Below the pieces are notes generated by a model. It searched no databases, had not been told where the DNA came from, and was given only the letters and a program-made list of their open reading frames with translations. From the NCBI GenBank assembly GCA_009694435.1, contig SHUY01000008.1:1-38676 (forward strand): a stretch of 38,676 nucleotides of DNA, given 5' to 3'. Origin of the DNA: Acidimicrobiia bacterium. Its GTDB lineage: Bacteria > Actinomycetota > Acidimicrobiia > IMCC26256 > PALSA-555. The position numbers and the translations under genes are program-made. Each line of letters starts with the position of its first letter. Positions within the stretch are counted from its first letter, which is position 1. Positions 1-38,676 of the stretch are shown here, one piece after another.

Positions 1-420
1 GGTGCCATTGTCGGTTTATTGATTGCGCTCGCGGGCGTTGGGCTCAGCGCGATGACCGGTAATTCACTTTACGACGCTTTAGGGAGTGTCGGAATTGGGT
101 TACTGCTCGGCGTAATTGCGATAGTACTGGCCACGGAAATGAAGAGTTTACTTATTGGGGAATCGGCTACAGAACAAGAAGTCGCAGCCATTGATCTAGC
201 TATTACCCAAGACCTTGCGGTGCGAAAACTGATTTTTTTACGCACCCAACACCTTGGACCCGAAGAACTCTTAGTGGCGGCCAAAGTTGAGTTCAATTCT
301 GAATCTGTCGGTCAACTTATTGGTGCTATCAATACACTCGAAGCAAGCATTAGAAAAGCAGTGAAAAGCACCTGCGTAATTTTTATTGAGCCCGACGTGT
401 ACCGCCCCGAGCTTGACTAG
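1..420 (+). CDS. Cation diffusion facilitator (CDF) family transporter, C-terminal part (5' truncated by window edge)
   Basis: Open frame from base 1 (GAIVGLLIALAGVGLSAMTGNSLYDALGSVGIGLLLG...EMKSLLIGESA...) with last TM segments and a cytoplasmic domain typical of CDF proteins. The TTG at 19 is unlikely to be a real start. Confidence 0.8.
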   Translation, partial: GAIVGLLIALAGVGLSAMTGNSLYDALGSVGIGLLLGVIAIVLATEMKSLLIGESATEQEVAAIDLAITQDLAVRKLIFLRTQHLGPEELLVAAKVEFNSESVGQLIGAINTLEASIRKAVKSTCVIFIEPDVYRPELD

Positions 421-440
421 AGCGCTACTTGAATAACAAC

Positions 441-959
441 TCAGTCAAGACGGCGTAAATCAGATCTGAACCTACGGCCGTTCTCTACGTAAGACGCGGC
501 TATCAATTCAATTACCCCTTTAGTGACTGAGTCCATTCGTAATTTGGCCGGAACACCCAGCGCCATTGCCCCACTAGGAACTTCCATGCCGTTAGGGACA
601 ACCGCTCCCGCACCCACTATTGCTCCCGTACGCACTATCGCTCGGTGAAGGACTATAGACCCGTTGCCTACTAGAGCCAGATCTTCAACGGTGCAACTTT
701 CAAGGTGGGCTAAATGACCAACTACACAATTATCGCCAATAATTGTCGGCTGGACTTCGGTGCAGTGAACTACCGTCCCGTCTTGAATTGAGGTGCGCGC
801 GCCAATAATAATTTTCCCGACATCGCCACGCAGTACCGCTTGAGGCCAAATACTTGAATCGGATCCAATCTCAACGTTGCCGATAACGGTGGCGTCGGGA
901 TGAATAAAAGCGTCGGGATGAATTTTTGGTTCGTATGAACCGAGAGCATAAACCGCCAT
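441..959 (-). CDS. Gamma-carbonic anhydrase family protein (left-handed beta-helix hexapeptide repeats)
   Basis: Hexapeptide repeats (DATVIGNVEIGSDSSIWPQAVLRGDVGKIIIGARTSIQDGTVVHC..., GHLAHLESCTVEDLALVGNGS) typical of the gamma-CA/YrdA family. Confidence 0.9.
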   Translation of the reverse strand: MAVYALGSYEPKIHPDAFIHPDATVIGNVEIGSDSSIWPQAVLRGDVGKIIIGARTSIQDGTVVHCTEVQPTIIGDNCVVGHLAHLESCTVEDLALVGNGSIVLHRAIVRTGAIVGAGAVVPNGMEVPSGAMALGVPAKLRMDSVTKGVIELIAASYVENGRRFRSDLRRLD

Positions 960-985
960 GTTGCGAATCCTAATCGCAGCACTAA

Positions 986-1750
986 CTACATAATTACGGC
1001 ACCACCATCAACCGCGAGAGCGTGGCCGACCATAAATGATGCCGCGTCCGAAAGTAGCCACACCATGGCTTCGGCTATTTCGTTTGGCTCGGCCAGTCGA
1101 CCAATCGGAGCCGAGTTGGCCATGGCGGCTTCGATCGCCGGATTGCCACCCATCCATCCTTCGAGCATTGGGGTGCGGGTGCTCCCGGGACAGACGGCGT
1201 TGACGCGCACGCCGGATTTTATGTATTCGAGAGCCGCAGCTTTAGTGAGTCCGAGCACCGCGTGTTTAGTCGACACGTAAGCCGGCAGGCCGGCAAACCC
1301 CATGAGCCCAGCCCCCGAAGATGTGTTAACGATCGCCCCCTTACCTTGCGCCACCATTGGAGGAATTTGATACTTAAGCCCCAAAAAAACTGAGTTGAGA
1401 TTTAGCGCGACCACCTTGTTCCACTCTTCCAAGGTGTAATCCGCGGTGGGTTTGGTGGGTCCCGTAGTGCCGGCGTTATTGATGGCTAGATCAAGACTGC
1501 CCCACTGCGAAATGGCCCTTGCTACTGCGGCCGCGACGTCGGCTTCGATAGTCACGTCAGTATGGATAAACAACGCTTCGCCGCCCGCAGTTTGGCAGAG
1601 AGCGACCGTTGCTTGACCACCAGCATCGTCGATATCGGCGATAAGGACTCGAGCTCCTCGCTGAGCCAACAGCACCGCGGCAGATTGCCCCAGCCCTGAG
1701 CCCGCGCCGGTAACCATAGCGACCTGACCAGAAAAATCTTTCTCACTCAC
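986..1750 (-). CDS. SDR family oxidoreductase
   Basis: TGAGSGLG nucleotide-binding motif, NNAG, YVSTK catalytic motif. GTG start with GGGAGA upstream. Confidence 0.93.
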   Translation of the reverse strand: MSEKDFSGQVAMVTGAGSGLGQSAAVLLAQRGARVLIADIDDAGGQATVALCQTAGGEALFIHTDVTIEADVAAAVARAISQWGSLDLAINNAGTTGPTKPTADYTLEEWNKVVALNLNSVFLGLKYQIPPMVAQGKGAIVNTSSGAGLMGFAGLPAYVSTKHAVLGLTKAAALEYIKSGVRVNAVCPGSTRTPMLEGWMGGNPAIEAAMANSAPIGRLAEPNEIAEAMVWLLSDAASFMVGHALAVDGGAVIM

Positions 1751-1771
1751 ACTTCATCTCCCGTTTATTTA

Positions 1772-3001
1772 TCAGGACAAATACCAACCCCGACCAAAGC
1801 CGAATGCTCCCGCGCCCAAAAATACCGCTCCAGCTATCAAAACGATAACCCCAAGTCGGCGGCGAGACGAAAGTTCAATTCCTACTAAAGCGAATACCGG
1901 AAAAGCAGCAAGAGCGTAACGACCCATGCTTTGGAAATCCTTTGTTCCTAAAGCAGCCAACAAAAGTACGCCGGCGCTGTAGGCGGCATAACCCGGCCCG
2001 AGTTTTTTGGCCACTAACGGCAATAAAGACAGAAGGACCAGAATAAGAAACGCTTGAATAAGTCGCCCAACCCAGTAGTCCGGTGGTGCGCCATGAAAGA
2101 TTTGGCTAAACAATTCGACCTTGAGCCAAGTTCGAGGACCCTGTTTTTGCACCCAAGCTTCTTGCACGGTGACATAGGCAAAGCCGTCACCAAAACGATC
2201 GTCAAGAAATAGAGACCAACCGATGGGCCCAAGTAAGGCGATCAACAAAACCGAGTCGCGTGCTCGTAGAACTCGCAGTGAAATTGCTGCCGGTATTCCG
2301 ATTCTCGCTAGCCCACCCGAACCGGATTCGCGCGCGGGCATTCCGCCGCGCCGATCAATGAGTACTAAAACTAGACTGATAAAAACCACGATGCCGATTG
2401 AGCGAGTAGCTCCCGCCAATGCTCCAAATACAGAGGCGAGAACTAGTTGATTGCGTTCTAGAAGCAAAAAAGTGCAGACGACTAAGGCGAGGAATAATCC
2501 GTCGCCGTAGCCGGCACCAAGAAGATAAAAACCGTAGGGGTATAAAAGCAAACTAGCCACAGCCCAAGTAGCAATTCGTCGATCAAGGCGACCCGAACAC
2601 CACGCAGCAAAAGCTACGATTGCCGAAAATCCCGAAATCCAACTTACGATTATTAACGAGAGTGGCACGTCATTGATTACCCCATTTACCCCGCGTGCTA
2701 ATAACGGATAAACCGGGAAAAAAGCCACATTGGACTGCTGGCCAGGTACATAGGAATAGCCGTCGCGGGCTATTCCTATGTACCAACCACAATCGAAACG
2801 GCACCAACCACCCACTACGCCGAGATCATCAACAATGCTGCCCAACCCCCGGCCGTAAACATTGCGCACACCCGGCATGGAATTAGCTACCGCCACTAGC
2901 ACGGTGGCTATTACCGCAACGACCAGATAGCCAAGAGCGGCTCGCACTATTACTGTGCGATCGATAGGGCGAAGACGCTCCATCACCATTGGCCTATTCA
3001 T
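1772..3001 (-). CDS. PIG-V-like (GT-C) membrane mannosyltransferase family protein
   Basis: Multi-TM protein with FDCGWYIGIARDGYSYVPGQQSNVAFFPVYPLL, matching the WDxxWYxxIAxxGY...AFFPLYP pattern of PIG-V-type glycosyltransferases. Overlaps upstream ChbG-like gene by 4 bp. Confidence 0.75.
   Translation of the reverse strand: MNRPMVMERLRPIDRTVIVRAALGYLVVAVIATVLVAVANSMPGVRNVYGRGLGSIVDDLGVVGGWCRFDCGWYIGIARDGYSYVPGQQSNVAFFPVYPLLARGVNGVINDVPLSLIIVSWISGFSAIVAFAAWCSGRLDRRIATWAVASLLLYPYGFYLLGAGYGDGLFLALVVCTFLLLERNQLVLASVFGALAGATRSIGIVVFISLVLVLIDRRGGMPARESGSGGLARIGIPAAISLRVLRARDSVLLIALLGPIGWSLFLDDRFGDGFAYVTVQEAWVQKQGPRTWLKVELFSQIFHGAPPDYWVGRLIQAFLILVLLSLLPLVAKKLGPGYAAYSAGVLLLAALGTKDFQSMGRYALAAFPVFALVGIELSSRRRLGVIVLIAGAVFLGAGAFGFGRGWYLS
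2745..2784. repeat. Perfect 17-bp inverted repeat with 6-nt loop inside the PIG-V-like CDS
   Basis: GGTACATAGGAATAGCC (2745-2761) GTCGCG (2762-2767) GGCTATTCCTATGTACC (2768-2784); arms are exact reverse complements. Confidence 0.97.
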
Positions 3002-3855
3002 GATTCACTTCTAGTATTGGTACTTAGGTCTCGATAATTGCCGAGAGTAAATCCGTTACTCGCAATCTGTTGGCGAATAGCAGGATCAATGAGCGCGGAA
3101 GTCTCCTCCGCCCAGAGAAATCCCCAGGAATAGTCGCCTAAATCGGCGTCCGCGGCTTCACCCGGGTGACAAATGATGTCGGCCCGCAACGCGTTCGACT
3201 CGCCCAGGTTCTGTAAAACATTCCTCAGCCGATCTATAGCCAGTGCCCCCGCCTCATCAAAGCCCGCGGAGGTGTCGGTGGTAGCTAATCCCGCCCGGAC
3301 GACTAAGCGACGCAAGTAAGCAGAGAGCGTGGCGACACCCCGCGCCAGCGGAGTAAAACTTCGAGTGCGAGGAATGCGCACAAAAGGAATGTTTTCTTCT
3401 TTAGCTAATCCGACTACTACTCGACCGATTGTGGGCCAAAGATGGACGTTCTGATGAGTATCAAGATGAGTTAGTGACACGCCCGAAGATCGCAGTACCG
3501 AGATTTGGGCAGAAAACTCTCGCTGCAAGTCGTCGGTGTTAATACGTCCAAGGGCACATCGGCGCGCCACTGTTGGCCAAGAAAGAGCAAACTTTCCGTT
3601 TCGATCCACTAGCGACGGAACTTCGGTGGGACTTAACACCGGAGAGCCGCCTCCCACTATCGCAAGGTGCGCCCCGATTCCTACGTTGATGCCCCGCAAA
3701 GATTCAATACCCTTAGCCCAGACGTCCCCGTTGGGTAAAACCGAAACACTGGTGACAACTCCTTCGCTCGCGGCTCTGATTATGGCTCTATTGATACCGG
3801 AAGTTAAGCCAAAATCGTCGGCGTTGACTATTAAGAGACGATCAGCGGATGGCAT
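2998..3855 (-). CDS. ChbG/HpnK (YdjC-like) family deacetylase
   Basis: LLIVNADDFGLTSGINRAI N-terminus, THLDTHQNVHLWP and ICHPGEAAD motifs typical of the YdjC fold. Confidence 0.88.
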   Translation of the reverse strand: MPSADRLLIVNADDFGLTSGINRAIIRAASEGVVTSVSVLPNGDVWAKGIESLRGINVGIGAHLAIVGGGSPVLSPTEVPSLVDRNGKFALSWPTVARRCALGRINTDDLQREFSAQISVLRSSGVSLTHLDTHQNVHLWPTIGRVVVGLAKEENIPFVRIPRTRSFTPLARGVATLSAYLRRLVVRAGLATTDTSAGFDEAGALAIDRLRNVLQNLGESNALRADIICHPGEAADADLGDYSWGFLWAEETSALIDPAIRQQIASNGFTLGNYRDLSTNTRSES

Positions 3856-4640
3856 TACTTAGCGGGTAAATCAGGCTTGAGTCTTCGAATTGCTCGAAAC
3901 TGACTAAAGATTTCACCGAGCATGCGCCGGATAGTTTTTAGCGATGACAACGTCGAGAGACCTACAGTGCGAGGAAAGAAATCTAAACCAACTTGGATTA
4001 TCTTAAAACCTCGGCGTTCGGCTTTAGCGAGAATCTCAGCGTCGATAAACGATCCTTCACTTTTAATATCTATAGACTTGAGCACTTGTTGGTTGATTAA
4101 TTTGCAAGCAAAGTTTACGTCGCGGACTCGAATTCCGAGCATGACTCGAACTAGCCCGTTGTAAATTGACGAATAAATCATGCGCCTAAATCCTTCGGCT
4201 CGACGTTCAAATCGATAAGCCGAAACCACTCCCGCTTCATAAACTTGTGCGAGGCGGATTAATCGCTCAGTTTCTTTTAGATCAAAAGGTAAATCCGCGT
4301 CGGTATAAAGCACTCGGTCCCCTGTGGCCGCAGATAAGCCGGAACGCACAGCCCCACCGAGGCCAGTATTTGTTTTGTGGCGGACTATTTTCACTCGTTG
4401 GTCGCGGGCAGCTAATGAGTCGCAGAGGGTGGGAGTTGAATCGGTAGATGCATCATCGACAATCACCAACTGTCCACTGGTAATCAGCGAAGCATCTTCT
4501 AGGTCAGAAAGTTCAGCCAACATCGCGACAACGCACGGAGAAAAACTCTCTTCCTCATTCCACATCGGAACAACGATACTGAGAGAACCTACTGCTCCTA
4601 AAGGGTTAGGCGAAGGTCTTGCCGCACTGGGATCATCCAT
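3855..4640 (-). CDS. Glycosyltransferase family 2 (dolichol-phosphate mannosyltransferase-like)
   Basis: SIVVPMWNEEESF, VDDASTDSTPTL, YTDADLPFDLKE motifs of GT2 enzymes. Confidence 0.9.
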   Translation of the reverse strand: MDDPSAARPSPNPLGAVGSLSIVVPMWNEEESFSPCVVAMLAELSDLEDASLITSGQLVIVDDASTDSTPTLCDSLAARDQRVKIVRHKTNTGLGGAVRSGLSAATGDRVLYTDADLPFDLKETERLIRLAQVYEAGVVSAYRFERRAEGFRRMIYSSIYNGLVRVMLGIRVRDVNFACKLINQQVLKSIDIKSEGSFIDAEILAKAERRGFKIIQVGLDFFPRTVGLSTLSSLKTIRRMLGEIFSQFRAIRRLKPDLPAK

Positions 4641-4679
4641 TTCGTTCCACGCTACCGTTCGAGGCTTCGCTAGGTAGGG

Positions 4680-5414
4680 CTACTGAGTTAAGACCAGACG
4701 CGCGCTAACAAAGGTCTCGTTCGCCCCCAATATCCACACCATCAGACAATCATCTTGACGGCTACTGACCACTTTGAGTTCGCTTCCGGGGGCTACCGGG
4801 GTGCGATATTCCAGCAACGCGCTAACAATCGTCGCTTGGGGCTCGACATGGAGAACCTCTTGTTCAATGACGACCCACGCCACGGCATTGTTCATATGAC
4901 CAAGCACATCAAAGTCGCTGGATCGAGTGACAAATAGCTTTTCTGGAGCATTAGCTGGTGGAGAAGGAAGCCGCAGACGACCGCTTACTTTTCGATCACG
5001 TGCGGTATCACCATAAATGGGTAGGAACTGTTTTTCTAATTCGGCGGGCCGACCCGATGAATCTACGAAAACCCAGAGACCCACTGCTTCAATAAGCAAT
5101 CGGCCGGCAGTTTTTAGTGTGGTTCTTCGTTCGGCCCACCGAGGCCCCGAGCCGGAACAAAACGTTGCTAAGTCAACATCGACCGCAAACTCGGGACGCG
5201 CTTTTATCTCGACTAGTAAGCGTCGCAATACCCATGCGCCCGCGAGACCCGCTTCATTGACATCGTCGGCGGCCACATCTTGCAGATAGCGGGCCAAGGC
5301 ATCGAGGCGTAATTGACCATTAGTAGAAACATCTCCTAGCCGCACTCGTCGCGATCGCTCTACGAGTCGGCCGTCCGGCGGAAATTCCGCTAGAGGCCAC
5401 AAATAGTTTTTCAC
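4680..5414 (-). CDS. Acyl-ACP thioesterase (FatA-like double hotdog)
   Basis: VRLGDVSTNGQLRLDALARYLQDVAADD and DFDVLGHMNNAVAWVVIEQ (hotdog motif). GTG start. Confidence 0.82.
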   Translation of the reverse strand: MKNYLWPLAEFPPDGRLVERSRRVRLGDVSTNGQLRLDALARYLQDVAADDVNEAGLAGAWVLRRLLVEIKARPEFAVDVDLATFCSGSGPRWAERRTTLKTAGRLLIEAVGLWVFVDSSGRPAELEKQFLPIYGDTARDRKVSGRLRLPSPPANAPEKLFVTRSSDFDVLGHMNNAVAWVVIEQEVLHVEPQATIVSALLEYRTPVAPGSELKVVSSRQDDCLMVWILGANETFVSARLVLTQ

Positions 5415-5464
5415 TTACTCATAATCGCACACTCAACCGACTCGGTGGGATAAGGTCGCAACTT

Positions 5465-7597
5465 GTGCTGCTAGATCGCTTGGGTCGGCAATCGGCTCGT
5501 CACCATCGCTTAGTAATAGCTCTATGGATCTTGGCGGTCGTTTTGGTGAGTGTTGGTAAAGGTGTTATAGGTGGATCGTTTGTCGACAACTTCACCGTTC
5601 CGGGCACCGAATCTCAAACTGCGATTGATCTACTCACTGAGCGATTTTCTGCTCAATCAGGAATCGGCGCATCAGTAGTAATAGTTTCTCCGACCGGTTC
5701 AGTAAGCGATCCGGCCGCGGCAACAGCCATTGCCCAAACGCAAGCCAAGATTGGAAGTCTGGCGCTCGTATCGGGAGTGGAGGTGTTGCCATCGCCCACC
5801 ACACCGAATATTGAATTACTAAATGTCCAATATTCGGGAACCTTTGATCAAATCGGAAAGTCTGGATACGCCGACTTGGTGGCGGCTACCGCTCCGGCAA
5901 CGGCTGCTGGGCTCGACGTTAATTTTGGTGGGCAACTCACCGACTACGCCGTGGCACCGCCAAACTCACCCGCCGACTTCATCGGTTTACTACTTTCAGT
6001 CGTTATTCTCATTTTCGCCTTTGGCGCCATCGTCGCTGCGGGCTTACCGCTTATAACTGCCCTTTTCGGTCTAGCGGTTGGTGTTACTTCTATTTCAATC
6101 ATTGCCGCCTTAACTGATGTCGGCACAGTTGCACCCCTACTCGCCATCATGATTGGACTAGGGGTGGGAATCGATTACTCGCTTTTCATCGTCACTCGGC
6201 ATCGAGAAAATCGTGCCGCAGGAATGGAAATTGAAGATTCAATAGCCCGTGCGACCGGAACTGCGGGCCAGGCGGTTCTTTTTGCCGGGATAACCGTCGT
6301 AATCGCTATCACTGGTTTAGTTATAGCTGGAATCCCTTATGTTTCCAATCTGGGTTTCATGACCGCACTAGTGGTTTTTGTCATGATGATTGCGGCGCTC
6401 ACCCTGATCCCCGCCTTGCTCGGTGCGTTCGGCGATCGCATCAACAACGGCAGTGTGGCTCGGATATTCCATCGCAAAGAAAAGGTAGCCACTAATGATG
6501 GCAAACCTAACTTTTGGGAACGATGGGCGACGCACGTATCTCGTCACCCCTGGTTTTACGCCGTAGCGACTTTGATAATTCTTATAACTCTCGCCGTACC
6601 GTTCACTTCAATTCGCTACGGACAACCTGATGACGGTAGTGATCCAGTAGGAACTACTCAACGAATCGCCTACGACACGATTGCCAAGGGATTCGGCGCC
6701 GGGGTTAATGGACCATTGGTTATTGCCGTTACTTACCCAGCCGGTGGATCAATTCCACCGAATTTAGTTAGTTCAATTCAAAACACCCCGGGGGTAGTAA
6801 CTGTCGTTCCCCCTAGTTCACCGACGACTATCAATGCTGCCGACAACACTGCAGTGATAACGGTAATCCCTAGTACCTCTCCAGATGCGGCAGCAACCAC
6901 TGCGTTGATTAACAAGTTGAGAAGCTCAACAATACCCGAAGCGATTAAAGGTACCCAGGCACAGGCTTACGTAGGTGGAGAGACCGCGACTTTTATCGAC
7001 CTTGGCGATCGCGTTAAAGATCGACTGCCATTTTTCATTCTTGCGGTTGTGCTTTTGAGTTTTATTCTCCTAATGATGGTTTTCCATTCAGTCGTCATAC
7101 CCGCAACTGCTGCTGCCATGAACTTGTTATCGGTGGGGGCGGCTTATGGAGTAACCGTGGCAGTTTTCCAGTGGGGATGGGGCATAGAGCTGATCGGACT
7201 AGATGCCACTATCCCAATTGTTTCGTTTATACCGATGATGATGTTTGCCGTTCTCTTTGGTCTATCAATGGACTACCAAGTATTTTTACTTACCCGCATA
7301 CGAGAAGAATACGATGAGAAAAAAGATACGCGAGCCGCGGTGGTGGCCGGAGTGTCCAAGACCGCTCGGGTAATCACTTCAGCTGCACTTATCATGATTA
7401 CTGTGTTTGGAGCGTTCGTGTTTAATCCAACACCGCTAATCAAAATGTTTGGATTAGGGCTGGCGGTGGCGGTGGCCGTTGACGCGACTTTGGTACGGAT
7501 GATTTTAGTTCCATCGCTAATGGAGATATTCGGAAAAGCCAACTGGTGGTTCCCAAAATGGCTTAACCGTATGTTGCCGAAAATAAATATCGAATAG
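5465..7597 (+). CDS. MMPL/RND family transporter
   Basis: 710 aa; two TM-rich repeats with GIDYSLFIVTRHRE and GLSMDYQVFLLTRIREEY motifs characteristic of MMPL proteins. Confidence 0.93.
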   Translation: MLLDRLGRQSARHHRLVIALWILAVVLVSVGKGVIGGSFVDNFTVPGTESQTAIDLLTERFSAQSGIGASVVIVSPTGSVSDPAAATAIAQTQAKIGSLALVSGVEVLPSPTTPNIELLNVQYSGTFDQIGKSGYADLVAATAPATAAGLDVNFGGQLTDYAVAPPNSPADFIGLLLSVVILIFAFGAIVAAGLPLITALFGLAVGVTSISIIAALTDVGTVAPLLAIMIGLGVGIDYSLFIVTRHRENRAAGMEIEDSIARATGTAGQAVLFAGITVVIAITGLVIAGIPYVSNLGFMTALVVFVMMIAALTLIPALLGAFGDRINNGSVARIFHRKEKVATNDGKPNFWERWATHVSRHPWFYAVATLIILITLAVPFTSIRYGQPDDGSDPVGTTQRIAYDTIAKGFGAGVNGPLVIAVTYPAGGSIPPNLVSSIQNTPGVVTVVPPSSPTTINAADNTAVITVIPSTSPDAAATTALINKLRSSTIPEAIKGTQAQAYVGGETATFIDLGDRVKDRLPFFILAVVLLSFILLMMVFHSVVIPATAAAMNLLSVGAAYGVTVAVFQWGWGIELIGLDATIPIVSFIPMMMFAVLFGLSMDYQVFLLTRIREEYDEKKDTRAAVVAGVSKTARVITSAALIMITVFGAFVFNPTPLIKMFGLGLAVAVAVDATLVRMILVPSLMEIFGKANWWFPKWLNRMLPKINIE

Positions 7598-7634
7598 ATA
7601 AGGCGCCCACGAAACAAGCACTTGCCAACTTGAA

Positions 7635-8891
7635 TTACGGTATTGCTTCTCCGCGGCCGTTTACCGCCACAAAAGCTTCTTTTGCCAACCCTAGGCCTCG
7701 TTCGCCAATAATGTTCTTTTGAATTTCGTCACTGCCGCCATAAATAGACGGAGCCGGAGCGAAGAGGGTCATTTCTTGCACTACCCCGCCACCGGTAGTA
7801 GATGGCCCCATAAGCATTCCTTCGGCCCCAAGAATTTCGGGGCCGAGATCGCGGCTCAAGCGAGTGATACGGCTCATAAGCAATTTAGAAAGATTCCCTA
7901 TCGCTCCCGATTCTTTACCCGAAGAGCGAGCGGCTTTTGCTCGCAGCGAAGTGAAGCGACCAATCTCGTTAAGTGAATAAAGTTCCGCTAGCCGCTGGCG
8001 AATCATTGGATCAGAATGGCGATCCAATTTCTTGGCTAAATCGCTAAAGAGCTGAAATGAACCCCCAAAGGCGCTGGGTTGCACTGAACGCCCGGAACTT
8101 TTCACTAGATCACCAACGCGGGTGTTGAGTACCCCCGTCTTCGGGCCCGGGAATGCGGCTCCCCCAGCGCCACTACCGCCACCACCTAGACCGGCGCGCT
8201 CAAACGCCAAAGTGGTATTAGCGACGGCCCAGCCATTATTAAGTCCACCGATCACGGCGTCGTTAGAAACGCGCGCCTCATCAATAAAAACTTCGCTGAA
8301 AAGTGCTCGTCCGGTCATCTCGCGCAGTGGACGCACGTCTACCCCCGCTTGGTCCATGGGCAACGCGAAGTAGCTGATCCCTTTATGCTTCGGAGCATCG
8401 GGGTCGGTGCGCGCTAATAACATTCCCAGATCAGCAACGGCGCCACCCGAAGTCCAAACTTTTTGACCGGTGATTACCCACTCATCGCCATCACGTACGG
8501 CTTTTGTTTGCAGACTGGCAAGATCAGATCCCGCACTTGGTTCACTAAAAAGTTGACACCAAGCCTCTTGCCCGTTGACGATTGTCGTTAAGTAGCGCTC
8601 TTGTTGTTCAAGTGTTCCGTGAGTGTAAATAGTGGGGCCGGCAAGCAGTAGCCCCAAGCCCGCCGGACCACCTACTGCTCCGGCCGCTCGCAATTCGTCG
8701 CTCACAATGCGGGCAAAGGCGGCGGAGTAGCCCCGGCCTAGAGCGGACTCGGGCCAACTCGAAACTGTCCATCGAGCCTCCATCAAAATCTGCCACCACT
8801 GGGCCACCGTCAGTTCGGGATCCCAGAACTCTTGCGCCCACGCCCGTACTTCCGCGCGCACCTCCTCGGGGTCAAGCACGGTATTGGTCAT
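7635..8891 (-). CDS. Acyl-CoA dehydrogenase (large FadE type)
   Basis: WCQLFSEPSAGSDLASLQTKAVRDGDEWVITGQKVWTSGG and SIYGGSDEIQKNIIGERGLGL. Confidence 0.93.
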   Translation of the reverse strand: MTNTVLDPEEVRAEVRAWAQEFWDPELTVAQWWQILMEARWTVSSWPESALGRGYSAAFARIVSDELRAAGAVGGPAGLGLLLAGPTIYTHGTLEQQERYLTTIVNGQEAWCQLFSEPSAGSDLASLQTKAVRDGDEWVITGQKVWTSGGAVADLGMLLARTDPDAPKHKGISYFALPMDQAGVDVRPLREMTGRALFSEVFIDEARVSNDAVIGGLNNGWAVANTTLAFERAGLGGGGSGAGGAAFPGPKTGVLNTRVGDLVKSSGRSVQPSAFGGSFQLFSDLAKKLDRHSDPMIRQRLAELYSLNEIGRFTSLRAKAARSSGKESGAIGNLSKLLMSRITRLSRDLGPEILGAEGMLMGPSTTGGGVVQEMTLFAPAPSIYGGSDEIQKNIIGERGLGLAKEAFVAVNGRGEAIP

Positions 8892-8911
8892 AGTTGGTCA
8901 ATTGTTGACCA
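8884..8911. promoter_or_regulatory. Candidate operator: inverted repeat TGGTCAA-TTG-TTGACCA plus an additional direct TTGGTCA half-site
   Basis: TTGGTCA (8884-8890), TGGTCAA (8895-8901), TTGACCA (8905-8911) in the divergent intergenic region between the ACAD and ferritin-like genes; overlaps the ACAD start codon. Confidence 0.5.
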
Positions 8912-9000
8912 TGATGAGGGGTTCATACGAGTCGAGAGTACCTTGAAGATAGAGCAGGAGCCGACCTCGGTTTCTGGTTATTAGGTTTAGGAGCAAGAAA

Positions 9001-10122
9001 ATGGACAAATTCGAGGCTTTGGGAAGGGCCGACGTAAACGATATTGCTTCAATTCTCGCCGACGACGCCATAGATTTTGGCACCACCGAACACCACACCG
9101 TTGCTCGGGGCGACACGGTCTTGACTTGGGATTACGAACGCACCCGCCCTGGGCTGTCCAAGCTCTACGAACGAGCCAAAACATCGCAGTGGAACGGCTC
9201 CACTCAGTTGGATTGGTCGATTGAGGTTGACATTGAAAAAGTCGCGACCGAGATGCAGGGAGCAGTCCAAGGGCTGCGCGATCGACTGACCGCTATTGAC
9301 AATTCCCCCCTTAAGTCATGGGGCGATCCTGAATGGACCAAGTTTTCTATTGAAGCGTTCAACTGGCGCATGAGTCAGTTTCTTCACGGAGAGCAGGGGG
9401 CTTTACTTTGTACCGCCAAAATAGTTAACACTACGCCGTGGATTGACGCAAAATATTTTGCTGCTACTCAAGTAGTCGACGAAGCGCGCCACGTAGAAGT
9501 TTTTGCTCGCTACTTAGATACAAAACTCGATGGGCACTACTCCGTCAACGCCAACTTGCAATTACTAATTGATGACATCCTAAACGACAATCGCTGGGAC
9601 ATGACCTACATGGGGATGCAGATCATGATCGAAGGTCTAGCATTAGCCGCTTTTGGGTTCATGCACGCCGTAACCGAAGAGCCGCTGCTGAAATCGTTGT
9701 TGCGTTACGTAATGAGCGACGAGGCTCGCCACGTAGCCTTTGGAGTGTTGTCTCTACAAGAATTTTACCAAGGGCTAGGAAATTCTGAGATAAGAGAGCG
9801 GCAAGAGTTTGCTTTTGAGGCCGCTCTCCGTATGCGCGACCGGCTAATGATGCATACAGTCTGGGAAAAATGTGGAGTAGATCGAGGGATGATCACCAAA
9901 ATGCTTATGTCGATTCGTGAGCCCGGCGGAAACCCTTTTCAGGCGGCACTATTTTCTAAAATTGTTCCCAACTGTAAAAAGCTTGGATTGCTTGATGCGG
10001 GTGATGGCTGGCTGCGGGAACGGTTCACCGAAATAGGTGTGATCGAATACGAAAATGCTCCCGACACCGAAGTCGAATATGCACTCCTTGATGCGGTTAA
10101 CGAAGAATCAGTAGCCGTTTAA
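9001..10122 (+). CDS. Ferritin-like diiron protein (function unknown; oxidase/monooxygenase-type helical bundle)
   Basis: Two DEARH motifs (VVDEARHVEVF, SDEARHVAFG) plus carboxylates in HGEQGALL and MIEGLALAAF: a duplicated E...ExxH diiron pattern. TAGGAG RBS upstream of ATG. Confidence 0.8.
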   Translation: MDKFEALGRADVNDIASILADDAIDFGTTEHHTVARGDTVLTWDYERTRPGLSKLYERAKTSQWNGSTQLDWSIEVDIEKVATEMQGAVQGLRDRLTAIDNSPLKSWGDPEWTKFSIEAFNWRMSQFLHGEQGALLCTAKIVNTTPWIDAKYFAATQVVDEARHVEVFARYLDTKLDGHYSVNANLQLLIDDILNDNRWDMTYMGMQIMIEGLALAAFGFMHAVTEEPLLKSLLRYVMSDEARHVAFGVLSLQEFYQGLGNSEIRERQEFAFEAALRMRDRLMMHTVWEKCGVDRGMITKMLMSIREPGGNPFQAALFSKIVPNCKKLGLLDAGDGWLRERFTEIGVIEYENAPDTEVEYALLDAVNEESVAV

Positions 10123-10124
10123 AA

Positions 10125-10790
10125 CTAATTCACCAAAGTCAGCTGTGGTCGCCCTACCGCAAGAGTTAAAGCGGCAAGGTATTCGGATCTGTTGATTTCG
10201 ACTGCACCCATCGAAGCTAAGTGATCAGTGCGCCACTGAACATCAAAGAGGACTCCACCGCCGACGCGCAAACGAGTGACTAGAGCGGCCAAAGCAACCT
10301 TGGAAGCATTGCTGGTGCGAGAAAACATTGATTCACCCGCGAACAACCCTCCCATGGCTACTCCGTAGACTCCTCCTACCATTACCGGTTCGTGGCTATC
10401 CGATTGCTCCCATACCTCAACGCTGTGGGCGAACCCCATCTGGTGAAGACGAACGTAAGCCGCTACGAAAGATTCGTCGATCCAGCCATGAGGGCGGGCA
10501 GGATCAGCACAGCCGCGCATTACCGCTTCGAAGGCAGTGTTGACGGTAACTAAAAAATTGCGTTGCGCTCGACGTAAAGATCTATTAAAGCGAAAATTCT
10601 CCAAGGGCAGCACTCCTCGGGGATCAGGTGACCACCAGCCGATGGGGCCATCGGCAAAAACCCGCATCGGAAATAACCCGTGGCTGTAGGCGTACAAAAG
10701 CGTAGCCGGGGTTAGATCGGCCCCAACACCAACTAGGTCTTCGTTAGGAATTGGGTCGGGGAACGGCCATAAAGGAGCGCCGGTCGTCAC
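10125..10790 (-). CDS. aat: Leucyl/phenylalanyl-tRNA--protein transferase
   Basis: GLFPMR, WWSPDPRGVLP, GWIDESFVAAYVRLHQMGFAHSVEVWE, GGVYGVAMGGLFAGESMFSR motifs. Confidence 0.95.
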   Translation of the reverse strand: MTTGAPLWPFPDPIPNEDLVGVGADLTPATLLYAYSHGLFPMRVFADGPIGWWSPDPRGVLPLENFRFNRSLRRAQRNFLVTVNTAFEAVMRGCADPARPHGWIDESFVAAYVRLHQMGFAHSVEVWEQSDSHEPVMVGGVYGVAMGGLFAGESMFSRTSNASKVALAALVTRLRVGGGVLFDVQWRTDHLASMGAVEINRSEYLAALTLAVGRPQLTLVN

Positions 10791-12064
10791 CCGGGAGCAC
10801 CCACTTTGACTAAATCAGCCCACAAAACCAACGCAAGGGAAACCCCTGCTCCGACAAGAACAACGAGAGTGATTGACGTTGCTTGCGCTATCGGTCCCGC
10901 GAGCAGCACTCCTAGCGGGACGGTTCCGCCAAAGGCCATAACCCAAAGTGCCATGACTCGTCCCCGATAAGTATCATCGACTCGCTCTTGCAACACAGTA
11001 GAGAGTGAAGTTATCACTAAGAAATAGGCGTAGCCCAAAGCGGGGCCAATCACAAAAGCAACTAGCGAAGTACGCGCGAGGCCAAAGCCAGCTAACAAAA
11101 TCGAGAAAGCGACTAAGCCTGGACGCACCAAACGGGCTTTGGATTGATGAGAAAATAATGTCCCGACGCTAATGGCGCCAACAGCAGCCCCTAGGCCAAA
11201 AATTCCGTAGAGCAAACCGTATTCAATTGATCGTAGCCCCATTCCTAAATTGTGGGCTGCGAGCACTGGCATCAACCCAATGAAGACCAAAGAAAAAAAT
11301 GACAGTGTAACCAAAATTCCTAAGACTCGGCGCAATACGGGGTCGCCGCGAACGACTCTAAAACCTTCAGTGAATTGAGCCATGACTTTCTGTTTTCGTG
11401 AATCAGCCGGATGGCGGGGATATTTGACTACTACAAGCGCGGTGATGGCGAAAAGATAAGTAGCTGAATTAAGAAAAAATACTGGGGAAGGACCAAAAGC
11501 CGCATATATCGCAGCCCCGATAGCTGGACCAATCACTCGCGAAAGATTCATCTGTACCGACTGAAGTGCCACTGCTCCGGCGAGGTCATCTCGGGGCGTA
11601 AGGGTGGGGAGAATAGCGTTAAGAGCCGGAGCACCAAGAGCATTACCAAAACCAATAGCTAAAACGAATAGCGCTAACACCGCCTCGTTGGGGTGGTCAG
11701 AAAAAACCAATATCGCCAGAAAAATCGAAAATATTAGTTGCTGTACTTGACACAGCAGTAAAAATGCTCTCCGGTCAAAGCGGTCGGCGATCACGCCACC
11801 GATATTGGAGAGAAACAATAATGGTCCTAGTTGGCAAAAAAATAGAATTGCAACAAAAGTAGTTGAACCAGTTAAAGCGAAACCGTAAGCACCAAGCAGA
11901 ACATTTTGCATCCAAGTCCCAATGTTGGAAGCGAATATTCCTAACCAAACAACGCGAAAATCACGACTTCTTAGAGCGGCGACGGCGGTGCCACGAACAA
12001 ATACCCGATCTCCATCTAAATAAGCATCGGTTATATCTTCTGGACTAGGCTGATGCATTGACAC
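10787..12064 (-). CDS. MFS transporter (enterobactin exporter/EntS-like)
   Basis: FRVVWLGIFASNIGTWMQNVLLGAYGFALTGS and GGVIADRFDRRAFLL, 10-12 TM segments. Start may be the GTG at 12064 or the ATG at 12058. Confidence 0.9.
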   Translation of the reverse strand: MSMHQPSPEDITDAYLDGDRVFVRGTAVAALRSRDFRVVWLGIFASNIGTWMQNVLLGAYGFALTGSTTFVAILFFCQLGPLLFLSNIGGVIADRFDRRAFLLLCQVQQLIFSIFLAILVFSDHPNEAVLALFVLAIGFGNALGAPALNAILPTLTPRDDLAGAVALQSVQMNLSRVIGPAIGAAIYAAFGPSPVFFLNSATYLFAITALVVVKYPRHPADSRKQKVMAQFTEGFRVVRGDPVLRRVLGILVTLSFFSLVFIGLMPVLAAHNLGMGLRSIEYGLLYGIFGLGAAVGAISVGTLFSHQSKARLVRPGLVAFSILLAGFGLARTSLVAFVIGPALGYAYFLVITSLSTVLQERVDDTYRGRVMALWVMAFGGTVPLGVLLAGPIAQATSITLVVLVGAGVSLALVLWADLVKVGAPG

Positions 12065-12115
12065 GATTAATGACTCTATCTTGTCAATAAGTAAACTCTT
12101 TTACTGATTTGTGAG

Positions 12116-12736
12116 TTATTTATCATCTAACGCTCTCCAGCAATACCACGCAGCTACTGATCGGAAGGGCCGATAATCATCACCAAGTAATTCGAGTTCT
12201 TTTGATTCAGGCGGGAGAGCCAAGCCGTGTATAAGCGCGTAACCTTTGCGCACACCCAAGTCAGTAGTGGGCCAAACGTTAAGTCGCCCCAACTGAAACA
12301 TTAAGAACATTTCTGCTGTCCACGAACCAATACCTCGTACTTGAGTCAAAGCGGAAACAACTTCATCATCAGGCATTCGAGCCACTCGATTTAACTCGAG
12401 CTCGCCTGAAAGTACTCGCTCGGCCAAATCTTGCACTGCTCGTACTTTGGCCATAGAAAGCCCTGCGGCTCGCAATTTTTCGACTGAAGTAGCCACCATC
12501 ACCTCAGGGCTTACAGTTCCTCCTAATGCACTAACTACTCGGCCGTGAATTGTGGCCGCGGCGGCTCCCGAAAGTTGCTGGCCACAAATTGCTCTTACTA
12601 GGTGAGCAAAGTGATCTTGACTGCGGCGGCCACGAGCAAAATCGGGCAAGCCGATGCGAGCAATAGTTTCTTTCATAGCTTTATCAGCACCCGACAGGGT
12701 GGCAGCGGCTTCATGGAGCTCTCGGCGAATTCTCAT
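12116..12736 (-). CDS. DNA-3-methyladenine glycosylase 2 family protein (HhH-GPD)
   Basis: HFAHLVRAICGQQLSGAAAATIHGRV, VRGIGSWTAEMFLMFQLGRLNVWPTTDLGVRKG (HhH-GPD). Start trimmed from the ORF track (12856) to the ATG at 12736, because homology begins there and the longer form would overlap the divergent gene. Confidence 0.87.
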   Translation of the reverse strand: MRIRRELHEAAATLSGADKAMKETIARIGLPDFARGRRSQDHFAHLVRAICGQQLSGAAAATIHGRVVSALGGTVSPEVMVATSVEKLRAAGLSMAKVRAVQDLAERVLSGELELNRVARMPDDEVVSALTQVRGIGSWTAEMFLMFQLGRLNVWPTTDLGVRKGYALIHGLALPPESKELELLGDDYRPFRSVAAWYCWRALDDK

Positions 12737-12758
12737 CAGCTCTGACACTATTGACGTT

Positions 12759-14027
12759 ATGGACTTACTCGCATTAGCTGACGATCTATGGGCGGGGAAG
12801 GATAGGTACAAACCTTTCGATAATCCAGGGGCGAAAGGCGAGATCGACGACAACACCCTTTTCGTTCATGGCTTCGCCAATGTCAATGCACTGCTCACTG
12901 ACGACGGGATAGTCCTTATTGATACCGGTAGTTCTCTAATGGCAAAAACTATGCACGACTCACTACGAACATGGAGTACCGACCGCATCAATACCGCAGT
13001 TTTTACTCACGGCCATATTGATCATTGTTTTGGAATTGATAATTATGACTCTGACAATGCCTCGTTGGGTTCGCAAGCCCCTAAGGTGATTGCCCATGAA
13101 GCCATAAAAGCCCGTTTTGATCGCTATAAAGTCACTGCTGGTTATAACGAACAAATAAACCGTCGTCAGTTTGGAATGAGCGATTTCGTTTGGCCACTCA
13201 ACTATCGCTACCCCGATATCACTTATCAAAAAAACTTTGACCTCTTAGTTGGCGGCGAGAAATTTGAACTTCACCACGCTCGGGGTGAAACCGATGATCA
13301 CACTTGGGTGTGGGCTCCTGACCGTAGCGTTGTTTGTGTAGGGGATCTATTTACTTGGGCCGCGCCTAACTGTGGTAATCCTCAAAAAGTCCAGCGCTAC
13401 CCCATGGAGTGGGCACAAGCACTGCGAGAAATAGCCACACTCAACGCGAACGTGATGTTGCCTGGCCACGGGTTACCGATAATTGGACCCGATCGAGTGC
13501 GTCAAGCGTTAGAGGAGAGCGCAGAGTTATTGGAATATCTCCACACCGAAACTCTTATTCTCATGAACGCGGGGGCCACTCTCAACGACATAATACATAG
13601 CGTTAAGGCTCCAGAACGATTGCTCGAACGACCGTACCTTCGTCCGGTCTACGACGACCCAGAATTTATTCTTCACAGTCTTTGGCGATTATACGGAGGA
13701 TGGTTTGATGGCAACCCCGCGCGATTAAAGCCCCCGAGCGATAAATCGCTGGCGGTTGAAGTCGCCGCGCTCGCTGGTGGACCAGTGGCACTTAGCCAAC
13801 GAGCACTTTTGGTGGCTGATAGCGGTGATCTTCGCTTGGCTGGTCAACTTATTGAATGGGCGCTAGACGCGTATCCAATAAAAGACCCAGATCGAAACGA
13901 AGTAGCCCAAATCTACTCACAGATAAATCGTCAGCGGGTGGCACAAGAAACTTCGCTGATGGCGAAAGGGGTATTTCGCGCCGCCGCACGTGAATCGAAC
14001 CCTAAGGCTAACGCCCCAGAAAACTGA
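12759..14027 (+). CDS. MBL-fold hydrolase with alkylsulfatase-type dimerisation domain
   Basis: FTHGHIDHCFG metal-binding motif, HHARGETDDHTWVW, PGHGLPI, followed by NPARLKPPSDKSLAVEVAALAGG helical region like the alkylsulfatase dimerisation domain. Start trimmed to MDLLALADDLW. Confidence 0.82.
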   Translation: MDLLALADDLWAGKDRYKPFDNPGAKGEIDDNTLFVHGFANVNALLTDDGIVLIDTGSSLMAKTMHDSLRTWSTDRINTAVFTHGHIDHCFGIDNYDSDNASLGSQAPKVIAHEAIKARFDRYKVTAGYNEQINRRQFGMSDFVWPLNYRYPDITYQKNFDLLVGGEKFELHHARGETDDHTWVWAPDRSVVCVGDLFTWAAPNCGNPQKVQRYPMEWAQALREIATLNANVMLPGHGLPIIGPDRVRQALEESAELLEYLHTETLILMNAGATLNDIIHSVKAPERLLERPYLRPVYDDPEFILHSLWRLYGGWFDGNPARLKPPSDKSLAVEVAALAGGPVALSQRALLVADSGDLRLAGQLIEWALDAYPIKDPDRNEVAQIYSQINRQRVAQETSLMAKGVFRAAARESNPKANAPEN

Positions 14028-15270
14028 TTACCTCAGCAGCAGATCGCAACCCAGTGGCGTAAGCCGCGTGGACTACCGCAGCAATAGATTCAGTAGCCGT
14101 GCCGTCACCCGCCCAAAATAAAGCGCCCGTGTCGGATGCCGCCAATGCTTGGCGCGATCCTGAGCCACCTACGCGCACGAAGCTGTAACCCCCGCGCGTA
14201 TTTTCGTTAGTGCACCAATCGACGCGTTGCGAATCTTCAATGAGTTGGCTAGGTAAGACCTTGGGGAAAATGCGATCAAGATCGGCCAAAGCAATCGCCA
14301 CCGCTTCGGCTTCGGTGCGAGCCGACAGTGCTCGGGCCCGATAGCCACCAACATAAGCAATTAGTACTGGGGTGGCGTCTTCACCCCAGCCGTAAAGTGG
14401 GGTCCAGTAGAGCCGAACGGGGCCATCACAGCCCACCATGGTTAATCCATCGTCCCAAAAGCGCTCTTTGAATCGGAACAAAATCTTCATCACCGAGCCC
14501 ATCTCTAAACCGTTAAGGGCTTGCCACTTGCTGGTGGGGAGATCAGGAGAAAATTGAATTGCCCCTGCCTTGAGCACTCCAATTGGAGCGGTACAGATAA
14601 CCGATCGGGCCGCGAACTCTTCGCCGGTGGTACTAAAAGCAGTAGCGCCCGATTCGCTCCACTGAATTTTGTCTACCTTTGTTTCGTACCGAACATCAAG
14701 ATTTTTGCCAATCCAAGCAGGCAAAGCGTCGTAGCCCGCAGTTAAACGCCAATCAACCCCTCGTTCAAGTTCAACCACTCGATCATCACGAATTCCGATC
14801 ATGCTTAACTGATCAAGATCACCCAGCGGGTGAACGGTGAGCATTTGCTCGGCCATTACCCGAGCAACGCCAGTAAGACCTTTACGGTCTACGAACTCCG
14901 CGGCCGTCATGTCGGGACCATCGAAAGCGGCGATCTCACTCAATAAATCGCCCAATTGGGCTAAGGAGGGATCTTGGTACAAATCGGGAGAGTCAACTCC
15001 GCCGATCGACATAATGTAGCCATCGGCGGGATTGCATTTAAGCGTTTCAAACTGACCCGCTTTTATCTCAATCCAAGTGTCGGCATTTTCGGTGTGAACA
15101 AACTCTGCTCCACACTCCACCGGTGCATTAGCAAAGTCTCGAGTAGTGAGCATGCGCCCACCAATGCGCTCGGTTGCCTCAAGTACTACCGCGGTAAGTC
15201 CGTTTCGTTCACATTCACGAGCTGCGGTAACTCCCGCCATGCCCGCCCCTAACACCACAACGTCATGCAT
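14008..15270 (-). CDS. FAD-dependent amine oxidase family protein
   Basis: VVLGAGMAGVTAARECERNGLTAVVLEATERIGGRM (GxGxxG) and C-terminal LFWAGDGTATESIAAVVHAAYATGLRSA. Confidence 0.92.
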   Translation of the reverse strand: MHDVVVLGAGMAGVTAARECERNGLTAVVLEATERIGGRMLTTRDFANAPVECGAEFVHTENADTWIEIKAGQFETLKCNPADGYIMSIGGVDSPDLYQDPSLAQLGDLLSEIAAFDGPDMTAAEFVDRKGLTGVARVMAEQMLTVHPLGDLDQLSMIGIRDDRVVELERGVDWRLTAGYDALPAWIGKNLDVRYETKVDKIQWSESGATAFSTTGEEFAARSVICTAPIGVLKAGAIQFSPDLPTSKWQALNGLEMGSVMKILFRFKERFWDDGLTMVGCDGPVRLYWTPLYGWGEDATPVLIAYVGGYRARALSARTEAEAVAIALADLDRIFPKVLPSQLIEDSQRVDWCTNENTRGGYSFVRVGGSGSRQALAASDTGALFWAGDGTATESIAAVVHAAYATGLRSAAEVISFLGR

Positions 15271-15317
15271 ACGGTGCTGATGATAGCGTCACCAAGACAT
15301 ACCAAGGAGCGAAGCTA

Positions 15318-16127
15318 ATGCGAATTAGTGAATCCAATATTCTTATTACTGGAGCATCTTCAGGAATCGGAGCCGAGTTAGCACCCTTGCTGGCATCGCG
15401 AGGGGCCACGGTAGGAATAGTGGCCCGGCGACAAGATCGACTAGAAGCAGTACTAGATAAATGTCGTACTTACGCACCTAAATCAAAACTGTGGGTAGCC
15501 GACCTGAGTGATCTCGAACAAGCAGAAAAAGTTGCTCTTGATGCCCAAGAGTATTTCGGTGGAGTTGACTGCTTAATAAATAATGCCGCTATACCCAAGG
15601 TGACTTCGATTGATCGACTGACTACTTCTGATTTGGAATCGGTCATGAAAGTTAATTTTTTATCTCCAGCAAGAATGACGCTGGCATTACTTCCCCACTG
15701 GCTAAAGCGCGGTGCGGGATGCGTAGTGAATATCTCGTCTTTAGGGGGAAGAATCGGAATTGTTCATGAGGCGGCCTACTGCTCGTCAAAATTTGCTCTT
15801 TGTGGTTGGAGTGAATCGATGGCTATAGATCTGGCGGGCACGGGGATAGAAGTTAAATTGATTCTTCCGGGACCCATTGAGACTGAGATCTGGGATCTGG
15901 CCGACAACGAAACTGCCCTTTATTCTGGGCCTCTAGTCCCGGTGTCCCAATGCGCCTCCAGTATCGCGTCGGCTATCGAGGAGGAGGGGTTCGAATTTTA
16001 TTGCCCGCCCGAATTTCCCGGTGGTGGTAAACAACACGACATCGTGGTGGGAAAGACCAGCAACATTGATCAGTTCATTGCCGCCGTCGGGTCAATGGCC
16101 ATAAGCGATAGAGAGGGAAAATCTTAA
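15318..16127 (+). CDS. SDR family oxidoreductase
   Basis: TGASSGIG, NNAA, YCSSK motifs. AAGGAG RBS upstream. Confidence 0.93.
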   Translation: MRISESNILITGASSGIGAELAPLLASRGATVGIVARRQDRLEAVLDKCRTYAPKSKLWVADLSDLEQAEKVALDAQEYFGGVDCLINNAAIPKVTSIDRLTTSDLESVMKVNFLSPARMTLALLPHWLKRGAGCVVNISSLGGRIGIVHEAAYCSSKFALCGWSESMAIDLAGTGIEVKLILPGPIETEIWDLADNETALYSGPLVPVSQCASSIASAIEEEGFEFYCPPEFPGGGKQHDIVVGKTSNIDQFIAAVGSMAISDREGKS

Positions 16128-16134
16128 TTAAAGT

Positions 16135-18378
16135 TTAAGAGACCAATGACACTTCAACGGGTATTCCGTTGAGCACCGCATTCCCCGAAAGTGGGTCGAG
16201 CAGCGAACCGTCGGTCAAGATGTTGCTATTAACACCCGCCCTTGATTCGGCTACTGCCATTTGGGTTTCGTCCCCCGAATGGCCCCAGCCGTGAGGCAAG
16301 CTAACTACTCCGGGCATAAGCGAATCGGTTACCTCGGCGGCTACTTCTAACTCCCCTACCCGCGAGATCACTCGCACCACCTGCCCCGACTGAATGCCGA
16401 TACGAGTGGCGTCTTCGGGGTGCATCTGTAGCGTGCAGCGATCTTTCCCTTTAACTAGGATTTTGATGTTATGCATCCATGAATTATTAGACCGTAGATC
16501 ACGCCGCCCGATAAGCACGAGCTCGTAATTTTTATATTGACTGAGCGCCGACGACAGGCGGTCTACGTCGGCCACGATTGGCTCAGGGGCTAATTCGATT
16601 TTTCCCGAAGGAGTCCGTAAAACTTCTGGGACTCTTGGTTGGAGTGGGCCAAAATCAATACCGTGAGGATTATCTTCAAGTTGGTCGAGAGTGAGCCCAC
16701 CATCACCGGTGAAAACATCACCGTACGGACCAGTTCGCAGCATAAGGTCAAGAATTCGATCAGGACCTCGCCGTTGGCCTAGATGCTGCAATACCTCTTC
16801 AACGGTCAAGTGTGAAATGGGTGAGTCAGCGCGCTGAATGCTTCGTTCGATGAACATCGTGGCCAAGGCGTCGTCAAGAGCGGCCGGGTCGACTTCGGAT
16901 CCCAAGCCCGAAACAATTGCTCCTAGTCGCAAAAGAACTTCCCACTCGGGCATTTCGTGATCAGCCAATGGGACTAGAGCAGGAGAGTAATTAGCAATAT
17001 TACGAATTGATAACTGATAAAAAGCAATATCGTAATGAGAGCGGGCGAGTAACGAAGGGGCGGGCAAAATTACGTCGGCGTGGCGAGTGGTCTCGTTGCG
17101 ATAAATATCAACACTCACCATAAAATCAAGTGACGCGAGAGCCTGGTTGAGTACGTCGCTATCGGGAGTCGAAACCGCGGGATTTCCCGCCACGGTAATG
17201 AGCGCTCGCACCTGCCCTGAGCCGGGAGTTGTGATTTCTTCGGCTAGGCACGCCACCGGAAATTCGCCGTATATTTCCGGACACCCCCGCACTCGACTCT
17301 GGCGCCGGCCAAAACTAACGCCGCGTCCGGGGCCACTTTTAGCGTCAGGACGCGAACCACCCGCAGCCGGATTGGGGAACATCGCGCCCCCTTCTCGATC
17401 AAGGTTGCCGGTCAACACATTGATCACATCGACTAGCCATGAAGCCAAGGTTCCAAACTCTTGTACACAAGTTCCAATACGGGCATACACTGCCGCTCGC
17501 TTTGCGCGACTCAATTCACGAGCGACACGAGAGATAGTTTCTGCGTCGATTCGGCAAATCTCTTCCACGGCCTCGGGGGTGAACTCGTCTGCTAGAGAGC
17601 GAACTTCGTCGAGCCCAATGGAGTGATCGGACAAACGACCGAGATTAACTAGATTTTCGGCAAACAAAACATTGACTAGGGCGAAAAGGAAATAAGCGTC
17701 GGTGCCAGGACGAATAAAGAGGTGCTCACTAGCCTCTTCAGCAGTTTTAGTACGGCGAGGATCGACTACCACCATTTGACCACCGCGTTTTATAAGCGCC
17801 CTGAGTCGGCCAGGAAGATCAGGGGCAGTGCACAGGCTTCCGTTAGAGACGAAAGGGTTGGCCCCTAAAATCAAAAGATAATCAGTGCGGTCAACGTCGG
17901 GAATCGGAACGGTTAGTGAAGAACCGAAAAGAAGACCCGAAGAAACCTGTTTAGGTACCTGATCAACGGTGCTCGCAGAGTAAATATTTTCGCTGCCTAA
18001 ACCTTTGATCAGTACTCGGTTGTAAATCAGCATTGATAGCGAGTGGACGTTGGGATTTCCGAGATACATCGCGACGGCGTTTCGGTCGCCATCAGCGAGG
18101 ATGGGGGCTAAACCTTTTTCTATGGCCGCAAAAGCTTCAGGCCAATCAACTGACCGCCACTGGCCGGTGGTCCGATCACGAATTTGCGGAGTGCGCAAGC
18201 GATCGGGGTCATCTTCGAGATGTCCAAAAGCAGTACCTTTTGGACAAAGAAAACCTTGGCTAAAAACATCATCGCGATCGCCACGAACCAAAGTGACTTT
18301 ATTGGCGTTGAGATGAAGTTCTAGGCCACAGGTGGCCTCACAAAACGGACAGGTGCGATATTCGATCGTTGAAGCCAT
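16135..18378 (-). CDS. Molybdopterin-dependent oxidoreductase with N-terminal 4Fe-4S site (DMSO-reductase superfamily)
   Basis: CPFCEATCG...FLCPKG cluster motif, GNPNVHSLSMLIYNR, GANPFVSNGS, VVDPRRTKTAEEA, C-terminal molybdopterin dinucleotide-binding domain (MHPEDATRIGIQSGQVVRV). Start could also be 18402 as in the ORF track. Confidence 0.9.
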   Translation of the reverse strand: MASTIEYRTCPFCEATCGLELHLNANKVTLVRGDRDDVFSQGFLCPKGTAFGHLEDDPDRLRTPQIRDRTTGQWRSVDWPEAFAAIEKGLAPILADGDRNAVAMYLGNPNVHSLSMLIYNRVLIKGLGSENIYSASTVDQVPKQVSSGLLFGSSLTVPIPDVDRTDYLLILGANPFVSNGSLCTAPDLPGRLRALIKRGGQMVVVDPRRTKTAEEASEHLFIRPGTDAYFLFALVNVLFAENLVNLGRLSDHSIGLDEVRSLADEFTPEAVEEICRIDAETISRVARELSRAKRAAVYARIGTCVQEFGTLASWLVDVINVLTGNLDREGGAMFPNPAAGGSRPDAKSGPGRGVSFGRRQSRVRGCPEIYGEFPVACLAEEITTPGSGQVRALITVAGNPAVSTPDSDVLNQALASLDFMVSVDIYRNETTRHADVILPAPSLLARSHYDIAFYQLSIRNIANYSPALVPLADHEMPEWEVLLRLGAIVSGLGSEVDPAALDDALATMFIERSIQRADSPISHLTVEEVLQHLGQRRGPDRILDLMLRTGPYGDVFTGDGGLTLDQLEDNPHGIDFGPLQPRVPEVLRTPSGKIELAPEPIVADVDRLSSALSQYKNYELVLIGRRDLRSNNSWMHNIKILVKGKDRCTLQMHPEDATRIGIQSGQVVRVISRVGELEVAAEVTDSLMPGVVSLPHGWGHSGDETQMAVAESRAGVNSNILTDGSLLDPLSGNAVLNGIPVEVSLVS

Positions 18379-18456
18379 GCCCTGAGGATACTTCTTACTC
18401 AAGTATTCCGCTTAAAGTGAGAGACTTAAAACAACCCAGTTCTAGGAGTTGCAATC

Positions 18457-19182
18457 GTGGAAAACCGTATCTACTTTCGCCAATTGCTATCGGGGCGAGA
18501 CTTCGCAACCGATAACCCAATAGCACAGCAGATGGTCAACTTTGTCTACATCATTGGTGATCGAGAAACCGGTGAAGCGATGCTCGTTGACCCTGCTTAC
18601 GAGGTGCACGAGCTGCTAGAGATTCTTGAGGCTGAGGGGTTGCGTTTAACTGGAGTACTCGCCACTCATTGGCATCCTGATCATGTTGGTGGCGATCTAA
18701 TGGGCTACCCCATTGACGGAATTAAAGAACTGACCGGAATGACTTCAGTGGCGGCACCGGTGCACATACAAAAACCAGAAGTGGAGTGGATCACTCGAAC
18801 CACGGGGGTGTCGGTTTCTGATCTTGTGGCCCACGAAAGTGGAGACAAGGTAATGGTGGGCGATATTCCCGTTACCTTGATTCACACTCCCGGCCATACC
18901 CCCGGAAGCCAATGTTTCTTAGTCGATGGCCGTTTGGTTGCCGGCGACACTCTATTTTTAGACGGTTGCGGCCGCACTGATTTACCCGGGGCAGACCCTG
19001 ACGATATGTACGAAAGTTTGACCCAAAGATTGGCGATAGTTCCTGACTCGGCCGTGCTCTACCCTGGGCACCTGTATTCGCCCGAATCGTCGGCCAAAAT
19101 GGGCGACACCCGTCAACGTAACTATGTTTTCAAAATTCCCAGTTTGGAACAGTGGCGAATGATGATGGGGGGAAGTTTTTAA
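18457..19182 (+). CDS. MBL-fold metallo-hydrolase (glyoxalase II-like)
   Basis: THWHPDHVGGD, HTPGHTPGSQCFLV, GDTLFLDGCGRTDLPG, YPGHLYS. AGGAG RBS and GTG start. Confidence 0.92.
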   Translation: MENRIYFRQLLSGRDFATDNPIAQQMVNFVYIIGDRETGEAMLVDPAYEVHELLEILEAEGLRLTGVLATHWHPDHVGGDLMGYPIDGIKELTGMTSVAAPVHIQKPEVEWITRTTGVSVSDLVAHESGDKVMVGDIPVTLIHTPGHTPGSQCFLVDGRLVAGDTLFLDGCGRTDLPGADPDDMYESLTQRLAIVPDSAVLYPGHLYSPESSAKMGDTRQRNYVFKIPSLEQWRMMMGGSF

Positions 19183-19200
19183 TTAGTTTCCGTATATTTC

Positions 19201-20421
19201 TTAAACAGCATCAAATAGCACGGGTAATGCCTGTGGGCCACGAAACGCCAACCCTTCGATAACTGGAGCTGGAGCATCGGGATCAAGACGCAAGTTAGAC
19301 AGCCGGTCGAGTATCTCATTTATCCCGACACTTAATTCAAGTCGAGCCAAGTGCATTCCTAGACACTGGTGCTGACCGGTACCAAAAGCCATGTGGTTTT
19401 TCGCAGGGCGATCGAGATCAAACTCCTCAGAATTTTCGTAGCGGGAAGAATCATGATTTGCCGAACCGGTTAAAACGCTAATAGCAGAACCCTTCGAAAT
19501 AGGGCATCCCGCTACTTCGGTATCGACCGCCGCGACCCGAGAGACTTGGGTTACCGAACTTTCCCAGCGCAGAATTTCTTCTATGAACGCAGGCAATAAA
19601 CTACGGTCAGACTTAACTCGCGCCATAGTTTCGGGGTAAAGCAAAAGCGCGGTTAGAGCATTGCCCATAACCCGAAAAGTGGTTTCTGCCCCCGCCGGAA
19701 GCAACAGCCGGAGAAATCCATATATTTTTTCATCGGTCAAGCGTTGTCCATCAATCTCAGCGTGAACTAAATCACTGAGAAGATCGCCTTGTGGTTCGGA
19801 TCGCCGGGATTCGACCAAGGGTTCTAAATAGGCTCGCATTGAGCGTGACGCCTCCAGGCCCGCTTCGGGATCGAGTGGGCCGGTATTTATTTTTTCGGAC
19901 CAGCCGTGGAACTGATCACTGTCTTGTACTGGAACTCCAACGATTGCGCAGATCACTCGTACTGGGTAGCGGCTGGTGATGTCGCGTACAAGATCAGCTT
20001 TACCAATAGGAGAAATTTTATCAAGAAACATGTTGATTGTCGGAGATATGACCGTATCGCGCCAGCGTTCTAGTTGTGATGCCCGAAACGCGTGAGCAAC
20101 GAGGTTGCGGTACGAACGGTGCTCTTGTCCATCCATGGCCAATATCAATTCGCCCATGAACTGACCAATGTGCTCAGCGTTAATGGAAGAGGAGAACACT
20201 TCCCCTGAGCGCAACACGTGTTCAACATCGTCCCACCGGGTTATCTGGAATGCCTGGCGGTCGGGAGTGCTCAACATTGACCCCAGTCCACCATTGGGAT
20301 CACTACCAATCACTGGGCACTCTTGACGGGCTCGCTTCCACTGTTCGTACGGCTGGCCAGTGAAGAAGTCGACTTCTTCGTAATGGAAAGGCTGATTGTC
20401 GATAGTCGCATCCGTAGTCAT
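19201..20421 (-). CDS. Cytochrome P450
   Basis: AGAETTFR (I-helix), EEILRWESS (ExxR), FGTGQHQCLGMHLARLE (heme-binding motif). Start placed at MTTDATID; alternatives 20433 and 20478. Confidence 0.94.
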   Translation of the reverse strand: MTTDATIDNQPFHYEEVDFFTGQPYEQWKRARQECPVIGSDPNGGLGSMLSTPDRQAFQITRWDDVEHVLRSGEVFSSSINAEHIGQFMGELILAMDGQEHRSYRNLVAHAFRASQLERWRDTVISPTINMFLDKISPIGKADLVRDITSRYPVRVICAIVGVPVQDSDQFHGWSEKINTGPLDPEAGLEASRSMRAYLEPLVESRRSEPQGDLLSDLVHAEIDGQRLTDEKIYGFLRLLLPAGAETTFRVMGNALTALLLYPETMARVKSDRSLLPAFIEEILRWESSVTQVSRVAAVDTEVAGCPISKGSAISVLTGSANHDSSRYENSEEFDLDRPAKNHMAFGTGQHQCLGMHLARLELSVGINEILDRLSNLRLDPDAPAPVIEGLAFRGPQALPVLFDAV

Positions 20422-20522
20422 GACAATGCTCATCTCCTTAGCAAGCAACACACCTTGTGACTGTCTTGGGCGAGACAATAGCCTGCCCGCCCGAGCCGGT
20501 GTTCGCTACTACGCTGCGAGAC

Positions 20523-21716
20523 ATGAACAATCCATTTGCCGAAAACGAAGACCAGCAGGCCTTGCGAACTTTGGCCCGAGACGTAGCCATGCGCGACCTT
20601 GCTCCGATGGCCCGCCACTGGGACGAGACCGAAGAATTCCCAGAAGGGTCTTGGGAAGCTATCCGCAAAGCAGGATTATTCGGAATAACGGTAGACGAAA
20701 AATACGGGGGTCACGGGTTTGGGGATATCGAAGCCGCCATTGTTTTAGAAGAGTTGGGTCGAGTTGATGTCTCTAGCGCCATTCTTGCTCAGTTAACTTT
20801 TAACGGGCCACCCCGAGCTATTCAGCATTTAGGTTCAGAGGAAATGAAGGAGCGTTGGCTTCCCATGGCGGCTTCGGGTGAAGCATTGTTTTGCATTGGA
20901 ATCAGCGAGACCGAAGCTGGGTCGGCCGTAACTCAAATGCGCGCTCGGCTTACCCCGGACGGGAACGGTTACCGACTCAACGGTTATAAAAACTACGTAA
21001 CGGGTGGACATCGGGCACGAGTTTGTTTGGTGTGGTGCCGTTTTCCTGAAAGCGAGGGTGCCAAAGGTATTGGTGCAGTACTGGTCGATTTAGAGTCTGA
21101 CGGAGTGACGATCGCCGGAACTCACGTCAAGATGGGACTGCGGGGGACCAGCGAAGCCGAACTAGCTTTCGACGATGTTCGCATTGAGCCCGAAGATGTG
21201 CTGAGCGTAGGTGACGCCACATCAAGCGAAACGTTTAAAACTCTGATTGCTCATATCAATCACGAGCGGTGCGGCAACGCAGCCATGTGTGTTGGTGCTG
21301 CTCAAGGATCTTTAGAATACGCGATCGGATATATGAACGAAAGAACTATTGGGGGAAAACCAATAGCCGAGTTGCAAGGTTTGCAGTGGAAAATTGCCGA
21401 CATGGCCACGCAAATAGAAGGGGCTCGACTTTTATTGTTACGGGCCGTTCATCTAGCCGGACCGCACGGAACTCCCCCCGCACTCGAAACCGCTATGGCC
21501 AAATCAGCAGCCAACCTCGCGGCCAAGTTTGTGTGCGACGAGGCAATCCAGTTGCTTGGTGGTTACGGGTACTCGCGGGAATATCCCGTCGAGCGGGCCT
21601 ACCGAGACATTCGTGGTTTATGTATCGGAGCGGGAACAGTCGAAATCCAGCGTAATTTCATCGGCTCACAGGTTCTTCGGGGCGCAGTTCCGGCTAGCGC
21701 CGGTTGGCGTAAGTAG
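20523..21716 (+). CDS. Acyl-CoA dehydrogenase
   Basis: GISETEAGSAVTQMRARLTPDGNGYRLNGYKNYVTGG; GGYGYSREYPVERAYRDIRGLCIGAGTVEIQRN. Start trimmed to MNNPFAENEDQ. Confidence 0.94.
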   Translation: MNNPFAENEDQQALRTLARDVAMRDLAPMARHWDETEEFPEGSWEAIRKAGLFGITVDEKYGGHGFGDIEAAIVLEELGRVDVSSAILAQLTFNGPPRAIQHLGSEEMKERWLPMAASGEALFCIGISETEAGSAVTQMRARLTPDGNGYRLNGYKNYVTGGHRARVCLVWCRFPESEGAKGIGAVLVDLESDGVTIAGTHVKMGLRGTSEAELAFDDVRIEPEDVLSVGDATSSETFKTLIAHINHERCGNAAMCVGAAQGSLEYAIGYMNERTIGGKPIAELQGLQWKIADMATQIEGARLLLLRAVHLAGPHGTPPALETAMAKSAANLAAKFVCDEAIQLLGGYGYSREYPVERAYRDIRGLCIGAGTVEIQRNFIGSQVLRGAVPASAGWRK

Positions 21717-21725
21717 TGAGCGCGG

Positions 21726-23279
21726 GTGATAACTAAAAATTCTTCGCCGCGACCAAAAATAAGCGCGACTTATCGACACTTGGACGCCAAAAAATATCTT
21801 GCCCCGGGCGGTCCGTGGGCAATACCTACCCTTGATCAATTATTTAGAGTGGGTGGAGCAAATTCTTCGGGATCACTGATAACCGACCTTGAATCTGGTC
21901 TCAATCTTGACGCTCGGGCGCTGGAGGCGATGGTGGCGACTTTGGCCGGTGGGCTACGTACGGCCGGAGTGCGTCGGGGCGATGTGGTGGCTTGGCAATC
22001 CCCTAACTCGTGGGAAGTCGTTGTGCTTTATCGAGCGTGTTGGCGGTTAGGAGCAATAGCCGGGCCGATCCACCACCAAGCAGGGTCGGCCCACGTTGAA
22101 CACGCGCTAAATGTTCTTTCCCCTAAGATTTTTTTAAATCCAGAAGACATGCGGGGCCCTAATTCTCGCTTCGAAAAACTAATAGCCGGCAATGAAGTGG
22201 TTACCGATTCACCGGCTCGTGGATCCGATATTGCGGTGGCGCTATTTACTTCGGGGTCAACCGGATTACCTAAAGCGGCCTTACACACCCAACGGGGATT
22301 GGCTACTAAAGCGATCACCATGGCCAAGGCGCACGGATTAAAGCCTCAAGATGTGGTCCTCATGCCCGCTCCCCTAGCTCACATATCGGGCTTGCTCAAT
22401 GCGGTACTTATTCCTGGAGTAGTGGGAATGTCAGCCGGACTCATGCGGGCCTGGGACCCTGAAAATGCTCTAACTCGAATAGCAGACGAAAACGTATCGT
22501 TCATGATCGGCCCGCCCACATTCTTCCTGAGCCTTTTTTCCGCCCCCAATTTTCGCACTGAGCGCGCCCAGAGCCTGCGGCTGGTTTCGTGTGGCGGAGC
22601 AGGAATAACTCCAGCATTTGTGATCGAAGCTCGCCAGCGTCTCGACTGTGGAGTTAAGCGGACTTACGGGTCGACCGAGGCTCCGACCGTTACTACTAGC
22701 CGCTCAACCGACGATCCCCAAAAAGCAGCCGACACCGACGGTCGTATTGTTGGTGATGCTCAGTTGAAAATTGTGGACCCCACGACAAGGAGAGAACTGA
22801 GTCCAGGTTCAATTGGCGAGTTGGTACTACGAGGCCCCGAACTTTTTGTTGGTTACTCCGATATCAATTTGACTCGGGCCAGCATTAGCCGAGGATGGTT
22901 CAATACTGGCGATTTGGCTCAAGTTGACTCCGAAGGCTGGTTAACCATATCGGGACGAATCAAGGACGTGATAATTCGTGGGGGAGAAAATATCTCTGCG
23001 GCGGAAGTAGAAAGACTCTTAGAGGAACACCCCGCAGTCAAACACGCAGTAGTGGTGGGTGAACCTAACGAACGACTAGGCGAACGAGTGTGTGCGTTCG
23101 TGATCGCCGATGCTTCTTTTGACTTAGATGTTTGTCAGAAATGGTTCAGTGATTCAGGGGCTACTCGATTCACTACCCCCGAGCGGATAGTGAGAGTTGA
23201 CGAGTTCCCGCTATTAGCGGCCGGAAAACCCGATCGGGCGCGATTAAAAGACCAAGCCGGAGAACTCGCTCGGTCTTAA
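21726..23279 (+). CDS. AMP-dependent acyl-CoA synthetase/ligase
   Basis: ALFTSGSTGLPKAALHTQRG, YGSTEAPTVTTS, GWFNTGDLAQVDSEGWLTISGRIKDVIIRGGENIS, GKPDRARLKD. GTG start. Confidence 0.93.
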   Translation: MITKNSSPRPKISATYRHLDAKKYLAPGGPWAIPTLDQLFRVGGANSSGSLITDLESGLNLDARALEAMVATLAGGLRTAGVRRGDVVAWQSPNSWEVVVLYRACWRLGAIAGPIHHQAGSAHVEHALNVLSPKIFLNPEDMRGPNSRFEKLIAGNEVVTDSPARGSDIAVALFTSGSTGLPKAALHTQRGLATKAITMAKAHGLKPQDVVLMPAPLAHISGLLNAVLIPGVVGMSAGLMRAWDPENALTRIADENVSFMIGPPTFFLSLFSAPNFRTERAQSLRLVSCGGAGITPAFVIEARQRLDCGVKRTYGSTEAPTVTTSRSTDDPQKAADTDGRIVGDAQLKIVDPTTRRELSPGSIGELVLRGPELFVGYSDINLTRASISRGWFNTGDLAQVDSEGWLTISGRIKDVIIRGGENISAAEVERLLEEHPAVKHAVVVGEPNERLGERVCAFVIADASFDLDVCQKWFSDSGATRFTTPERIVRVDEFPLLAAGKPDRARLKDQAGELARS

Positions 23280-24379
23280 ATCAGTTGCTCGCCACTTTCA
23301 ACTCGAGTTCGCAACAACTGAGCCAGTCGCTCGCGATGATAAGAAGCGTCGCCAAACGAGAGTTGATCGACTTGAGCTCGTTTCATGTAGAAGTGGAGGT
23401 CATGTTCCCAGGTGAAGCCGATTCCGCCGTGAACTTGAAGAGCTGAAGCCATTACCCGTTTTGAGGCATCAGCTCCCCACACTTTGGCGGTTGATGCTGC
23501 GACCGAGGACTCGGGATCGTCAGCCGACAAGCACCATGCGGCCCAATAGACGCTTGAGCGCATTCCTTCGACATCAACCAACATATCGGCACAACGGTGC
23601 TTGACGGCCTGAAAACTTCCGATCGGTCGACCAAACTGGACTCGGTCTTTGGCGTACTCAACGGAAAACTCCAACACCCGTTCTGCTCCGCCGAGCATTT
23701 CGGCCGAAGAAAATACGGCGCCAAGGTTGAGCAAACGATTAACCGATTGAGCACCGCCAATTAACCACGCCGAAGTTTTGTTTAGATGAAGCCAACCAAA
23801 AGAACGCGTACGATCCATAGCGGGCTCAGATTTTATCTGGCCAACCGCCAAATCAACCCCGAACAAACTCGGACCGTCAGCACTGTCAGCGACTACTAAA
23901 GCGAACGAAGCCCCCGGCGCATCAAGGATTGGGTCGGGGCGGCCGGTAAGTTTCCAGTCACCATTCACTGCGGTTGCACTTACCGCAACAGGGTTACGGC
24001 TCCAGGCTACGCACACCGTAGATTGACCCGAAATAACTTTCTCTACTAATTCGCTAGATCGAATCGACTCGGGTTCATCACCGTGTTCGAGTGCATCGAG
24101 GGCTAATACGGTCGAAGCAAAAGGTGCGGGGGCTGCGTGGCGACCGATTTCTTCTAGCAGTACCGCAACTTCGACTATTCCTAAACCGAGACCACCCTTT
24201 GATTCAGGATGAGCGAGAGCGGGCCAACCTTGTTCCACCATTGCGCTCCAAAGATGAGCGTCGGTTCCGCCCGCGCCGTCGAAAATGGCCCGTACCGCAG
24301 TCGCCGAAGCCGCCGAGTCAAGGAGTTCGCGCGCTCCTTCTCGTAGCGCAATCTGGTCGTCGCCCAGTTCAAAATCCAT
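23276..24379 (-). CDS. Acyl-CoA dehydrogenase (small/beta-like FadE subunit)
   Basis: MDFELGDDQIALREGARELL..., VEYAKDRVQFGRPIGSFQAVKHRCADM, QVHGGIGFTWEHDLHFYMKRA. Start trimmed from 24604. Confidence 0.92.
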   Translation of the reverse strand: MDFELGDDQIALREGARELLDSAASATAVRAIFDGAGGTDAHLWSAMVEQGWPALAHPESKGGLGLGIVEVAVLLEEIGRHAAPAPFASTVLALDALEHGDEPESIRSSELVEKVISGQSTVCVAWSRNPVAVSATAVNGDWKLTGRPDPILDAPGASFALVVADSADGPSLFGVDLAVGQIKSEPAMDRTRSFGWLHLNKTSAWLIGGAQSVNRLLNLGAVFSSAEMLGGAERVLEFSVEYAKDRVQFGRPIGSFQAVKHRCADMLVDVEGMRSSVYWAAWCLSADDPESSVAASTAKVWGADASKRVMASALQVHGGIGFTWEHDLHFYMKRAQVDQLSFGDASYHRERLAQLLRTRVESGEQLI

Positions 24380-24387
24380 TAGCGATG

Positions 24388-24434
24388 AATCGTACCGGAG
24401 GACTCGCCTCCCTCGGCAAGCCAGTGGTACGATT
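24388..24434. promoter_or_regulatory. Nested inverted repeats in divergent ACAD/citrate synthase promoter; outer arms contain mirrored TACGAT -10-like boxes
   Basis: AATCGTACC (24388-24396) ... GGTACGATT (24426-24434), enclosing GGAGG-ACTCG-CCTCC (24397-24411). Confidence 0.55.
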
Positions 24435-24481
24435 GGCCCATCTAATAAAGGAGTAGTGCACAGCAGTGATTGAGGTTCGCC

Positions 24482-25792
24482 ATGGCTAACAGTGCGAACA
24501 ACGATAAGGCGATAATTCGTTATGGAGATAACGAAATCGAGCTCCCGATAGTTGAGGGAACCGAAAAAGAGCGAGCCATTGATATCGCCAAACTTCGATC
24601 CCAAAGTGGGCTTATTACTCTCGATTATGGATTCGTAAATACTGGTTCGTGCGAATCAGCCATCACTTTCATCGATGGTGAAGAAGGAATCCTGCGTTAT
24701 CGAGGAATTCCGATCGAGCAATTAGTTTCGGGACACGAGCCGTCATTTTTAGAAACTTCGTTTTTGCTCATCAATGGCGACCTTCCGACCGAAAGCCAGC
24801 TCGATCAATTTCGTTATTCGATTCGCAAACATACGCTTTTGCACGAAGACGCTCGTAGATTTTTTGACGCTTTTCCTAAAGATGCCCACCCCATGGGAGT
24901 GCTCTCCTCGGTAGTAAGTGCTCTCTCGACTTTTTATCCTGACTCGAACAACCCTCACGACCCGGCGCAATTTGAATTGGCCATGATCCGCCTGATGGCA
25001 AAACTTCCCACTATTGCGGCTTACTCCTACAAGCGGTCTATCGGTCAGCCTCTCCTCTACCCCGATAACGAACTTGATCTCATCGAAAACTTCCTAACCA
25101 TGATGTTCGCCGTCCCTTCAGAAAATTATGTGGCGACCCCCACCATGGTTCACGCCATGAAAGTGCTTTTGATTTTGCACGCTGATCACGAACAAAACTG
25201 TTCTACTTCAACAGTGCGTTTGGCCGGATCTAGCGACGCCAATTTGTTTGCCTCAGTGGCGGCGGGAATTAACGCCTTATGGGGACCTCTCCACGGTGGC
25301 GCTAATCAAGCCGTAATTGAGATGCTCGAGAAAATTCAATCTGAAGGTGGAGACTTAAAACGTTTTGTTGAAATGGCGAAAAGCAAAGATAATGATTTTC
25401 GTCTTTCAGGTTTCGGTCATAGAGTTTATAAAAAGTACGACCCCCGAGCGCTCATTCTAAAGAAGGTCGCGGAAGACGTAATGGCCGATATGAACAGAAA
25501 TGATCCCCTACTCGATCTCGCGAAAGAGTTGGAAGAGATTGCCTTGGCGGATGATTACTTTATTGAGAACCGGCTGTATCCGAACGTAGATTTTTATTCG
25601 GGGTTCATCTACCGAGCTATGGGGTTCCCTACCAACATGTTTACCGTTCTCTTTGCTATGGGACGATTGCCCGGTTGGATTGCTCACTGGAAAGAAATGA
25701 TGGAGAATCCCCGCACCAAAATTGGTCGACCTCGGCAGATTTACATCGGAGAGACCGAACGTAAATACACTCCCCTCGACCAAAGAATTTAA
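24482..25792 (+). CDS. gltA: Citrate synthase
   Basis: ITFIDGEEGILRYRGIPIEQL, LHADHEQNCSTSTVRLAGSSDANLFASVAAGINALWGPLHGGANQAV, GFGHRVYKKYDPRA. Start trimmed from TTG 24470 to ATG 24482. Confidence 0.95.
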   Translation: MANSANNDKAIIRYGDNEIELPIVEGTEKERAIDIAKLRSQSGLITLDYGFVNTGSCESAITFIDGEEGILRYRGIPIEQLVSGHEPSFLETSFLLINGDLPTESQLDQFRYSIRKHTLLHEDARRFFDAFPKDAHPMGVLSSVVSALSTFYPDSNNPHDPAQFELAMIRLMAKLPTIAAYSYKRSIGQPLLYPDNELDLIENFLTMMFAVPSENYVATPTMVHAMKVLLILHADHEQNCSTSTVRLAGSSDANLFASVAAGINALWGPLHGGANQAVIEMLEKIQSEGGDLKRFVEMAKSKDNDFRLSGFGHRVYKKYDPRALILKKVAEDVMADMNRNDPLLDLAKELEEIALADDYFIENRLYPNVDFYSGFIYRAMGFPTNMFTVLFAMGRLPGWIAHWKEMMENPRTKIGRPRQIYIGETERKYTPLDQRI

Positions 25793-25802
25793 GACTCGCT
25801 CC

Positions 25803-26993
25803 GTGGATCTGGCGCCATCGCCGGCTGAAGCTCAACTGCGCCTCGAAGTGCGCTCGTGGTTGCAAGAAAATCTTCCTTGGGAGTACGGGCGGGGTCTTCC
25901 TCCTCGTTTTGAAACCCTCGAAGAAGAAGTTGCCTTTGGCCGAACGTGGCAAAACCAACTGGCCCAAGGGCGCTGGGTTGGGGTTCCGTGGCCAACGCAG
26001 TACGGCGGTCGCGGCGCGGGACCAGTTGAACATTTCATCGTCACCGAAGAGTTGGCCCGTGCTCGAGCACCCGAATTGGTTGGGCGGATCGGGATAAACC
26101 TAGTCGGACCAACTCTGTTGGCTCACGGAACTGATGAACAAAAGCAGCGTTGGCTTCCATCAATCCCACCGGCCGAACATATCTGGTGTCAACTATTTAG
26201 TGAACCTGGCGCAGGAAGCGACCTTGCGGCGATTACGACTCGGGCCGAGATGAAAGGGGACGACTGGATACTTAATGGTCAAAAAGTGTGGACTTCATAC
26301 GCGCAATTCGCAGACTGGGGCTTGTGTCTCGCTCGCACTGACCCTGATGGTCCTAAACATAAGAGCATTACCGCTTTCGCGGTTGATATGCGAGCTCTCG
26401 GAGTAGAAGTCCGACCGTTGCACCAAATCACCGACGAAAAAGAATTCAACGAAGTTTTTTTTAGTGACGTAATTATTCCTGACGCTCATCGTATCGGTCC
26501 AGTAAATGAAGGCTGGCGGGTGGCTAACTCGACTCTTACTCACGAGCGAGGAATCAACCCGCGCCAACTAGTAATTCATCTCCAGCTGGTAGAAGAACTG
26601 CTGCGGTTGGCGCTTGAAAATGGCGCATTCGATGATCCGCGCTTGCGCCCTCGCCTTGCTCAAGCGGTTGTTGAAGTCCGTTTGTTTCAGCTTCACAACT
26701 GGCGAACTCTGTCCCGATTAGCCAAAGGAGAGGCCCCCGGCCCAGAAGGAAGCGCGCTCAAGCTCTATTGGAGTGAGATGAGTAAGCGAATGCACGACAC
26801 CGTTATGGCCGTGTTGGGGCCCGCCGCACCTTTATGGATCGGGGCCGACGAAAACCCCGGAGAAGGAACTTGGCAAAGATCTTGGCTCTATTATCAGGCA
26901 TCCTCGATATGGGCCGGAACTAACGAGATCCAGCGCAATATCTTGAGCGAACGGGTGTTGGGGCTACCAAAAGAACCGGCGCGTACTGGCTAG
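25803..26993 (+). CDS. Acyl-CoA dehydrogenase (large FadE subunit)
   Basis: WCQLFSEPGAGSDLAAITTRAEMKGDDWILNGQKVWTSYAQ, SSIWAGTNEIQRNILSERVLGLPKE. Start placed at GTG 25803, just after the citrate synthase stop. Confidence 0.92.
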   Translation: MDLAPSPAEAQLRLEVRSWLQENLPWEYGRGLPPRFETLEEEVAFGRTWQNQLAQGRWVGVPWPTQYGGRGAGPVEHFIVTEELARARAPELVGRIGINLVGPTLLAHGTDEQKQRWLPSIPPAEHIWCQLFSEPGAGSDLAAITTRAEMKGDDWILNGQKVWTSYAQFADWGLCLARTDPDGPKHKSITAFAVDMRALGVEVRPLHQITDEKEFNEVFFSDVIIPDAHRIGPVNEGWRVANSTLTHERGINPRQLVIHLQLVEELLRLALENGAFDDPRLRPRLAQAVVEVRLFQLHNWRTLSRLAKGEAPGPEGSALKLYWSEMSKRMHDTVMAVLGPAAPLWIGADENPGEGTWQRSWLYYQASSIWAGTNEIQRNILSERVLGLPKEPARTG

Positions 26994-27062
26994 TAGATAA
27001 CTTGACGCACCTTTTAGCTAGTGATGACCCGCCGACTGCCCTCCCTTGGCTAGATTCAACCT

Positions 27063-27908
27063 ATGGCAACAAAATCTGAATTCACCACTATTCGCTATTC
27101 GGTTGAAGGACCCGTAGCCACCATAACTTTGGCTCGGCCAGAATCCGCTAACGCCATGAGCTCGGTGCTTATTGACGAGCTAGACCGTGCTCTCGATTTA
27201 GTAGAAGAAGATGATGAAGTTCGCGTCGTGATCCTTGACGGTGAAGGCAAGCATTTTTGTGCCGGCCATGACCTAAAAGAGATACTCGAAGAATCGAGCG
27301 ACTGGACCCGTATGCGCTCAACGCCGGAAGGAAAATTGCATCACGAGTTCACTATGTACTGGGAAAAATGTCTCCGGTTAAGAGATTTTCCTAAACCCAC
27401 CATCGCGGCAGTTCAAGGAGTATGCGCGGCCGCGGGTTTAATGCTCGCAACTATGTGTGATCTCATAATCGCCGCGGACAACGCAAAGTTTTCTAACCCA
27501 GTTGCTCGCATGACCGGAGTTGGGGTTGAGTTGCTGATTGAACCATGGGAAATGGGTCCCCGAAAAGCCAAGGAGTTCTTGCTCTGCGCGACCACGATTG
27601 ATGCCGGCGAGGCTTTACGACTCGGACTGGCTAATCGGGTGGTAAAGCTTGATCAATTAAGCACCGAGGCCCGACTGATGGCCGATGAAGTGGCATTAGT
27701 GCCACCGATTACCGCCCAAGCAATAAAAGAGACCATTAATCACACGGTTGACCTTCAGGGACAGAGAGAAGCTTGGCGATATCACTTTATGGTGCACCAG
27801 TTTGTTAGCAACACCGAAACGGCCCTTGGAGCCATGAGTAACCGCAAAGAAGCTGTGCGCGAAGAGGGTGGTCTTGGCTCGGTCAAGCGCGAACAGTCCG
27901 GCGGATGA
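27063..27908 (+). CDS. Enoyl-CoA hydratase/isomerase family protein
   Basis: ITLARPESANAMSSVLIDEL, FCAGHDLKE, AAVQGVCAAAGLMLATMCDLIIAADNAKF. Confidence 0.93.
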   Translation: MATKSEFTTIRYSVEGPVATITLARPESANAMSSVLIDELDRALDLVEEDDEVRVVILDGEGKHFCAGHDLKEILEESSDWTRMRSTPEGKLHHEFTMYWEKCLRLRDFPKPTIAAVQGVCAAAGLMLATMCDLIIAADNAKFSNPVARMTGVGVELLIEPWEMGPRKAKEFLLCATTIDAGEALRLGLANRVVKLDQLSTEARLMADEVALVPPITAQAIKETINHTVDLQGQREAWRYHFMVHQFVSNTETALGAMSNRKEAVREEGGLGSVKREQSGG

Positions 27909-29118
27909 AAGATTGCCCGTGAGTGGGCCACTAACGGGTCTAAGAGTTCTTGATTTAGGAACCCGTATAGCGGCGCCTTTTTGTGCGGGATTGTTGGGCG
28001 AACAAGGCGCAGAAGTAATAAAAATCGAACAACCCGGCAACGGTGATTTCATGCGTGACATCGGTCCCTTTGCTCCCGACGAAAACGGTGAGGACTACTC
28101 ATTGTTTTGGTCAGTCGAGGGACGGGGACGCAAAAGCGTAACTATTGATCTACGTACTTCTGATGGTCAACTTCTACTCATGCGTTTGGCCGAAACCGCT
28201 GACGTCTTGGTAGAAAACTTTCGTCCCGGAACGCTGGAAAAGTGGAACATTGGCCCCAATAGCCTTAACGATCGCCTAATAACCGTGCGCATAAGCAGCT
28301 TTGGTCAAGACGGACCGCTATCGCCTCGACCAGGATTAGATCGCGTAGGTATTGGCTTTGGTGGGCTTTTGCACTTAACCGGTTACCCCGACCGACCACC
28401 CGTGCGAGTAGGCGTCACTATTTCGGATTACCTGACTGGAGTATTTTCGGCTCATGCTGCGGTAGCCGCCCTCTACGGACGCGATGCCCGGGGCGGAACT
28501 GGAGTGGTTATTGATGCCAGTCTTTATGGCTCCTCGCTAAGAGTTTTGGAATGGACCTTGGCGGCTTATGACCGCTTAGGAACCATACGTAATCGAGAAG
28601 GGAACCAACTAGCCAACTCGGCCCCGCTAGACAACTACCCCACGGCCGACGGGAAATACGTATGCATAGTGGCCGGCTCGGACGCCAACTTCGCCCGATT
28701 AGCTACCGCGATGGAGATGACTGAGCTCATCACCGACGAACGTTTCGCTCGATTGTCAGATCGAGTTGAACACCACCAAGAAATAAATGACATGGTCGCC
28801 AAGTGGACTAGTTCTCTTTCGGCTGATGAAGTAGAGAGACGTTGTGCCGCCAAAGATGTTCCGGTTGCCACTGCGGCCACCGCGGCCGATATTTTTGCTA
28901 ATGCTCATATAGCGGAGCGTTCGGATCTAGTGAGTGTTAACGACCCCGTGTTAGGTCCCATCCGCCAGCAGGCACCCTACCCCCGCGTGGCCGGCACTAC
29001 TCCCGAGGCTCCCGTTGGCGCACCAAAACTTGGACAGCACACCCGCGAAGTTTTAAGCGATTTACTCGGGCTCAGCGACACCCAACTCGATGATCTATCT
29101 GAGCGAGGTGTGGTGTGA
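27868..29118 (+). CDS. CaiB/BaiF (family III) CoA-transferase
   Basis: GLRVLDLGTRIAAPFCAGLLGEQGAEVIKIEQPGNGDFMRDIGPF, GRGRKSVTIDLRTSDGQ, VENFRPGTLEKWNIG. GTG at 27919 is an alternative start. Confidence 0.92.
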   Translation: MVLARSSANSPADERLPVSGPLTGLRVLDLGTRIAAPFCAGLLGEQGAEVIKIEQPGNGDFMRDIGPFAPDENGEDYSLFWSVEGRGRKSVTIDLRTSDGQLLLMRLAETADVLVENFRPGTLEKWNIGPNSLNDRLITVRISSFGQDGPLSPRPGLDRVGIGFGGLLHLTGYPDRPPVRVGVTISDYLTGVFSAHAAVAALYGRDARGGTGVVIDASLYGSSLRVLEWTLAAYDRLGTIRNREGNQLANSAPLDNYPTADGKYVCIVAGSDANFARLATAMEMTELITDERFARLSDRVEHHQEINDMVAKWTSSLSADEVERRCAAKDVPVATAATAADIFANAHIAERSDLVSVNDPVLGPIRQQAPYPRVAGTTPEAPVGAPKLGQHTREVLSDLLGLSDTQLDDLSERGVV

Positions 29119-29516
29119 CTGCCCGTATGGTTCACGACGGACTGTTTCGCCTTGACTCCGACGGGGACATCCGACTTTTAGGATCGCGCTGCGAGGAGTG
29201 CTCTCATCTTCAGTTTCCAGTAGCCGAAACCTGCTCTATGTGCGGATCGGAGCGCAGCACAACGATTGACCTTGAGCGCCAAGGAACGCTGTGGCTTTCT
29301 ACGGTGGTGACTAATGCCCCACCAGGATATCTCGGTGAAGTTCCTTACGGCTTCGGTGTAGTGGAATTACCTAGTGGGTTGCGAATAATCACCCTAATCA
29401 CCGAAAAAGAAGTAGTTGAGTTTGGAACTCCGTTGCGTTTAGTGGCCCACGATTTAGGAATCAATGATGACGGGGAAATGGTCGTCACCTACGCGTTTAG
29501 CCCAGGTTCGTCATGA
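29115..29516 (+). CDS. Zn-ribbon domain-containing OB-fold protein (DUF35)
   Basis: Two CxxC pairs (GSRCEECSHLQFPVAETCSMCGS) followed by an OB-fold-like segment. GTG start overlaps the CaiB stop (GTGA). Confidence 0.9.
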   Translation: MTARMVHDGLFRLDSDGDIRLLGSRCEECSHLQFPVAETCSMCGSERSTTIDLERQGTLWLSTVVTNAPPGYLGEVPYGFGVVELPSGLRIITLITEKEVVEFGTPLRLVAHDLGINDDGEMVVTYAFSPGSS

Positions 29517-30643
29517 CCAACTCAGTGGCCGTAGCGGGCGTGGGACTGCACCCCTTCGGGCGATTTGATCGCACAGTTACTCAGATGGGAGTTAGCGCGG
29601 TACGCGCGGCACTAGAGGATGCCGGCAATCCAAGTTTTCAATCTGTCTTCTGTGCCACGGTCTATTCGGGAGTGGCCGCAGGCCACAAAGTACTTGGCGC
29701 TCTAGGTCTAACTGGAACTCCAATTGTCAATGTAGAGGCCGGATGTGCCAGCGGTGGTGCGGCTTTGATGCTGGCGACCAACGCAGTGCGCTCTGGTCAA
29801 TGCGATACCGCCTTAGTTTTAGGGATCGAAAAAATGCCCCGGGGAATTATTCGTTCTTCATTTTTCGAACCGTGGCGAGAACAATCGGGCTTAGCCGCCA
29901 CACCGGCCTACTTCGCTTTGCGAGCCATGCGCCTGATGAGGGATTCGGGCATCACCAAAGAAGACCTCGCACAAATCGTGGTCAAGAACCGAGCCGAAGG
30001 AGTAAACAACGAAATAGCGATGTATCGAACGGCGACCACGGTTGAAGCAGTTTTGGAATCACGTTTGGTATGCGAGCCTCTTCATCTTCATATGCTTTGC
30101 TCGCCCAACGAAGGAGCGGCGGCGATCGTAGTCCAGCGTAGCGATCTAGCGCGACGGGATGCTCCGAAAATCGCGAGCGCGCAATTGCGTTCCCATTTGC
30201 CCGGATCGATACTGGGTGAAGCCACCCCTTTAAGTGGAGTAGCCGACGAGAACATACCAGCGGCAAGCACCATTGCCGCTCACGCGGCGTTTGAAGAAGC
30301 CGGCTACGGGCCCGACGACCTCGATCTAATCGAATGTCAAGATACCGATGCCGCGCGCGAGATTCTTGCTTACGAAGAACTCGGGTTGTGCGCTCGAGGT
30401 GATTCGGCTCAATTGGTAAGAAACGGTGACACCGCTCGGGGTGGCCGTTGGCCCGTCAACCTCAGTGGCGGTCTGCTGTCTAAAGGTGAGCCGCTAGGTG
30501 CTTCTGCTCTTGCGCAGATAATCGAGTTAAGTAATCAAATCGATGGTCGTGCTGGAATTAGGCAAATAGAAAATGCCCAAATCGGATTAGCGCACACGGT
30601 AGGTCGAGGGGCTAACGCTGCAGTGGTGATTATCACCAAATAA
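29513..30643 (+). CDS. Thiolase-superfamily SCPx/Ltp-like protein with altered catalytic motifs
   Basis: VNVEAGCASGGAAL, LIECQDTDAAREILAYEELGLC, VNLSGGLLSKGEPLGASALAQI: SCPx-like architecture. ATGA overlap with DUF35. Confidence 0.9.
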   Translation: MTNSVAVAGVGLHPFGRFDRTVTQMGVSAVRAALEDAGNPSFQSVFCATVYSGVAAGHKVLGALGLTGTPIVNVEAGCASGGAALMLATNAVRSGQCDTALVLGIEKMPRGIIRSSFFEPWREQSGLAATPAYFALRAMRLMRDSGITKEDLAQIVVKNRAEGVNNEIAMYRTATTVEAVLESRLVCEPLHLHMLCSPNEGAAAIVVQRSDLARRDAPKIASAQLRSHLPGSILGEATPLSGVADENIPAASTIAAHAAFEEAGYGPDDLDLIECQDTDAAREILAYEELGLCARGDSAQLVRNGDTARGGRWPVNLSGGLLSKGEPLGASALAQIIELSNQIDGRAGIRQIENAQIGLAHTVGRGANAAVVIITK

Positions 30644-30646
30644 CGA

Positions 30647-32335
30647 TTAGCGGTTGCGGAGAAACCATGCTTGAGGGTCCCAAGTACGCAGAGAGTTGAC
30701 CTCGTCTTGTGTTGGTGGCTCAAGTTCTCGCACCGTTTCGGCCACTTCTAAATCCCAGCCACACGCAGCCACCGCAGCAGCAATGCGCTCGTCTTTAGAT
30801 TCCGGACCAGGGGCAACCGCAGTAAGAACGAGATCACTCTTTGCGTCAGAGCGTTCAAGGATTCCAAAATCGGTAACTAGTGCTCGCACTGCTTTACCGG
30901 GCGAAGTGATGTAGCCACATTCTGACGGGGTGCGCTCGGGGGTAAGCAACGCGACCACGATCGCTTCGGCACACACCGAGGCCACGTCATTGCCACCACC
31001 GGAACCAACCAAAAACGCACCGCCAGGGATGACAGTTGAGTTCACATTTCCTCGTCGATCTATCTGAGCGCCGCCCAAACACGCCAGAGTGGTAGTTCCT
31101 TGTCCGCCCACCAAACTCCCCAGCACAGTGCTGGCGTCACTGATCATTAACGACCGCGGAAAATTGCGATGATTAAGAACGAACGGATCTCCGGGCACGG
31201 GGTCGTAACCCCAAAGCCCGATCTCGGCGGTTAGTTGCACCGCGTGACCTTGCGCTTGCGCTTGCGCTACCGCCAGCCACGCAGCCAAATTGGCGACTCC
31301 CGCCCCCGCCAATACTGCATCGGCCTTGAGCGCTATCACTCGCTCGGTTAAGTGACGGGCGCCCCAAATGGCTGCCATCTCCCAACGGTTAATAGGCGCT
31401 TCAAGATCAGGAGGATTGTCGATTACTTCTTGTCGCCACGACTGCGGATCGGCTTTTTGTCGCAGTTTTTCTACTCGCTTTGAGCCCAAACGTTCGACGT
31501 AATCAGCCGGACTAGAAACGTCAAGTATCCAGTGGCGAATCCACTCATCAAAATCATCTCGGCGCGAAGCAGCTCGAGCTTCAATCCAAAAATCGTAATC
31601 TTCGCCATAACTTTCTACCGGGAGCGCGCCACTAAATAATCCTCCGGGGTGGGCCCCCATCGGGACTTCGCACACCGCTAAAACTCGATGAGCAGGAATA
31701 CGCACTAGATGGGACCACTCGCTTAAGTCGTCAACCACTTTTTCTACCGTTACTACCGCTCCACGACGAGCCGCCAATGCCCCCCACGGGCTTTCTAGCA
31801 ATGGCGGATGCAGGGCCACATTTCCGGCTCGGTCGGCTACCGGAGCGTGGAGCAAAGCCACGTCAGGAAATAATGGGGCCAAAAGACCAATTTCACCCAA
31901 CTCAGTAGTGACCCGAGTAAAGGCAGGATTTTCTTCCATTGATGAGCCCGCGATTGAGCGAGTCACAATAGCGGGAAGTCCTCGAGCCGCAGCTTCAAGG
32001 CGTTGAGTGAACGCTAAAAATGACCAGTGTTCAACTTCTACTTCGCCACGGGCGTAACTGGAAGCAAAAATAGGATTGGGAGTGAAATTGGGGAAAGTGT
32101 CGCCCGAATATCCAGTGAGGACTTTACGAACAAGTCCCCCTTTGAAAAACAAAGTTCCTAAACTTGACAGCGAAAGCATTAATAACTCAAAGCCAGGATC
32201 TTTGCCCCACCATTGGCGGACTACTTCACTTGCGGCGGCAGTCCAGCGAGTGTGTCCGACTCCTAAATAAATCGAATCGCCCGCCCGCACATTTTCAGAG
32301 ATTGCGTCAGTAAGCGAAACTACTTTTTCGTTCAT
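30647..32335 (-). CDS. Fused alpha-beta family I CoA-transferase-like protein (IpdA-IpdB-like fusion)
   Basis: 562 aa. N-half resembles IpdA/alpha subunit (AISENVRAGDSIYLGVGHTRWTAAASEVV; VPMGAHPGGLFSGALPVESYGEDYDFW; SSPADYVERLG). C-half resembles beta subunit (QLTAEIGLWGY; LACLGGAQIDRRGNVNSTVIPGG; RALVTDFGILE; LPPTQDEV-like end). Confidence 0.82.
   Translation of the reverse strand: MNEKVVSLTDAISENVRAGDSIYLGVGHTRWTAAASEVVRQWWGKDPGFELLMLSLSSLGTLFFKGGLVRKVLTGYSGDTFPNFTPNPIFASSYARGEVEVEHWSFLAFTQRLEAAARGLPAIVTRSIAGSSMEENPAFTRVTTELGEIGLLAPLFPDVALLHAPVADRAGNVALHPPLLESPWGALAARRGAVVTVEKVVDDLSEWSHLVRIPAHRVLAVCEVPMGAHPGGLFSGALPVESYGEDYDFWIEARAASRRDDFDEWIRHWILDVSSPADYVERLGSKRVEKLRQKADPQSWRQEVIDNPPDLEAPINRWEMAAIWGARHLTERVIALKADAVLAGAGVANLAAWLAVAQAQAQGHAVQLTAEIGLWGYDPVPGDPFVLNHRNFPRSLMISDASTVLGSLVGGQGTTTLACLGGAQIDRRGNVNSTVIPGGAFLVGSGGGNDVASVCAEAIVVALLTPERTPSECGYITSPGKAVRALVTDFGILERSDAKSDLVLTAVAPGPESKDERIAAAVAACGWDLEVAETVRELEPPTQDEVNSLRTWDPQAWFLRNR
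31249..31268. repeat. Short tandem repeat (CTTGCG)3 within CDS
   Basis: CTTGCGCTTGCGCTTGCGCT; encodes AQAQAQ on the minus strand. Confidence 0.9.
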
Positions 32336-32355
32336 TTTGACAAAAGATAAATCCC

Positions 32356-33450
32356 TTAGGCCGAGTCAAGAACAAGATCGGCTAAACGGTTGCGCTGGTA
32401 TCCCTGATAACCAAGAAGTATGTCGTTTTGTTTGGCCCGCTTATAATAAAAATGGGCGTCACAGTCCCAAGTGAAACCTACTCCCCCGTGAACTTGAATA
32501 TCTTCCGAGGACACGAAGATGGCAGCCTCGCCGATAAAACCTTTAGCCATTGCTACGGCTCGTTCTCGTGCGGGGTCGTCAACATCAGAAGTCCAGGCGG
32601 CGTAATGCGAACCAACTCGAGACAACTCAAGGCGATGCAACATATCTACTGCCTTGTGGCGTATGGCTTGGAATTTTGATAATGGTCGGTCAAATTGAAC
32701 TCTAACTTTGGCGTATTCGACCGCCAAATTGAGTGATGCATCGCACGCGCCTACGAGTTCGGAGGAAAGCATTACCGCGGCATCATCAACAACTCGATTC
32801 CAAATCTCGGTGTGGTCGCCTAGCGGCCCAATAGCCTCAGCGGGAGTTTCGTCAAGTTTTAGATAAGCCGCTTTGCGAGTGGGATCAAGAGTGGGAACCG
32901 CTTCGGCTTTTGGTGCTTGGATCAAGAAAGATCCAATGCCGTCTTCGGTGCGAGCCGCCACAATTACCCAGTCGGCGCTGTGACCATCAAGCACCATTAT
33001 CTTTTCGCCCGACAAAACCCAGTCGGCACCCTTGCGCCGAGCGCGAGTGCGCACTCGCTTTATGGGATCGCCATGACCTTGTTCTTCAATCGCCACCGTG
33101 CCCCGCAGCGTGCCCGAGGCCAAAGCGGATAACAGATCGCTAGCCCCTAAACGCTGAGCCGCCAAAGTGGCGAACACGGCCGAAGAAAAGAACGGCCCCG
33201 GAAACGGTAAGCGCCCCATTTCTTCCATGACTACCGCCATGTCGACTAGACCCAAGCCCAAACCACCGTGCTCTTCGGCAATCAAAAGCCCCGGCCAACC
33301 CATGTCGGCGATTTTCCGCCACATCTCGTCGGTAAAGCCCCGCTCGTCGTCGGCCATAGCTCGGGTGTAGGTACCCGAAGCCTCGTTGGTCAAAAATGAC
33401 CGGACGGCATCCCGCAGAGCGTCTTGGTCATCGGAGAAGGTGAAGTCCAT
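32356..33450 (-). CDS. Acyl-CoA dehydrogenase (small/beta-like FadE subunit)
   Basis: MDFTFSDDQDALRDAVRSFL, VEYAKVRVQFDRPLSKFQAIRHKAVDM, QVHGGVGFTWDCDAHFYYKRAK. AGAGGA RBS. Confidence 0.93.
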   Translation of the reverse strand: MDFTFSDDQDALRDAVRSFLTNEASGTYTRAMADDERGFTDEMWRKIADMGWPGLLIAEEHGGLGLGLVDMAVVMEEMGRLPFPGPFFSSAVFATLAAQRLGASDLLSALASGTLRGTVAIEEQGHGDPIKRVRTRARRKGADWVLSGEKIMVLDGHSADWVIVAARTEDGIGSFLIQAPKAEAVPTLDPTRKAAYLKLDETPAEAIGPLGDHTEIWNRVVDDAAVMLSSELVGACDASLNLAVEYAKVRVQFDRPLSKFQAIRHKAVDMLHRLELSRVGSHYAAWTSDVDDPARERAVAMAKGFIGEAAIFVSSEDIQVHGGVGFTWDCDAHFYYKRAKQNDILLGYQGYQRNRLADLVLDSA

Positions 33451-33479
33451 GTCGATTCCTCTTTTCTGAGCGATTTAGG

Positions 33480-33503
33480 TAACCTGACACGGATGTTAGT
33501 CAA
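33480..33503. promoter_or_regulatory. Candidate operator site TAACCTGACACGGATGTTAGTCAA, overlapping a predicted -35
   Basis: Shares AACCTGACAxGGxxGTxAG with the perfect inverted repeat at 37741-37764; TTAGTC(33496-33501)-18 nt-TATGGT(33520-33525) promoter-like elements. Confidence 0.4.
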
Positions 33504-33576
33504 TGCCCTCTGACCTTGCTATGGTAACGCTAACACCAAATCGACGCATCTGAATCTAGCCGGACAGGAGCCAAAA

Positions 33577-34785
33577 ATGGACTTCGCTCACACCCCTGAA
33601 GATGAAGCTTTCCGCTCAGAGTTGCGAACTTGGCTTGACGTCAACCTGCCTAAATTCTTGGCCGACTGGGGTGGCGACGAAGATCCGGGGGGCGGTCGGC
33701 AAGGTGGCATCGCTCGGTCGCAGGATCGGCGCAAGGACTGGCAAAAACGGCTCGACGAGGGTCGCTGGGCGGCTATCAACTGGCCTCTTGACTGGCACGG
33801 ACGCGAAGCCACACCGGTACAAAACGTTATTTACTCCGAAGAAATGGCTCGAGTGCGCGCGCCGGGTATCTACAACGCCAACGGTTTATGGCAAATCGGA
33901 CCGATGATCATTCATTGGGGTAACGAAGAGCAGCGCAATGAATGGCTGCCCGGTATTCTTTCTGCGGAAGAACATTGGTGCCAAGGGTTTAGTGAACCAC
34001 AGGCCGGTTCTGACCTCGCCAACTTGCGCACAACCGCAGTGCTAGACGGTGATGAATACGTAGTGAACGGGCAAAAAATATGGACTTCTACTGCGCACTT
34101 GGCTAAGTGGGGATTATTTCTTTTGCGCACTGATCCGACCGCAATTGAGCGAGGTGCAAAGCACGAAGGAATAACTGCTTTCATTATTGACATGGATACA
34201 CCCGGAATTGAATGTCGTCCCATTCGCGACATAGTGGGTGAAGAAATGTTTAACGAAGTTTGGTTCACCGATGCACGTATTCCTGTAGCGCACCGACTCG
34301 GCGAAGAAGGCGCGGGCTGGAAAGTAGCCATGGGGACTCTGGGCCACGAACGAGTAGGCACCGCGGGGTTGGCCATCACGATGGCCGCCGATTTGCGAGC
34401 AATGATCTCGGCGGCACGGGCAGTCAACCCTGACTCGCTTAACGATCCGGAAATTCGGGAGCGGATCGCTCGGGCCTATACCGATATTGAATTCACTAAG
34501 TTGCTTAACTACCGCGCGCTAACAAAGATTATTAAGGGGCAGAAAAACTGGCCAGAAGTTCCGTTGGCAAAATTACAGTGGAGCCACTTGGCGCAAACTT
34601 TGGCCGAATTAGCGATTGATCTCCTTGGCCCTTCGGGTCTACTCGCTAAAGGTGGCCCCGGAGCGATTGACGGCGGGAGTTGGACTCGCCTTTACAGCTT
34701 CCAGCGCTACACCTCGATTGGTGCGGGGGCAACCGAAGTACAAAAGAACATCATTGCGGACCGCGCGATATTTCCTCGTACTTAA
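33577..34785 (+). CDS. Acyl-CoA dehydrogenase (large FadE subunit)
   Basis: MDFAHTPEDEAFRSELRTWLDVNLP, WCQGFSEPQAGSDLANLRTTAVLDGDEYVVNGQKIWTS, SIGAGATEVQKNIIADRA. AGGAG RBS. Confidence 0.94.
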   Translation: MDFAHTPEDEAFRSELRTWLDVNLPKFLADWGGDEDPGGGRQGGIARSQDRRKDWQKRLDEGRWAAINWPLDWHGREATPVQNVIYSEEMARVRAPGIYNANGLWQIGPMIIHWGNEEQRNEWLPGILSAEEHWCQGFSEPQAGSDLANLRTTAVLDGDEYVVNGQKIWTSTAHLAKWGLFLLRTDPTAIERGAKHEGITAFIIDMDTPGIECRPIRDIVGEEMFNEVWFTDARIPVAHRLGEEGAGWKVAMGTLGHERVGTAGLAITMAADLRAMISAARAVNPDSLNDPEIRERIARAYTDIEFTKLLNYRALTKIIKGQKNWPEVPLAKLQWSHLAQTLAELAIDLLGPSGLLAKGGPGAIDGGSWTRLYSFQRYTSIGAGATEVQKNIIADRAIFPRT

Positions 34786-34794
34786 ACCTCCACC

Positions 34795-35667
34795 ATGCGA
34801 CTCGGAATTGTTACTCCGGTCGTAACTCGACTACCCCGTGCTCATTCACGCTGGGAAGTAGACGCAGGTATTAAAGAGATTGCTCGTATCGCTACTGAAG
34901 CCGAGCGGTTGGGCTACGACCATCTCACGTGCAGTGAACACATTGCCGTGCCTAATTCGGTTGTCGCTACTAGAGGGGCGACCTACTGGGATCCGTTGGC
35001 CACACTGGGGTTCATCGCGGGGTGCACCCGCACTATTCGACTAGCGACCTTTGTACTCGTATTGGGTTATCACCACCCGTTAGAAATAGTGAAGCGTTAC
35101 GGAACCCTTGATGCAATAAGTGAAGGGCGAGTGATTCTTGGGGTTGGGGTTGGCTCTTTAGTAGAAGAGTTCGAATTACTAGGGGCATCGTTTTCTGATC
35201 GCGGTAAACGCGCCGACGATGCCCTAAGAGCACTGCGAGCCTCGTGGGGTAAGTCCGTTCCGGAATATCACGGCGAATACTTTGATTACTCCGATATGAC
35301 AATTGATCCCGTAGCCACTAGCACCACCGCGCCGATTTGGATCGGTGGTCAATCAGCCCGTTCGTTGGCCCGAGCAGTGGAATTCGGAGAAGCGTGGGCT
35401 CCATTTGGACTAAAACCTAACGAAGTAAGCCAACTTTTAGCCGCCGCAGAGTCGAGCGCTTCGTGGAGTCAGCGGACTAAACCGCTTGAGGTGTTCCTTC
35501 AACCCACTCCCCCCCTTGACCCTGTCGGCGACCCCGAAGCCACTCGGCGCACACTGAACGAATGGATAGCCGGAGGGGCGACGGGGCTTACTTTGCGTTT
35601 CGTGCATCACTCGCTTGACCACTACTGCGAACAACTCGAGGCGCTGCCGACGCTACTGACCAGCTAA
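34795..35667 (+). CDS. LLM class flavin-dependent (probably F420-dependent) oxidoreductase
   Basis: TM-barrel LLM pattern: YDHLTCSEHIAVP, LATFVLVLGYHHPLEIVKRYGTLDAISEGRVILGVGVGSLVEEFELLG, APIWIGGQSARSLARAVEFGEAWAP. Confidence 0.9.
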   Translation: MRLGIVTPVVTRLPRAHSRWEVDAGIKEIARIATEAERLGYDHLTCSEHIAVPNSVVATRGATYWDPLATLGFIAGCTRTIRLATFVLVLGYHHPLEIVKRYGTLDAISEGRVILGVGVGSLVEEFELLGASFSDRGKRADDALRALRASWGKSVPEYHGEYFDYSDMTIDPVATSTTAPIWIGGQSARSLARAVEFGEAWAPFGLKPNEVSQLLAAAESSASWSQRTKPLEVFLQPTPPLDPVGDPEATRRTLNEWIAGGATGLTLRFVHHSLDHYCEQLEALPTLLTS

Positions 35668-36464
35668 ATCGCAGTATTAATCGCCCAGTGAAACTTCGCG
35701 TTGATCACGAGGGGGCTACCTGGATTGACCACTCGGGCGTTGAGGTTAAACGAGTCGGGTGGGTCGGATTGAGGCTCGACGCACAAGGCTAAATCGGGCT
35801 CGGTGTAGACAACCATGCACTCACAATCAGATTCGATAGTGAGCGACCCCAATTCGGGCCAGCGTAATACTGCCGCCGGTTCTCCTAACTTGGTAAAGCA
35901 GTCGTCCCACGGCGGCGGCGCTATGGGAACCAATTCTCCACTAGGTATCCCTTCACCGTCACGGTGGTACATGCGCTCCGCGTGAAGTTCTAGTTCGACT
36001 GAGTCGTCGCCCTGGGGCGTCCGGTGCCACCACGGATGCCAACCGCACGATACGGGCATAGGGCGATCACTTGCGTGAACTTCCATAGTTAAAGATAGAG
36101 AGTTGGGCTCTAACTCAAAGCGCTGCATTACCTTCCCGCCAAAAGGCCACGGCTCAACTAAATCAGTCGATAGCTCTAGATGAGTGAGGCTAGAACTATC
36201 TATCTTCCACGATTGATCTCGCACTGTCCCGTGAATAGCATGCGGCGCTTTATTGCACGGCAATTGATAATCATCTCCGGCAAAAGAAAACTTTCCGTAA
36301 CGAATGCGTCCCGCCCACGGCGCCATCGGAAATAAGCCGTGGTTGTGGTCATCAATCTCAGGGGTAACGAGCAGATCTAGATCGCCGACCGCCAATTTCA
36401 AGATGCGGCCACCACCGTTTTCATCGACAACGACTCGAACCGAGCCGGCGGAAAGATTAATCAC
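35664..36464 (-). CDS. Aldose 1-epimerase family protein
   Basis: PMAPWAGRIRYGKFSFAGDDYQLPCNKAPHAIHGTVRDQSW, PVSCGWHPWWHR, CVEPQSDPPDSFN. Start set to GTG 36464 (VINLSAGSVRVVVDENGG), just past the thiolase stop. Confidence 0.88.
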   Translation of the reverse strand: MINLSAGSVRVVVDENGGGRILKLAVGDLDLLVTPEIDDHNHGLFPMAPWAGRIRYGKFSFAGDDYQLPCNKAPHAIHGTVRDQSWKIDSSSLTHLELSTDLVEPWPFGGKVMQRFELEPNSLSLTMEVHASDRPMPVSCGWHPWWHRTPQGDDSVELELHAERMYHRDGEGIPSGELVPIAPPPWDDCFTKLGEPAAVLRWPELGSLTIESDCECMVVYTEPDLALCVEPQSDPPDSFNLNARVVNPGSPLVINAKFHWAINTAI

Positions 36465-36466
36465 GA

Positions 36467-37654
36467 TTAGCCGAGGCGTTCGATGACGGTGGCGTTGGCC
36501 TGACCGCCGCCTTCGCACATTGTTTGAAATCCGTAACGACCCCCAGTGGCTTCTAGGTGATTGAGCATGGTGGTCATGAGCCGAACCCCGCTCGCTCCTA
36601 GCGGATGGCCGATAGCAATAGCCCCACCGCGGGGATTGAATTTTTCGGGATCAGGGCGGAACTCTTTAGCCCACATAAGAGCGATGGCCGCGAAAGCTTC
36701 GTTGCACTCAATGGCGTCGAAGTCGTCAATTTTCATTCCTGTTCGATCAAGAAGTTTTCGGGTTACTGGATTAGGCGCCGAAAGGACGAGCACTGGATCG
36801 TCAGCCAGTACCGCGAAGTGCACAAATCGAGCACGAATTGGTAAACCCAATTTTTCGGCCATCACCCGGTCGGCGATCAACATGGCAGAAGCGCCATCAC
36901 TCATTTGCGAAGCGTTACCCGCAGTGATGTCGGGAGCCGGTTGATCTTCTGATTCCCACGCGGGGGCCAACCCGGCCAAGCCTTCGATAGTGGTAGTGCG
37001 ACGAATTCCTTCATCGTGAGCAAGAACTTCACCAGTTGCTTCACCATTTTCATTACGGATTGGAACGGGAATTATTTCGTTAGCGAAAAATCCTGAATCG
37101 GTATTTTCCGCTGCTCGGCGCTGGCTTTGGTAAGAAAAAATGTCCATCTCTTCACGAGTTACCCCAAACCGGTCGCCTAATACTTGGGCCACCCAAAACT
37201 GGATCCCCAGCACTCCCCCACACGCTTCAAGAAATGCGGGAGAAAACGGCCCGATTCCACCGCGAGCGTTGCTCGACATGGGTGTACGAGTCATTGACTC
37301 AACGCCACAGGCGATTGCGATGTCGTAGGCGCCCGCCATTACTCCTTGGGCGGCGAAGTGCATGGCTTGCTGCGAAGAACCGCACTGGCGATCGACGGTA
37401 GTAGCGGGTACGTGCGGAGGAAGCCCCGCGGCGACCCACGCGTTGCGAGTTACGTTGCAGCCCTGTTCACCGGCTTGGGATACGCATCCCCCCACCACAT
37501 CATCGACTAAGGCGGGGTCGAGGTCATTACGGTCAAGAACAGCAGTAAGAGCATGGGCCAAAAGATCGGTAGGGTGCCAGCCTGATAACGCCCCTTTGCG
37601 TTTCCCGATCGCGGTCCGGCCAGTATCGATAATGACTGCTTCCCTTGTCTCCAT
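36467..37654 (-). CDS. Acetyl-CoA acyltransferase (thiolase; FadA6-like)
   Basis: VDRQCGSSQQAMHFAAQGV, IECNEAFAAIALMW, GGAIAIGHPLGASGVRLMTTMLNHLE, CEGGGQANATVIERL: complete canonical thiolase motifs. Confidence 0.94.
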   Translation of the reverse strand: METREAVIIDTGRTAIGKRKGALSGWHPTDLLAHALTAVLDRNDLDPALVDDVVGGCVSQAGEQGCNVTRNAWVAAGLPPHVPATTVDRQCGSSQQAMHFAAQGVMAGAYDIAIACGVESMTRTPMSSNARGGIGPFSPAFLEACGGVLGIQFWVAQVLGDRFGVTREEMDIFSYQSQRRAAENTDSGFFANEIIPVPIRNENGEATGEVLAHDEGIRRTTTIEGLAGLAPAWESEDQPAPDITAGNASQMSDGASAMLIADRVMAEKLGLPIRARFVHFAVLADDPVLVLSAPNPVTRKLLDRTGMKIDDFDAIECNEAFAAIALMWAKEFRPDPEKFNPRGGAIAIGHPLGASGVRLMTTMLNHLEATGGRYGFQTMCEGGGQANATVIERLG

Positions 37655-37740
37655 TTCTTTCCAGCCCTTCTATTAGCGAGATTCTTATTCTTTGAACAAT
37701 GATTAACTAGAGCCACTGGGACTGCCAATAAAATCCCTAC

Positions 37741-37764
37741 GAACCTGACATGGTAGTCAGGTTC
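37741..37764. promoter_or_regulatory. Perfect 9-bp inverted repeat (candidate operator) in the thiolase/etfB divergent intergenic region
   Basis: GAACCTGAC-ATGGTA-GTCAGGTTC; 29 bp upstream of the etfB ATG. Confidence 0.6.
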
Positions 37765-37793
37765 TCATTGGTCAACCGAGATTCGGAGAGTTC

Positions 37794-38676
37794 ATGCGTA
37801 TAGCCGTGCTCGTCAAGCAGATACCGGCCTTCGCCGAGCTGAAACTGGGCCCTAATGGCCGGCTGTGGCGCGATGGAGTCGAGCGAGAAATGAATCCGTA
37901 TTGTCGCCGGGCAGTAGCTCAAGCGGTGGAATTAGCCGCCGCGGTGGGTGATGGCCAGGTAACCGCGTTTACTCTTGGGCCGCCCGTTGCCGACGAAGTT
38001 TTACGAGAGGCTATTGCTTGGGGTGAACAAAACGCGGTGAGCACGACCGGCGTTCTTGTTAGTGATCCTGAGTTTTCTGGTTCTGACACTCTAGCTACCG
38101 CAAAAACCTTGGCTGCGGCGCTAACCCTTGAAGGTCCGTTCGATCTTGTATTGACGGGCCTCAACTCGGTTGATTCTGATACTGGTCAAGTGGGGCCCGA
38201 GATCGCCGAATTGCTTGATCTACCTTTCGCCGCCGGAGTTCGTTACTTGAGTGTCAAGGGGGCGACGCTGCACTTACGCGGTGAACACGACGACGGTTGG
38301 GCGCAACTTAAAATAGATCTCCCCGCAGTCATCTCTTGTGCCGAACGGTTAATAGACCCATGTAAAGTTGACTTCGATAGGCGTGAACTAGTTGACCCTA
38401 GCTTGATGAAAACACTTAGTGCGACCGACTTAGGACCAGGGCCGTGGGGTGAAGCGGCTAGCCCAACCCAAGTTGGAGAAACTCGAGTTCACGCCGTAAA
38501 CCGCGAACAGGTAATGCGGACTGGAACCATCGTCGAGCAAGTCGATCAGGCGATAGCAGCGCTAACTCGTCGTGGAGCACTCGATAAAAAATTACCCCCA
38601 GACAATTCATTAACCCCGGCCAAAATTCCACCTCCTCGTACCCCCAATACGGGACTTACTATCGGCGTATTAGTAG
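37794..38676 (+). CDS. etfB: Electron transfer flavoprotein beta subunit, probably continuing into a fused alpha domain (3' truncated by window edge)
   Basis: Open frame to the window end, not in the supplied ORF track: MRIAVLVKQIPAFAELKLGPNGRLWRDGVEREMNPYCRRAVAQAVELA...GPFDLVLTGLNSVDSDTGQVGPEIAELLDLPFAAGVRYL...SPTQV... then DKKLPPDNSLTPAKIPPPRTPNTGLTIGVLV. Confidence 0.88.
   Translation, partial: MRIAVLVKQIPAFAELKLGPNGRLWRDGVEREMNPYCRRAVAQAVELAAAVGDGQVTAFTLGPPVADEVLREAIAWGEQNAVSTTGVLVSDPEFSGSDTLATAKTLAAALTLEGPFDLVLTGLNSVDSDTGQVGPEIAELLDLPFAAGVRYLSVKGATLHLRGEHDDGWAQLKIDLPAVISCAERLIDPCKVDFDRRELVDPSLMKTLSATDLGPGPWGEAASPTQVGETRVHAVNREQVMRTGTIVEQVDQAIAALTRRGALDKKLPPDNSLTPAKIPPPRTPNTGLTIGVLV

Follow-up and report, generated by a model that had tools for sequence, protein, structure and literature searches.

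A single-chain family I CoA-transferase with a conserved beta-half glutamate, probably distinct from the IpdAB hydrolase, in an Acidimicrobiia bacterium

Introduction

The question raised by this locus is whether a protein that unites the alpha and beta halves known from family I CoA-transferases in one chain is a ring-cleaving hydrolase of the IpdAB kind or a true transferase. The original prediction, which described an IpdAB-like protein retaining a beta-subunit Glu, left three options: a real CoA-transferase, an intermediate or a new ring-cleaving variant. The window is the whole stretch of DNA that was analysed (38,676 nucleotides). The reading preferred here, with a probability of roughly 0.78, is that the protein is a Glu-dependent single-chain family I CoA-transferase of local acid catabolism and not an IpdAB ring-cleaving hydrolase. 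GCT, glutaconate CoA-transferase; Pct, propionate CoA-transferase.

The gene and its product

The size (562 aa) and interval (30647-32335) first given for the ORF stand; the ORF listing places it on the minus strand, and a plus-strand reading is ruled out by many stops in the interval. The 562-aa protein matches Pfam PF01144 (CoA_trans) above cut-off (6e-22). Both halves are matched in one chain, alpha then beta, and this match and the AlphaFold model bear out the claim that a single ORF encodes them. The Glu of QLTAEIGLWGY is residue 371, and its GAG codon lies where it had been placed. The features are as follows.

30647..32335, minus strand: a 562-aa single chain in which alpha and beta halves are fused, a probable family I CoA-transferase (ORF; Pfam CoA_trans; AlphaFold pLDDT 92.9; fold match to SCOT/ASCT/YdiF)
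31436..32335, minus strand: alpha half, residues 1-300, GctA-like, with the GAHPGG motif and without an equivalent of IpdA Glu105 (1poi_A profile match, E 3e-26; column comparison)
30650..31435, minus strand: beta half, residues 301-562, GctB/PcaJ-like (profile and alignment)
31223..31225, minus strand: GAG codon of Glu371 within LTAEIGLWGYxPxP, predicted to be the catalytic residue (catalytic-Glu column of GCT, PcaJ, split relatives and T. brucei ASCT)
30986..31006, minus strand: GSGGGND loop, residues 444-450, predicted oxyanion-hole loop (conservation; GCT-like as against IpdB)

This is not a chance ORF, because fused homologues 44-79% identical over essentially the full length are found in dozens of genomes and 79 residues are invariant among 67 fused sequences.

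Distribution of the fused gene

The fused gene is present in all 12 genomes of the window's own family (70-79% identity) and in 48 of the 296 genomes of a class-wide sample, fragments at contig ends being counted. Single-chain homologues elsewhere in the phylum are 38-49% identical. The 80 loci recovered in a named scan belong nearly all to Acidimicrobiia or unclassified Actinomycetota MAGs, plus Actinomycetospora. Fused homologues also occur in plasmid records of Rhodococcus, Streptomyces and Azoarcus, where their annotation says no more than CoA-transferase. No break at the alpha/beta junction was seen in the match tables; the breaks found are contig ends or isolated frameshifts. A description of the single-chain clade was not found in the literature searched, and this branch appears uncharacterised.

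Some record labels call for comment. Four MAG records titled Bifidobacterium breve (L093, L096, L127, L129) carry acidimicrobial-type genes, some in the window gene order, and the label looks wrong. Two records labelled Acidobacteria or Acidobacteriota (L109, L140) carry a fused gene of 57-62% identity with acidimicrobial-type neighbours; they are either mislabelled bins or cases of transfer.

Fold and profile relatives

An alignment of 53 sequences (the window protein and relatives) gave an AlphaFold2 model with a mean pLDDT of 92.9 and a pTM of 0.92. Its best fold matches in the PDB are T. brucei ASCT, mammalian SCOT and E. coli YdiF, all single-chain family I CoA-transferases. These share with the window protein the alpha-beta order in one chain and the motif E-x-G-[LI]-x-G-x-x-P; identity in the fold alignments is 15-18%, and the YdiF sequence-profile match is weak (E 2.5e-4). 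In the model, Glu371 lies in a turn after the strand 367-370 and before a short strand (374-375). This setting is like that of the catalytic Glu46 of CtfB, which sits between two short antiparallel strands (PMC12400318).

By profile comparison, the closest match of the N-half is GctA (1poi_A, 3e-26), IpdA being weaker (1e-12). For the C-half, GctB is matched (4e-16) and no IpdB appears at E<=1e-3. NCBIfam has no specific family for the fused protein, giving only pcaI/pcaJ far below cut-off. GctAB (Acidaminococcus fermentans, PDB 1poi) is thus the best profile relative of the alpha half and a good one of the beta half. It has the ExG catalytic motif, a GSGGAN loop and the GAHP motif in alpha; it differs in having two separate subunits and in the long branch between it and the fused clade in the tree described below.

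The catalytic glutamate and diagnostic residues

The main alignment includes fused proteins, split pairs of the same class, PcaIJ-type pairs, GCT (1poi) and IpdAB (from the window's own genome, from relatives, and 6con and 6co6). The Glu371 column has Glu in 36/36 fused proteins, 7/7 PcaJ-type proteins, GCT and 15/17 split relatives, and Gly in 6/6 IpdB; the predicted retention of a beta-subunit Glu therefore holds, as does the statement that IpdAB lacks the catalytic glutamate. The Gly column agrees with the published change from Glu54-beta of GCT to Gly57-beta in IpdAB of RHA1 (PMC5380842). The fused-family profile independently pairs aElG with SENG of T. brucei ASCT. Glu is found at this column in all 88 distinct fused proteins examined (the 67, 16 further deep members and 5 plasmid members).

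A second column separates the two types in the opposite direction. At the position of IpdA Glu105, Glu is found in 6/6 IpdA and in 0/36 fused proteins, all of which have F, I, V or L. In PDB 6coj the alpha chain differs from 6co6 by Glu to Ala at this position, which marks Glu105 as a residue studied by the IpdAB authors; it is presumably essential for IpdAB. GCT and PcaI have a conserved Gln here (PQG/SQD). The hydrophobic residue of the fused clade suggests a less polar acid pocket, as judged from the alignment, so the substrate or even the reaction could differ.

In family I CoA-transferases a glycine-rich beta loop forms the oxyanion hole. The fused proteins have GSGG(G/A)ND, invariant except at residue 448 (G/A); the loop of GCT (FTGSGGANG) resembles it, whereas that of IpdB (FGVRGAPGN) does not.

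The motifs on which the IpdAB likeness had been based are less specific than supposed. The N-half motif, given as PGGxHF, actually reads GAHPGGLFSGALPVESYGEDYDFW; its counterparts are GAHPSQCYGLYDYD in GCT and GAHFTTAAPDYGRD in IpdA, and it is not diagnostic of IpdA because it is common to both. In the C-half, the RGNxN and FDFG-type segments regarded as IpdB-like (RGNVN and TDFG) are general family features, GCT beta having YGNVNST and TDKG.

One alternative is that the protein is a single-chain counterpart of IpdAB that cleaves rings by hydrolysis, its beta Glu acting as a general base and not as a nucleophile. The fold superfamily is the same and local motifs are shared with IpdA and IpdB; against this, the Glu105 column is never Glu and the IpdB Gly column is always Glu in the fused proteins.

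Glu alone is no proof of a transferase, because a carboxylate at the catalytic-Glu site can also support acyl-CoA hydrolysis, as in Asp variants (PMC12400318). The protein could accordingly be an acyl-CoA thioesterase in the CoA-transferase fold, which would recover CoA from an acid that is a dead end or the end product of the pathway. That a Glu-to-Asp change turns the site into a hydrolase (PMC12400318) is consistent with this, as is a weak profile match to the acetyl-CoA hydrolase 2g39. The residue is always Glu and never Asp in the 88 fused proteins, and a thioesterase is considered unlikely.

Phylogeny

The maximum-likelihood tree includes 67 concatenated alpha-beta pairs and is unrooted. 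Of the SCOT and Pct relatives it covers only the split PcaIJ/ScoAB-type. The fused proteins are set apart from all others by a branch with 100/100 support. The other lineages are the PcaIJ-type, in its own 100%-supported clade, and a group of GCT, split pairs and IpdAB, in which IpdAB nests among the split pairs.

The AU test rejects an exclusive clade of fused proteins and IpdAB (p=0.007), and on this ground the protein is not counted as a member of the IpdAB clade. Both this result and the marginal rejection of a clade that also includes the sister pairs of IpdAB (AU p=0.044) weigh against a fused IpdAB-like hydrolase. A grouping of fused proteins with the PcaIJ-type is not rejected (AU p=0.52), but this test does not discriminate, because such a grouping is compatible with the unrooted best tree. 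Membership of SCOT (OXCT1-type) was likewise discarded, the PcaIJ-type clade lying apart from the fused clade in a tree that holds only the split PcaIJ/ScoAB. The firm placement inside ordinary SCOT/propionate CoA-transferases that would have refuted the original prediction is not seen: relative to the PcaIJ/ScoAB-type, the part of these families that the tree covers, the fused clade is a lineage of its own. Since the fused clade is a lineage apart from these split relatives of SCOT, its fusion may have arisen independently of the SCOT-type fusion.

An evolutionary intermediate between a transferase and IpdAB, the second option of the original prediction, is not supported, because the replacement of Glu by Gly maps within the group that joins GCT, split pairs and IpdAB, to which the fused clade does not belong.

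Two split pairs that are sister to IpdAB (locus L062, 8122-9935 and 13202-14895) lack Glu at the beta catalytic column; the first, at least, carries Glu where IpdA has Glu105. They are only about 30-33% identical to IpdA/IpdB and are candidate IpdAB-like hydrolases.

Genuine IpdAB in the same genome

Another contig of the same MAG (C49) encodes proteins matching 6con_A (9e-97) and 6co6_B (1e-78). At 361-5437 of this contig, genes resembling those for IpdC, IpdB, IpdA, a lipid-transfer thiolase, an OB-fold protein and EchA20 stand one after another, which looks like a HIP cluster. The ipdC/echA20 neighbourhood is therefore on a contig other than that of the fused gene and not beside it. A search of the MAG for KshA_C (steroid 9-alpha-hydroxylase) found none; as the MAG is incomplete, this absence says little.

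IpdB (>=50% identity) is also found in 42 of the 48 class genomes with the fused gene. This co-occurrence (Fisher p about 1e-21), which would fit a fused IpdAB-like hydrolase, is confounded by relatedness and was not counted as evidence of shared function. Conversely, IpdB stands without the fused gene in 41 genomes, and in three near-complete ones (95-98%) the fused gene is present but IpdB was not detected. Because genuine IpdAB is encoded separately in the same genome and each gene also occurs without the other, the fused protein and IpdAB are two distinct enzymes, even if one organism frequently carries both.

IpdAB (COCHEA-CoA hydrolase, PDB 6co6/6con) shares with the fused protein the fold superfamily and about 29% identity in the alpha half. 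It differs in Gly for the beta Glu, alpha Glu105, another oxyanion-type loop, separate subunits and a separate clade. Residues, tree and the authentic IpdAB elsewhere in the genome rule out that the fused protein is IpdAB itself, and the IpdAB framing of the original prediction falls with the nearer GctA/GctB profiles. A fused hydrolase merely like IpdAB is held to be quite improbable. Of the three options first proposed, the real CoA-transferase is the best supported, by the Glu column, the GCT-like loop, the fold and the profiles.

Gene neighbourhood

The neighbours of the fused gene are listed below. Counts are out of 37 related loci with enough flank, except for the order of the adjacent dehydrogenase gene, which is out of 67.

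20457..21716, plus strand: acyl-CoA dehydrogenase (15/37 loci)
21726..23279, plus strand: AMP-forming acid-CoA ligase; the nearest model is cyclohexanecarboxylate-CoA ligase, far below cut-off (12/37)
25722..26993, plus strand: acyl-CoA dehydrogenase, PimC-large-like (15/37)
27063..27908, plus strand: enoyl-CoA hydratase/isomerase (13/37)
27868..29118, plus strand: family III (CaiB-type) CoA-transferase (17/37)
29115..29516, plus strand: ChsH2-type OB-fold/zinc protein, thiolase partner, BbsA-like (17/37)
29513..30643, plus strand: thiolase-like protein (lipid-transfer/BbsB-like), convergent neighbour (19/37)
32356..33450, minus strand: acyl-CoA dehydrogenase, IpdE2/PimD-small-like, 20 bp upstream of the fused gene on the same strand (same order in 12/67 loci)
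33577..34785, plus strand: acyl-CoA dehydrogenase, PimC-large-like, divergent from the preceding gene (9/37)

The dehydrogenase gene at 32356..33450 is likely in the same operon as the fused gene. The product of 33577..34785 is a possible partner subunit of its product. Two sets, each of an IpdE2/PimD-small-like and a PimC-large-like protein (23276-24604 with 25722-26993; 32356-33450 with 33577-34785), suggest two heteromeric acyl-CoA dehydrogenases in the cluster. By analogy with benzylsuccinate (bbs) pathways, the gene set resembles one in which an activated acid would undergo beta-oxidation and thiolytic release.

This context raises a further alternative, an intramolecular CoA-transferase that would move CoA between the carboxyls of a (cyclic) dicarboxylic acid and so enable the adjacent acyl-CoA dehydrogenase, like ThnP/ThnO. 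The closely spaced dehydrogenase gene upstream fits, since thnP and thnO likewise share an operon and their products act together (PMC11659651), and several acyl-CoA dehydrogenases of the cluster have weak pimeloyl-CoA-dehydrogenase matches. However, ThnP is a protein of the Cat1 subgroup in which Gly takes the place of the Glu (PMC11659651), unlike the window protein, and the pairing of dehydrogenase and fused gene is immediate in only 12/67 loci. Such an activity is hardly to be expected.

Around deeper fused homologues (36-43% identity) the neighbouring genes are unrelated, so no single function follows from context and the argument from context holds for the Acidimicrobiia/Rhodococcus type only. 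At L181 and L184, where the fused homologue is about 40% identical, the genes next to it are of glycosyltransferase, radical SAM, flavin oxidoreductase or phosphoesterase type and not genes of acyl-CoA catabolism. The fused clade may hold more than one function.

A homologue in Rhodococcus jostii RHA1

RHA1_RS43630, on plasmid pRHL3 (NC_008271), encodes a single-chain CoA-transferase that is 38% identical to the window protein over the full length, with the same Glu motif and a homologous gene set around it. Genes for an AMP ligase, CaiB, thiolase, OB-fold protein, acyl-CoA dehydrogenase, two hydratases, SDR and the fused CoA-transferase lie together at 5126-15740 of pRHL3; a GntR regulator gene interrupts the group. 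RHA1_RS43630 is annotated only as CoA-transferase, and its function was not found in the open-access literature searched.

Proposed function and meaning

A Glu-dependent CoA-transferase is the best explanation of what was computed, namely the fold, how residues correspond in the alignment, how well they are conserved, the fusion itself and the genes around it. By analogy with homologues whose Glu was tested, transfer would be ping-pong. A short acyl-CoA or an acyl-CoA of the pathway would give its acyl group to Glu371, forming an acyl-glutamyl anhydride that would be converted into a glutamyl-CoA thioester at the same residue; the acceptor of CoA would then be a carboxylic acid from the catabolic pathway encoded nearby. 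The alpha half would form the acid pocket; CoA would bind in the beta half, which also carries Glu371 and the predicted GSGG oxyanion loop. The substrate, speculatively, is probably an alicyclic or dicarboxylic acid or a ring-opened product, because the neighbours are a CoA ligase, a CaiB transferase, acyl-CoA dehydrogenases, a hydratase and a thiolase/OB-fold pair.

A bolder and rather unlikely reading is that the fused clade is a functionally distinct CoA-transferase or CoA-isomerase dedicated to acids formed by opening alicyclic or polycyclic rings. Its catabolic pathway would be widespread in Acidimicrobiia and so far undescribed, would run alongside IpdAB in the same cells and would be shared with Rhodococcus catabolic plasmids. 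The conventional reading holds: the protein is a Glu-bearing and fairly ordinary member of a long-known CoA-transferase family.

The comparison gives a clean natural contrast in one fold superfamily and often in one genome: alpha Glu105 and beta Gly are found together with IpdAB, a non-acidic alpha residue and beta Glu with the transferase type. The two residues are usable as an annotation rule, with caution against naming every actinobacterial CoA-transferase pair in steroid degraders IpdAB. As RHA1 carries a homologue and IpdAB has been studied in RHA1, the function of the single-chain clade is directly testable there.
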